Source: Zanthoxylum bungeanum (Eukaryota; Streptophyta; Magnoliopsida; Sapindales; Rutaceae). Taken from it: a stretch of 64,000 bases of DNA. Location of the stretch: positions 1 to 64,000 of the forward strand of contig SKCR01031850.1 of the NCBI GenBank assembly GCA_019454045.1, written 5' to 3'. Below, one piece after another: positions 1 through 64,000 of this stretch. A program made the translations under genes and the position numbers. Numbering within the stretch: the stretch's first letter is position 1; every line of letters begins with the position of its first letter. The notes beneath the pieces were generated by a model that did no database searches, was not told the origin of the DNA, and saw nothing but the letters and a program-made list of their open reading frames with translations.

Positions 1-944
1 TTAGGGGTTAAATTACTGCTGTTTGGGCGGGACTAGAGACTGTCATTGGGGGATATTTTTCGGTGATGTGTGGAGACTTAGGGGTTGCTATTTTCGGTGG
101 TGATTAGGAGTTGTTTTTGGTGGTTGGAGGGGGTGAATGGCTATTGTGTTTTTGGTAATATGAGAGTGTTTGAGGGTTTTTTGTTTTCAGTAATGTGAGG
201 GTGGGGGTGAAGAGAGTTGTTTGTTATTATGTGTATGACTAGGGGTTGGAAATTCTTTTCTTCTTTTTTCTTGTGATGGGCGTGAACTATGAGGGGGATG
301 GCTTTGGTTAGGGGTTGTTTATATAGAGAAGGGTTAGGGCTTCACATTGTCTCACAAAGAAGGGATTTGGTGCATTAAAGAGAGATATGATTTGGTGTTG
401 AGCAAGGAAAGTCAAGGATTGAGGGGGGACAAATCTTGGCTAGATTAGGAAGTCAAAATATTTAATTGGTTATGATTGATTTTGATTAGGCATGACATCT
501 TTTTAATTTAGTATGTGATTTGTTTAGTTAGGAAGTTAATATATTTGATTTACCTTCATTAGGTATGATTATATTTTGTGTTTTATTTAATTGGTAAATG
601 ATTTAAATATTTTATTTAATGTTTAATGTTTAATTTAATTAGATTGGGATGTGTTTTATGGGCTTTGGGGAGCTAAATGGGCTGGGGTGCGAGGCTAGCA
701 GCAAAACCAGAAACACCGACGCCGTTCGAACGCTACACGAACGTCCGCAATCTGCCTGACTTTCGAACGACGTAATGAACGCAGCACTAACGAAGACAGT
801 GACCTTGTGACATGAACTTGATGACGTACTTATTTCGAATTTCCCCTTCCGACCTCCGCTTTCCGTAATATCCTTATCTAAAAAGGTAGTGCCTCCAACT
901 GAGACTCATCATCGGGTTTCACATGCGAAAATGCAATGCCTATA
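1..944 (-). mobile_element. Element C1 (Tat/Ogre-like), 3' LTR, cut by window edge
   Basis: This stretch is nearly the same as 17140-18098, apart from small indels such as one near 17880. It is therefore the second LTR of the same element, read on the minus strand. Its outer part lies before base 1. On the minus strand the LTR starts TATAGGCATTGC, where the partner has TGTAGGCATTGC. A purine-rich tract (AAAGTGGGGGTGAC on the minus strand, 945-958) directly precedes it and fits a polypurine tract. The many small + strand frames here are not genes. Confidence 0.85.
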
Positions 945-1242
945 GTCACCCCCACTTTGATGGGACTTGTGCAGTGTGTGACTTTGAACAATCCTATCAA
1001 AGTTATGCAATGCATTTCTACTTACCTGGCTCACTAGCTGTCACTTGACTTACCATGTGTTGAGTTGAGTTGATTTGGTGGTGAGGTGTTGCGACCCCTG
1101 GTTCATTCCCGAACCGTGCTCCATTTTTAGAGCGCCATTTTCGGCATCTTTTGTGTGTGTGCTCCATTTTGGAACGCCATTTTCGGCATTTGCTGTGTGT
1201 GCTCCATTTTGGAGCGCCATTTTCGGCATGTGATGCAATGGG
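945..1242 (-). repeat. C1 internal 3' region with a three-copy ~47-bp repeat
   Basis: Between the LTR and the large minisatellites is non-coding internal DNA of C1. From about 1120 to 1228 a unit of about 47 bp containing 'GCGCCATTTTCGGCAT' occurs three times. Frames on either strand merely read through this repeat, so no gene is called. Confidence 0.6.
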
Positions 1243-1660
1243 CCTCAACCCTAGGACTCATCCCCAAAACTGATAGTGATGTGGGCCTCGACCCTCGGGA
1301 TTCATCCCAAACTGATACTGATGTGGGCCTCGACCCTCAGGATTCATTCCTAAAACTGATGCTGAAGTGGGCCTCAGCCCTAACTGCTACATATATGGGC
1401 TTCGCCCCCAGACAGATACTGATGTGGGCCTCGACCCTCAGGATTCATTCCTAAAACTGATGCTGAAGTGGGCCTCGGCCCAACTGCTACTGATATGGGC
1501 CTCGCCCCCAGACTAATACTGATGTGGGCCTCGACCCTCGGGATTCATTCATAAAACTGATGCTGAAGTGGGCCTCGGCCCTAACTGCTACTGATATGGG
1601 CCTCGCCCCCAGACTGATACTGATGTGGGCCTCGACCCCGCGGATTAATTCCTGGATTCA
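1243..1660. repeat. Minisatellite 1 of element C1 ('GATGTGGGCCTCGACCC' family)
   Basis: Units built from 'TGGGCCTCG(A/G)CCC' plus 'ATTCATTCCTAAAACTGATG' recur in a composite period of roughly 100 bp, made of three related sub-units that differ as GATG, GAAG and GATA followed by TGGGCCTC. It occupies the 3' part of the C1 internal region. Open frames within it are products of the repeat. Confidence 0.8.
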
Positions 1661-2245
1661 TTACAAAATTCTGAGAGATTCATTCTTTGGATTCGTTCCA
1701 AAATCTGAGAGATTCATTCCACGGATTCATTCCAAATTCTTGAGAGATTCATTCTCTGGATTCGTTCCAAAATCTGAGAGATTCATTCCCTGGATCTGTT
1801 CGAAATTATTGAAAGATTCATTCTCTTGATTCATTCCAAACTCTGAGAGATCATTCCCTGGATTCGTTCCACACTCTGAGAGATTCATTCCCTGTATCCG
1901 TTCCAAAATCTGAGAGATTCATTGCCCGGGTTCATTCCAAATTCTTGAGAGATTCATTCTCTGGATTCGTTCCAAACTCTGAGAGATTTATTCCCTGGAT
2001 CCGTTCCAAATTCTTGAGAGATTCATTCTCTGGATTTGTTCCAAACTCTGAGAGATTCATTCTCTGGATTCGTTCCAAAATCTGAGAGATTCATTCCCTG
2101 GATCCGTTCCAAAATCTGAGAGATTCATTCTCTGGATTCGTTCCAAACTCTGAGAGATTCATTCCCTGGATCCGTTCCAAATTCTTGAGAGATTCATTCT
2201 CTGGATTTGTTCTAAACTCTGAGAGATGCATTCTTTGGATTCGTT
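1661..2245. repeat. Minisatellite 2 of element C1 (34-bp unit)
   Basis: About 17 tandem copies of a unit near 34 bp, 'TCTGAGAGATTCATTC' plus 'CCTGGATTCGTTCCAAA', with alternate versions reading AAATTCTTGAGAG. The unit is unrelated in sequence to minisatellite 1, which it adjoins. No coding evidence. Confidence 0.85.
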
Positions 2246-2526
2246 CCTGAAACTGTACTGTTGCTGTTTCTGACTAGCTTGCCTTTGCTGCTTTTCTCTC
2301 TTTCTTTCTTCGAAACCTGTTAATATAAAACAAAACAAACACAAAAAGGATGCAAAATGTGTTACATGTATGCATGAGTTTCCTATCCCGTTGGGTTGGG
2401 TCTTCGGTCAATTCCCTTAGTGACAGCCTGGTCTTCTCTTCCTTAGGCAAAGTACTGCTTCAATCTGTCTACACTAATTGGTTCTGTGAACTCATTCCCT
2501 TTCCAAGTCTAACAGTCTCACTATCT

Positions 2527-2640
2527 TCATTTCCCAATTCTGAATGGCCAACTTATCTTTTCTGCTTGCTTCTTCTGAGGATTCCCTACGTTCTGAGTAT
2601 CATAGTACCAAGATTGAATGCTTTTGTCACATGCACTCAT
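2527..2640 (-). pseudogene. Fragment of Tat/Ogre pol (RNase H-integrase linker)
   Basis: The minus-strand peptide includes SIQSWYYDTQN followed by a K/E-rich stretch. It parallels the stretch at 54636-54863, where the better-preserved copy reads QPWYHDIQRYLE, then ELPE, then SRKDRMAIQKL. This W-Y-x-D-I-x-x-Y-L ... P-E ... K-D-R pattern is typical of the segment just before the integrase zinc finger in Tat/Ogre pol. Protease, RT and the integrase core are missing, so this is a scar of a large internal deletion. The identity is by family pattern only. Confidence 0.55.
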
Positions 2641-2977
2641 GTTGCAAGTTGAGAAGTTGAGATTCAGGCAAGTAAGCGAAGTGAACTTCTTTATTATTGT
2701 TGAGAAAAGGTCCGAACAAGCAAACAAAATCAATGTCTTTATTAAAAATGCAAGATAAACTTGGAGAAACAGCAGTGCCTTCTTCCTCAGCCTCTGGTTC
2801 TTCGTTGTTATTATCCCTTATCCCCATGTGAGAAGCTTGGTGGTTGAGGGTTTGGAGGACAAAGGTTTCAGGCAAGTCAAAGTTGATCATGGTGGTGGGA
2901 CGGAGTGGTAATTTGGTAGAGGATTCATGTGTGTGCTGGGTTGCTCTCTTTCTGGGTCATGTTTTTGTGGGTGTCAA

Positions 2978-4099
2978 TCAGGTCTTGGATCTCATGCCTA
3001 AGGCGGGGGCAGTTGTCAGTTTCGTGACCTTTTGCTGGTGAAAATAACAGAATAAGTTCAAGTCAAGGTAGTGCGGCACAGGGCTGGGGAGTGGTTTAGG
3101 TTCCAAGGGTTTCAGGAGTCCTTGCATCTTCAATTTCTCAAACACCTTTGATAGAGGTCTACCCAAGTTGGAGAAACGTCTGTTCCTGATGGCAGTGACC
3201 TCAGCACTGGAAGACTTGGCTTCAGGATGTCCCCCAAAATTCCTTCTATTCTGGCCATAAAACTTCCGGTTTTCCGCCTCCTCTTCTTCAATGTCCATGA
3301 CAGTTTCAATCAACTGTCGGAAATCAGCAATCATGGAGGTCATCCTCCTCAACTTGCTGTAGATCGAGGGCTTAGTGCCCTTGATGATCACTTTAATCTG
3401 GTCCTTCTCAGAAGGCTGAGTCTGCATTTTCAAAAGCTGGCTTCTCCAGCGGTCTACATACTCCTTGAAGCTTTCTTCCGGCTTCTGCTTAGTGTTCTCC
3501 AAATCACGGAGTGACAAATCAATCTTAAGTCTGTAACATACTGCTTCAGAAAAGCATCATCTAGTTCCTTCCAATCTTCTTTAACCTTCTTCTTAAGGAT
3601 ATGATACCAAACCACAGGTGCCCCCTCGAGTGACATCCCAAACATCTTTTGGACTTGGCGCGATTGTTGTGATAGGCCCATTGAACTCATGACTGAGACA
3701 TATTGCTGCAGATGGACCCTCGGGTCTCCGTTCCCGTTAAACTTGGCCATGTCGGGCATTTTAAACTGATGCTGGCAGCTGTTCTCCGAAGGTCATTGCC
3801 TCATAATCTAGCAAATCCTCGTTCTTACCCCTCATTTTGCGGGTAACTGTTCAACCTTGATCCGAAGCTTTCTGAAATTCTGCTGCTGCATACTCTGCCA
3901 TATCATCATCAAAAGTGGGTATATCATCCCCCAACCCATTCGAAGGCTCACCACGCCTCACATTCTCAGAATTTCCCCCGGCACGGGGCACAGCCATATT
4001 TGTCATGGCAGTAGTCAAGGCTTACAACTGTTCAGTAATCTTGGCGAAGCCATTTTCCAACTGATCTATCCGGGATACCTCAATATATGATTCACTCAT
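2978..4099 (-). pseudogene. Gag pseudogene of element C1 (Tat/Ogre-like)
   Basis: Gag would form the particle that packages element RNA in the cytoplasm. A start codon fits at 4097-4099 (MSESYIEVSRIDQLENG). The conserved part begins at MPDMAKFNGNGDPRVHLQQY (3759 downward) and continues with the Gag landmarks GAPVVWYHIL, W-x-x-L-x-x-A-F, then ESFKEYVDRWR and IKGTKPSIYSKL. A frameshift separates the 3454-3759 and 2978-3517 frames, and there is an early stop near 4025. Near the end FCYFHQQ and PALGMRS recall the degenerate Cys/His motif of Tat Gag, also frame-broken. No RT or integrase core follows, so the element could only have moved with help from a relative. Confidence 0.75.
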
Positions 4100-5121
4100 T
4101 TCTGTTCTCAGTATTTTGGTGAGTCTTCCTTTTTTCTAACCCAACGGGAATCTATGATGGCTTTCAGAACACAAGGGTTAACATGATGTATATAAGCATG
4201 TGGTGCATGAGATGCATGTAACATATATAACATACTAAATCAACTAAAATTTTCAAACAAGTCGGCCCATTATCATTTTAGAATCTTTCGGGCTAATTGT
4301 CATAGGAGTGAACCCATCCCAGTTTAAATGGCCCAATGAGTTCACATCTCATGCCAAAGAGCCCGACTAAATCCAAATGGTAACGTTCCGAACACAATCA
4401 CAAAGTGGCTCATCAATCACTTAGAAGCCTTTGGCCTAATCGTCATAAAATATATTCTTGTCCCAGTTTAAATGGCCCAACAAGCCCATATCCCATGACA
4501 AATGGTCCAAATGTCCAAATGGAAACAAACGACGATGTTCCAAACACAAGCATAAGAGATAATGCAAACACAAAGTAATAATTTCTACAGAATGGCATAA
4601 CATTTCAGAAGCTTTGGCCTAATAGTCATAAGGTACGAACTTGCCCCAGTTTTAATGGCCAGCAAGCCCGCATTTCTGACAATAGTCCAACTGCATCCAA
4701 ATGAGGATGGTCCATAACCAGATATTCAAGGAAATAATTGATACTTTAACAAACCCGGTCTATGTGGGTTAGCAAGAGTATAGACAAAGGCTCTCACGGC
4801 GAGGATGGCCCACAACTAGGTCTCCCCACTCAAGGGTTCGAGCACCAAGTGAGCGCACATTTTTTTATACACTAAGGTACGTGCCAATGAGCTATGGTGT
4901 GTGACTGACTGTCAAAAGGATTTCCCGTTGTAGATTCCCCAGAGGAGGTGGAGCGAGGCTCACTTAAAAACCCAAGCCTCTTAGGCTCTTATCGCTTGGT
5001 GTCAGGAATAAACAACGAGTCCTCCAAATTAGTCCATCACAATAGGCTACGAGTAAATGGCTATCTAGGTGCCTTCACAGCTTTTCCTTATACAAAGGTA
5101 GTGAATGAAGGAAGACACCAA
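4100..5121 (-). other. C1 5' leader with diverged tandem blocks
   Basis: Non-coding region between the primer-binding site and gag, interrupted at 5121 by Copia element B1. Blocks of roughly 170-190 bp sharing 'CCCAGTTTAAATGGCCCA' recur between about 4260 and 4690. The same leader appears on the + strand at 53625-54600 in element C2. That copy reads without interruption across the point where B1 sits here, so it is an empty-site match. The last five bases (ACCAA, 5117-5121) are the B1 target-site duplication. Confidence 0.7.
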
Positions 5122-7136
5122 TGTTGGATAATATGACCCATAGCGTCACTATTTGCACAGATCATTGTGTTGTTGTAGCAAATTAACTATGTAACAAGGA
5201 AATTGCACTCTCGTCATTTGTGATTAGATCACCATAGATATATAAATGAAGAGAGGTCCCTATGATTAGTTCCTGGATTGAGATGATATGAGACAATATC
5301 AGTCCACGAAGGATTAATCATTAAATATCCCTAGCCGTAGTATTATCGAGACTGGACATCGATAATGCGGAATAGGCTAGTATTGCACTTGTGCGCGTTG
5401 TGAGGGCACAACGGCATAGTTCTCATGTATATAAGTATTGGATACTTGTGCAAGTGCGATAGGAGGTCGTGTTTCACCGATGGTACGGGAAACAGCTTCG
5501 CTCTGGATAGACCCTTCGGAATCCCATTGGTATTATGACTAGGTGTCTATGGGAGGCCGAAATCAAGGTAGGTGTGTATAGTCTTAACCTGAGACTTGCA
5601 TCGCTAATACTTACGACAATCGGTAAACTTTGTTTTGGTGGTTGGGGATCTTAACTGGTTCTGTGTTCACCTCTTCTGGGTTTATCAGGAATCGTAGTGT
5701 ATTGGATGTGATGTCGAGATGGAAGTATCACTCCAGTCATAGTGGAGATGATGTCACGCAGGATACGGTATTAGTGCTCTTAAGTGATGCGCATCCAATC
5801 GTGATATTATGACCAGGTCATGAATATCCGATTATAGAGACTAGTTACCAGACATCCGATATGTGTTTCGGACGGGGCAGACACTTATCCAGCCCCAGCC
5901 CTAGCACGTGATTATCCGATACTGGGCCGATACGCACAATACAATCGTATACTATGCTTGATACAGATCTTAATATTCTTATAAGGATATGTCCGGAGAA
6001 TTGGGTAGACTTGGTGCTTTGCTAGGAGTCGACCTTGTCTCATAAATCGGTAGAACGTAGTACTTGGTACGTACGTGATTCGGATACTCCGACGACCGTA
6101 TTTATTGCCAGCTTATCCGGGGATCTCATGGGTCGCTTCTCGATAATCCACCGATGACGCACAACTCGCACTCTTGAATAATCTGGGATTATACAGAAGA
6201 GAGAGAAAATTAATCTAGGATTAATTACGGAGATATTTTATCTAGGATAAAATATCGTCTAGAGAGAGATAACGATTAATTTGGAATTAATCGGTAAATT
6301 AATATATTCGATATATTAAACGAAATTAGATTTCGACGCGGAATTAAAATTAGATTTTAATTCGGGCAAACGAGTTAATTTAGAATTAATTCGTTAGCGA
6401 CGTAAATAATAATTTCGCTAGGCGCAATTATTTATTTAAATTCGATTTAATTAACGTCGCGACGTAAGTTCGGTATTTCGGAAATATCGAACCCAAATGC
6501 GTGAGTGCACGTGGGCCCACTTTCATTTGGAAACGTGTGGGGCCCACATGACACATGTCATATTATGCATTATTTAATTCTAATGCATTGCATGGAGATA
6601 GTGTATAATGCACTCAATGGTTTTGCATGGAAATTGAGTGTTTGACACTCTAAGCCATTGCATGATTTGTGTCATAAGTTTTATTATTAATTTAATAAAT
6701 ATTATGGCATAAATATAAATTGATTTTTTGTAACAAAAATCATTCGACTCTCTCATTCTCTCTTCTCACTCACGCCCAAACTGAAACATGTTACTGGTTT
6801 GGAACAATTTTGGCGTGGACTTTAGGGAAGCAAAGAGTGATTTTCATGGTGAAAAATCAAGTGCTAGCACACTACGAGTCTTGCGAAGGTGGTAGGGAGG
6901 TTCACCCATGAGCCGGGATCCATCGGACGAAGCTCGGAGCTCCGTTTCTTCACTCAAATTTCTGTTTTGCAAGGCAGTGGACTGCACCAGTGGGCGTGAA
7001 AGGCAGTGAAGAAAATGGCTTGATTCGTCTTCAATCGACTCAACCGATCGATGTGAGTATTCCGCTACCTCCGTTGATGTATTCACGCATTATTTCATGT
7101 CTTGATTTGATCTTGGGACCTTAGAAAAACTTAACA
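5122..7136 (+). repeat. 5' LTR of Copia B1 (2015 bp)
   Basis: Starts TGTTGGATAATATG and ends AAAACTTAACA. It carries a striking run of short palindromes at 6205-6491 (separate entry). Related LTRs lie at 12932-14945, 19856-21914, 21915-23250 (truncated) and, on the minus strand, 26713-28763. The small frames inside are not conserved genes. Confidence 0.92.
6205..6491. repeat. Array of about ten consecutive short inverted repeats in the B LTR
   Basis: Successive near-perfect palindromes of 15-25 bp follow one another with almost no spacer. Examples are AATTAATCTAGGATTAATT, a 25-bp one centred on CTAGG at about 6232-6256, CGATTAATTTGGAATTAATC, TAATATATTCGATATATTA, CGAAATTAGATTTCG, a 23-bp one at 6341-6363, an imperfect one at 6371-6393, CGTCGCGACG and CGGTATTTCGGAAATATCG. 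The array recurs in the other B-type LTRs at about 14008-14300, 20925-21225, 22395-22680 and, inverted, 27400-27690. Confidence 0.8.
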
Positions 7137-7137
7137 A

Positions 7138-7150
7138 TGGCATCAAGAGC
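7138..7150 (+). other. Primer-binding site of Copia B1
   Basis: TGGCATCAAGAGC begins two bases after the 5' LTR. It resembles the TGGTATCAGAGC site, complementary to initiator tRNA-Met, that is usual in plant Copia elements. It differs by a few bases, so tRNA identity is inferred. Confidence 0.6.
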
Positions 7151-9989
7151 TAATGTTGCAAGCATGAAATTTTAGGGATTTAAAATTTGGGTAAATGTGA
7201 TTTGAGCATGATTTGAATAAATTGTTTGTTTGAGTATGCTTATAACATGTTTAATTTCATTTTGGTTGGACTAATTTGATGAAAATTGATTTGGAATAAT
7301 TTTCCCCAATTTATTCACCTTGGCCGAATGTGTGTTGAATTTTGGATTCTTGGAATTTTGTGATTTTGATTCGTTTGATGAGTTAGAATCATTTAGGTTG
7401 ATGTTAATTTGAATCGAATTGGATTGGATTTCGAATTGGACGAAAACCCCAAAATCTTTGAGTTGGCCGAATGTGACTAATGCCCTAATGTCTTGGTAAA
7501 TTTTGATTTTTGAACATTGGATGTATTGGAAATCAAATTGGATGGTGATTTGATGTCGATTGTAGGTTCGATTGGATCGAAACCAAATCGGACACAAAAC
7601 CCTCCTTGGCCGAGAGCATGAAAGCATGTAAATGGGTTTGATTTTTCATTTAGTGTGTTGACATTGATAATGAATTGAATATGATTAATAAGACTAATTT
7701 GGTAATTAAATTGGGAAAATTGATTTTTGAATTTAATTATTTTGGCCTAATTTTGGAAATTGGATTTAAATGTTGTATTTGGGCCTATTGGGCTTGATTT
7801 ATCAAGTATGGTTTAGGCCAAATGGATTGGATCCAATTGGGCCCAAACCTTAACCATAAAGCCCAATTGCGACTAATGAACCTTTAATGTTCAATTGGGC
7901 CTAATGGGCCAAGATTGATTTTGGGCTTATGGGTTAAATCCCGGATTGAACTTTGGTTATCGGTTTGACCGGAGTGACCAAAAGTCCCGCCTTAAGAAAT
8001 CAATCAAAGCCCATTGAACTTTAATTGAATTGACGTTGGACGTTAATCGGTATTTGAGACGCGTTACGATTAGATTTGGAATTTAAATCGTAAAAGGTTT
8101 ATTAAATAAAAGTGTAATATTTAATTTGGAATTGAATAGTGAATTAGTATTAAATACATGTTAAATTAGATTAATGATGTAGTTTAATTTAATTCATGAA
8201 TTCGTACTTTAAGTACTTATTCGCAAAAACGAGTTTGACTCGAACAAAATCAAATCGTTGTTTGAACATTGGATGATCACTTAATTATCAGATTAATTAA
8301 TTTGATTAGATTGATTGATAGCATGCTTATGTGTGTGAATACGTGGTTGTGTTGAATGAATAATGCATATCGGATGGATATTAGATGGGTGGGCAATTTT
8401 AGAAATTGTTGTAATAAATTCGATTTATTAAATTGGACCTGCGTGGTCCAGCCTTATCACCTTCTTTCTCTTTGTATTCTCTTCTCACCTATTCCCCTCT
8501 ATATATATGAGGTTTCTTTAGAAGTGTAGTGTAACGGGTAGAAGTAGTACAAGTGCTAGCTTGAGTGAGAAAGGGAGAGATTTGATCTAGGATCAATGTG
8601 TAAAGTATCCATCCGCATATCGTTATTATTTTATTTCATACTCGCTTTATTATGTATTTAGAATGCATGTTTAAGGGTGTATGATGATGAGACCTAACAA
8701 AGATAATTAAATTGGTAGCCAATTTGCACGCGAAAATCCCTCAATCTATATTAAGCAAATATCCTTCCATTGAATGATTCTTGTTCAAGATCCGAAGTTG
8801 GCATTGGTTTTTATTGGCCAAAGTCAAGACCTTTGTCAATCAAGGATGTACTTGAATCATGAGAGTTTTGTTGCATATCGGTGTCTTGTCCAAATCGTGA
8901 TTTTTATTGGCCAAAGTCAAGATCACTTTTTGTCCAATGACATTGATTACGAAACTTTCCTCGTCAATGGGTCCCGCTTAACTGGAATCATTAGGTTTGT
9001 TTTTGGCCAAAGCCAAGGCCTAGATGATTCGGAGGATAGGGTTAGGAAAATGTAATGGATACATTGACATTATACATATGTTTCGGACTTGGATGTCCAC
9101 CTAACCGGATCTAGGAATTGGATGAGATCCAATTGATCATAGAGATCTACCTAGTTAAATAGCATACAGCTTTTATTGGCCAAAGTCAGGGTGTGTGTTA
9201 TTTAACGGGATCCTAGCCCACTAGGAAACGCGGTTTCCCGAGTACTCCACAGAGGGTTAGAGGCTCGACGAAAAATAGTGGGAAGCAAGTATTGAATTTG
9301 CAACATTCGTTCAATTACTCGCTAAACACGCTCATTTATATTTTTCTCGTCACATTAATCAAAAGTATTAGTTGGACTAATATTTTATGTTGTTTTAAAA
9401 TATATATAGTTGGACTATATACAAACTCATTCAATATATAGTTGATTTTATAATTGGATTATAGTAATCAATATAATTGAATTAAAATGATAGTTGATTT
9501 TATAATTGGATTATAGTAATCAATATTAAATTATAGTTGATTAAATAATGGGATTATTGTAATCATTATAATAAATAGTACCTTATTAAATGGATTGAAT
9601 AGTTGGACTATTAAAATCAAGAATTGAAAGGTTGAATATTTAAAATATATAATCCTTGGGTTAAATGTTTTAAATGATTTAATTTTCAATTGGGAATTAA
9701 TAATAGGTTAATTTATTTGATAGAATAACTTATTATGACTAAGCCCATAATTAAGCAAATAGTAGAGCATAAATCTTTGGAAGATTTATGTGATGATGAC
9801 TTTAGTGCTTAATTAATATACTTATCATAAATCTATTTAGATTTAAAAGTATTAAATTGCAATTAATAATTCTTGGAGAATTAATTGACTATTCTAGTGG
9901 TGAAAAGTCAAAGTTTGCAATTGGGCATGTAGCACAAGGTGCACATCGTTTCGATATTTCGAACCCAAGGTTGGCCAAAGGTTTGTGAA
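7151..9989 (+). other. B1 leader/gag region without recognisable coding sequence
   Basis: About 2.8 kb, AT-rich. No open frame resembles Copia Gag. A TATA-like run (CCCTCTATATATATGAGG, about 8494-8511) is followed by a transcript-leader-like stretch. Four spaced copies of TTTATTGGCCAAAGTCAAG or close variants lie at about 8808, 8901, 8998 and 9170. From about 9360 to 9900 the sequence is mostly A/T with repeated 'ATAGTTGATTTTATAATTGG'. Gag has been lost or is too decayed to see. Confidence 0.5.
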
Positions 9990-12931
9990 ATATTGAAAAG
10001 GATAATTGACATTCCCAAAGTGACTACCATTTGGATATGGAAGACACGAGGAATTAAAGAAAGGGCGAGGCTCTAACTTTAAAATATTTGTCAAAGTTAT
10101 GTTCACTACTAGTATAAATTGGATTTTAAATACTTAGTGTGGTACATAAAATATATGTATTGACGTTCAGAATCCGCTATGAGCTGGATACTGACTTCAA
10201 GCCGAGATTTCTTGCAATCGGAAACGGGACGAAAGTCGCTGTTTCGACCGTAGATACCTAAGTTTAGGAACTACCCTTTGGGTATGTACTTAAATTAGGA
10301 AATGTTATTATGTAACTAGTTTGAACTAGAGACATTATCTCTATATCAATGTTTAATCCGATGCGGATAAAACCTTTATATCTTAGAACACTAAGTGTTT
10401 CATTATATAAAGATGATACTGAGATAAATACATTAGATGTAAATAACAGAATTTATATTTTGAATATAAATAAAATCTCAAACATATAAAATGACAAATA
10501 AATAGCTCAAATTGATTTGATCAATAGAGACTTATTTGTGGCATTGTTGTCTAGGACACAATTAAACAAGACTCGTATATCCACACTTTTGAAGAGTGGG
10601 TACTAGGACTGATTTGACTATTCAAATAAGGTCTACGAATCTAGTTTATTAGGTAAATACCTAAAATACTATTTACTTGGTAATAGTAAAAGGGCCACCG
10701 ATCTGTTAGCCCTATTCATGGTGAATTAAGTGGGCCCATATCTAGCTAGGCTAGATGTGAACATGAATATTTGTGACCTTAACGGATGTGGCATCACGTT
10801 GTGGTTATGTGTTTCTTTTGAAGAACACAGATCGGAAAACTTTTGAAGTTTCGACACGAAGTAAACAAACAGATCGGCTATAGTGTTATTCCGCCACGGT
10901 AAGACCGAAATGGAAAATACTTAAGCAGTAAGTTTCATATATAAATGAAAGAGTACGGTGTTCTTTCATGTGAGGACTCCTCCCGAGACACGTCAGTTAG
11001 ACGGTGTGTCTGAACTAAAACCGAATTTTGTTGGACATGATAAGGTTTATCACGAGTCGCTCTGAGCTACTATTTCCTTCTACAGGATATGTATTAACAG
11101 TGCAAAACTTATTTAGAATAAGGTTCCATATAAATCTGTTTGACAGATATCATATAGGATATGAACAGGAAGAAACGAGGTTTCTCATTCCTGATAATTT
11201 GGGTATGCCAGGCATAGCGTTTGGATGATACCAAACTAAGGACCCAAATTGGATAAGTGCCAATATAGGTTATCCTAAGGGAAACCTTAAGTATAGTACT
11301 TATAAATCCCACATGAGAACAATGTAATTGTTGCTCACCATGCGGTTTTCCTGAGAGGAATACCGATATGCAGTGGTCAGTGGGAGGATAGTGATACTCG
11401 ATGAAAATCGGAGTAATACTGTTCAAGGCACGAAGTCCTTAATGGAACACAATAGTTCATCTATGATGAAACTATACCATTAATCTTCAAATACACAAGA
11501 ACCTAGTAGATCGGATAGAGTCAGAAAACAACCTAGGGTATGGTTTCTGATCTCACCTCATAAGGATGTCAATCTTATGGTGGTGTACCATCCGACTACG
11601 TTTAGAGGAAGTGATACGAGGTATCGACTCCATGTTATGGCAAAGTGCCATGATTTGAAATGGATTCCATGTATAACAACTATTTGGGATACTAGTTGTT
11701 GTACCACAAGGCATTGTGCCTATGGTACATTTAACGTCTTCAAGGAAGACATACATGGATGGCAACATACCAACGTACAAAGCTAGGCTTTTGACGGAAA
11801 GGTATCGTTATCAACATTGTGTTAATAACGGTTCAACTTTTACCTGTTGCCATGGTAAATCCATTTTGAAAATGCTTGAAAATAACTATATATTTCATTT
11901 ATGAAATATGTCAGTTATAAATCAAAATCGCTTTCCTGAAAAGGAAACCTTTTGGAGGATGTTTACAACATCCTGACGATTTTATATAACCGACAAACAA
12001 GGTTTGCGGATTATTCAATCTATGTTTGGATTGAAACAAGCATAAGGTTCTTGGAACTGACATTTTGAAATAATCATAATGGTTTATGATTTAACTCAAA
12101 ACGAAATAATTCTTGTGTATATAAGGAGGTTAGTGGGAGAGCGCACTAACAGTGAAATTCCCATATTCCATATAGCTATTGGTGAAAGCTTGGCTTTCAT
12201 AAATATTCTTTCATTGAAATTCTCCGTAGAATTCTGGGGAGTAACAACCTTTATTCAAGGAATAAAGATCTACTGGGATAGATTTGGAGTTTGTTAACAC
12301 TCTCTGGGAAATTGTACATTTAAAATGTACTTGATATGGTGTCTCATGTGCTTCGATCATATGGAGTCACGATCAGGTTAATCCAAGTGATAGTCACTGG
12401 ATTAAAGATTCAGAACATCTGTTAGTATCTGAGAGAACTAAAGATGCTGTCTTAAACTATGGAGAAAGAGAACTTGAAGTGACTGGGATCACCACTGCAA
12501 GTTTCCAAACAATTAAATACTGCGGTACTATAAAGTTTGAATAACGGGACAGTGAGCTGGAAATCTTCCAAGCAAGATAACTGTTGCCGAATAAACAACA
12601 TATGCGGATTATTGCTCCAGCTGAGGCGGCAATAGAAGTCTTTTGGGTCGAAAGTGAATCTAATTAGATTAGATATAGTTCTGTTAGCAGCTGAGCTAGG
12701 CGTCAGCACAAGCTAAGGAATTAAAGTTCTCATCGACGATCCATATATATACTTCTATATCATCTGATTCGTTCGGATCATACATCGTGGCGATGTGATG
12801 ATCGTATAAATCACGTCAAACGATAATCGAACAAATCCGCTGACGAAAACCTTTCCTCAGCAATTTGAGCAAACCATACATAGTTCAGGTGTTAGACACT
12901 CGAGTGACTGGCTATGTGCCAAGTGGGAGAT
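9990..12931 (+). pseudogene. Decayed Copia pol (protease, integrase, RT, RNase H)
   Basis: Several Copia landmarks appear in order, in different frames. The protease start is a decayed 'TTSINWILNT' with a stop, near 10100. LQIGNGTKVAVSTVDT is near 10213. The pre-integrase motif LWHC-x-LGH is near 10530, and the integrase-core part CGYVFLLKN near 10800. QLDGVSE and LDMIRF follow near 11000. The RT motif DGNIPTYKARLL is near 11755 and FGLKQA near 12030. The RNase H end NPLTK-x-FPQQFE is near 12836. Stops and frameshifts are frequent throughout. A purine tract AAGTGGGAGA at 12921-12930 precedes the 3' LTR. The same region, equally broken, is present at 18099-19855. Confidence 0.8.
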
Positions 12932-14945
12932 TATTGGATAATATGACCCATAGCGTCACTATTTGCACAGATCATTGTGTTGTTGTAGCAAATTAACTAT
13001 GTAACAAGGAAATTGCACTCTCGTCATTTGTGATAGATCACCATAGATATTTAAATGAAGAGAGGTCCCTATGATTAGTTCCTGGATTGAGATGATATGA
13101 GACAGTATCAGTCCACGAAGGATTAATCATTAAATATCCCTAGCCGTAGTATTATCGAGACTGGACATCGATAATGCGGAATAGGCTAGTATTGCACTTG
13201 TGCGCGTTGTGAGGGCACAACGGCATAGTTCTCATATATATAATTATTGGATACTTGTGCAAGTGCGATAGAAGGTCGTGTTTCACCGATGGTACGGGAA
13301 ACAGCTTCGCTCTGGATAGACCCTTCGGATCCCATTGGTATTATGACTAGGTGTCTATGGGAGGCCGAAATCAAGGTAGGTGTGTATAGTCTTAACTGAG
13401 ACTTGCATCGCTAATACTTACGACAATCGGTAAACTTTGGTTTTGGTGGTTGTGGGATCTTAACTGGTTCTGTGTTCACCTCTTCTGGGTTTATCAGGAA
13501 TCGTAGTGTATTGGATATGATGTCGAGACGGAAATATCACTCCAGTCATAGTGGAGATGATGTCACGCAGGATACGGTATTAGTGCTCTTAAGTGATGCG
13601 CATCCAATCGTGATATTATGACCAGGTCATGAATATCCGATTATAGAGACTAGTTACCAGACATCCGATATGTGTTTCGGACGGGGCAGACACTTATCCA
13701 GCCCCAGCCCTAGCACGTGATTATCCGATACTGGGCCGATACGCACAATACAATCGTATACTACGCTTGATACAGATCTTAATATTCTTATAAGGATATG
13801 TTCGGAGAATTGGGTAGACTTGGTGCTTTGCTAGGAGTCGACCTTGTCTCGTAAATCGGTAGAACATAGTACTTGGTACGTACGTGATTCGGATACTCCG
13901 ACGACCGTATTTACTGCCAGCTTATCCGGGGATCTCATGGGTCGCTTCCCGATAATCCACCGATGACGCACAACTCGCACTCTTGAATAATCTGGGATTA
14001 TACAGAAGAGAGAGAAAATTAGTCTAGGATTAATTACGGAGATATTTTATCTAGGATAAAATATCGTCTAGAGAGAGATGACGATTAATTTGGAATAATC
14101 GGTAAATTAATATATTCGATATATTAAACGAAATTAGATTTCGACGCGAAATTAAAATTAGATTTTAATTCGGGCAAACGAGTTAATTTAGAATTAATTC
14201 GTTAGCGACGTAAATAATAATTTTGCTAGGCGTAATTATTTATTTAAATTCGATTTAATTACGTCGCGACGTAAGTTCGGTATTTCGGAAATATCGAACC
14301 CGAACGCGTGAGTGCACGTGGGCCCACTTTCATTGGAAACGTGTGGGGCCCACATGACACATGTCATATTATGCATTATTTAATTCTAATGCATTGCATG
14401 GAGATAGTGTACAATGCACTCAATGGTTTTGCATGGAAATTGAGTGTTTGACACTCTAAGCCATTGCATGATTTGTGTCATAAGTTTATTATTAATTTAA
14501 TAAATATTATGGCATAATATAAATTGATTTTTTGTAACAAAAATCATTCAACTCTCTCATTCTCTCTTCTCATCTCACGCCCAAACTGAAACATGTTACT
14601 GGTTTGGAACCAATTTTGGCGTGGACTTTAGGGAAGCAAAGAGTGATTTTCATGGTGAAAAATCATGTGCTAGCACACATACGAGTCTTGCGAAGGTGGT
14701 AGGGAGGTTCACCCATGAGCCGGGATCCATCGGACGAAGCTCGGAGCTCCGTTTCTTCACTCAAATTTCTGTTTTGCAAGGCAGTGGACTGCCACCAGTG
14801 GGCGTGAAAGGCAGTGAAGAAAATGGCTTGATTCGTCTTCAAATCGACTCAACCGATCGATGTGAGTATTCCGCTACCTCCGTTGATGTATTCACGCATT
14901 ATTTCATGTCTTGATTTGATCTTGGGACCTTAGAAAAACTTAACA
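12932..14945 (+). repeat. 3' LTR of Copia B1
   Basis: Nearly identical to the 5' LTR over its whole length. The first bases are TATTGG, one change from TGTTGG, and it ends AACTTAACA immediately before the ACCAA duplication. Confidence 0.92.
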
Positions 14946-15067
14946 ACCAAACCATTACCTAGCCTCAAAATGCCTTTGATTAAACCCTCACTTTATCCAC
15001 TATAGACACGGTCAATTAAAACATAAATCCAAACATCACAAGTCAATATTTCGAGGCCGATTCTCTA

Positions 15068-15085
15068 TCCCCAGTGGAGTCGCCA
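15068..15085 (-). other. Primer-binding site of element C1
   Basis: On the minus strand TGGCGACTCCACTGGGGA begins three bases after the LTR end. The same site follows the C2 LTR at 53608. It is the style of primer site found in Tat/Ogre-type elements, reported there as tRNA-Arg; the tRNA assignment is from memory of the family. Confidence 0.7.
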
Positions 15086-15689
15086 GACTGTGGGAACACA
15101 GGAACTGGGCGACGCGTGCTGTCCCGGGCTCGCGGCCCAGTCGGGAGTACGGAATAGCCACAGGGGACTAAACCGGAGAATAATGGAGTTGCCACCCGGT
15201 GTGAACCGAGAAAATGAGATTTAAGGCCGCACTCACCCCTCGCAAGGGAAAACCTCAAACCGTTGGGTTCGGAATGGTCCCTTACTTATGCCACTTGTAA
15301 TGAAAGGATTTATATAATAATTTAATCAAGCTTAAGTAACACTTATTTCTAAGAATATCATGCTTCTACATTCACACACATACATCAACAAGTTCATCTA
15401 AATTTATATGTAACACATATTCGAATTTGCATAAAGCCTATTTGCATGTAATCTATGTCTCAATTTGCATACATAAGGATTATCATACGGCAAGCATACA
15501 AGTTAATTAACGCATTGGTGGACACAGAAGCACAAACAAATAGCATTCTTACTAGCATGCATATTAAGAAAAGATATTTAATCGCATATCAAAAATAGAC
15601 AACTACAGGGGTAATACAAATGCATAATATAAAAAGGGGTAACTATATGCTAAGATGGACATGTCATAATGTGATGCAAGAGGATCTGT

Positions 15690-15965
15690 TTACCGTGTGC
15701 GTTCGTGCAGCGTTCGTATAAGCGTTCGAACGGTAAATAGAAGGTTCTCATTCGAGTAACGTTCGTAAACGCGTTCGAACGGAAATGAAACAGAATGCTC
15801 ACGTTCATATGGCGTTTGTGAACGCGTTCGAACGGAAATGAAACAGAATACTCACGTTCATATGGCGTTCGTGAACGCGTTCGAACGGAAATGAGACCTG
15901 ATGCATGATAAGGCAAAATGCGTGCGCGTTCGAGTTGCGTTCGTATACGAGTTCGAACGGGGACA
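15690..15965. repeat. Minisatellite with CGTTCGAACG palindromes in the C1 LTR
   Basis: Five copies of a unit of about 50-70 bp, each containing the palindrome CGTTCGAACG or GCGTTCGAACGG. They are separated by 'AAATGAAACAGAAT' and 'CTCACGTTCATATGG'. The same palindrome recurs near 17866-17930 and in the left LTR near 724-775. Confidence 0.75.
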
Positions 15966-16017
15966 GATCTGATGCATGAAACGGGACGCAATACATAAAT
16001 GGCGAATAGTATAATGC

Positions 16018-16465
16018 GAGGCGCGGCAAAGCATCGTGGTAAAAGGGCTTTAACCCTTCCCCATAGGGGATCTTTCATTCCACTTACTAAGCCCATGCGC
16101 TCGATCGCATCATGCATACAAACAAAAAGGCAATCATATCAAACTAAGTACGCCCGATTGAACACATCCTACATCCAACCGAACACACATCAACCGGCGC
16201 TGCAAAGCATCGTGGTAAAGGGCTTTAACCCCTCCCCATAGGGTATCTTTCATTCCACTTACTAAGCACATGCTCTCAAACGAGTCATGCATACAAAGAA
16301 TTAAACACAATAATATCAAACTTAGTATGCCCGATTAAACGTATCTTGCATTCAACCGAACACACATCAACCGGCGCGGCAAAGCATCATGGTAAAGGGC
16401 TTTAACCCCTCCCCATAGGGGATCTTTCATTCCACTTACTAAGCCCATGCGCTTGATTGAATCAT
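16018..16465. repeat. Tandem repeat of about 178 bp, 2.5 copies, in the C1 LTR
   Basis: The landmark 'CAAAGCATCGTGGTAAA' followed by 'GGGCTTTAACCC' begins near 16026, 16202 and 16380. The intervening text has GATCTTTCATTCCACTTACT in every copy. The second and third copies differ by a few substitutions. Confidence 0.8.
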
Positions 16466-18098
16466 GCATAAATAAGCAACGTGCAGAATTCAAGTGATGA
16501 AAAATAAATAAACCAAAGCAACACAAAGCAAAAGAGGGTGCCGTTTACTCAAGCGGTACGTGGAGTTGTGTCCCGAGTACAGATCATATTACCGTCCATT
16601 CGGAATCGGCTATGAAATTTATGTCCGGGTTTCCATCCGATATACCGCGAGAGTTGACACATCTCTCATTTCATCCCACAACCACAACATACAACGTCTC
16701 ATAATTCATGCATATTTATTTACTCAAAGGCCACAACATGCAACATGGCAATCAAACAAGCAATATTTAAGAAATAGTACAAAAGCGAGTGTGAAAGATA
16801 CCCTCAGGTCTAACCTTTTAGCCAACTTTCAGGCTTGCGTTTCACGGACGTCGGAAGGGTACAGCTCCTCAACTTCTCCGGTTCACTGGTTTAGCATCCT
16901 AGCTCACTGCTTTGCTGTTTTGCTTGCGGTTTGAACTCCGTTCTGCTACTATTCGGCCTCTATTTTGCTGCTCACTGTTCAGGTCACCTGTTTTGAAGTT
17001 TCAACAGACTGTTCCGAGTTTTTTTTGTGGGGGTTCTTTGTGCAGTTGTGTGTGATTATTTTAAAGATTATGAATGCAGTTTTTAAGTTACTGTTTTTAA
17101 GGTTTTTAGGGAATATTTTAAGTGTATTTTTCTGTTGTTTTAGGGGTTAAATTACTGCTGTTCGGGCGTGACTTAGAGACTGTCGTTGGGGGTATATTTT
17201 TCGGTGATGTGTGGAGACTTAGGGGGTTGCTATTTTCGGTGGTGATTAGGAGTTGTTTTGGTGGTTGGAGGGGGGTGAATGGCTATTGTGTTTTCGGTAA
17301 TATGAGAGTGTTTGAGGGTTTGTTGTTTTCGGTAATGTTAGGGTGGGGGTGAAGAGAGTTGTTTGTTATTATGTGTATGAGCTAGGGGTTGGAAATTCTT
17401 TTCTTCTTTTTTCTTGTGATGGGCGTGAACTAGGAGGGGGATGGCTTTGGTTAGGGGTTGTTTATATAGAGAAGGGTTAGGGCTTCACCTTGTCTCACAA
17501 GGAAGGGATTTGGTGCATTAAAGAAAGATATGATTTGGTGTTGAGCAAGGAAAGTCAAGGATTGAGGGGGGACAAATCTTGGCTAGATTAGGAAGTCAAA
17601 ATATTTAATTGGTTATGATTGATTTTAATTAGGCATGACATCTTTTTAATTTAGTTTGTGATTTGTTTAGTTAGGAAGTTAATATATTTGATTTACCTTC
17701 ATTAGATATGATTATATTTTTTGTTTTATTTAATTGGTAAATGATTTAAATATTTTATTTAATGTTTATGTTTAATTTAATTAGATTGGGATGTGTTTTA
17801 TAGGCTTTGGGGAGCTAAATGGGCTGGGGTGCGAGGCTAGCAGCAAAACCAGAAACACCGACACCGTTCGAACACCAATTCGAACGCTACACGAACGTCC
17901 GCAATCTGCCTGACGTTCGAACGACGTAATGAACGCAGCACTAACGAAGACAGTGAGCTTGTGACATGAACTTGATGACGTACTTATTTCGAATTTCCCC
18001 TTCCGACCTCCGCTTCCCGCAATATCCTTAGCTAAAAAGGTAGTGCCTCCAACTGAGACTCATCATCGGGTTTCACATGTGAAAATGCAATGCCTACA

Positions 18099-19855
18099 CT
18101 TATTTTGAATAAGGTTCCATAAAAATCTGTTTGACATATATCATATTAGATATGAACGGGAAAGAAACCAGATTTCTCATTCCTGATAATTTGGGTATGC
18201 TAGGCATATGTTTGGATGATACCTAGGTTATCCTAGGGATACTATAAGTATTGTACTTATACAACTCACAAGAGAACAATTAGATTGTTGCTCACCATGC
18301 AGATTTCGTAAGAGGAATACCGATATGCAGTGGTAAGTGGAAGGATAGTAAAACTTGATGAAAATCGAAGTAATACTATTCATGGCACCGATCCTTAATG
18401 GAACATAAATAGTTCATCTAGGATGAAACTATACCAGTAATCTTCCAATACACAAGAACCATGTAAGTCGGAGAGAGTCAGAAAACAACCTGGGGTATGG
18501 GTTTCTGATCTGACCTTATAAAGATGTTTATCTTTTGAGGAATACCAACTGATTACTTATGTGGAAGTGATACAAGGTATCGACTCCCTATTATGGCAAA
18601 GTTCCATATGATCTGAAATGGATTCCATGTATATCAACCAGTTTGGATACTAGTTGATGTACCGCAAGGCATTTTGCCTATTGGTATTGTATAAGTCTTC
18701 AAGGAAGACATACATGGAAGGCAACATACCAACGTACTAAGCTAGGCTTATAGCGAAAATATATTGTTATCAACATTGTGTTGATTACGATTCAACCTTT
18801 TACCTGTTGCCACGGTGAATCCATTTGGATAATGCTTGCTAATGCTGAATGTTTCATTAGTGAAATATGACAGCTTAACAGGAAAATCGCTTTCCTGGAA
18901 AGGAAACCTTTAGGAGGATGTTTACAACATCCTGTCAGTTTTGTCATACCAAAACTAGCAAACAGGGTTTGCAGGTTATTCGATCCATGTTTGGATTGAA
19001 GCAAGCATAGGTTCTTGGAATTATCGTTTTGATGTAATTATAATAGTTTATGATTTAATTCAAAACGAAAATGATTCTTGTGTATATAAGAGGGTTAGTG
19101 GGAGTGCACTACAAATTGATGTCCTATAAAATAATAATAATAATATGTCATTTCTTGGAAATGATATTTCCATAATATTAATCGGTGAAAGCTTGGCTTT
19201 CGAGAAAACTCTCTGAGAACTCGTACATTAAAAAATGTACGCGACCTGGAGTCTCATACGCTTTGAGCATATGGATTCACAAACAGGCCAATCCAAGTGA
19301 CAGTCACTGGATTGAAGTTAAGAACATCCGTTAGTATCTTAGAGAACTAAGGATGATGTCTTAGTCTATGGAGAATGAGAACTTGAAGTGACTGGGATCA
19401 CTACTGCAAGTTTCCTAAACCGATAAAAAGACTATAAGTCTCAAACGGTACTATACAGTTTGAATAACAGAACAGTGAGCTGGAAATCATCCAAGCAAGA
19501 TACTGTTACTGTATAAACAATAAATGCGGGTTATTGATGCAGCTGAGGCGGCAATAGAAGCCTTCTGGGTCGATACCAAAATCTAATTAGATTAGATATA
19601 ATTCTGTTAGCAGCTGAGCTAGGCGTCAGCACAGGCTAAAAAATTAATGGTCTCATCAACGATCCAGATACATACTTCGATATTCATCTGATTCATTCAG
19701 ATCATACATCGTGGTGATGTGATGATCGAATAAATCGCATCAAATGATAATCATGCAAATCCGCTCACGAAAGCCTTTTCTCAGCAGTTTGAGCAAATTG
19801 TACATAGTTCGGGTGTTAGAAACTCGAGTGACTGGCGATAGGCCAAGTGGGAGAT
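18099..19855 (+). pseudogene. Copia pol remnant of element B2 (integrase end to RNase H)
   Basis: Colinear with about 11109-12931 of element B1, including the AATAAGGTTCCAT start, the KARL-type RT segment and the PLTK-type RNase H end, with many lesions. The left side is cut by the insertion of C1 at 18098/18099. The remaining 5' part must lie beyond the left edge of the window. The polypurine-like AAGTGGGAGA precedes the LTR. Confidence 0.78.
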
Positions 19856-21914
19856 TGTTGGACAATTATGACCCATAGCGTCACTATTTGTACAGATCAT
19901 GGTGTTGTTGTACAAATTAACTATGTGACAAAGGAGATTGCACTCTTATCATTTGTGATTAGATCACCTAGATGTATAAATGATGAGAGGTCCTTGTGAT
20001 TTGTTCCTGGATGGAGAATGATATGAGACAGTATCAGTCCACTTAGGATAAATCATTAAATATCCCTAGTCAGAGTATTATCGAGATCGGACATCGATAA
20101 TGCGTAAAAAACTAGTATTACACTTGTGCGCGTTGTGAGGGCACAACGACATAGTTCTCATATATTTTGGTATAGGATACTCATGCAAGTGTAATAGTTG
20201 GTTGTGTTTTACCGATGGTACGGGAAACAGCTTCGCTCTGGATAGACCCCCTCGGAATTCCATTGGTAGTATGATTATGTGTCTATGGAAGTCCGAAATC
20301 AGGGTAGTTGTATTTGGTCTTAACCTGAGACTTGCACCGCTATTACTTGCGACAATAAATATACTTTGGTTGCGGTCGTCCAGGGCTTTAACAGGTTTTG
20401 TGTACGCCAATGCTGGGTATATTGAGAATCGTAGTGTGTTGGGTGTGATGTCAAGATGGAAGTGTCACTCCAGTCATATGGAGATGATAGTCACGTAGGA
20501 TACGGTACTTGTACTCTTAAATGTTGTAGCTATCGGGATAAAATGACAAGGTCATGTTTATCCGATTATAGAGACTAGTTACCAGACATCCGACATGTGC
20601 TTCATACGAGGCAGACACAATTCCAGCCCCAGGCCTTGCACGTGATCATCCGACACTGGACAGAAATACGCAATACTACATATACTACACCTGATATAGA
20701 TCCTTTATTCCTGTAAGGATATTTCTGGAGAATTGGGTAGGCATGGTGCTTTGCTAGAAGCCAACCTTGTCTTGTAAATCGGTAAAATGTAGTACTAGGT
20801 ACTTACGTGTTCGGATAGTCCGACAACCGAATTTACAGCCAACATATCAAGGGATCTCATGGGTCGCTTCCTGAAGATTCACCGATGACGTATGACTCGC
20901 ACTCTAAATTAATCTGGGATTAATTAGTAGAGAGAGAAAATTAATCTGGGATTACTTAAAGAGATATTTTATATGGGATAAAATATCATTTAAATAGAGA
21001 TAACGATTAATTTGGAATTAATCGACTAATTAATATATTCGATATATTAAACGAAATTGGATTTCGACGCGGAATTAAAATTAGATTTTATTCGGGCGAA
21101 CGAATTAATTTAGAATTAATTTCCTTAGCGACATGAATAGTAATTATGCTAGGCATGATTATTTAATTAAATTAGATTTAATTACGTTGCAACGGAAAAT
21201 TCGTTAATTTGGAATTAGCGAACCCGAGTCCGAGATTATTTGCGAGTGCATTCGCATTTCGAATTTGAGTGCGGCACACAAGTCCAATCAAGCGTCAAAT
21301 CGCTAGTTGCCTCTAGCGTCACATCATTCGTCAATCAAGTGATGGATGTCTTTCACTTTGAGTGATTGACGCAAGTCACTATTCATTAGTGATGTGAATT
21401 GATGGAGGTTGATTGGCTTTAAATGTTTGACTTTTTGAAAGACAAATTCACATGAAATGAATTTGAAATTCAAATTAGTGTATTAGATACACTTTAGCCA
21501 TCAACCAAATTTATCTCTCTCTCAATTCTTCTCATTTCTCTCCACACGCCCAAGGGGCCAAAAATGCTCACTGGTTTCCGTCAAAACCGTGAGATTGGGA
21601 AGCTTGAGTGGTGATTTTTATATCAAAAATCATAAGAGCTAGCACTCCGAGAGACATACGAAGGTGATAGGGAAGTCCACCCATGAGCCAGGAATCGTTC
21701 GACGAAGCTTGGAGCTTGACGAAGGACCAAAACCGAGCCAAACCAGTGGGCTGTGAATTGCCACTGCCGAACCAGTAAAGATGAGAAAATCAGATTTTTT
21801 TTTCGTCTCCGCGTCGCTCAACCGATCGATGTGAGTATTCCGCAACTTCGTTGATTTGTATTCGCACATATTTCATTCTTGTTTATGATCTTGGGACCTT
21901 AATAGAAACAAACA
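19856..21914 (+). repeat. 3' LTR of Copia element B2
   Basis: Begins TGTTGGACAATTATGACCC and ends AATAGAAACAAACA. It is clearly related to the B1 LTR but diverged, and has a different stretch around 21240-21500. It directly abuts a second, 5'-truncated LTR at 21915, so B2 probably inserted into that older LTR. Confidence 0.85.
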
Positions 21915-23250
21915 GTAGTGTATTGGGTGTGATGTCAAGACAGAAGTATCACTTCAGTCATATGGAGATGATGATCATGCAGGGATATATAACTGATTCT
22001 CTTTATGTTGCAACTATCGGGATAATATGGCAAGGTCATGATTATCCGATTATAGAGACTAGTTGCTTGTGATCCGATATATGCATCGTACCGGGCAGAC
22101 ACTATTCCAGCCTCAGGCCTTACATGTGACATCAGATACTGGATCGTAATACGCAATACTACGTATACTACGTCTGACATAGATTACATATTCCTTTAAG
22201 AAAATTTCTGTAGAATTGGGTCGGCACAGCGCTTTCCTATAAGCCAACCATGTCTCGTAAATCGGTAAAAATATGGTACGAGGTACGCACGTGTTCGGAT
22301 AGTCCAACGACCGGATTTACTGCCAACATATCCAGGGATCTCATGGGTCACTTCCCGAAGATTCACCGATGACGTATGACTCGCATAGAAAATTAATCTA
22401 GGATTAATTACGGCAAGATTTTATCTGGGAAAAAATTCAATTAGAAGAGAGAGAACGATTAATTCAGAATTAATCAATAAAATAATATATTCGATATATT
22501 AAATGAAATTAGATTTCATAACGGAATTAAAATTGGATTTTAATTCGGGCAAACGAATTAATTTAGAATTAATTCGCAAGCAACTTTAATAGTAATTTTG
22601 CTAGGCATAATTATTTAATTAAATTTGATTTAATTAAGTCGCAACGAAAAATTCGTTAGTTCGGAATTAACGAAGCCGAGCCCGGAATGTGTTTGTGGGC
22701 CCACTCAGATTTTGAATTCAGTGGGGCCCACAAGTCACATCACCTAGTCACTTTAATCAACTTTAAGTTGATGGAATTTGGTGGGTGGTTGTTAACTTGT
22801 AAAACACACAAGTTGAAAAGTGATGGACTTATTACCAAATATTTGGTATATCATTATTTTGATTTTTGAAATCAAATTAACAAGTCAACATTATCATTCT
22901 CATCTCTCTCTCTCTCAAAAATGCCACTCTTCATCTTTTTGAATAGGCTTGGCCGAAACTCACCAATGAGAAGTAGAAAAATTGCTGCAATTTATCTTAG
23001 TGCTAGCACACATCAAGGATCATACTAAGGTGATAGGGAAACTTTCCCATTGAGCTTGGAATCTCAAATCACTCATAGCTTGGAGCACAACCTCATCAAA
23101 GAAAGCTTTGAGACTTTCAAGGAAGGAAAATTTTTGTTATCAACACATCCTCTCTTCCGATCATTGTAAGTATATTTCCGCCATTCTTACTTCGAGTATT
23201 CAAATTATTTCATGCTTTAAATGTTCTTGGGATGATCTTAGAGACCAACA
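21915..23250 (+). repeat. 5'-truncated B-family LTR (B3)
   Basis: Starts in the middle of the LTR ('GTAGTGTATTGGGTG', matching about 20430 in B2) and runs to its end ATCTTAGAGACCAACA. It retains the palindrome array and the CTAGCACAC segment near the end. It interrupts Athila-type integrase, which resumes at 23251. Its 5' part is presumably left of the window, beyond the nested elements. Confidence 0.75.
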
Positions 23251-24206
23251 ACCGGTGCCAGAGAAAGGAAAATATTTCGAGGAGAAATAAATGACCTATT
23301 CAAAGCATTCTCGAAGTGGAGATATTTGATGTTTGAGGGATTCACTTTATTAGACCTTTTGTTCTGTCATATGAAAACCTGTACATTCTGGTTGCAGTAG
23401 ACTACGTCTCCAAATGGGTTGAAGCAACAGCACTACCATCAAATGACTCCAAAGTACTGTTAAAATTCTTCAAAAAGAATATTTTCACTCACTTCAAGAC
23501 ACCTCGAGCAATCATCAGTGATGGTGGAACACATTTCTGTAACAGATACTTTGATGCACTCCTAGCCAAATACAGAGTTACTAATAAAGTTACCACTACT
23601 TACCATCTGAAATCGAGTGGTCAGGTCGAAGTCTCTAACAGAGAAATCAAAATAATATTGGAGAGAACCGTTGGTTGAACAAGGAGGGACTGGTCTATAA
23701 AATTAGATGACACATTATAGGCCTACGGGACAGCTTACAAAACACCAATTGGAATGTTCCCATATCAAATGGTGTTTGGGAAATCATGACATCTACCTTT
23801 GGATATCGAACATAAAGTGTAATGGGCACTAAAGAAGCTAAATTTTGATTTGCAAGCAGCAAGAGAGAAACGGCTCCACCAACTAAACGAATTGGAATAA
23901 TTTCGCCTCCATACGTTTGAGAATGCCAAACTGTAAAAAGAAAAGACCAAGAAGTGTAATGATAAAAAAAAATAGTGCGAAGACAACTGGAACTATGGCA
24001 ACATTTGTTGTTATATAACTCAAGGTTGAGATCACAGTGGTCATGTCCATTTGTGATTACCCAAGTAATACCCTACGAAGTAGTTGAGATACATAACCCC
24101 AACTCCAACAACACATTCAAGTTCAATAACCAACATATCAAGCACTATTGGGGAGAATCAATTGAGCGACAAAAAAGAGAGTCTCATACTTGTCGATCCA
24201 GCTTAA
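23251..24206 (+). pseudogene. Integrase C-terminal two thirds, Athila-type element 2
   Basis: Integrase inserts element DNA into host chromosomes. Visible segments are ARERKISRRNEM, VEIFDV-stop-GIHF (a TGG to TGA change), [12 protein letters not shown] with the first catalytic Asp, [15 protein letters not shown] with the second, and [12 protein letters not shown] with the catalytic Glu. The tail has GPFVITQV and FKFNNQHIKHYWGES. HYWG near the end is typical of Athila integrases. Several in-frame stops follow the Glu. The sequence upstream (zinc finger) was cut off by LTR B3. Downstream is the conserved leader in which element 1 inserted. Confidence 0.85.
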
Positions 24207-24261
24207 CATTCGGGCAATCATTTCTAGTTGATGACGTTAAACTTAGCGCTAGCAAGGAGGT

Positions 24262-26412
24262 TGATGAGCGGAAAATATATCAATATTTACCGCCCTTTTA
24301 CTTAATATTTTGTTTAGTTTCTCGGGTTTGATGAACGTTTTAATGGGTTTTAGTTTATTTTGCAGATAAATTAATATTGGGACATAATGAAATCATTTAG
24401 GACGAAATGTTGGTCAAATAAGGGCAAAAATTGGACTTGACATATTAATTTTGGAGATTGGAAACTTGAAAGAGCGTTTTAATGAAGTGCAGTTTTGGAA
24501 ATTCCAATTTTGCGCATATGTCGTATTTTGGGCATAACGTTTTACTCCAATATTGGATTGAGCTGATTCAAGTTCCAGATAAAGAAGAATCAAATATCTA
24601 CAACTTTGAAAGACAAAATAATTTCGAATTCGGAAGATTTAATGTCGGAATTGATGAACCATCCAGAAGTGTGTTGTGTGTAATTATTAAAGTCATTTTC
24701 AATCATTTTCAAGCAAAAAATAAATCAATAAATAAATAATAAAAATTATCAAATCACCACCAAACATGATAAGCAATTAGTGGAGCAATTAAAAATGGAT
24801 TTGGTGGAGCAATTAGTGGAGCAATTAATAATTGATTTGGTGGATGATTTGATGGAGGTAAAATTTTGCCGATAAATACCAAGCCATTTCATTTGTAAAC
24901 TCATACTTTCTTCTAAGGAATTCCTTAAGAATACTAAGAAGATTGTATCTTGTTTGTTTATTTACAACTTTCAGTAATTAATGTCCGCTTTCGCAATTTC
25001 TTTTCTTTACTTTTCAGTTTTTACTTTCCGCAATTTACTTTTACGCACAGTACTTTTCTTTCTTTAATTTTCAGTTTTTACTTTTCAGTAATGAGGAGGT
25101 AACTCCCATTTGATGGGAAACTTTTATTACTAATATTTAGATTAATCTCCCTTAATTATAATATATAAACTAGTTAAAACCTGACTTAACGAGGATACCG
25201 CCATATTGGTCGGTTGGTAATTATTTAAATTGGTTTTAACCTGACTAAACTGGATACCGCATGATTGGTCGGTTGCTAAATAATTATTAATTTGACTTAA
25301 TCTGGATACCGCCTATATGGCTGATTGGTAATTATCATGCAAAGTTAATATATTATATTAAGTGGGATATCTAAAATAGAAGTAATAAAAGTGGATCCTT
25401 TTACCTCAACATTTCCTTTTATTGTATTTTTACTTTATTTACTTTCAGCAATTTACTTTCAGCATTTATTTTTCAGCAATTTACTTTCAGCAATTACTTT
25501 CATCACCATTTACTTTCAGCAATTTACTTTCAGCAATTTACTTTCAGCATTTACTTTCAGCATTTAATTTTCACAGTATTTAATTTCAACATTTACTTTC
25601 CGTCATTTACTTTTTAGCATTTACTTTATGTCTTTTATTTTATTTAAGTTTTTACTACCCTTAAATTTCTGTCGTAACTAAGCCAGTTATCTGGGGTTGT
25701 GATGAAATCCAATATCACCGGTTTATAAGGGTTATTTTATAGTTTGGGTAATTTAAAGGTTTACTTATTTAGTCTTAAGCTTAATGCTTCTTGTTGTCTG
25801 ATCACCAATAAGATTGATGTGGTAAATCTAAAATAAACTTGACAAAGGAATTTTAGGTTTCATCTTAGCCTTACTTAATAGCCCACGATCTTCCTTGAGG
25901 ATAGATAACCCTTTAATAGATTTCCTTACAGGATAGACATATACCTGTTGGGTGCGGGTACCCATAATTGGAACTTAAACTTAATGAATCCAGGTAATTT
26001 GGTTGACATAGACATATGATTCAATTGGGTTAAACTGGGTATTTGCGTCTGACCATCGACAGAGGCTTTCGCATAATTTCGTGTTCCAGGTTAGTAAACC
26101 ATTTATTACACAAACATAAAATAATCACTTCATCTTTTAAAAGATAGTACAAAGATTCACAACCCTAGATCTTTGAGTCTTTTGTTATTTTCCTTAGTAT
26201 TTTCTTTTGTTTATTTTATTTATTTTAATGAAGGAAAACCACATTCAACCAATCAAACAATCATTCTCTTCTCTATTTAATTAGATATTTGTAAATAAAA
26301 AGATTCAACAATTAATAACAATAGTAGGAATTAAGTCCTCGTGGGATCGATATTTTTATACTACTTGAACGATACGTCCACTTGCGTTATACGTGTCTGT
26401 GCACGCCGATCA
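24262..26412 (+). repeat. 5' LTR of element 1 (family A)
   Basis: Starts TGATGAGCGGAAAATAT and ends CGCCGATCA. Contains a TATA-like GATAAATACC near 24871 (the partner has TATAAATACC), about three 70-bp units with 'GGATACCGCC...GGTCGGTTGGTAATT' at about 25160-25345, and a TTTACTTTCAGCA-type array at about 25430-25640. Confidence 0.9.
25430..25640. repeat. TTTACTTTCAGCA array in family-A LTR
   Basis: Roughly 13-bp units of 'TTTACTTTCAGCA(A)' repeated more than ten times. The array recurs with different copy number at about 33465-33630, 38325-38460 and 46140-46300, so it changes length between LTR copies. Confidence 0.8.
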
Positions 26413-26418
26413 AGTTTT

Positions 26419-26436
26419 TGGCGCCGTTGCCGGGGA
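26419..26436 (+). other. Primer-binding site of element 1
   Basis: TGGCGCCGTTGCCGGGGA lies six bases after the LTR end. It is the primer site seen in Athila/Calypso-type elements, described for them as complementary to tRNA-Asp. Element 3 has the same 18 bases at 39240. Confidence 0.85.
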
Positions 26437-26492
26437 CTTATTTTTCTTGAGTTATTAATTTTGAAGCTATCTAATTTACATGTGATTGAAAA

Positions 26493-26712
26493 ATGGAACA
26501 TTATTGGGAGATTGAGAGATCACATGCTTTATTAGAAGATACACCCCAAATCTGGGAGCAACAGTTCGATTTTCTGAGGCCTGTTTTCCAGCCCAACAAT
26601 TATCACTGGATGCCAGAACCAAGCAATACCACATTTGCTTAACAAGACGCAATGGGGAGATGTGACATATGTAATGGTAACAACCCTAGAGATTATTGCG
26701 AATACAACTACC
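26493..26712 (+). pseudogene. Element 1 ORF1, first part (zinc-knuckle-like)
   Basis: Starts ATG at 26493 (MEHYWEIERSHALLEDTPQ). One in-frame TAA, probably from CAA, lies near 26639. After it comes CDICNGNNPRDYCEYNY, a Cys-rich segment, then the solo-LTR insertion. Reading across the insertion the frame continues exactly into 28765 (YHPGWQSYQDPSW). Y-x-P-G-W is the C-terminal Gag landmark of Athila (compare YNPGWRNHPNFSW in element 3). The protein therefore looks like a Gag remnant that kept its zinc-binding and C-terminal part but lost the core Gag domain. Confidence 0.7.
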
Positions 26713-28763
26713 TGTTAGTGATTCTAGGTCTCCAAGATCGAATTAAACAAGCATGAACATGTGTGAATACAACGACGAAAGTTGCGGAATACATACATCG
26801 AGCGGTTGAGCGACGCGGGAGGCAACAAAAACTCTTCACTGCCCACTGGAACAGCTCACGGTAGTTCACTTCTGTCCTCACTGGTTCGGCCCTTTTGAAT
26901 CATCTTCCAAGCTCCAAGCTTCGTCGTGGTGATTCCTGGCTCATGGGTGGACTTCCATATCACCTTCGCATGATCCCGGAGTGTGCTAGCACTCTCGATT
27001 TTGCCACAAAATCACACTTTGCTTCCCACCATTTTCGGTTCTGCCAGCAAAAAGAAGAAGAAATGGCGTGAGAGAGATGAGCAAGTTTTGGCTCCAATTT
27101 CATGAGAAGAGAGAGAGACTGTAATGTGTGTTGGTTTTGTGTATTTGTGTATCTAATACACAAAATTCTTTTCAAAAAATCAATAAATGATTTATTAAAA
27201 ATTTGGCTTTAAAAGTCAAACAATTAAAAGCCACACCAACCTCCATCAACTCACATCACTCAATCTATTGACAACTTGTCACATCACTCAAAGTGACATT
27301 TGATTTGACGTTTGATGTGACTAATGATTTGATGCTTCATTTGACTTGCGTGCCGCACTCGAATTCGAAATGCGAATGCGCTCGCAAATAATCTCGGGCT
27401 CGGGTTTGCTAATTCCAAATTAACGAATTTTTCGTTGCGTCGTAATTAAATGATTACGCCTAGCGAAATCATTATTCACGTCGCTAACGAATTAATTATA
27501 AATTAATTCGTTCGCCCGAATTAAAATCTAATTTTAATTCCGCGTCGAAATCCAATTTCGTTTAATATATCGAATATATTAATTAATCGATTAATTCCAA
27601 ATTAATCATTCTCTCTCTTTAATTGATATTTTATCCCAGATAAAATATCTCTGCAATTATCCTAGATTAATTTTCTCTCTCATCTTATTAATCCCAGATT
27701 AATTAAAGTGCGAGTCATACGTCATCGGCGAATCTTTGGGAAGCGACCCATGAGATCCCCGGATATGTTGGCAGTAAATTCGGTCGTCGGACTATCCGAA
27801 CACGTTAGTACCTAGTACTACGTTTATACCGATTTACAAGACAAGGTTGGCGTCTAGCAAAGCGCCATGCCTACCCAATTCTCCGGAAATATCATTACAG
27901 GAATAAAGGATCTATATCAGGCGTAGTATACGTAGTATTGCGTATTTCTTTCCAGTATCAGATGATCACATGCGAGGCCTGGGGCTGGTACAGTGTCTGC
28001 CCCGTACAAAGCATATATCGGATTACGAGCAACTAGTCTCTTTAAAATCGGATAATCATGACCAAGTCATATTATCCCGACGGTTGCAACCTTATATAGA
28101 GAGCCAGTTCTTTATCCCTGCGCTATCATCAACTCCATATGACTCGAGTGACACTTCCATTTTGACATCACACCCAACACACTACAATTCTCGATATACT
28201 CAGAATTGACGTACACAGAACCAGTTAAAGCCCTGGACGACCTCAACCAAAGTATATTGATTGTGGCAAGTATTAGTTGTGCAAGTCTCAGGTTAAGACC
28301 AAATACATATACCCTGATTGCAGACTCCCATAGATACATAATCATACTAGCAATGGGATTCCACAGGGTCTATCCAGAGCGAAGCTATTTCCCGTACCAT
28401 CGGAGAAACACAACCTCCTATTACACTTGCATGAGTATCATATACCCAAATATATGAGAACTATGTCATTGTGCCCTCACAACGCTCACAAGTGTAATAC
28501 TAGTCTTTTACGCATTCATCGATGTCCAATCTCAATAATGCTCTGACTTGGGATATTTAATGATTTATCCTTCGTGGATTGATATTGTCTCATATCATTC
28601 TCAATCCAGGAAAATCACATCACAGGGACCTCCTATCATTTATATATATAGGTGATCTAATCACAAATGATAAGAGTGCAATTTCCTTTGTCACATAGTT
28701 AATTTGTACAACAACACCGTGATTTGTACAAATAGTGACACTATGGGTCATAATTGTCCAACA
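26713..28763 (-). mobile_element. Solo Copia LTR (B family), TSD CTACC
   Basis: A single B-type LTR in reverse orientation inside ORF1 of element 1. On the minus strand it starts TGTTGGACAATTATG and ends AATCACTAACA. The TSD CTACC is at 26708-26712 and 28764-28768. A single LTR with a clean duplication indicates insertion of a full element followed by recombination between its LTRs. It is closest in its text to B2, not B1. The inner palindrome array is present in inverted order. Confidence 0.93.
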
Positions 28764-29358
28764 CTACCATCCAGGGTGGCAGAGCTATCAAGATCCTTCA
28801 TGGTATGACGAGCCATCACATTTCACAGAACCATATTTTCCATCTTATCCACCACCCCCCTACAATGATCTTCATCAGCAATCAGAACAATCAGAGGAAG
28901 ATCGGATGATTGACATGCTCAAAGATTGGGTCAAGAAACATGACGAAAATTTGGATACACTGCTTGAAACATGCCATAATCAATTTGAAAGTATTCAGAG
29001 ACAATCAGAATTCATTCAGAGACTGACAGATCAAACGAGACAATTACCTCAAGAAGAATTATCAGATGAAACTGAAAAAGCCTTCGAGTACCCAGAGATC
29101 CACAATGACACCTTAACAGAGGAGGAGGCTGAGCAGTATCAACAACCAGAGGTATCAGTTCATGAGCCCAAACCAGCAAAGTCTGTATTTCACTTTTATT
29201 ATTCAGATTCTGATGAGGATGAAGCTGATCTATTTGTACCAACTACACCAACAACAGAGGATCAAACTTTTAATTCTCAAAATGAAGATCTTAGAGCATG
29301 CTTTACCATGATGTTTGATGAAGATCTACCTGAACCATCCATTCCAGTCGTATAAAAG
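28764..29358 (+). pseudogene. Element 1 ORF1, second part (acidic Gag-like tail)
   Basis: An open stretch of 197 codons after the solo LTR. It starts YHPGWQSYQDPSWYDEP, then a proline/tyrosine-rich part (YFPSYPPPPYND). A Glu/Gln-rich, likely coiled-coil stretch follows (DMLKDWVKKHDENLDTLLE, FIQRLTDQTRQL), then a very acidic part (YYSDSDEDEADLF), ending FDEDLPEPSIPVV. No catalytic motif. It stayed open although the insertion split the gene. Probably the C-terminal half of a Gag-like protein; function unknown. Confidence 0.6.
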
Positions 29359-29427
29359 GATGAAGACATAATGTCAGAAACATCTTTACATCCTCACGTT
29401 GATACTTATGGAGCATGCATTTCATAG

Positions 29428-29808
29428 ATGACAGATGAAGAACTGAACGAGGAAATTTTAAAATTCATCTGTGAAAAAAAGGTGGAGCAAGAAGCAGGGA
29501 AAATGGAGGAGCAAATGTCTGGACTTATTAAAGATCCAGAACATTCAGGAGAAACATCACTGTTTTGGGGAGTACTGATCAAAGATATCACCCAGAAGCT
29601 TGACAGAGTGGAACTTCTATTCAAAGTCAAGCACCATACGAGACCTCCTGATTTTATTTATTTCTTTTCAGGAACCACTGCAGAAACAAAGGTTAAAAAG
29701 GTGGAACGAGCACGAAATAAGACAAAAAAAATTTTGCCTCTTTACCGTTGGAAAAGACCCTTCAAAAGCACGCTCACGGGATTGTCATTAATCGGACATC
29801 CAAAATGA
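29428..29808 (+). CDS. Element 1 ORF2, unknown 126-aa protein
   Basis: Open frame beginning MTDEELNEEILKFICEKK, rich in Glu and Lys, with a basic C-terminal part (KKVERARNKTKKILPLYRW). The frame directly before it (KDEDIMSETS..., ending with a TAG at 29425-29427) suggests both were once one longer protein behind ORF1. No known domain is recognised and no pol motif is present. It lies where protease/pol would normally start, and is followed by the conserved post-integrase leader at about 29830-29969. It may be a remnant and not an expressed gene. Confidence 0.4.
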   Translation: MTDEELNEEILKFICEKKVEQEAGKMEEQMSGLIKDPEHSGETSLFWGVLIKDITQKLDRVELLFKVKHHTRPPDFIYFFSGTTAETKVKKVERARNKTKKILPLYRWKRPFKSTLTGLSLIGHPK

Positions 29809-29829
29809 CATTGAAACCTCCTTAACAGA

Positions 29830-29969
29830 TGGATTTTAGTCACGTCTGGCTGAAGGCGAAAAATTTTACGCTAGTAGGGAGGCAACCCATGCAATTTGTT
29901 GTAATTTTTGTTTTTATATTTTGTGTATACATGTTGTAGAGTTTTTAATTTCTTGTGTTATTTTTGTAG
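29830..29969 (+). promoter_or_regulatory. Post-integrase leader with splice-acceptor-like end, element 1
   Basis: 'TCACGTCTGGCTGAAGGCG' and 'GGGAGGCAACCCATGCAATT' match the leader at 42050-42163 in element 3 and the 24245-24261/34412-34467 junction in element 2. A T-rich tract ends in TTTTTGTAG at 29969. In Athila-type elements this region precedes the env-like gene, so a spliced sub-transcript is plausible; splicing itself is inference. Confidence 0.5.
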
Positions 29970-30090
29970 GGAAAAGCTCAATCAAAGCATAAGACAGAAG
30001 GAATGGTGTTTGGAAATATAAGAGATAATTCATTAGCGATGGCTGAGTAAGGAATGGATTCTTGAGACGCATCCTAATGAATTTATACTA
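29970..30090 (+). pseudogene. CRP remnant in element 1
   Basis: Only short blocks align with the CRP genes of elements 2 and 3: GGAATGGTGT, a degenerate 'GATAATTCATTAGCGATGG' (GTCTAATAATCGCGAAG... in element 3) and GAGACGCATCC. The Cys cluster and basic stretch are gone, so this copy is dead. Confidence 0.55.
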
Positions 30091-30181
30091 AGCGAATGGC
30101 GTATTGCGTACACAATTCTGTTGCCTTAATTATTGCTTTGATTTGCTTTTCTGTTGTAATTATCTTTATTTTCATAGACAG

Positions 30182-30278
30182 AATCCAGACTTTTTGACCT
30201 TTCATGATTTCTTTTATTGTTTAGCTAACAATCGTCCTTTGGAAGATACTAGTGCTATTATTACTCACCCTTTTCAGG
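30182..30278 (+). other. Conserved exon-like block between CRP and LOG, element 1
   Basis: Flanked by TTTTCATAGACAG and CCCTTTTCAG|GTACTA, that is an acceptor-like and a donor-like boundary. It can encode a peptide with FLTFHDFFYCLANN then LEDTSAIITHPF. Element 2 (35140-35236) keeps almost the same peptide (FHDLFYCLANN, NTSAIITHPF). Element 3 (42827-42924) has the DNA but a shifted frame. No family is recognised. Confidence 0.45.
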
Positions 30279-30281
30279 TAC

Positions 30282-30288
30282 TATAAAT
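30282..30288 (+). promoter_or_regulatory. TATA-like box 64 bp before LOG1
   Basis: TATAAAT in 'CTATAAATTCAGC' is conserved before all three LOG copies (35239 and 42929 in the others), 58-77 bp before the start codon. Confidence 0.35.
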
Positions 30289-30345
30289 TCAGCCCGTCAT
30301 TGCACTTTTGAAGGCATCCAGAGTTGAGAAAGAAATACATAAAAA

Positions 30346-30975
30346 ATGGAAGCCACTTCAAGAAGAGGAGTTGAAAACATCTGTGTGTTTTGCGGTACTA
30401 GTGTTGGTACTAAGCCACAATACGTACAAGCAGCACATGAATTGAGTTGAGTCTTAGCTGCAAAAATATGCACTTAGTATATGGTGGAGGCAATCTTTGA
30501 CTTATGGGGATCGTTTCAAAGGCCGTACAAGAAGGAGGCAGTCACATTTTGGGAATCATCCCAAAACCATTGGCAGAGGCAAATCTTATTGGATCATCAA
30601 ACGGAGATGAACTGATCGTGCCAGGTATGTCTGAACGACTTGGTAGAAATGATTAACCGTGCTGATGCTTTTATTGCTTTGCTAGGTGGCTTGGGTACAT
30701 TGGAGGAAATTTTTATAGTGCTATCTTGGGCGAAATTGAACATACACCAGAAACCAATAGGCTGTTTAATGTTGATGGATTTTATGATTTTCTTTGTGTG
30801 TTTCTTGATGATGCCGGAGAAATGAGTTCGTGTCAAAACCTTTAAAAGAACTCCTGATCTAATTGACCAAATCTTAGCCTATGAACCACAAATTGACCAT
30901 ATCCTTTCAAAGATAAATTCGTCTGAGGACGATCGTGGTAAGAGGCGTCAGATTAATCTGGATCTTAACCTTTAA
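30346..30975 (+). pseudogene. LOG1, decayed LOG-like cytokinin-activating enzyme
   Basis: The start matches LOG3 (MEATSRRGVENICVFCG). A TGA stop follows HELS near 30447, a frameshift lies near 30470, another near 30640 (the extra base splits SERL and VEM), and another near 30770. Recognisable pieces are [20 protein letters not shown], with PGG changed to LGG, and the terminal INLDLNL. Nucleotide similarity to LOG3 is high throughout, so the loss of function is relatively recent. Intronless, as are the other two copies. Confidence 0.88.
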
Positions 30976-32271
30976 TTTCCTGTAGAATTTCAGCTAACCA
31001 GATACTATCTTCTACATTATTCTTCTACTGTTTAAGACATTGATGACAATGTCTCATTTAGGTTTGGGGGAGGGAATTAGTTGATTAGTATCTTGTTTTT
31101 TTTAGTGTGTGTTGTTTTTTAGTAAAAAAATTTTAGAAAAATACCAAAAAAAAATTGAAATTTTTTCAAAAATTACAAAAATATTTTGCGTTTTTGTGTT
31201 TTTATTTTGACTAAAAAGGTGAAATTGGTAAGAGATAGCTGAGTAAGAAGTTTTCACTCCTGAGACGTATCTCAAACCTAATTCGGAACAAGTTACTTTT
31301 TGTTTATTTCCTTTTGAATTCTCCATAATACTGACTAAAAAGGATCTTCATATGCTCAATTAGCAGATATTATCAACATGCATAGTAACATACAGACATG
31401 AGTTGTAATTGAAAAGTTTATAATATTAGTGCTCTAGTTTAATTGGAGAAAGCATCTCAAAAAGTGATGGAGTAAAAAACAAACGTCTGAGATCCGAGTT
31501 ATTAAGTCTGTAAGGGTGTAACACCTAGTTCCATAAAGCCAACTGGTTTGGGAGTCACTGGCCCAAAGCTCGCTACATGGATCAAGGATGTTGCAAAAAT
31601 ATATATATTTGAAGTCTGAGTAATTAAGTCTGTAGGGGTGTCTTAACACCTGGTGCCCTAAAGCCAACTGGCTTGGGAGCCACCGACCCAACACTCGCTA
31701 CATAGATGGAAAATATTGTATATATAAAAAAAAAATCAAAAATCATAGAAAAAAAAATCAGAAAAATTATTCCATTGCTGCAAAAAGATGTGAATTCTGA
31801 TAAAACTTAGGACAAAAATATTACTCTCTTATCAACTACACTTGCGACTGTTGTGGGCAAAAATGAGTTGATTAATATTTTGTTGACTGTGTATCTGGAG
31901 AATGGTAAAAATAATCGGAGAATTTATTTATTCGGTAATTTAGAATGAAACAAAACAACTATTGAATTGGAGTAGAAGTTTCACCTGATTAGTCACTAAC
32001 TTATTTATTCTCTTTTCTCTTGTCTTTTTGCTTTTGTGTGCATTAGTTTTATTATCTTTTTACTTTTGTAAAACGTTTGTGGGTATCGTTGCTGTAAGCC
32101 CTCACGAGACTATAACTCGTCCACTAGGGACAACTAGGGTTTAAAGGCTTGTTGCATGTGCTAAATGCAACCGTGATCCCTACGAAAGTGGCTTAGTTTA
32201 ATTTTAATTGTTTCTTGTATTTTATTTTGTTGTTTTGCTCAAGGACTAGCAAAATGTTTGGTTTGGGGGTG
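30976..32271 (+). other. Element 1 3' untranslated region, polypurine tracts and duplicated block
   Basis: Holds an internal polypurine-like tract (AGGTTTGGGGGAGGG, about 31061-31075) next to 'GACAATGTCTCATTT'. A block beginning 'ATCCGAGTTATTAAGTCTGTA' and ending 'CTCGCTACATGGAT' occurs twice (about 31492-31582 and 31612-31710). A conserved stretch 'CTGTAAGCCCTCACGAGACT' is at about 32091-32110. The real polypurine tract GGTTTGGGGGTG is at 32260-32271, directly before the LTR. No gene. Confidence 0.65.
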
Positions 32272-34411
32272 TGATGAGCGGAATTATATCAATATTTACC
32301 GCCCCTTTGACTAAATATTTTGTTTAGTTTCTCGGGTTTGATGAACGTTTTGATGTGTTTTAGTTTATTTTGCAGATAAAATAATATTGGGACACAATGA
32401 AATCATTTAGGACGAAATGTCGGTCAAATAAGGGCAAAAATTGGACTTGACATATTAATTTTGGAGATTGGAAACTTGAAAGAGCGTTTTAATGAAATGC
32501 AGTTTTGGAAATTCCAATTTTGCGCATATGTCGTATTTTGGGCATAACGTTTTACTCCAATATTGGATTGAGATGATTCAAGTTCCAGATTAAAGACGAA
32601 TCAAAGATCTAAAACTTTTAAAGACAAAATAATTTCGAATTCTGAAGATTTAATACTCGAAATTGATGAACCATCCAAAGGTGTGTTGTGTGTAATTATT
32701 AAAGTCATTTTCAAAGCAAAAATAAATCAAAAATAAATAATAAAAATTATCAAATTACTACCAAACATGATAAGCAATAAGTGGAGCAATTAATAATGGA
32801 TTTGGTGGAGCAATTAGTGGAGAATTTAGTGGAGCAATTAATAATTGATCTCGTGGATGATTTGAGGGAGGCAAAATTTTGCCTATAAATACCAAGCCAT
32901 TTCATTTGTAAATTCATACTTTCTTCTAAGGAATTCCTTAAGAATGCTAATAAGATTGTATCTTGTTTGTTTATTACAGCTTTCAGTAATTAATTTCCGC
33001 TTTCGTAATTCTTTTCTTTACTTTTCAGTTTTTACTTTCCGCAATTTACTTTTACGCACAATACTTTTCTTTCTTTAATTTTCAGTTTTTACTTTTCAGT
33101 AATGAGGAGGTAACTCCCCTTTGTTGGGGTAAAAGGTAAAACTTTTATTACTAATATTTAGATTAATCTCCCTTAATTATAATATATAAACTAGTTAAAA
33201 CCTGACTTAACGGGATACCGCCAAATTGGTTGGTTGGTAATTATTTAAATTGGTTTTAACCTGACTAAACTGGATACCGCCTGATTGGTCGGTTGGTTAA
33301 TTAATTATTAATTTGACTTAATCTGGATACCGCCTATATGGCTGGTTGGTAATTATCATGCAAAGTTAATATATTATATTAAGAGAGATATCTAAAATAG
33401 AAGTAATAAAAGTGGATCCTTTTACCTCATATTTTCTTTTATTTATTATTTTTACTTTATTTACTGTTCAGCAATTTACTTTCAGCATTATTTTTCAGCA
33501 ATTTACTTTCAGCATTTATTTTTCAGCAATTTACTTTCAGCATTTTACTTTCAGAATTTACTTTCAGCATTTAATTTTCAGTATTTAATTTCAGCATTTA
33601 CTTTCCGTCTTTTACTTTTCAGCAATTTACTTTATGTCTTTTATTTTCTTTAAGTTTTTACTACCGTAATATGTGTCGTAACTAAAGCAGTTATCTGGGG
33701 TTGTGATGAAATCCAATATCACCGGTTTATAAGGGGTTATTTATAGTTGGGTTATTTAAAGGTTTACTTATTTAGTCTTAAGCTTAATGCTTCTTGTTGT
33801 CTGATCACCAACAAGATTGATGTGTTAAATCTAAAATAAACTTGACAAATGATTTTTTTTTTCAGCCTTAAACTTAATAGCACATGATCTTCCTTGAGGA
33901 TAGACAACCCTTTAATAGATTTTATTACAGGATAGACATATACCTGTCGGGCGAGGGTAGCCATAATTGGAATTTAAACTTAATGAATCCAGGTAATTTG
34001 GTTGACATAGACATATGGTTCAATTGGGTTAAACTGGGTATTTGCGTCTGACCATCGATAGAGGCTTTCGCATAATTTCGTGTTCCAGGTTAGTAAACCC
34101 ATTTATTACACAACACATAAATAATCACTTCATCTTTTAAAAGATATTAGAAAGATTCACAACCCTAGATCTTTGAGTCTTTTGTTATTTTCCTTAGTAT
34201 TTTCTTTTGTTTATTTTATTTATTTTAATTAAGGAAAACCACATTCAACCAATCAAACAATCATTCTCTTCTCCATTTAATTAGATATTTGTAAATAAAT
34301 AGATTCAACAATTAATAAAAATAGTAGGAATTAAGTCCTCGTGGGATCAATATTTTTATACTACTTAAACGATATGTGCGTTGCGTTATACGTGTGTGTG
34401 TACGCCGGTCA
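32272..34411 (+). repeat. 3' LTR of element 1
   Basis: Starts TGATGAGCGGAATTATATC and ends ACGCCGGTCA. Carries TATAAATACC at 32884. It is immediately followed by the GAGGT duplication and the rest of element 2. Confidence 0.9.
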
Positions 34412-34484
34412 GAGGTAACCCATGTAATTGTGTATATATTGAGATTTTGTGTGTTTAATTTTTCTAGGAAAAGTCACAGATAGG
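34412..34484 (+). promoter_or_regulatory. Element 2 post-integrase leader with splice-acceptor-like tract
   Basis: Continues the leader interrupted at 24261 (GAGGTAACCCATGTAATTG). A pyrimidine-rich tract ends in TTTTTCTAG at 34467, 17 bases before the ancestral CRP start codon at 34485. Element 3 has the same arrangement. Confidence 0.45.
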
Positions 34485-35032
34485 ATGGAAGACGTTCTCG
34501 CGAAACTTCACAGGCATTTTCCTTCTCTTCCTCAAAACTCTCTGATGAAAGTCTACAAAGTACACATTGAAATAATAAGACTTCTGATGATCAAAGTATG
34601 CCTAGCAATATCTGTTGGATAATTGAAGCACGAGTCCGCTTGGCAGGTGAGTCATCTGACTCTTTTATTTCATTTTTGTCTGGTTTAGGAAAAAGCACCT
34701 ATGCTAAGAAAAGAAGAGCTAAAACATTAGGTGTTTGTTATAAATGTGCACGATGTACATGCAATACTCGTTGTCTTTCTTTAGGAATGGTGTCTGATAA
34801 TCGCGAAGATAAAATAAAATTCATTAGGGATGGCATGAGTCAGGAGTCTTTAGATGACATATCATTGACTCTTAAGACGTATCCGAGTGGATATGTCTAT
34901 CATGTAATTCGCAATTTACATATACAGTTTCGAAGAAAAAGACAACAATTGAGTCTCAGGAATCTGACTTTAAAAGACCTTATTTTCCACTTTATAAGAA
35001 AATTGTATGAGATTCTTGTCCCTGACCCATAG
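34485..35032 (+). pseudogene. CRP2: basic Cys-cluster protein, N-terminus frameshifted
   Basis: The ancestral start is at 34485 (MEDVLAKLHRHFPSLPQNSL, matching CRP3). A frame change near 34580 separates this from the long open frame at 34598-35032. That frame keeps the core: SDSFISFLSGLGKSTYAKKR, the basic run KKRRAK, then C-Y-K-C, four residues, C, three residues, C. It continues with NREDKIKFIRDGMSQESLD and runs past the CRP3 stop to an extra basic tail (RRKRQQLSLRNLTLKDL). The core could still be made from the internal ATG at 34598. Probable role, by resemblance only: a nuclear nucleic-acid-binding protein. Confidence 0.65.
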
Positions 35033-35139
35033 AGGTCATTCAAGTTGTTACTACCTGTTTATATTTAGAATTTAATTTCTTCCTCTTTAACTAATAATTG
35101 TTATTTGTTTTGTTATTTTCTTTTGTTTTACCCGACAAG

Positions 35140-35245
35140 ATTCAGACTTTTTGGCTTTCACGATTTATTTTACTGTTTAGCTAATAATTGTCATTTGGCA
35201 AATACTAGTGCTATTATTACTCACCCTTTTTCAAGATCTATAAAT
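35140..35245 (+). other. Exon-like block and TATA-like box, element 2
   Basis: Encodes FGFHDLFYCLANN then NTSAIITHPF in an open frame, like element 1. The upstream acceptor-like CCCGACAAG differs from CCGACAG in element 3, and the downstream CAG|GT is lost (TCAAGATC). TATAAAT at 35239-35245 is conserved, 77 bp before the LOG2 start codon used here. Confidence 0.4.
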
Positions 35246-35315
35246 TCAGCTCGTCATTGCTCCTACAACACATCCAGATTAAAGAAAGAGTAAAGAAAAA
35301 AATGGAAGCAACTTT

Positions 35316-35954
35316 ATGAAACGAGTCATTAACATCAGTGTGTTTTGTAGGACTAGTTCTGGATCTAAACCAGAATTTATTGAGGCAACACAAGTATTGG
35401 GTAAAGTCATGGCTGAGAGAAATAAGCACTTAGTATATGGCGGTGGCAATCTTGGACTAATGGGATACGTTTCAAAGTCCGTACATGAAAGAGGTAGTCA
35501 AGTTTTGGGAATCATCCCAAAACCTTTGGCAGAGGTGAATCTTATCGGACAATCAAACGAAGAGGAATATATCATGTCAGGTATGTCCGAACGACTAATT
35601 GAAATGATTAATCGTGCTGATGCTTTTATTGCTTTGCTAGGTGGTTTGGGCACGATGGAGGAAATTTTCACAGTAATATCTTGGGCGAACTTGAACATAC
35701 ACCAGAAACTAATTGAAATGTTTAATGTTGATGGATTTTTTGACTTTCTTTTTGTGTTTCTTGAAGATGCCAGGAGAAATGGGTTCCTTTCAAAACCTGT
35801 AAAAGATATTCTCTTCACTGCCAGAATAGCCAAAGATTTAATTGACCAACTCTTAACCTTCGAACAAAAAATTGACCCTATCATTTCCAAGATAAACTGG
35901 TTTGATAATGATCGTGGTAAGAAGTGTCGGATAAATATGGATCTTAACCTTTAG
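35316..35954 (+). CDS. LOG2, LOG-like phosphoribohydrolase with altered motifs
   Basis: An open frame of 212 codons without introns. LOG enzymes release active cytokinin bases from nucleoside 5'-monophosphates in the cytosol or nucleus. Visible family parts are VFCRTSSGSKPEF (CGSS altered, Gly to Arg), [41 protein letters not shown], then LGGLGTMEE where the family has PGG-x-GT-x-x-E, and NIHQKLIEMFNVDGFFD. The C-terminus is KINWFDNDRGKKCRINMDLNL. The ancestral start at 35301 (MEATL) is frameshifted, so the present start at 35316 removes about five residues. The Pro to Leu change in the phosphate-binding loop and the Gly to Arg change make full activity doubtful. By eye it is about two thirds identical to LOG3. 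Confidence 0.8.
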   Translation: MKRVINISVFCRTSSGSKPEFIEATQVLGKVMAERNKHLVYGGGNLGLMGYVSKSVHERGSQVLGIIPKPLAEVNLIGQSNEEEYIMSGMSERLIEMINRADAFIALLGGLGTMEEIFTVISWANLNIHQKLIEMFNVDGFFDFLFVFLEDARRNGFLSKPVKDILFTARIAKDLIDQLLTFEQKIDPIISKINWFDNDRGKKCRINMDLNL

Positions 35955-36855
35955 TTTTCTTTTTAAATGTACAATTCCACGTTAACCAGGTATTGTCTTT
36001 TAAACTTTTCTTCTTCTTTTTAGATATTGGGGACAATGTCTCAATGAGGTTTGAGGGAGGGAAATAGTCGACTAGTATCTTATTTTTATAAAAAAATTGA
36101 AATTTTTTTGAATTTTTATGATTTTAACCTTGACTAACCAGGTGGACTTGTGTTTTGAGATAGCTGTGTAAAGAGTGAGTTAATAATAATAAAGTTTCTA
36201 CTTAGAAATCAGACGTCTTGCCTCAGTAAGCAGGGATTGTTTCCGTCAAACGGTAGAACTTTTAACATCTGAGATCCGAGTAATTAAATCTGTAGGGGTT
36301 TTTTAACATCTACTACCCAAAAGCCAACTTGTTTGGGAGTCACTGGCCCAAAGCTCGCTACAAGGATTGAAGATGTTATAAAATAAAAATCCATTGCCAA
36401 AAAAGGTGTGAATTCTGATATAACTTTAGGATAAGAATATTACTCTCTTTTCAACTACACTTATTAATATTGTGGCCACAATGATTTGATTAATACCTTG
36501 TTGGTTGTGTATATGGAGAATGTAAAAAAAATTGGAGAATTTACTTATTTGGTAATTTAGAAAGAAAGAAAACAACTATTAACTTGGATCAGAAGTTCAC
36601 TTGTTTAGTCACTAACTTGTTTTGTGTGTTTGATTGTATATTTGATTGACGTTTATGGGTATCGTCGCTGTAAGCCCTCACGAGACTATAACTCATCAAC
36701 TAGGAACACCTAGAGGTTTAAAAGCTTGTTGCATACGCTAAATACAACCGTGATCCCAACGAAAGTGGCTTAGTTTAATTTTATTTTAAATTTGTTTATT
36801 GTATTTTACATTGTTGTTTTGCTTGAGGACTAGCAAAATTTTAGGTTTGGGGGTG
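35955..36855 (+). other. Element 2 3' region and polypurine tract
   Basis: Same order as elements 1 and 3 but more diverged. It has an internal polypurine-like GGTTTGAGGGAGGG near 36048 and one copy only of the 'ATCCGAGTAATTAAATCTGTA' block (about 36270-36365). The 'CTGTAAGCCCTCACGAGACT' stretch is near 36670, and TTTGGGGGTG precedes the LTR. The single copy here supports a later duplication in elements 1 and 3. Confidence 0.6.
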
Positions 36856-37170
36856 TGATGAACGGAAAATATATCAATATTTACCGCTCCTTTACTTAAT
36901 ATTTTGTATAGTTTCTCGGGTATTGTGAATATTTTGATGTGTTTTCTATTATTTTGTAGATAAATAAAATATCAGGACTCACTGGTATCAAATTGGGGCT
37001 AAAATGGTGAAAACGGATGAAAAATGGCAAAATGGGAAATTTACCGTTCACGCGTCGTGACGCGCAGGACATGTGTGCCGTGACACCGAGCCAAAAATTC
37101 ATCTACCGACATGCATCATCACTTGCATCATAATGACTTCATCACTATAGCATGCGTCACGATGCTAACC
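36856..37170 (+). repeat. Element 2 3' LTR (family A'), left part
   Basis: Starts TGATGAACGGAAAATATATC, then diverges from family A and includes a GC-rich portion ('CGTTCACGCGTCGTGACGCG'). It is interrupted at 37170 by element 3 and continues at 47076. The last five bases TAACC are the duplicated target. Confidence 0.82.
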
Positions 37171-39233
37171 TGATGAGCGGAAAATATATCAATATTTACC
37201 GCCCCTTTAGCTTAATATTTTGTTTAGTTTCTCGGGTTTGATGAACGTTTTGATGTGTTTTAGTTTATTTTGCAGATAAAATAATATCGGGTCTCAATGA
37301 AATGATTTAGGATGAAATATGGGTCAAATAAGGGCAATTATTGGACTTGATATTTTAATTTTGGAGATTGGAAACTTGAAAGGGCGTTTTGACGAAGTGC
37401 AGTTTCGGAAATTCCAGTTTTGCGCATCTGTCGTACTTTGGGAATAACTCTTTACTCAGCTATCGGATTGAGCTGATTGAAGTTCCAGATTAACGAAGAC
37501 TCAAAGATCTACAACTTTGAAAGACAAAATAATTTCGAATTCTGAAGATTTCATGCCCGAAATTGATGAACCATCCAGAAGTGTGTAGTGTGTAATTATT
37601 AAAGTCACTTTCAATCATTTTCAAAGCAAAAAAAAGAAATTAATAAAAAAATAATAAAAATTATCAAATCATCACCAAACATGATAAGAGATTAGTGGAG
37701 CAATTAATAATGGATTTGGTGGAGCAATTAGTGGAGCAATTAGTGGAGCAATTAATAATTGATTTGGTGGATGATTTGATGGAGGCAAAATTTTGCCTAT
37801 AAATACCAAGCCATTTCATTTGTAAAATTTGTACTTTCTTCTAAGGAATTCCTTAAGAATACTAAGAAGATTGTATCTTGTTTGTTTATTTACAGCTTTC
37901 AGTAATTAATTTTCGTTTTCGCACTTTCTTTTCTTTACTTTTCAATTTTTACTTTCCGCAATTTACTTTTACGCACATTACTTTTCTTTATTTAATTTTC
38001 AGTTTTTACTTTTCAGTAATGAGGAGGTAACTCCCCTTTGCTGGGGTAAAAGGTAAAACTTTTATTACTAATATTTAGATTAATCTCCCTTAATTATAAT
38101 ATATAAACTAGTTAAAACCTGACTTAACGAGGATACCGCCATATTGGTCGGTTGGTAATTATTTAAATTGGTTTTAACCTGACTAAACTGGATACCGCCT
38201 GATTGGTCGATTGGTAATTATCATGCAAAGTTAAATATTATATTAAGGGAGATATCTAAAATAGAAGTAATAAAAGTGGATCCTTTTACCTCAGCATTTT
38301 CTTTTATTGTAATTTTACTTTATTTACTTTTCAGCAATTTACTTTTAGCAATTTACTTTTCAGCATTTACTTTTCAGCATTTAATTTTCAGTATTAATTT
38401 CAGCATTTACTTTTCAGCATTTACTTTTCAGCATTTAATTTTCAGTATTTTACTTTATGTCTTTTATTTTATTTAAGTTTTTTTTTTATTACCCGTAAAT
38501 ATGTGTCGTAACTAAGCCAATTATCTGGGGTTGTGATGAAATCCAATATCACCGGTTTATAAAGGGTTAAATTATAGTTTGGGTAATTTAAAGGTTTACT
38601 TATTAAGTCTTAAGCTTAATGCTTCTTGTTGTCTGATCACCAATAAGATTGATGTGGTAAATCTAAAATGAACTAGACATAGGGATTTTAGGTTTCAGCC
38701 TTAGACTTAATAGCCCACGATCTTCCTTGAGGATAGATAACCCTTTAATAGATTTCCTTACAGGATAGACATATACCTGTCGGGCGGGGGTAGCCATAAT
38801 TGGAACTTAAACTTTAGGAATCCAGATAATTTGGTTGACATAGACATATGGTTCAATTGGGTTAAACTGGGTATTTGCGTCTGACCATCGACAGAGGCTT
38901 TTGCATAATTTAGTGTTCCAGGTTAGTAAACCGATTTATTACACAAACATAAAATAACCACTTCATCTTTAAAATGATATTGGAAGAAATCACAACCTAG
39001 ATAGTTTTTAATATTGAATTTTCTTACAACCTACTTTCGAACAATTTTATTTACTTGTTTTTAAATTTAGAATCGTCACCATTTCAAATCAATCAAACAA
39101 CCTGTTAGATACTAGTAATCATTTGACTTCATAAAATTAATAGATTAGATATTAAGTCCTCGTGGGATCGATATTTTTATACTACTTGAACGATACGTGC
39201 GCTTGCGTTATACGTGTGTGTTTACGCCGGTCA
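37171..39233 (+). repeat. 5' LTR of element 3
   Basis: Starts TGATGAGCGGAAAATATATC and ends ACGCCGGTCA. It has the TTTACTTTCAGCA-type array at about 38325-38460 and a unit 'GTGGAGCAATTA' repeated around 37695-37755. Confidence 0.92.
37798..37804 (+). promoter_or_regulatory. TATA box of the element 3 5' LTR
   Basis: TATAAAT in 'TTTTGCCTATAAATACCAAG' is the same in the 3' LTR (45582-45588) and in element 1 (32884-32890). Its position about 630 bp into the LTR fits the U3 promoter. The start of transcription about 30 bp downstream is inferred. Confidence 0.6.
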
Positions 39234-39239
39234 AGTTTT

Positions 39240-39257
39240 TGGCGCCGTTGCCGGGGA
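39240..39257 (+). other. Primer-binding site of element 3
   Basis: TGGCGCCGTTGCCGGGGA, intact, six bases after the LTR end. Same Athila-type site as element 1. Confidence 0.88.
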
Positions 39258-39470
39258 CTTATTTATCTTTCACTGTTAATTTAGGGGTTAGATACGTTAC
39301 TTGTATCTAATTTCTTTTTACTTATTGTTTTTGTTTTCTTGTGTTTCAGGTTCTCAGAAACTACATGAGATGAACCAGAAGCTTTGAACTCCGATCGCTT
39401 GACCCAGAATTGAAAGAACCATCAGACAGTTGAGAAGGCAAAGGCGAGAAGGCCAGAAGCTTTAGTCAAC

Positions 39471-40735
39471 ATGGAACCTGAACCGTTGGAGGTTGCACCA
39501 CCAATTCCCATTTGAGACAGAACCATTCCGGTGGTTGACAGACTCATTTCCTGTATTGTACTTCCTCCCTTACCAGCAAATGCGTGTGACATCAAAACAT
39601 GCATTCAGATGATTCAGCAGTCAGTTCAGTTCGGGGGGAATGCAACTGAAGATCCTAATGCCCACATCAGTAACTTCCTGGAAGTTTGCGGTACTTTCAA
39701 CTACAACAGAGCATCAGAATAAGCAATGAGACTGCGAGTTTTCCCATACTCCTTGAAGGACAGAGCTAAAGCTTGGCTACATTCACTACCAGCAGGTTCC
39801 ATCACAACTTGGAACACTCTAGCCACCAAATTCCTTGCAAAATACTTTCCACCGGCCAGAACTGTAAAGTTGAGGAATGACATCACATCCTTTGTACAAC
39901 AAGATTCAGAATCCATCTGCGAAGCTTGGGAAAGGTACAAAGATTTGCTCCGGAAATGTCCTCACCATGAGATTCCAAAATGGCTTCAAGTCCAAACATT
40001 CTATAATGGACTTTCTGGAATAATGAGAACCACAATTGATGCTGCTGCTGGAGGAGCACTAATGGCAAAAGGAGAAGATCAGCTTGGGATTTAATGAAGA
40101 AATGGCCAACAATAATTCTTTGTGGCCAACAGAAAGGAGAATGATCCAAAGAATCGCATGAATTTATGAAGTTGGAGTCAACACAGCACTGAATGTCAAG
40201 CTGGATATGATTTGCAAAAATCTGGAAACTCTTAACATGAAGGTTAATGGTGGATCCACAAGTTCATCATATAAAGGAGCACCAGAACCAGTTCAGCAGG
40301 AAGAGACAGTGAATTTTGTCAACAATTTCAACAGACAGGGGAACAATCCATATTCCAACACCTACAACCCAGGGTGGAGGAATCATCCTAATTTTTCATG
40401 GAGCACATTCAGGCCAACAGCAAAACTATCCACCACCTGAATTCCAACAACAGAACAAAAGCCAGGAGCAGGTAAATGAACCACGAATAACAGAAGTGTT
40501 GACCCACTTGAAAAAGTTAGAAGCAAAACAGACTCTCAAGCAGCAAGATATGATGCTATGTTTCAATCCCAATCAGCATTAATTCAAAGTCAATCTGCTT
40601 CTATTAAAGCACTGGAGAATCAAATGGGACAACTGGCAATGCTCAGAGTTACAGACCGCCAGGTACCCTTCCTAGCAACATTGAGCCAAATCCAAGAAAC
40701 ATGGGGAAGGAACAATGTCATGCCATCATGTTAAA
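39471..40735 (+). pseudogene. Gag pseudogene of element 3 (Athila-type)
   Basis: Begins at MEPEPLEVAPPIP (39471), with a stop soon after. The core reads ATEDPNAHISNFLEVCGTFN, then LRVFPYSLKDRAKAWLHSLP, GSITTWNTLATKFLAKYFPP and CEAWERYKDLLRKCPHHEIP, the classic Athila Gag core. After a shift near 40090 the C-terminal part NTYNPGWRNHPNFSW appears, then KALENQMGQLAMLR. Stops near 39522, 39721 and 40440 and at least two frameshifts break it. Gag would build the virus-like particle; this copy cannot encode a full one. Confidence 0.88.
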
Positions 40736-40859
40736 AGCGGTACTGAAATCAACAAAGATGTTAGAGCCAAAACAACTGCTGAGGAGAAGTTCCAAAAGAA
40801 ACAAAGCAACAGATGGAGGAAAAAGAATCAAAGGAAAAAGAACAAATCACTCCACCTCC

Positions 40860-41560
40860 ACCTTTTCCTCAACGTCTTCAGAAGAACCATTGGACAAGCA
40901 GTTTTCTCGGTTCCTGGAAATCTTCAAAAGCTGCATATCAACATTCCATTTGCAGAAGCGTTGGAACAAATGCCCACCTATGCCAAATTCATGAAAGATA
41001 TTCTTTCACGAAAGCGGAGATTGGGAGATTACGAGACAGTAGCATTATCAGAAGAATGCAGTGCTATCATTCAGAGGAAACTTCCCCCGAAGTTGAAAGA
41101 TCCTGGCAGTTTCACTATTCCTTGCGTCATAGGAGAACATAACTTTGGTAAGGCTTTATGTGATTTAGGTGCTAGTGTTAACTTGATGCATTTTTCTATT
41201 TTCAGGAAATTACAGATTGGAGAAACAATGCCAACTTCAGTCTCACTGCAACTTGCTGATAGAACGCTCGTATTTCCAAGAGGCGTAGTTGAGGATGTGC
41301 TGGTCAAGGTTGACAAATTTATTTCCCAGCAGATTTTATTGTCCTTGATATGGAGGAAGACGCAGACGTGCCAAATCCTCGGGGAGACCGTTCTTGGCTA
41401 CAGGTCGAACCATTATTGATGTACAAAAAGGAGAACTAACCATGAGGGTACAAGACCAAGAAGTAACATTCAATGTTTTCAAGGCCATGAATTTCCCAGA
41501 TGATGAAAAGAAGGAGGAATGTTTCAAACTCGATGTGATACACAGTACCATTCAGAACTC
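40860..41560 (+). pseudogene. Aspartic protease region of element 3
   Basis: The segment begins LHINIPFAEALEQMPTYAKF, then DILSRKRRLGDYETVALSEE and KLPPKLKDPGSFTIPCVIG. The active-site loop is ALCDLGASVNLM, where Athila proteases have D-L-G-A in place of D-S-G-A. A frameshift near 41330 moves the reading to LGRPFLATGR-like and IIDVQKGELTMRVQDQEVTF. Immediately after it, near 41600-41690, the sequence jumps to the integrase tail, so RT, RNase H and most of integrase are deleted. Confidence 0.85.
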
Positions 41561-41679
41561 TGATGAAAGACAAAGTTCTACTGACAAACTTAAAACATGT
41601 CAATTGCATGTGGAGCCTAAAGATAAAGCATCTTTTGCACTGAAAGAGCCAATTCTTGCTCTACAAGCAACAGAAGAGA

Positions 41680-42040
41680 AAAAGTTCCACCATCTCAACG
41701 AATTGGAGGAATTTCACAATCAGCCTTTTGAAGATGCCAAATTGTACAAAGAAAAGGGCAAGAAAGAAAAGACATGATGAGAAGTTAGTGCGCATACAAC
41801 TGGAACCAGGGCAGAAGGTACTGTTAAACAAATCAAGGGTGAAATTCTTCCCATGGAAGCCAAAATCACCGGTGGTCAGGTCCATTTGTGATCACCAAAG
41901 TTTTACCAAATAGAGCCGTTGAGATACATGATCCTGACGCTAACAAAACTTTCAAGGTTAAAAACAAGCGTGTCAAGCACTACTGGGGAGAATCATTTGA
42001 ACGACAAAAAGAAAGTGTTACACTTTCAGATCCAGCTTAA
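41680..42040 (+). pseudogene. Integrase C-terminal tail of element 3
   Basis: Contains HHLNELEEFHNQPFEDAKLY, a shift, EPGQKVLLNKSRVKFFPWK, then in another frame GPFVITKVLPNRAVEIHDPD, FKVKNKRVKHYWGESFERQK and a stop in GATCCAGCTTAA near 42040. This matches the end of element 2's integrase. The catalytic D, D, E residues are absent because the core is deleted. Confidence 0.85.
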
Positions 42041-42049
42041 CGTTCGAGA

Positions 42050-42163
42050 AGTCAAGTCTGGCTGACGACTTTAAACTTAGCGCTAGCAGGGAGGCAACCC
42101 ATGCAATTTTTGTATATATTGTGATTTGGTGTGATTTAATTTTGTGTGTTTAGTTTTTTGCAG
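42050..42163 (+). promoter_or_regulatory. Post-integrase leader and splice-acceptor-like tract before CRP3
   Basis: 'GTCTGGCTGACGACTTTAAA' and 'CTAGCAGGGAGGCAACCCATG' form the conserved leader. A T-rich tract then ends in TTAGTTTTTTGCAG at 42163, 16 bases before the CRP3 start codon. In Athila relatives a spliced transcript is proposed to express the env-like gene from this place. Confidence 0.5.
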
Positions 42164-42179
42164 GTTAAGACATTTCAAG

Positions 42180-42629
42180 ATGGAAGAAGCTCTCGCAAAT
42201 CTTCACAAGCAATTTCCTTCTCTCCCTCAAAAATCTCTAATGAAAGTTTACAAAGCTCGCTTGGAACGGATGAGGTTACTGACGATCCATGGTGTTCCCA
42301 ATGACATTCGTTGGGTAATTGAAGCACGAGTCCGATTGGCAGGTGAGTCTTTAGACTCTTTTATTTCACATCTGCCTGGTTTTGGAAGAAGCACCTATGC
42401 AAAGAAACGAAGAGCTAAGCAAATGGGTGTTTGTTACAAATGTGCACGTTGGAATTGCAATACTCATTGTCGTTCTTTAGGAATGGTGTCTAATAATCGC
42501 GAAGACAAAATTAAATTCATTAGGGATGGCTTGAGTAAGGAGTCTTTAGATGATATATCTTCGACTTTTGAGACGCATCCCAGTGGATATGTTCACATAG
42601 CCTTTCGCAGATTACATACACAATTTTAA
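42180..42629 (+). CDS. CRP3: intact basic Cys-cluster protein (149 aa)
   Basis: The start at 42180 is chosen because MEEALANLHKQFPSLPQKSL aligns with the ancestral start of CRP2 and follows the acceptor-like tract. Residues 20-60 look helical. Residues 67-80 (GFGRSTYAKKRRAK) carry a basic, nuclear-signal-like run at 75-80. Then come C85, C88, C93 and C97 (C-x2-C-x4-C-x3-C, with H96), a probable zinc site. The part after it, NREDKIKFIRDGLSKESLDD, is the segment best conserved with CRP2. A helical N-part, basic run and CxxC-type cluster in a protein of this size recall the nucleic-acid-binding cysteine-rich proteins of carlavirus-like plant RNA viruses. That likeness is by pattern, not by search. 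No transposon protein of this kind is known to me. Confidence 0.7.
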   Translation: MEEALANLHKQFPSLPQKSLMKVYKARLERMRLLTIHGVPNDIRWVIEARVRLAGESLDSFISHLPGFGRSTYAKKRRAKQMGVCYKCARWNCNTHCRSLGMVSNNREDKIKFIRDGLSKESLDDISSTFETHPSGYVHIAFRRLHTQF

Positions 42630-42826
42630 AAAGAAAGACAACAGTTAAGTCTTGGGAATCTGACTCAAAAAGACCCTGTTTGCCAATTTATAAGAAAATT
42701 AGATGGGAAACTTGTCCTTGACGCATAGACGTTAATCAAGCTCTAATTCTTGTACATATTATATCTCTTTGTCTTTTCCTAATAATTTTGATTTGTTTTG
42801 TTGTTTTCTTTTATTTTCTCCGACAG

Positions 42827-42935
42827 GATCCAGACCTTTTTGACCATATCACGATCTATTTTACTATTTTGTTACTAATCATCCTTTGGAAGATACTTGT
42901 GCTATTTTTACTCACCCTTTTCAGGTACTATAAAT
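42827..42935 (+). other. Exon-like block and TATA-like box, element 3
   Basis: Bounded by TTTTCTCCGACAG (acceptor-like, ending 42826) and CCCTTTTCAG|GTACTA (donor-like, 42924/42925). The peptide frame seen in elements 1 and 2 is shifted here. TATAAAT at 42929-42935 lies 58 bp before the LOG3 start codon. Confidence 0.4.
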
Positions 42936-42993
42936 TCAGCTCGTCAATGCACTTTTGAAGGCATCCTGATTTGAGAAATAAATACATAAAAAC

Positions 42994-43647
42994 ATGGAAG
43001 CCACTTCAAGAAGACGAGTTGAAAATATTTGTGTGTTTTGCGGTAGTAGTGTTGGTACTAAACCACAATACATAGAAGCAGCACAGGAATTGGGCCGAGT
43101 CTTAGCTGCAAGGAATATGCACTTAATATATGGCGGAGGCAATCTTGGACTTATGGGGATCGTTTCAAAACCCATACAGGAAGGAGGTAGTAACGTTTTA
43201 GGAATCATCCCAAAACCCTTGGCAGAGGCAAATCTTATTGGATCATCAAACAGAGAGGAACTGATGGTGCCAGGTATGTCTGAACGACTGGTAGAAATGA
43301 TTAACCGTGCTGATGCTTTTATTGCTTTGCCAGGTGGCTTGGGCACATTGTTGGAAATTTTTATAGTACTATCTTGGGCGAACCTGAAAATACACCAGAA
43401 ACCAATTGGGCTGTTTAACGTTGATGGATTTTATGATTTTCTTTGTGTGTTTCTTGATGATGCCCGGAGAAATGGGTTCATATCAAAACCTTTAAAACAA
43501 CTCCTCTTTACTGCCAGAACTGCTCCGGATCTAATAGACCAACTCTTAGCCTATGAACCACAAATTGACCCTGTCCTTTCAAAGATAAATTGGTCCGAGT
43601 ATGATCGTGGTAAGAGGCGTCGTGTTAATCTGGATCTTAACCTTTAA
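42994..43647 (+). CDS. LOG-like: LOG3: intact LOG-like cytokinin riboside 5'-monophosphate phosphoribohydrolase
   Basis: 217 codons, no intron, whereas plant LOG genes normally have several introns, so it passed through an RNA stage. The family hydrolyses cytokinin nucleotides directly to active free bases. Signature residues are VFCGSSVGTKP at 14-24, HLIYGGGNLGLMG at 43-55, LGIIPKPLAE at 69-78, M-S-E-R-x-x-E-M at 95-102 with the catalytic-type Arg at 98, and PGGLGTLLE at 113-121, fitting PGG-x-GT-x-x-E with Glu 121. [17 protein letters not shown] follows. The length equals that of plant LOGs. The C-terminus is unusual: a basic run GKRRR then VNLDLNL, an EAR-like L-x-L-x-L ending, in place of the usual LOG tail. 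All expected catalytic residues are present, so activity is plausible. Confidence 0.9.
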   Translation: MEATSRRRVENICVFCGSSVGTKPQYIEAAQELGRVLAARNMHLIYGGGNLGLMGIVSKPIQEGGSNVLGIIPKPLAEANLIGSSNREELMVPGMSERLVEMINRADAFIALPGGLGTLLEIFIVLSWANLKIHQKPIGLFNVDGFYDFLCVFLDDARRNGFISKPLKQLLFTARTAPDLIDQLLAYEPQIDPVLSKINWSEYDRGKRRRVNLDLNL

Positions 43648-44968
43648 TCTCCTGTAGTATTTCAGCTAACCAGGTATTATCTTCTAAACTCTTCTACTAC
43701 TGTTTAAGACATTGGGGACAATGTCTCATTTAGGTTTGGGGGAGAGAATTAGTTGATTAGTACCTTCTTTTTTAGTTGTGTGTTGTTTCTATTTTTAGTT
43801 CAAAATTTTTCGAAAAATACAAAAAAATTGAAAAAATTTCAAAAATTACAAAAAATATTTTGTGTTTTTGTATTTTTATTTTGACTAAAAAGGTTAAATT
43901 GGTAAGAGATAGCTGAGTAAGGAGTTTCCACTCCTGAGACGTATCTCAAACCTAATTCGAAACAAGTTAATTTTGTTTATTTCCTTTTGAATTATTTAAT
44001 TTGTAAATTCTCCATAAAATTGACTAAAATGAATCTTCATATGCTCAGTTGACAGATATTATCAACATACATGGTAACATACAGACATGAGCTAAAATTG
44101 AAAAGTTTGTAATATTCAGTGCTCTAGTTTAATTGGAGGAAGCATCTCAAAAAGCAATGGAGTAAAAAAAAAAAGAAAAAACTTCCGAGATCCGAGTTAT
44201 TAAGTCTGTAAGGGTGTTTTGACACCTAGTGCCCTAAAACCAACTGGTTTGGGAGTCATAGGCCCAAAGCTCGCTACATGGATCAAAGATGCTGCAAAAT
44301 ATATATATCTGAAGTCTGAGTAATTAAGTCCGTAGGGGTGTCTTAACACCTGGTGTGCCATAAAACCAACTGGTTTGGGAGCCACCGACCCAACACTCGC
44401 TACATAGATGGAAGATATTGTATATAAAAAAAATAGAAAAAAAATCAAAGAAAAAAATCAGAAAAATGAGAAAAATTATTCCATTGCTACCAAAAGGTGT
44501 TAAATCTGATAGAACTTTAGGACAAAAATATTACTCTCTTATCAACTGCACCTATGACTGTTGTGGGCAAAAATGAGTTATTTATATTTTGTTGGCTGTG
44601 TATATGAAGAATGGTAAAAATAATTGGAGAATTTACTTATTCTGTAATTTAGAATGAAACAAAACAACTATTGACTTGGAGTAGAAGTTTCACCTGATTA
44701 GTCACTAACTTCTTTATTCTATTTTCTCTTGTCTTTTTACTTTTGTGTGCATTAGTTTTATTATCTTTTTACTTTTGTAAAACGTTTATGGGTATCGTTG
44801 CTGTAAGCCCTCATGAGACTACAACTCGTCCACTAGGGACACCTAGGGTTTAAAGGCTTGTTGCATATGCTAAATGCAGCCGTGATCCCTACGAAAGTGG
44901 CTTAGTGTAATTTTATTTTTATTTTCTTGTTTTGCTCGAGGACTACCAAAATGTTAGGTTTGGGGGTG
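43648..44968 (+). other. Element 3 3' region with duplicated block and polypurine tracts
   Basis: Internal polypurine-like AGGTTTGGGGGAGAG near 43732, and two copies of the 'ATCCGAGTTATTAAGTCTGTA' block (about 44190-44285 and 44315-44410). The 'GTAAGCCCTCATGAGACTAC' stretch is near 44803, and GGTTTGGGGGTG ends at 44968, directly before the LTR. No gene; a minus-strand frame here is antisense to the repeat. Confidence 0.65.
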
Positions 44969-47070
44969 TGATGAGCAGAAAATATATCAATATTTACCGC
45001 CCATTTAACTTAATATTTTGTTTAGTTTCTCGAGTTTGATGAACGTTTTGATGTGTTTTAGTTTATTTTGCAAATAAAATAATATCGGGTCTCAATGAAA
45101 TCATTTAGGATGAAATATGGGTCAAATAAGGGCAATTATTGGACTTGATATTTTAATTTTGGAGATTGGAAACTTGAAAGGGCGTTTTGACGAAGTGCAG
45201 TTTTGGAAATTCCAGTTTTGCGTATCTGTCGTATTTTGCACATAACCTTTTACTCAGATATCGGATTGAGCTGATTCAAGTTCCAGATTAACGAAGACTC
45301 AAAGATCTACAACTATGAAAGACAAAATAATTTCGAATTCTGAAGATTTCATTCCCGAAATTGATGAACCATCCAGAAGTGTGTATTGTGTAATTATTAA
45401 AGTCACTTTCAATCATTTTCAAAGCAAAAAAAATAAATTAATAAAAAAAATAAAAATTATCAAATCATCACCAAATATGATAAGAGATTAGTGGAGCAAT
45501 TAATAATGGATTTCGTGGAGCAATTAGTGGAGTAATTAATAATTGATTTGGTGGATGATTTGATGGAGGCAAAATTTTGCCTATAAATACCAAGCCATTT
45601 CATTTGTAAAATCCATACTTTCTTCTAAGGAATTCCTTAAGAATACTAAGAAGATTGTATCTTGTTTGTTTATTTACAGCTTTCAGTATTAATTTTCGTT
45701 TTCGCACTTTTCTTTCTTTACTTTTCAGTTTTTACTTTCCGCAATTTACTTTTACGCACAAAATTTTCTTTATTTAATTTTCAGTTTTTACTTTTCAGTA
45801 ATGAGGAGGTAACTCCCCTTTGCTGGGGTAAAAGGTAAAACTTTTATTACTAATATTTAGATTAATCTCCCTTAATTATAATATATAAACTAGTTAAAAC
45901 CTGACTTAACGAGGATACCGCCATATTGTCGGTTGGTAATTATTTAAATTGGTTTTAACCTGACTAAACTGGATACCGCCTGATTGGTCGGTTGGTAATT
46001 AATTATTAATTGACTTAATCTGGATACCGCCTATATTGTTGGTTGGTAATTATATGCAAAGTTAATATATTATATTAAGGGAGATATCTAAAATAGAAGT
46101 AGTAAATGGATCATTTTACCTCAGCATTTTCTTTTATTGTAATTTTACTTTATTTACTTTTCAGCAATTTTTTTAGCAATTTACTTTTTAGCAATTTACT
46201 TTCAGCATTTACTTTTCAGCATTAATTTTCAGTATTTAATTTCAGCATTTACTTTCAGCATTTACTTTTCAGCATTAATTTTCAGTATTTTACTTTATGT
46301 CTTTTATTTTTTAAGTTTTTTTTTACTACCCGTAAATATGTGTCGTAACTAAGCCAATTATCTGGGGTTGTGATGAAATCCAATATCACCAGTTTATAAA
46401 GGGTTAAATTATAGTTTGGGTAATTTAAAGGTTTACTTATTAAGTCTTAAGCTTAATGCTTCTTGTTGTCTGATCACCAATAAGATTGATGTGGTAATCT
46501 AAAATGAACTAGACATAGGGATTTTAGGTTTCAGCCTTAGACTTAATAGCCCACGAACTTCCTTGAGGATAGATAACCCTTTAATAGATTTCCTTACAGG
46601 ATAGACATATACCTGTCGGGCGGGGGTAGCCATAATTGGAACTTAAACTTAATGAATCCAGATAATTTGGTTGACATAGACATATGGTTCAATTGGGTTA
46701 AACTGGGTATTTACGTCTGACCATCGACAAAGGCTTTTTCATAATTTAGTGTTCCAGGTTAGTAAACCGATTTATTACACAAACATAAAATAACCACTTC
46801 ATCTTTAAAATGATATTGGAAGAAATCACAACCCTAAATAGTTTTTAATATTGAATTTTCTTAAAACCTACTTTCGAACAATTTTATTTACTTATTTTTA
46901 AATTTAGAATCGTCACCATTTCAAATCAATCAAACAACCTGTTAGATACTAGTAATCATTTGACTTCATAAAATTAATAGATTAGATATTAAGTCCTCGT
47001 GGGATCGATATTTTTATACTACTTGAACGATACGTGCGCTTGCGTTATACGTGTGTGTTTACGCCGGTCA
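44969..47070 (+). repeat. 3' LTR of element 3
   Basis: Starts TGATGAGCAGAAAATATATC and ends ACGCCGGTCA before the TAACC duplication. TATAAAT at 45582-45588. Confidence 0.92.
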
Positions 47071-47075
47071 TAACC

Positions 47076-48449
47076 CTCAACGCATCGCGACGCCGACACA
47101 ATAATTCGGCCGCCATTTCCAGTAGACGCGGGCCGATTTTGAAGCCTATAAATTGAAGTTGATTTCAGTTGATTTTCTTCATACTTTCTTATGGGGAATT
47201 TCCTTAGAATATTAAGAAGAGAGTATCTTGTTTGTTAATTTCAGTTTCCTTGTATTTAATTTTTATTTTAAGTAATAAATCTTTTTTTGTTTTACTTAAA
47301 AGTATGAGTAGGTAATTTCTTTCTGCTAGGGTGAAGGTGAAACTTTTATTATTATAATTTATATTAATCTCTCTTATTTTATAATATATAAATTATCTTA
47401 AAACCTGACTTAATTGGATACCGTATTTATGGTTGGTTGGACTTAATTAAATTAATTTTAACCTGACTTAATTGGATACCGCCTTTATGATCGGTTGGAA
47501 TTAATTAAAATATGACTTAATCAAGATACCGCCTATATGGTCGGTTGGTAATATAATGCAAATTTATATATTATAATAAGAGAGATTTGTAGATTTGAAA
47601 TAATAAAAGTGGATCCCCAAACCCCAACATTTTATTTCATTGTTGTAATTTTTATCTTTTTAGTTTTCAATTTGTAGCATGATGTTTTATTTATTAATGT
47701 ATTTAGTATTCCTATATATGTGTCGTAACTAAATACGTTGTCTAGGGTTGTGATGAAAACCAATATCAATGATTTAATAAGTTGACTTTTCTTATGTCGT
47801 GTGTGGTGTATAGGTTCATTTATTGAGTATAGTTCTTAATTTTTCTAGTTAATTGGCCACCAATAAGATTGATTTGGTAAACTTAAAATGAACTTGGAAA
47901 ATTGATTTTAGGTTTAGCCGTAGACTCAATAGCTCACGATCTCACATTCACCTTAGAGATTTCATTTCAGGATAGGAATATACATGTCGGGCGTGGGTAG
48001 CCATAATTGGAACTTAAACTTAATGAATTCGAAGTTTCTTATTTAACATATGAATATAGTTAATTGGGTTACTCTGGGTGTTTGCATCTGACTATCGGAA
48101 GAGGCTTTTGCATATTTTCGTGTTCCTGGTTAATAAACTAGTACATTACACAAGTATAAAATAATCAACTCATCTTTAGAATGATATTGGTAGGATTCAC
48201 AACCGTGGATATTTTCATATCAATATTTAAAACTTAAAATCTACATTTTTTTTGTTTTATTTACTTGTTTTAGATAAAAAAAAAAAAAACACCATTCAAC
48301 TAAAAATCAAATCAATTAGATAGGGGTCGAAATTTAGTTTCATAAATTAATAGCATAAGTATTAAGTCCTCGTGGGATCGATACTTTTTATACTATTTCC
48401 ACCGTATAAGTGTTCGGGATAAACACGTCTTAGCTACTTTGCGCCAACA
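47076..48449 (+). repeat. Element 2 3' LTR (family A'), right part
   Basis: Continues the LTR begun at 36856. It shares with family A the 'GGATACCGCC...GGTTGG' units (about 47400-47560), 'TGTGTCGTAACTAA' and 'AAGTCCTCGTGGGATCGATA', and has its own TATAAATTGAAG near 47151. It ends near TTTGCGCCAACA at 48449, the boundary chosen because VOZ-like coding sequence starts directly after. The exact end is uncertain by a few bases. Confidence 0.75.
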
Positions 48450-48569
48450 ATGGACTGTTGAGTGTCTAATGCCACACGGGAGTGAATAAGCCCGTGACAT
48501 ATGGAAAAGATGTTGGTATCCGAGAATATAAAGGATCTGCAACTTCAAAGTCTCCATGGATTGCTCCTG
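48450..48569 (+). pseudogene. VOZ-like: VOZ-type transcription factor, exon fragment 1
   Basis: The frame reads GLLSV, a stop, then TYGKDVGIREYKGSATSKSP and WIAP, followed by a GTAAGT donor at 48570. It continues the VOZ reading frame across a 106-bp intron. The upstream exons are cut off by element 2. VOZ proteins are plant-specific DNA-binding regulators with a single zinc finger and a NAC-like region, acting in flowering and stress responses. The stop codon and the truncation mean this copy is not functional. Confidence 0.75.
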
Positions 48570-48675
48570 GTAAGTGGAATGTCGCTGCTTTATGTATTTT
48601 ATTTATGGTGGCAAATTGAGTTGGGAGAATAATTTCTTTAATCTTATATTCTGATTGCGGTTTATATGATCACAG
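48570..48675 (+). other. Retained intron of the VOZ-like gene
   Basis: GTAAGTGG at the start and TATGATCACAG at the end. The codon split across it (G|AG) gives Glu in the conserved PEL, so the intron is authentic. Its presence shows a DNA-level copy of the gene, not a retrocopy. Confidence 0.7.
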
Positions 48676-48950
48676 AGCTCTTTGATATTTCAGTTCTCGA
48701 GGGTGAAACAATTGAGGAGTGGCTATTTTTTGATAAGCCTCTAAGAGCATTTGAGAGTGGAAAGAGAAAGCAGAGGTCATTACCAGATTACTGTGGACGT
48801 GGTTGGCTTGATTCAAGGAAGCAAGTGATGAATGAGTTTGGAGGCTTGAAGAGATCATTCTACGTGGATCCACAACCATCGAATCATTTCGAGTGGCTGC
48901 TTTATGAGTATGAGATCAATAAGTGTGATGTTTATACCTTGTATATGTAA
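48676..48950 (+). pseudogene. VOZ-like: VOZ-type transcription factor, exon fragment 2
   Basis: Open for 91 codons: [20 protein letters not shown], then [40 protein letters not shown] and [20 protein letters not shown], ending [11 protein letters not shown] and a stop. This is the highly conserved VOZ DNA-binding/dimerisation region. The family normally continues after the Cys with a Leu-rich segment, which is absent here; the next recognisable piece lies 11.9 kb away at 60869. The gene is thus split by nested retrotransposons and truncated at both ends. Confidence 0.88.
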
Positions 48951-48982
48951 GAGCGAAGCGAGGTTTATTGCTATACCTATAA

Positions 48983-49889
48983 TGTTGGTGACTATGATAT
49001 TGTTAAACTCGCAGGTCATAAAGAGTACGGATTAGCCCACGAGAGACTAACCGGATAATAAAGGAGAACAATGAGAATGATTTAAGGCCACAATACAACC
49101 ATTGAAAGGTTTGACCTTAAAGCTGTTTCAATTCGGAATGGTCCTTACTGATACCAGAATAATATCCACGCTTAAAAAAAGGATTCACATGTCTTATAAT
49201 ACAATATATGCAATGACTATTTATATATCACACGACACAATCATAATAATTCCAAAACAACATTTAGATATATCATTCATTGGCCTGGCACCGTGGAAGC
49301 CTGGCCGAATATGGCCACCATCGGCCGGATATAGATCATGGAATTTTATATCCGGCTGGACTTGATGAAAATCTAACCGGATATACTGTAAAAGACAGCA
49401 ATGCAGAATCATGCATGTAACAAATAACTGAGACGTGACATGCTTAAAACCAGTAACATGCTAAGGTCATGAACAATATTAACAACGAAATTACAACGAC
49501 ACCATGAAATAATGGGTATTGATAAAGCAATAGGAAAAAAATGACACACGCAACTGTTTCCAAGTGGTACATGGAGTTGTATCCCAAGAGCAGACCATAC
49601 TACCATCCATTCAAAATCGGCTATGGAGTTTACATATGGTTTTCCATCCTATGTACTACAGGTAAGCGAGTACACGATCAGATGTAGCCAGTTTATATGG
49701 CTGAAATTAATTTATGACAGATGCATATGCTGCTAGATATACAAGATGTCCGGCCGGAGATACTGTGTCAAAACAGTAGCTGCGGAATTAAAGTTTAAGG
49801 ACCCTCAAATCTTATCTTAGATTTAACTCGGTTCTGAGAACACGTCTAAGAGTTTTAGGTTGATTGTTGGGTTTATTTACTGGAGAAAG
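48983..49889 (-). repeat. Tat-like LTR E, left part
   Basis: Diverged relative of the C LTR. The match includes TTTAAGGCC, 'AATTCGGAATGGTCC' (49131) and 'GTGGTACATGGAGTTGTATC' (49563) against the corresponding C1 text at 15223-15290 and 16553-16575. It is interrupted at 49889 by Copia element D and resumes at 60306. The left end near 48983 (TGTTGGTGAC) is approximate, and no clean target duplication was found. Confidence 0.6.
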
Positions 49890-50504
49890 TGTTAGGGTTT
49901 GTGCTCTGAGCGCCAATTTTATTATGTATTTCCTTGTAAATACTATTATATGTTGCCGAGAGCTTCAATGGAGCAACAAAAGGCTTGTGTTCAAGGGAGC
50001 ACAAATTTGATGAAATTGAAAAATTAGGGTTCATGACCAATTCCAAATTTGGGGCTTTTCATATATGTTGTGTATTTGGATGTTTATATGATGCATATAA
50101 ATTTTCATGTTAATTGGATTACATTTGGATGTGTTTTGAGACATGAAATGACAAAAGGCACAAAATGCCCACCATTGGGAGCATTCGGCCAAGGAGTTAG
50201 ATTTTGGGGATTTTGGTGCTTTTGGTGTTTTGAACATGCTTAGTTCATCTTAGAAATGATTTAGAATCATTCAAAATTGATTTGATCAATTTCGGATTAA
50301 AATGGACAAAAATACCAAGTAAGGGTAATTTGGTAAATTCACTTAAATATGATTTATTGAATTTTATTTCATAATTTGATTATTGGAATATTAAATAAAT
50401 ATGTTTATTTAATTAATCCGAGAAAAAGTTTTGAAATCAAAAATTTTGATTTTCCCGCTTCCGCTGCGTTACCGGATTCTACCCCTAGAAAAACTCCTAC
50501 AAAA

Positions 50505-50516
50505 TGGTATCAGAGC
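50505..50516 (+). other. Primer-binding site of element D
   Basis: TGGTATCAGAGC, the standard plant Copia site complementary to initiator tRNA-Met, three bases after the LTR end. The same site is at 63876. Confidence 0.85.
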
Positions 50517-51070
50517 GAGTTTGATTCTAGGCCCCCTAAAATGATTAGCTTTAATTAAATCAATGTTTAATCATGTTTTCTTGACTTTATGCATGCTTAT
50601 TATAATCTAATTTGGTTAGATTTAGGGTGTATGACACTTAGCGGAAAATCCCTAATTAATAAGGTTTTAATATAATTATGTATTTTATGCATGTTATGTG
50701 GTCCGTCTTGTCAATACGGATTATGAATACTTCTCTGTGACTACATCCGAGACCGTGCCTCTGCTGTGAGGGTGTAGCAGATAGAGATTTATTTATACCG
50801 GATGTATATCAGATACTAGGTAAATTCAAGTAAAAGCGGAATTCTGAACGTGCCCTAGCTGTCAGGATTACGTAAGTAACTTGAGTTTATCATTGACGAG
50901 TTTAACCTTGGTACGTCTCCTTGCGGGCCTGCCTTCGCAGCGACAACGAGAAACGACCAGGACCGGAAACCCATGAGTCATTAGTGAATGATTGACAAAT
51001 GAGTTGTCTACCTGATGAATATACGTAGGCGAGACCGTGCCTCTGCTAGGAGCCGAAATATATTCACGGG
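50517..51070 (+). other. Element D leader remnant
   Basis: Matches 63889-64000 at its start ('CCTAAAATGATTAGC', 'GCATGCTTATTA'). Two blocks share 'GAGACCGTGCCTCTGCT' (50749 and 51030). No Gag frame is recognised. It is cut at 51070 by element C2. Confidence 0.5.
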
Positions 51071-53604
51071 TGTAGGCACTGCATTTTTGGATACCAGCCC
51101 GATGATGAGCCTCGTACGGAGGCACTACCTTTTAAGTTGTGGAAGTCGTGGACAACGGTCGTCGGAAGGGAAAAGTCAAGAATTGGCATTTTGTCGGATT
51201 TGATTCGCTTGTTTAGCTTCGGGTTTGCTCGTCGTATTTCCGTTTCAAAATCATCCCCCGCCCAAAACCCTATCCTCGCTCTCTAACTTTTCATGCATGT
51301 GTCCCTTCAACTTCCATGCAAACCCTAAACCTTTTGCCACCTTTCACATAAGCCATGCAAATCCATCCATCTTTCCTTCATTTTCCAAATTATTAAATAA
51401 CATATACCCCACGTCCAATTAACAAATAACAAAAGCCCTCCCCCACGTAAATGACTCACACGCCCAACACCAACATTTCACAAAAAATTAATTTGATAAA
51501 CCTCACATGCACACATAAACCAAACGCAACAAGACAAATTAAGCCACAAATTTCCTCCACCAACGTGAACAACTCAACTAATTCAACAAAACCAATTAAT
51601 TAACACCACTCTTTTCACATTAAATATTGCCCCCCTAATAAATTATCTCTCTAACCCTCCACCGAATAGCATTTAATTGCCTCTCTCCCCCACTCATTAT
51701 AAAATGAAACCAAACACCACCTTGCACCCCCAACCAGAAACCATGCACGTGAAATATACATAAACCCTAAAAGAATTGCCTCACACAAATAGCACACTCA
51801 CATCCTTCCACACAAGTGCCCATCACGTCCCCACTATACTCACATAACACAAGCCCAGCTTGCCGAGCAGCCCCTTACACGCCTAGCAATTCACTCACTC
51901 AGCCCCTTTACAATAAAGCAACACACCGCCACGCTTAGCCATCCCCACGAAACCAATTTGCACACACAAATAAGCCACGTCCCACAAGCCAAGCATCAAC
52001 AAAAAAACACCTAACCCTCATCAGCCCACCACATCTTTATTCCTTCAACACGTACGCACACATAGCTACATTACCACATCACAAACAGACAGCCCACAAA
52101 GCACTCAAACTCACGAAACCAAGCCTTTGATTCACGCCCAAATCGCCAGCAACTCACCCCCGTAAACAGCCCTCTTGTTCACGTCACACAGCAACAAATA
52201 TAGAAGCTCATTCATGCCAAATCAGACCCTCATTACAGCCAATATTCACGCTAAAACTGCACCCAATAAGCCTCCATCATCCAGCAGCAAACTGCAGCCC
52301 CTGAACATTCCTTTTAGTCTTCACTGCACAGCCCCCTAACACGCCAAATACAACCCACATTCTGCCTCCTTTGTCCACACCAAACACACTTACAAAACAA
52401 CCTCTAAATTGCCCAAACCTGCCTCACTTCAGCCCTAATTCACTGCTAACTACTAAGCCAAAAACCACGATCAGAAACACCTCGAAACGGAATAAAAACG
52501 GCGACTCGAACAGCGAAACGATGAGGCAAAATGCCAAATCAGTGAACCAAGAGGAGTTGAGGAGCATCAACCCTTCCGACGACCAAATATCGCACTTCCG
52601 AGAGACGACAAAAAAGGTTAGACCTGAGGGCACCTATTTATTTATCATCGTTTATTTTTAGTTAATTTGTTATTTTTATTCGCATGAATTAATGAATTAG
52701 AGAGCATGTAATTTATTTTATTCGTATGGATTAGTGAATTAAGAGGCATGTAATTTATTTTATTCGTATGAAATAATGACTTAGGAAATATGTGTAGCAT
52801 GAATATTTATTTTGATATGTTGTTTGGAATTTGTTTACATGAAATAATGATTTAGAAAATGTGTTTTATGGTATCTAGCATGAATAATTAATTAGCATGT
52901 TATTTAATTTAAGTTATGTAAATTAGTAACTTGGAAAAACATGTAATTTACTTTTCTTTGCATGAGAATAATGACTTAATATGTGATGTGATTTCGGGTG
53001 AATGGAATATGTGATCTTGCTTGTGGTATATTGGATGGAAACCCGGACATAAATTCCATAGCCGAATCCGAATGGACGGTATTATGGTTTGCACTCGGGA
53101 TACAATGCCCCGTACCACTTGAAGGATACATGTATTTTATTTCATCCAAACTTGTATTCGAGCATGATTAGGCCATTAGGAAATTGTTTTATTTTTAGCA
53201 TGATTTAATTATTTTATTTCGCAATAGGAGTTTGATTATGTTTAAATCGTATTTCATTTAATATACTTTTGTGTGATGCCGAATGTTTGTCGTAATGAAA
53301 AGTTTACTGTTAAAGCATGCAAACCTAGAATTTAGACTACTTTGACCAACATGTATGTTGAGTAGACTTGGTTAATATTGCACAAATCCATTCATTACAA
53401 ACGACATAAGTAAGGGACCATTCTGAACCCAACGGTTTGAGGTCTTCCCTTGCGAGGGGTGAGTGCGGCCTTAAATCATTTTCCCGGTTCACACCGGGTG
53501 GCGACTCTATTATTCTCTGGTTTAGTCCCCCGTGGGCTACTCCGTACTCCCAACTAGGCCCTGAGTCTAGAACAACATGCGTCACCCAGTTTCTGTGTCC
53601 TACA
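51071..53604 (+). repeat. LTR of Tat-like element C2 (5' LTR)
   Basis: Starts TGTAGGCACTGCATTTTTGG and shares 'CCGATGATGAG' and 'GGAGGCACTACCTTTT' with C1 in the opposite orientation. It ends GTGTCCTACA before the primer site. The stretch 51240-52480 is very C-rich on this strand, and frames in it are not genes. Confidence 0.85.
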
Positions 53605-54600
53605 GTATGGCGACTCCACTGGGATAGAGAATTGGCCCCGAAATAATATCTTGTAATGTTTGTGATTTGTGCTTTAATTAATCATACCTACTGTGGGTTT
53701 AAGGAGTTTAATTAAAGGCATTTTTAAGGCTAGGTAATGGTTTGGTGTCTTCCTTCACTCACTACCTTTCTATAAGGAAAAGCTGTGAAGGCACCTAGAG
53801 TTGATGTCTTCCTTCATTCACTACCTTTCTATGAGGAAAAGCTGTGAAGGCACCCAGATAATCATTACTTGTAGCTCGTTGTGACAGACTAGTTTGGAGG
53901 ACTCGTTGTTTATTCCTGACACCAAGCGATAAGAGCCTAAGGGGCTTGGGTATTTCAGTGAGCCTCGCTCCACCCTCCCTCTGGGGAATCTACAACGGGA
54001 AGTCCATTCGACAGTTAGTCACACACCATATCTCGTTGGCACGTACCGTAAGGTATAAAAAAGGTGCGTTCACTTGGTCGCTTGCACCCTTGAGTGGGGA
54101 GTCCTAGTTGTGAACAATACTTCGTCGGCGAGAGCCTTTGTTTACACTCCTGAAATCTACACATGAACCTTAGTTTTGTGACCCTTAGAAATAATTTATT
54201 TATGCTTGTATTTGGGACCATTGTCATTTGGAATCAGTTGGACTTTTTGTCAAGAGACATAAACTTGTTGGGCCATTTAAACAGGGACAAGTTCATGTCC
54301 TTTGACAATTTGGCCAAAAGCTTCTAAAATGTCAATGAGCCATTTTGTGTTTGGGCCTCTTATCATTAGAAGTTGTTTAGTCATATCATCGCATAGTGTA
54401 AACTTGTTGGGCCTTTTCAACTGGGACAAGTTTGCACCGCGCAATAGTATGATTGAATACTTTAAAATGATAACGAGCCAATTAGGGTAAATTCTTTTAT
54501 GAGCTTATTTATTCCATACATTGCACGCATCTCATGCATACACACATCATGTTAACCCTTTGTGTCTTGAAAGCCATCATAGATTCATGTTGGGTTAGGG
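53605..54600 (+). other. C2 primer site and leader
   Basis: TGGCGACTCCACTGGGA at 53608-53624 is the primer site. The leader after it matches C1 4100-5121 and 14946-15067 in reverse. It runs through 'GGTAATGGTTTGGTGTCTTC' without a break, which defines the empty site for Copia B1. A unit of about 55 bp with 'TTCACTCACTACCTTTCTA' occurs twice (53753-53860). Confidence 0.8.
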
Positions 54601-54635
54601 AAGAAGGAAGACTTGTCAGAAGACCATCAGCCAAC

Positions 54636-54863
54636 ATGAGTATATTTGACAAAAATATTCAACCCTGGTACCATGATATTCAACGGTATCTGGAACGCAG
54701 AGAACTCCCAGAAGAAACAAGCAGAAAAGACAGAATGGCCATTCAGAAATTGGGAAACGGGGCAGCGAAACTGTCAGACTTGGAAAGGAATGAGTTCACC
54801 GAGCCAATTAATGTTGTATTTTGCCCGAGGAAGAGAAGACCGAGCAGTCACCAAGGGAATTAG
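54636..54863 (+). pseudogene. C2 pol scrap (RNase H-integrase linker)
   Basis: Frame reads MSIFDKNIQPWYHDIQRYLE, then RRELPEETSRKDRMAIQKLG and LERNEFTEPINVVFCP. The W-Y-x-D-I-x-x-Y-L pattern is that of Tat/Ogre pol before the integrase zinc finger. Gag, present in C1, is absent: the leader joins this scrap directly near 54610. Acceptor-like T-rich tracts (TTTGTTTTTACAG near 54940 and TTTGTGTTCGCAG near 55101) follow, as in C1. Confidence 0.55.
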
Positions 54864-56029
54864 CAGAAAACCTAACCCAACAGGATAAGAAATTCATCCA
54901 TGCATACACGTAACTTGCATCCCCTGTTTTGTTTTTACAGATTTCAAACAAAAGAGAACCAGCAGGGGGCGACCAGAGACATATGGCGCCAAGGAGCACA
55001 ATGAGGATCCAACCCATCACGAAAAGGAAGTACCTCTACACTTGCATACTTACACATCACACTCACATGTTTTCATTCTATTGTTTTGTTTGTGTTCGCA
55101 GGTCTCAAAGAAGGAAAGAGAAAGCGAAAGAATACAAGCAAGTTCAAAGCATATAAAATAATACCAGCAATATTCAGAAATGAACCCCTGGGGGCGAAGC
55201 CCCAAACTACCAGCAATTGAAAAGAGGAATGTCAGAGAAAGAGAAGTCTTTGATGGTTAGGCATATGTCCGATGATGAAATTGTTTGCTATAGGGAGAAA
55301 CCTTAGAAACGATAAGTGCGAGACGTGCTCTCATTCGGTATTCTGAATGGATTGATCTCGGCTAGACTCTTGAGCACTGGATCACAGGATCTCAACAGTA
55401 GAAGCCTGAGTAGTTGGCAAGATGACTAGTTGAAGAGATGATGGATCAGTGAATGACTGTTTGCCTGGATGTCCACCCTGGTTTACTTATGCTACGATAT
55501 ATGATATGGTTGAAAATAAAGAAAAAGTCTCTCCTATGAAAAAAGAAAGAGAAAAATGGGCTGCCTATAACCGATAAGCGTGAAGCTACCCATGGGCGAG
55601 TATTAGGACCACCATGAGGAGAAATGCTACCTTAAAGGGTAGGCGTGTCAAAAAAAAAAGAAAAAAGAAAAAGAAAAAAGAAAGTCCAAAATGAAAAGAA
55701 AGAAAAAAAAAAGAGACAAAAAAAAAGTAGACCATATCATGTTGAGTATGACGAAGTAATCACAGAGCGTGATCCAGACATCTAGGTTGGTTAGACCCAC
55801 TGGTCCGATTCTCCGAGACGAAATCATCGAGTTGGCTTACTTAAGGACTAAGCTGCGAAAGAGCCATGGCACACACACACTTGGAGTCTAGCTCAGATCA
55901 TTCACTCAGACGGTCGGATTTGAGTTGTATCGAGTACTTTGAAGGTTCTCAGGTTTCGACGCAAAGCATTCATTGAGGACAAAAGTATGTCCAGCTATCA
56001 AGATTCTCTCATGAGAGGCAATATGACTT
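54864..56029 (+). other. C2 3' internal region, no gene
   Basis: Shares short blocks with C1 2250-2420 (the acceptor-like tract and an AAGAAAGAGAGAAA-type purine run). An A/G-only stretch of about 90 bp lies at 55647-55735. No coding evidence. Confidence 0.5.
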
Positions 56030-56461
56030 TCTGGGGGCGAGACCCACAACTCAGTTTAGGGAACAAGACCCTCAACTCTATTCAAAACCGGGAAAAAGAC
56101 CCACAACTCAACAAATTAGGAACAAGACCCACAATTCAGGGAACAAGACCCTCAACAAAATTTAGGGAACAAGACCCTCAACACAATTCAGGGAACAAGA
56201 CCCTCAGCTCAAAACGGGAACAAGACCCACAACTCAGGGAACAAGACCCTCAACACAACTCAGTTCAGGGAACAGGACCCTCAGCTCAATTCAGATCGGG
56301 AACAAGACCCTCAGCTCAACGCAATTCAGGGAACAAGACCCTCACCACAATTCAGTTCAGGGAACAAGACCCTAATCACAATCCAGATCGGGAACAAGAC
56401 CCACAACTCAGTTCAGGGAACAAAACCCTCAACAAAATTCAGGGAACAAGACCCTCAACAC
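56030..56461. repeat. C2 minisatellite ('GGGAACAAGACCCTCAAC')
   Basis: About 17 units of 20-30 bp with a constant 'GGGAACAAGACCC(T/A)CA' and a variable 'ACTCAATTCA' spacer. It holds the same place in C2 as minisatellites 1 and 2 in C1, but is unrelated to them in sequence. The 175-codon frame through it is only the repeat. C2 ends abruptly here against a D-type LTR. Confidence 0.82.
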
Positions 56462-57926
56462 AATGAAACATACTCGTAGAGAACTAGAGCAACATATATA
56501 AATAATATTGATTATTTATAAAGTCGTTTAAAGGTTAAACGCAAGATACATGCTAAAGGGACCCGATAGTCATTTGCTTAATTATTGTGTATTTACATTT
56601 AATACTTGATTAATTTAAATACACATTAATTAATAGTCAAATTGATATATTTGACTAATATCCTAAATGAATATATGTTTTTGATATTTAATGTAAATAT
56701 TATACATATATTTAATATATTTGTATTTAATTAATTAATTAATTATTTAATTGTTAAATGATTAAATTAATTAAAATATAAATATATTAACTTTGGATAT
56801 TTGTTTTAAATGACTTAGTTGCCTTTGTTGACTTAATTAAAATATCTATAAAGTGTTATTAAGATATTTATGCAAGTTGATTTAATGAAATTGAAATGAA
56901 ATTAAAACAAAATTTGCTTATTATTCCATTTGGTGAATTCGGCCAAGGCCTTATTGTAATAAGTATATATTGTTTTGTTTTTCATTTACACTTTAACCTA
57001 ATACACTTTACAAAAGAAAACTCCATTGAAGAAACTAAAGAAAGCTTGAGAAAAGAAAGATAAATCAAAGAAAGCTTGGAATTTTAGTAAGTTTCTTGAA
57101 CTTGCTATTAGAAAGGAAAATGTTCCTTAGGTTCTAGCCTTCAACATGTGATGTTCTTAGATTATTTCTTTCTTTATTTCTTTGTGTTTTTGTTGATGGA
57201 ATTTTTGATTGAAGTGTTGAGCATGTATGGTGAAGGAAGATTGTGACTATTGTAGTTGTAAACTTTCTTTTAAGGTTTTGGAAACCATGTTTCTAATCTA
57301 GAGTTGTTGACCCACTCTTATATGACCTAGATTTGATCTTGAGTTGTTTCATTGTGTTGAGACTTGGATTGGATGGAAGAATGATGATTGAAACAATTGA
57401 TTTAACCAATTTGGTCTAATTTGTCCAATTTGATGAAATTGAAATATTAGGGTTCATGAACAATTCCAAATTTGGGGCTTTTAATATATGTTTTGTATTT
57501 GGATGTTTATATGATGCATATAAAGTTTCATATTGATTGGATTACATTTGGATGTGTTTTGAGACATGAAATGACAAAAGGCACAAAATGCCCACCATTG
57601 GGAGCATTCGGCCAAGGAGTTAGATTTTGGGGATTTTAGTGCTTTTGGTGTTTTGATGTTTTGAACATGCTTAGTTCATCTTAGAAATTATTTAGAATCA
57701 TTCAAAATTGATTTGATCAATTTCGGATTAAAATGGACAAAAATACCAAGTAAGGGTAATTTGGTAAATTCACTTAATTTTGATTTATTGAATTTTATTT
57801 CATAATTTGATTATTGGAATATTAAATAAATATGTTTATTTAATTAATCCGAGAAAAAGTTTTGAAATCAAAAATTTTGATTTTCCCGCTTCCGCTGCGT
57901 TACCGGATTCTGCCCCTAGAAAAACT
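56462..57926 (+). repeat. 5'-truncated D-family LTR
   Basis: Begins at 'AATGAAACATACTCGTAGAG', matching 62407 in the D5 LTR, so about the first 940 bp are missing. It ends GAAAAACTCCTACA. It is followed by only 33 bp, starting with a primer-like TTGGCACTAGAGC (57928), before the next D LTR at 57960. Confidence 0.82.
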
Positions 57927-57959
57927 CCTACAATTGGCACTAGAGCAAATGAGAGATTT

Positions 57960-60305
57960 TGTTAGGGTTGGTGCTCTGAGCGCCAATTTTATTATGTATT
58001 TCCTTGTAAATGCTTATGTAACATTTTATTATGAATAATGAATAGTTTCTTTTATATAACTTCTTCTTTAATATGGTAAAGACGTAACCGACCTAAGAAT
58101 GATTAGTTATGATACTGTTATAAAAGTGTCGCAACTGACATTGAGTTGTATCATGACGTTGTCATTGTTAGACTGTTACCGATCAAGGTTTACACTATTT
58201 GGTCAGTAAAGTAAACTCGTTGAGACTGGTACATGTCTTATTTTGGAATATTGGATTCTGATGGTTTCTCAGTGAACCATGAGTCTTGGAGACTTGTATA
58301 GACATGTAGGTATTTATAGCGGATGGACACTGAACGACTCACCGAATATTCTTAATAGATGGTACACCAATATCAATAAAAATCTTCTCGGGTTGAGTGA
58401 GCATAGTGATTCTATGACTTGAGATACCATTATGGGTATCTGAGTTATCCTCCACATTTAGATGGAAGTCACGTCACCGATCTATTAAGATCATACCTCC
58501 GCCTGTTCGTTGGCTGTGGATTGATGCTCAGGATATCCTGTGTGTATCAAGATAGGATCCGTCAGCTCTGTGTACAGAGCATAGGTATTCAATATGGAAT
58601 TAGCAATCTGTTAAATCCATGGGCCCGTGGTACACTATAGAAATTTGTTCTAAGTGTTATTAAGGGATTTCTAATAGAAACATCGACGTGATTACATCTA
58701 TAGAGATTTGACGTTTGTATCTATATCTCTAGATTAATCCGGATACCTATGACAGATGGATTCTATGTATGTAGTGATCGCGACCCGTATGGTTCAGAGA
58801 GTTTATCAGTGTTCGTCATAATTTACGGGTGGGTGAATTATGGACACGAAATTTGATTTCGTGATGGATATGCCTGAATCTAAAAAGTCTCACCAATGAA
58901 ATACAGTCGTAGAGCACTAGGCAACTGTTATGAATAATACTGATTATTTATAACTCGTTTAACGGTTAAACGAAAAATACATGCAATCTGGACCTAACGG
59001 TCATTTCCAAATTAATGTGTATTTTATTTAATACTTGATTTTATTAAATACACATTAATAACATATCAAATTGTGATATTTGATAAATATCATTAATATA
59101 TGTATTTGAGATATTTATTGTAAATATAATACATATATTTAAGATATTTATATTTATTATTTAATTATTTAATTGTTAAATAATTAAATTTATTAATAAA
59201 TTAAATATCTTTTGTAATGATTTTCACTATTTTAAAGTTGGAATGACATGGTTTCATTGGAACACATTTTTTATTACTTTATGAAAGATAAGATGTTATC
59301 TTTAATGTGGTAAAATGTGGACTAATTAAAATCGAACAAAATTAAATAATTGTTATTTAATTCCTTGTTGAAATTATCGGCCAAAGGTGAAAAATATACA
59401 AAATAGTTTTGTTTTATTTTTCCAACACTTAGACAAGTTTCACAATATTTACAAAAGAGAGTTGAGAGCATTTGTTGAAAAAGAAAGGAAAAACCAGAGC
59501 AAAATTTGAATTTTTGTAAGTAATTTCACTTTCTTTTCTACATGAAAATTGCTTCAATTTGTGTTGCTAAGTGTATGTCTCTACTCTTTGATTTTGTAAT
59601 TGATTGTGTTTAAAGCTTGTTGGATGTGATTAGCATATATGATTAATTTATTTGCTTATTAGGGTAATTAAGCTAATAATTAATTAGAAACTAAAGTTGT
59701 CATTTTAGAGTTGATTAGCCATTCATATAACCTAGATTGTTCTTGTTAATTGCATGATGGTGAAACTGATGGTGTGGTAATTGGATAATTAAGTATTTGA
59801 TTTTGTCAATTTAATGTAAATTGTGAAATTGGAGTAATTTATGAATTATGGTTCTTACCCATTCCAATTTGGGGCATTTCATATATATGATTTAATTTGA
59901 TGTATATTAAATTTGGGATTAATTGAATTGATCTTGATGGTGTTTTGAACATTGGGATATTAATGAAAAATCAGGGATTAGTTCGGCATTTCCAAAAAAT
60001 TCTGGATTTGAGTTGCAAACTATTATTTCATATTTTTTACATGTATAATAATTTTGGGATTGATTTGGAATTAATTAAATATGTATTTGACATTTTAATG
60101 ACCAAAAAAATTAATTTGTAAAACTTTGGGGTAATTTGGTAATTATAAGAAATATGATTCATTGGGTTAAAATTTCAGATTTGAAGTATTGGTTAATTAA
60201 ATAAATAAGTTTATTTAATTGTTCCAAGAAAAAATTTTGAAATCGGAAAAATAAGTTTTCCGCGCTCCGCTGCGCCATCCTGTAATTCCTTATAAAACCC
60301 CAACT
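57960..60305 (+). repeat. D-family LTR (right end of element D)
   Basis: Starts TGTTAGGGTTGGTGCTCTGA, has the same internal landmarks as D5 ('CACGTCACCGATCTATTAAG' at 58469, 'CATGGGCCCGTGGTA' at 58618) and the CGCTCCGCTGCG-type end. More diverged from D5 than the 56462 copy in its last third. Confidence 0.78.
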
Positions 60306-60868
60306 GAAAGATATAAGGACTTGGGGCTTCTATATTGTTGCATGGTATGTGTATTTAGCTGATTTCTGGTGAAGGATCAACTAGAGGACTCAAAATTCGG
60401 ATCCTTATTTGTGTGAAGTTCCTCTGTTTTTATAGCAGTATTTTTGCAATTTTAAGAAGAAAATGATCTTTTTAGTAAGGAAAAAAAGGAAGTTAACAAT
60501 TATGGAAAGTGGTAATAAGGAAAGAAGATAATAGTTAAGAAGGAAATAAGATAATATTTAAGAAGGAAAGAATCCGGGTTTATGGAAATTGGCTAAGAAG
60601 GAAAGAATTTGGGTTTATAGAAGTTGGCTAAGAAGGAAAGAGAGATCGACTCATTCTGTAAAACTGGAAACACGACACATAACTGGTCTTACATAGACTA
60701 TATCCGGCATGAATTGGGGCTGTGTCCGGCCGGATATGATGGTTTAAAATCCATCCGGATGTAGATAATTCTTCTCCAATATTTAAATCTTACAACCTTC
60801 CTAAACTTTCATGCGATGTCCTTATTAGGAGACTCATCATCAGGTTATGGAAAAATACAATGCCTACA
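60306..60868 (-). repeat. Tat-like LTR E, right part
   Basis: On the minus strand begins TGTAGGCATTGTATTTTTCC, the Tat LTR start, with 'CTGATGATGAGTCTCC' next. Restores continuity with 49889 when element D is removed. Confidence 0.7.
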
Positions 60869-60965
60869 ATATATAAGTTTTTTCCTGTTAAAAGGCGGAC
60901 CAAAGTTAATACCAAGGCTGGTGTTGGTGGAAATGTTCACTTCATTTCAAATGTTTATGTAATCT
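60869..60965 (+). pseudogene. VOZ-like: VOZ-type transcription factor, 3' fragment
   Basis: In frame this reads PVKRRTKVNTKAGVGGNVHF, which fits the K-x-R-T-K-V-N-T-K-x-G-x-G-N-V segment that follows the zinc-finger region in VOZ proteins. It lies in the same orientation as the exons at 48450-48947. About 45 codons between the two parts are missing, so a deletion accompanied or followed the LTR insertions. Confidence 0.7.
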
Positions 60966-61467
60966 TAGGGGGTGTATTCAATTGAGATTTTAAAGATTAT
61001 TTATGAATATATAAGTCCAGTGGATTTTAAAAGACTATTTAAGAATTTAATGATTTAAAAGATTTTATTACAGTTTTTTTAATCATGAATTTTTACTTAT
61101 TGGATTTTAAAAGATTTATATCATAAGAATTTATAAGATTTCAAAGAATAACATATAGATGCTAACTGGTCGTCAATGCTAAATTTTTCATCATGATTAG
61201 GTGGGGATACCTCAACCTTTATAGCTATATTTTCTTTTTGAACGAGCATGAATCAAAAATTGTAACTTTTTTAGAACCATGATTATATGGAATGGAACCA
61301 ATAGTTATTCATCTATTTAATATAGGATGTTGTTTTTTTTTTCTCTTTTTGAAAATTACAATAATAATAGTTCAAGTAAATTATAACCCAAATATCTCGA
61401 CCAAAATACCAAAATAGTTTAACCAAAGTACAATAACAATAGTTCAACCAAAATAGAAACAAAATAG
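60966..61467. other. Possible MITE end and unassigned AT-rich DNA
   Basis: 'GGGGGTGTATTCAATTGAG' followed by repeated GATTTTAAAAGA resembles the end of a small inverted-repeat transposon, but no matching inverted end is visible. After about 61190 the sequence is AT-rich, with 'CAATAATAGTTCAA' and 'CAATAGTTCAACCAAAATAG' short repeats at 61360-61466. No gene seen. Confidence 0.35.
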
Positions 61468-63872
61468 TGTTGGGGTTGGTGCTCAGAGCGCCAATTCCCG
61501 GTTGTATTTCTGTTGAATACTTCTGTAAAACATTATTATTATGAATAATATATGCAGTTTCTATAATATAATCTATCTTTCTATATGGAAAAGATGTAAT
61601 GACCCTAGAATGATTAGTCATGATACAGTTGTAAAAGCGTCGCAACGGACATTGAGAAGTATCATGACGTTGTCATTCTCAGACAGTTCCTGGTCAAGGT
61701 TTACACTACTTGGTCAGTATAGTAAACCCGTTGAGACCGGTATATGTCGTATACTGGAATATATGATTCCAATGGTTTCTCAATGAACCATAAGTCTTGG
61801 AGACTAGTATAGACGTGTAGGTGTTTATAGCGGATAAACACTGAACGACTCACCGAAGATTCTTAATGGATGGTACACCAGCGTCAATAAGAATCTTCTT
61901 GGGTTGAGTAGTACTTGTGATTCTTAGAGTTGAGATGCCATTGTGGGCACATGAGACATCTTCTACACTTAGACGACAGTCACGTCACCGATCTATTAAG
62001 ATCAGACCCCCGCCTGTTCGTTAGGTGTAGACAGATCCTCAGGGTGTCCTATGTATATCAAGATAGGATCCGTCTGTTCTGTGTATCAGAGCAGAGGTAG
62101 TCCATATGATTAGCAATCAGATAAAACCATGGGCCCGTGGTAAAGTTTAGAAGCTAGTTCTAAACATTCTTTTGAGATTGCTAATAGAATAGTCGACTGG
62201 ATAATTCCGATAGAGATTTTACGTTTACATCTATATCTCTGGGATTTATCCGGATACCTGTGATGGAGGAATTATACATTTGCCATGACCTCGACATGTA
62301 TGGTTCAGCGAGATTATCCGTGATCGTCATAATCTACGGGTGGATAGATTATGGACATAAAATTTGATTTCGTGATGGATATACCTGAATCTAGAGAGTC
62401 TCAATAATGAAACATACTCGTAGAGCACTAGAGCAACATTAATAAATAATATTGATTATTTATAAAGTCGTTTAAAGGTTAAACGCAAGATACGTGCTAA
62501 AAGGACTAGATAGTAATTTACCTAATTATTGTGTATTTACGTTTAATACTTGATTAATTTAAATACACATTAATTAATAGTCAAAATGAGTTATTTGACT
62601 TATATCCTAAATGAATATATTTTTTTAATAATTAATGTAAATATTATACATATATTTAATATATTTGTATTTGATTAATTAATTAATTATTTAATTGTTA
62701 AATGATTAAATTAATTAAAATATAAATATCTTACATTAGGATATTTAAAGTAAATGATATTAGTTGCCTTTGTTGACTTATTTAAATATCTATTAAAGTG
62801 TTTTAGATATTTATGCAAGTTGATTAAATGATTTTGAAATGAAAATGAAATGAAAATTTGGTATATACAAGTCTTGAATTTTCGGCCAAGGCCAAAAATG
62901 CACAAGTATATATTGTTTTCATTTTCTTTTCATTTGGTTAACCTAATACACTTTTCATAAAACTCCATTGAAAGAAACTAAGGAAGCAAGTGAAGGAGAA
63001 AAGGAAAAACCTAAAGAAAAGCTTGGATTTTGTAAGTTTTTCAAACTTACTATTAGAAATGAATTTGTTCCTTAGGATCTAGGCAACATCTTGTGATGTT
63101 CTTAAGTTTTTCTTTTCTTTATTTCTTATGTTTTTGATGATGGAAATCTTGTTGAAAGTGTTGAGCATGTATGATGAAGAAAGCTTGTAACTATTGTAGT
63201 TATAACTATTCTTTTAAGGTTTTGGAAACCATGTTGCTAATCTAGAGTTATTGACCCACTCTTAAATGACCTAGATTTGATCTTGAGTTGTTTTATTGTG
63301 CTGAGACTTGGATTGGATGGAAGAATGATGATTGAAGTAATTGATTTAATGTATTTGGTCTAATTTGTCCAATTTGTGAAAATTGAAAAATTAGGGTTCA
63401 TGACCAATTCCAAATTTGGGGCTTTTCATATATGTTGTTTATTTGTGTTTGTATATGATGCATATAAAGTTTCATGTTCATTGGATTACATCTTGATGTG
63501 TTTTGATGCATGAAATGACAAAGTGCACCAATTGGAACCTTATTGACGCTCTCGGCCTTGGTGTGAAAATTTGGGATTTTTGGTGCTTTTGGTGTTTTGA
63601 TGTTTTGAACATGATAAGTTCATCTTATAAATGATTTAGAATCATTCAAAATTGATTAGATCAATTTCGGACTAAAATGGACAAAATATCTAAGTAAGGG
63701 TAATTTGGTTTCACTTAAATATGATTTATTGAATTTTATTTCATAATTTGATTATTGGAATATTAAATAAATATGTTTATTTAATTAATCCGGGAAAATT
63801 TTTTGAAATCTGAAAATCGGATTTTCACCGCTTCCGCTGCGTTACCGGATTCACCCCCTAAAAACCCCTAAA
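61468..63872 (+). repeat. 5' LTR of Copia element D5 (2.4 kb)
   Basis: Starts TGTTGGGGTTGGTGCTCAGA and ends near AAAACCCCTA. It is the most complete D-family LTR in the window. Small frames inside are not conserved. Confidence 0.85.
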
Positions 63873-63875
63873 AAA

Positions 63876-64000
63876 TGGTATCAGAGCGAGTCTTCTTCTA
63901 GGCCACCTAATATGATTAGCCTTTATTAAATCAATGTTTAATCATGTTTTCTTGACTTTATGCATGCTTATTAGGATCTAAATTGGTTAGATTTAGGGTG
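63876..64000 (+). mobile_element. Copia element D5, primer site and start of interior, cut by window edge
   Basis: TGGTATCAGAGC at 63876-63887, then a leader equal to that of element D ('GATTAGCCTTTATTAAATCA', 'GACTTTATGCATGCTTATTA'). The rest lies beyond the window. Confidence 0.85.

Follow-up and report, generated by a model that had tools for sequence, protein, structure and literature searches.

A recurrent NABP-like and LOG-like gene pair in the 3' region of Athila-type retrotransposons of Zanthoxylum bungeanum

The stretch of DNA analyzed here, referred to as the window, comprises 64,000 nucleotides of contig SKCR01031850.1 of Zanthoxylum bungeanum (assembly GCA_019454045.1). Two neighboring genes occupy positions 42180-43647: the first base is the ATG of a cysteine-rich open reading frame, termed NABP-like below for its Pfam matches, and the last is the final base of the stop codon of a LOG-like gene. 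Self-BLAST of the window places LTRs of approximately 2.1 kb at 24262-26412, 32272-34411, 37171-39233, and 44969-47070. Together with the remains of an older copy, these define three related elements, denoted I, II, and III, whose parts are as follows.

23337..24261, + strand: core and tail of the element II integrase (PF00665 rve, 3.1e-12; alignment to element III and to locus L079)
24262..34411, + strand: element I, inserted in element II, with LTRs at both ends, target duplication GAGGT, and a K2P distance of 0.054 between LTRs
30346..30972, + strand: dead LOG copy of element I, with stops and frameshifts
34482..34930, + strand: NABP copy of element II (tblastn), in two frames with one frameshift near 34592
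35316..35954, + strand: LOG of element II, open over 212 codons, with LGGLGTMEE as its motif (LGG for PGG)
37171..39233, + strand: 5' LTR of element III (TGATGAG...CGGTCA; self-BLAST), K2P 0.029 against the 3' LTR
39234..39258, + strand: region of the primer-binding site in element III, AGTTTTTGGCGCCGTTGCCGGGGAC; element I has identical bases after its 5' LTR, at 26413
39723..40091, + strand: gag fragment of element III (PF03732 Retrotrans_gag, 1.9e-24); gag continues in broken frames
41349..42040, + strand: protease end fused directly to the integrase C-terminal tail of element III (translations)
42180..42629, + strand: NABP gene of element III (PF05515 4.5e-7 and PF01623 9e-7, both above curated cut-offs)
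42787..42993, + strand: leader preceding LOG, which can be aligned among all three elements; splice-acceptor-like sites lie at 42824 and 42922
42994..43647, + strand: intronless LOG gene of 217 codons in element III, with Arg98 and PGGLGTLLE, tail GKRRRVNLDLNL (PF03641 3.9e-32)
44969..47070, + strand: 3' LTR of element III (self-BLAST, target duplication, K2P)
47071..48398, + strand: rest of the element II 3' LTR, displaced by element III; its start, inferred from self-BLAST, lies near 36857-37170

Element III spans 37171-47070, has TG...CA ends, and is flanked by a perfect 5-bp target duplication, TAACC (37166-37170 and 47071-47075). Element I likewise has TG...CA ends and a perfect 5-bp duplication, GAGGT. 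The K2P distance between LTRs is 0.10-0.11 for I versus III, compared with 0.054 within I and 0.029 within III. Given their own target duplications and these distances, elements I and III are separate insertions of related elements, and segmental duplication of one local event, which the first-pass annotation had named as the outcome that would overturn it, is excluded. Element II is the older host of element I, which splits the integrase tail of II (ending at 24261) from its cargo (from 34412). Locus L079 aligns without a break over this insertion point, first to 23678-24260 and then to 34412-35464. The claim that all three elements carry the same cassette stands for II and III and fails for I, in which the LOG is dead and the NABP is reduced to short matches, for example at 30027-30053. 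That the capture is older than the local elements was confirmed. Elsewhere in the window, a tandem array with spacing of about 34-35 and 69 bases lies inside another repeat at 1239-2255, and a minus-strand copy of a different repeat family (that of 19856-22740), perhaps a solo LTR, lies within element I at 27294-28763.

As first annotated, these elements show features of the Athila type: TG...CA LTRs with 5-bp duplications, a gag domain (III), an rve integrase domain (II), and extra open reading frames before the 3' LTR. The sequence TGGCGCCGTTGCCGGGGA, read at 39239 in element III and also present in element I, and the longer AGTTTTTGGCGCCGTTGCCGGGGAC are what we take to be complements of tRNA-Asp. 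A primer-binding site of the tRNA-Asp type is usual for Athila. tRNA-Asp is among the primers of non-chromoviruses in the available part of PMC6317226. Translations of element III contain no reverse transcriptase, RNase H, or integrase core, and Pfam recognized gag alone among the six fragments of this element that were scanned. A LOG-like gene next to a cysteine-rich gene between the integrase tail and the 3' LTR, as originally annotated, was found again in II, III, and copies across the genome. The splice-acceptor-like sites before LOG might yield a spliced message. What looks like a translation of the leader (THPFQVYKFSS-like) also occurs in N-terminal extensions of two related proteins, P0130 and P0133, through either a splice acceptor or a small coding piece.

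The NABP gene of element III stops after 149 codons; the common length among relatives is 182 amino acids, and the other 32 codons continue in frame. At E<=0.01, 46 of 51 aligned relatives match Carla_C4 (PF01623) and 43 of 51 match Viral_NABP (PF05515), while no further Pfam family matched more than one member. The NABP piece of element II also matches Carla_C4. A basic stretch is followed by four cysteines in the arrangement C-x2-C-x4-C-x3-C; at least 90% of the 51 rows retain them. The first-pass description, a nuclear-looking zinc protein, was thus incomplete, as the protein scores above the Pfam cut-offs for two viral nucleic-acid-binding families. Viral members of these Betaflexiviridae families include silencing suppressors, according to the available part of PMC8839810; the carlavirus treated there, for which functions of the cysteine-rich protein (CRP) are described, has the finger C-x2-C-x12-C-x4-C. 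The element protein shares with carlavirus CRP/NABP (PF01623, PF05515) the profile match above cut-off and the basic stretch directly before a four-cysteine cluster. It differs in being longer (182 aa) and borne by a retrotransposon and in having a shorter finger loop, so that the C-X2-C-X12-C-X4-C spacing is absent from it.

The structural model of this protein is poor (pLDDT 64.3), and with it as query no viral structure matched significantly, the best E being 0.14. Betaflexivirus NABPs or silencing suppressors hold ranks 1-3 of the 36 insignificant viral matches. No sequence relative was found among PDB entries at E up to 1, nor in the viral contig collection. A trimmed core was also used as query so that short viral proteins could enter the list; none of the 120 matches listed from this search (754 proteins, E up to 1) is named after a virus, which leaves Pfam and a weak fold ranking as the basis of the viral link. 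In view of the differing finger spacing, the weak model, and the insignificant structural matches, the protein is best called NABP-like rather than a strict member of the Betaflexiviridae NABP/carlavirus CRP. Among its relatives is an uncharacterized Citrus sinensis protein (P0115, LOC127903001) whose gene model omits the basic stretch and finger. The label PF01623 also occurs in two glyoxalase papers; in one of them it was seen to denote another domain, HAGH_C.

The second gene is of the LOG-fold enzyme type (cytokinin riboside 5'-monophosphate phosphoribohydrolase), as judged from a Pfam Lysine_decarbox/SLOG match, its sequence, and its model, with the corresponding activity predicted. Among PDB sequences, the element III protein matches Arabidopsis At2g37210 with an E of 1.9e-56. 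Its model has a mean pLDDT of 85.9, and the best PDB fold match is again At2g37210 (E 1.5e-19; TM 0.75 by query and 0.94 by target). The solved structures of At2g37210 and At5g11950 are 2a33 and 1ydh. Arg98 and PGGxGTxxE are the LOG catalytic residues. In 122 aligned rows, made up of the 120 best listed relatives and two window copies, Arg98 is present in 110 (11 have Gln and 1 has Leu), and the last Glu of the motif is retained in 119; the Lys after Arg98 is lost in 112 and present in 10. No LOG relatives were found in the viral contig collection.

With the plant enzymes At2g37210 and At5g11950 the element LOGs share fold, length, Arg98, and PGGxGTxxE; they differ in the mostly replaced Lys, in an EAR-like tail in most of them, and in a single continuous frame. 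Identity to At2g37210 is 40-59% in all 116 rows compared (>150 residues), whereas At2g37210 and At5g11950 are 68.5% identical to each other. On this basis, the relatives listed make up a group of divergent LOGs. LxLxL is the EAR co-repressor motif. It stands at the C-terminal end in 81 of 102 relatives (those of at least 200 aa, with three fused proteins left out), and a basic stretch plus LxL in 84 of the 102; elsewhere in the same proteins, LxLxL fills 9 of 4812 windows. This basic stretch and EAR-like tail hint at nuclear or co-repressor action.

The genome searched comprises 3.956 Gb in 51709 contigs. The element III LOG query gave 70284 first-look candidates, of which 150 were scored; all 150, the window copy included, are at least 91% identical, and 141 have no internal stop. 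The scored list is ranked by LOG likeness and is consequently biased towards intact copies. Forty copies fetched from it all hold a full LOG (38 without a stop), and in 36 the LTR starts about 2 kb after the LOG ATG, at a steady distance. Some match to the integrase tail is present in 38 of the 40 and an NABP lies upstream in 24, at least seven of which, and clearly not all, retain the full open 182-codon frame. A probe from outside the cargo, the 248-base integrase tail, gave 598 candidates; scoring of 40 of these left 30 loci, among them the window itself. Among the other 29 loci, 27 have NABP, 25 have LOG (two keep just the last 31 residues), and 23 have both in order; L071, which is not among the 23, ends before the expected LOG start. 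The pair is inherited together through independent insertions, as had been anticipated. Two contrary outcomes are set aside by the same counts: the possibility raised beforehand that other family members lack both genes, and the suggestion of a local oddity, against which stand both the 150 LOG copies and the 23 of 29 loci with the pair.

The pol deletion of element III, which removes reverse transcriptase, RNase H, and integrase core, is shared by 25 of the 29 other integrase-tail copies, aligned over more than 1.1 kb through the junction. These 25 copies retain gag, and most of them the cargo as well. Upstream of the 30 integrase-tail loci, no integrase core was detected. The integrase core of element II, used as a query, yielded 46785 candidates; the 150 scored are 79-85% identical (window excepted) and mostly open. 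At L079, a 657-codon integrase-bearing frame is followed by an open 182-codon NABP and then by a 155-codon LOG frame that lacks the stretch containing Arg98 and PGG. Since element II and L079, the two loci looked at, show the same arrangement, the cassette order exists behind integrase too.

The missing NABP of element I was at one time attributed to local damage. This explanation was replaced by loss at the level of a subfamily, because the upstream structure of element I recurs in 13 of the 40 fetched copies (13 of the 16 without NABP). NABP and LOG are thus separable. When the 13 are compared with the NABP group, identity is 0.815 over the 200 bases before LOG, 0.960 in LOG, and 0.932 over the 500 bases after it. 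Divergence before LOG with similarity in LOG and downstream is as expected if subfamilies exchange 3' halves. The NABP-less subfamily resembles another non-autonomous form, smaller than the first, with which it would trade 3' halves. Thirteen loci (L013, L016, L017, L018, L020, L021, L022, L028, L029, L032, L036, L039, and L045) are without integrase tail and NABP and carry LOG and the same LTR.

Both genes are under purifying selection. In the integrase-tail sample, dN/dS is 0.32 for NABP (12 ungapped copies, 66 pairs) and 0.34 for LOG (10 ungapped copies, first 199 codons, 45 pairs), with the window copy included in both sets and stop codons skipped; stops occur in 7 of these 12 NABP and 4 of these 10 LOG copies. 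Nine ungapped NABP copies of the LOG-ranked set give 0.19. Between elements II and III, the values are 0.36 for LOG (bootstrap 0.25-0.52) and 0.39 for NABP (0.24-0.61), and none of the 300 replicates for each gene reached 1 or more.

Relatives of both proteins occur in several plant orders. The NABP-like search found 147 proteins at E<=0.001, with Xanthoceras, Acer, Citrus, Orobanche, and Striga among the hosts of the 120 listed; the 120 listed from the core-profile search add Populus, Rhamnella, and Parasponia. The LOG search found 7480 proteins, of which the best 120 were listed. Across hosts of the Lamiales, Sapindales, and Malpighiales, the proteins have the same length and 55-70% identity. 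In a LOG tree of 104 rows, the window copies fall in a 21-row clade (support 100/94), apart from the rows of Populus LOGL10, Paulownia, Reevesia, and Xanthoceras. Three Populus LOGL10 proteins in the divergent LOG group (P0158, P0162, and P0199) are annotated as host genes and may be transposon cargo. In the NABP tree, built without viral sequences, rows of the same genus mostly group together, and deep branches are weak, with good support for just 12 of the 38 inner branches. The idea that this tree follows host orders was rejected, as Citrus stands apart from Acer plus Xanthoceras and Orobanche falls in two groups. A LOG (P0210) and an NABP (P0311) were each found on 14 contigs, the longest being the same one for both (66318 bases), which suggests that the two are linked in a Populus-like source.

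Athila-lineage elements with extra 3' open reading frames, two of them LOGL4-like, were reportedly described by Steinbauerova et al. in 2011. The available text of PMC9289625 calls its own YgdH result "in line with" that study and reports a YgdH/LOG domain in Citrus elements and, without a copy filter, in Populus trichocarpa. The first-pass remark that such a cargo was not familiar from any described retrotransposon does not hold for the LOG domain. These previously reported elements are likewise Ty3/gypsy with a LOG-type extra frame, and Populus and Citrus are shared hosts; they differ from the present ones in that a virus-type NABP partner, the pair, selection, and pol-less amplification are not described in the accessible part of PMC9289625. 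In literature searches and in the available portions of PMC9289625, PMC7264820, PMC11728184, PMC3136472, and PMC6317226, we found no report of a virus-type NABP partner or of the NABP and LOG pair in these elements, and cytokinin is not mentioned in those of PMC7264820 or PMC11728184. LOG in such elements is known, and the NABP partner and the pair are apparently new. As given in its available part, PMC6317226 counted extra frames of at least 250 codons only, a threshold at which both window genes would be missed. Among more distant parallels, in the portions of the sources at hand, a Phalaenopsis Gypsy element carries an AlkB-type RNA demethylase, a kind of host-interaction enzyme also present in Betaflexiviridae, and differs in its Ogre-like lineage, other gene, and single-gene cargo (PMC9289625). 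Insect LINEs that captured helicase domains of plant viruses are alike in joining a retroelement to a domain of plus-strand RNA-virus type, and differ in being non-LTR, in their insect hosts, and in the domain itself (PMC4686597, PMC5563155; available parts).

The explanation preferred here, to which we give about an even chance, takes the pair as a conserved 3' module of two genes in an Athila-type lineage of LTR-retrotransposons, in which a protein of the betaflexivirus NABP/CRP kind and a divergent, intronless LOG act as proposed below. Its descriptive part is observed directly: profiles identify both genes, their order and position are constant, transposition has spread them in many copies, the cargo occurs both behind integrase and in pol-less copies, and both genes show purifying selection. 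It is rather unlikely that the genes were instead caught once and simply ride along without any function for the element, their low dN/dS stemming from a small number of intact source copies on which selection acts for other reasons. The many copies with stops, shifts, and deletions, the subfamily that lost NABP, and the crippled LOG of L079, the nearest integrase-bearing copy read, speak in favor of such passengers. However, dN/dS lies well below 1 in both genes, in copies found with the non-cargo probe as well as between the long-separated II and III, and constant length, 55-70% identity across three plant orders, and the four conserved cysteines point the same way. As for host benefit, in which the plant would retain element-borne LOGs as extra cytokinin genes, the related Populus proteins named as host genes (LOGL10) are consistent with it, but the copy number (150 scored of 70284 candidates) greatly exceeds what a set of host genes would have, the LTR distance is constant in 36 of 40 copies, and the relatives are further from At2g37210 than the two Arabidopsis LOGs are from each other; this reading is highly improbable.

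The origin of the NABP-like protein allows two further readings. A small basic zinc protein born in the retrotransposon could score by chance on viral profiles without being of viral descent. Scores for proteins scanned singly are modest (24-31 bits), the similarity is largely confined to the basic stretch and the first cysteines, the finger spacing is different, and neither a significant structural match nor a relative in the viral contig collection was found. Against such convergence, which we consider unlikely, both viral families were matched above curated cut-offs, one of them across 83 residues, no other family matched more than one member, and the top three viral structure matches are betaflexivirus NABPs or silencing suppressors, though insignificant. 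It is also conceivable, with a quite low probability, that betaflexiviruses acquired NABP from such a plant retrotransposon; the size of the plant family (754 proteins at E up to 1) and its presence in several plant orders fit this direction.

Returning to the preferred reading of a conserved module, pol-less copies still keep both genes, and on this account the cargo would seem to benefit the element or its family through the host cell, not through the reverse-transcription machinery. Both proteins would be made from the element's own RNA. By analogy with carlavirus CRPs, the NABP-like protein may enter the nucleus through its basic stretch, bind nucleic acid, and dampen small-RNA silencing or shift host transcription. 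LOG would release active cytokinin or, alternatively, act in the nucleus through its EAR-like tail. Cytokinin would then keep the cell dividing in a state similar to that of the shoot meristem, from which new copies can reach seeds. As in the first-pass annotation, a role of the cargo in cytokinin supply and cell division is something we infer. A bolder version, possible but doubtful, treats the pair as a host-manipulation kit, in which a silencing suppressor of RNA-virus type disarms small-RNA defence and a cytokinin-activating enzyme drives meristem-like division; because pol-stripped copies retain the kit, pol and kit may be shared as public goods among family members.

It has long been asked how plant retrotransposons gain access to the germ line although they are silenced, and most of the extra 3' open reading frames of Athila elements are without known function. 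Here, two such frames have readable identities with opposite apparent origins, one virus-type and one plant-type, as well as family-wide linkage and measurable selection. These properties make silencing escape and hormone control testable protein by protein. They also carry a warning: genes annotated as LOGL10 in Populus and other plants may be transposon cargo.
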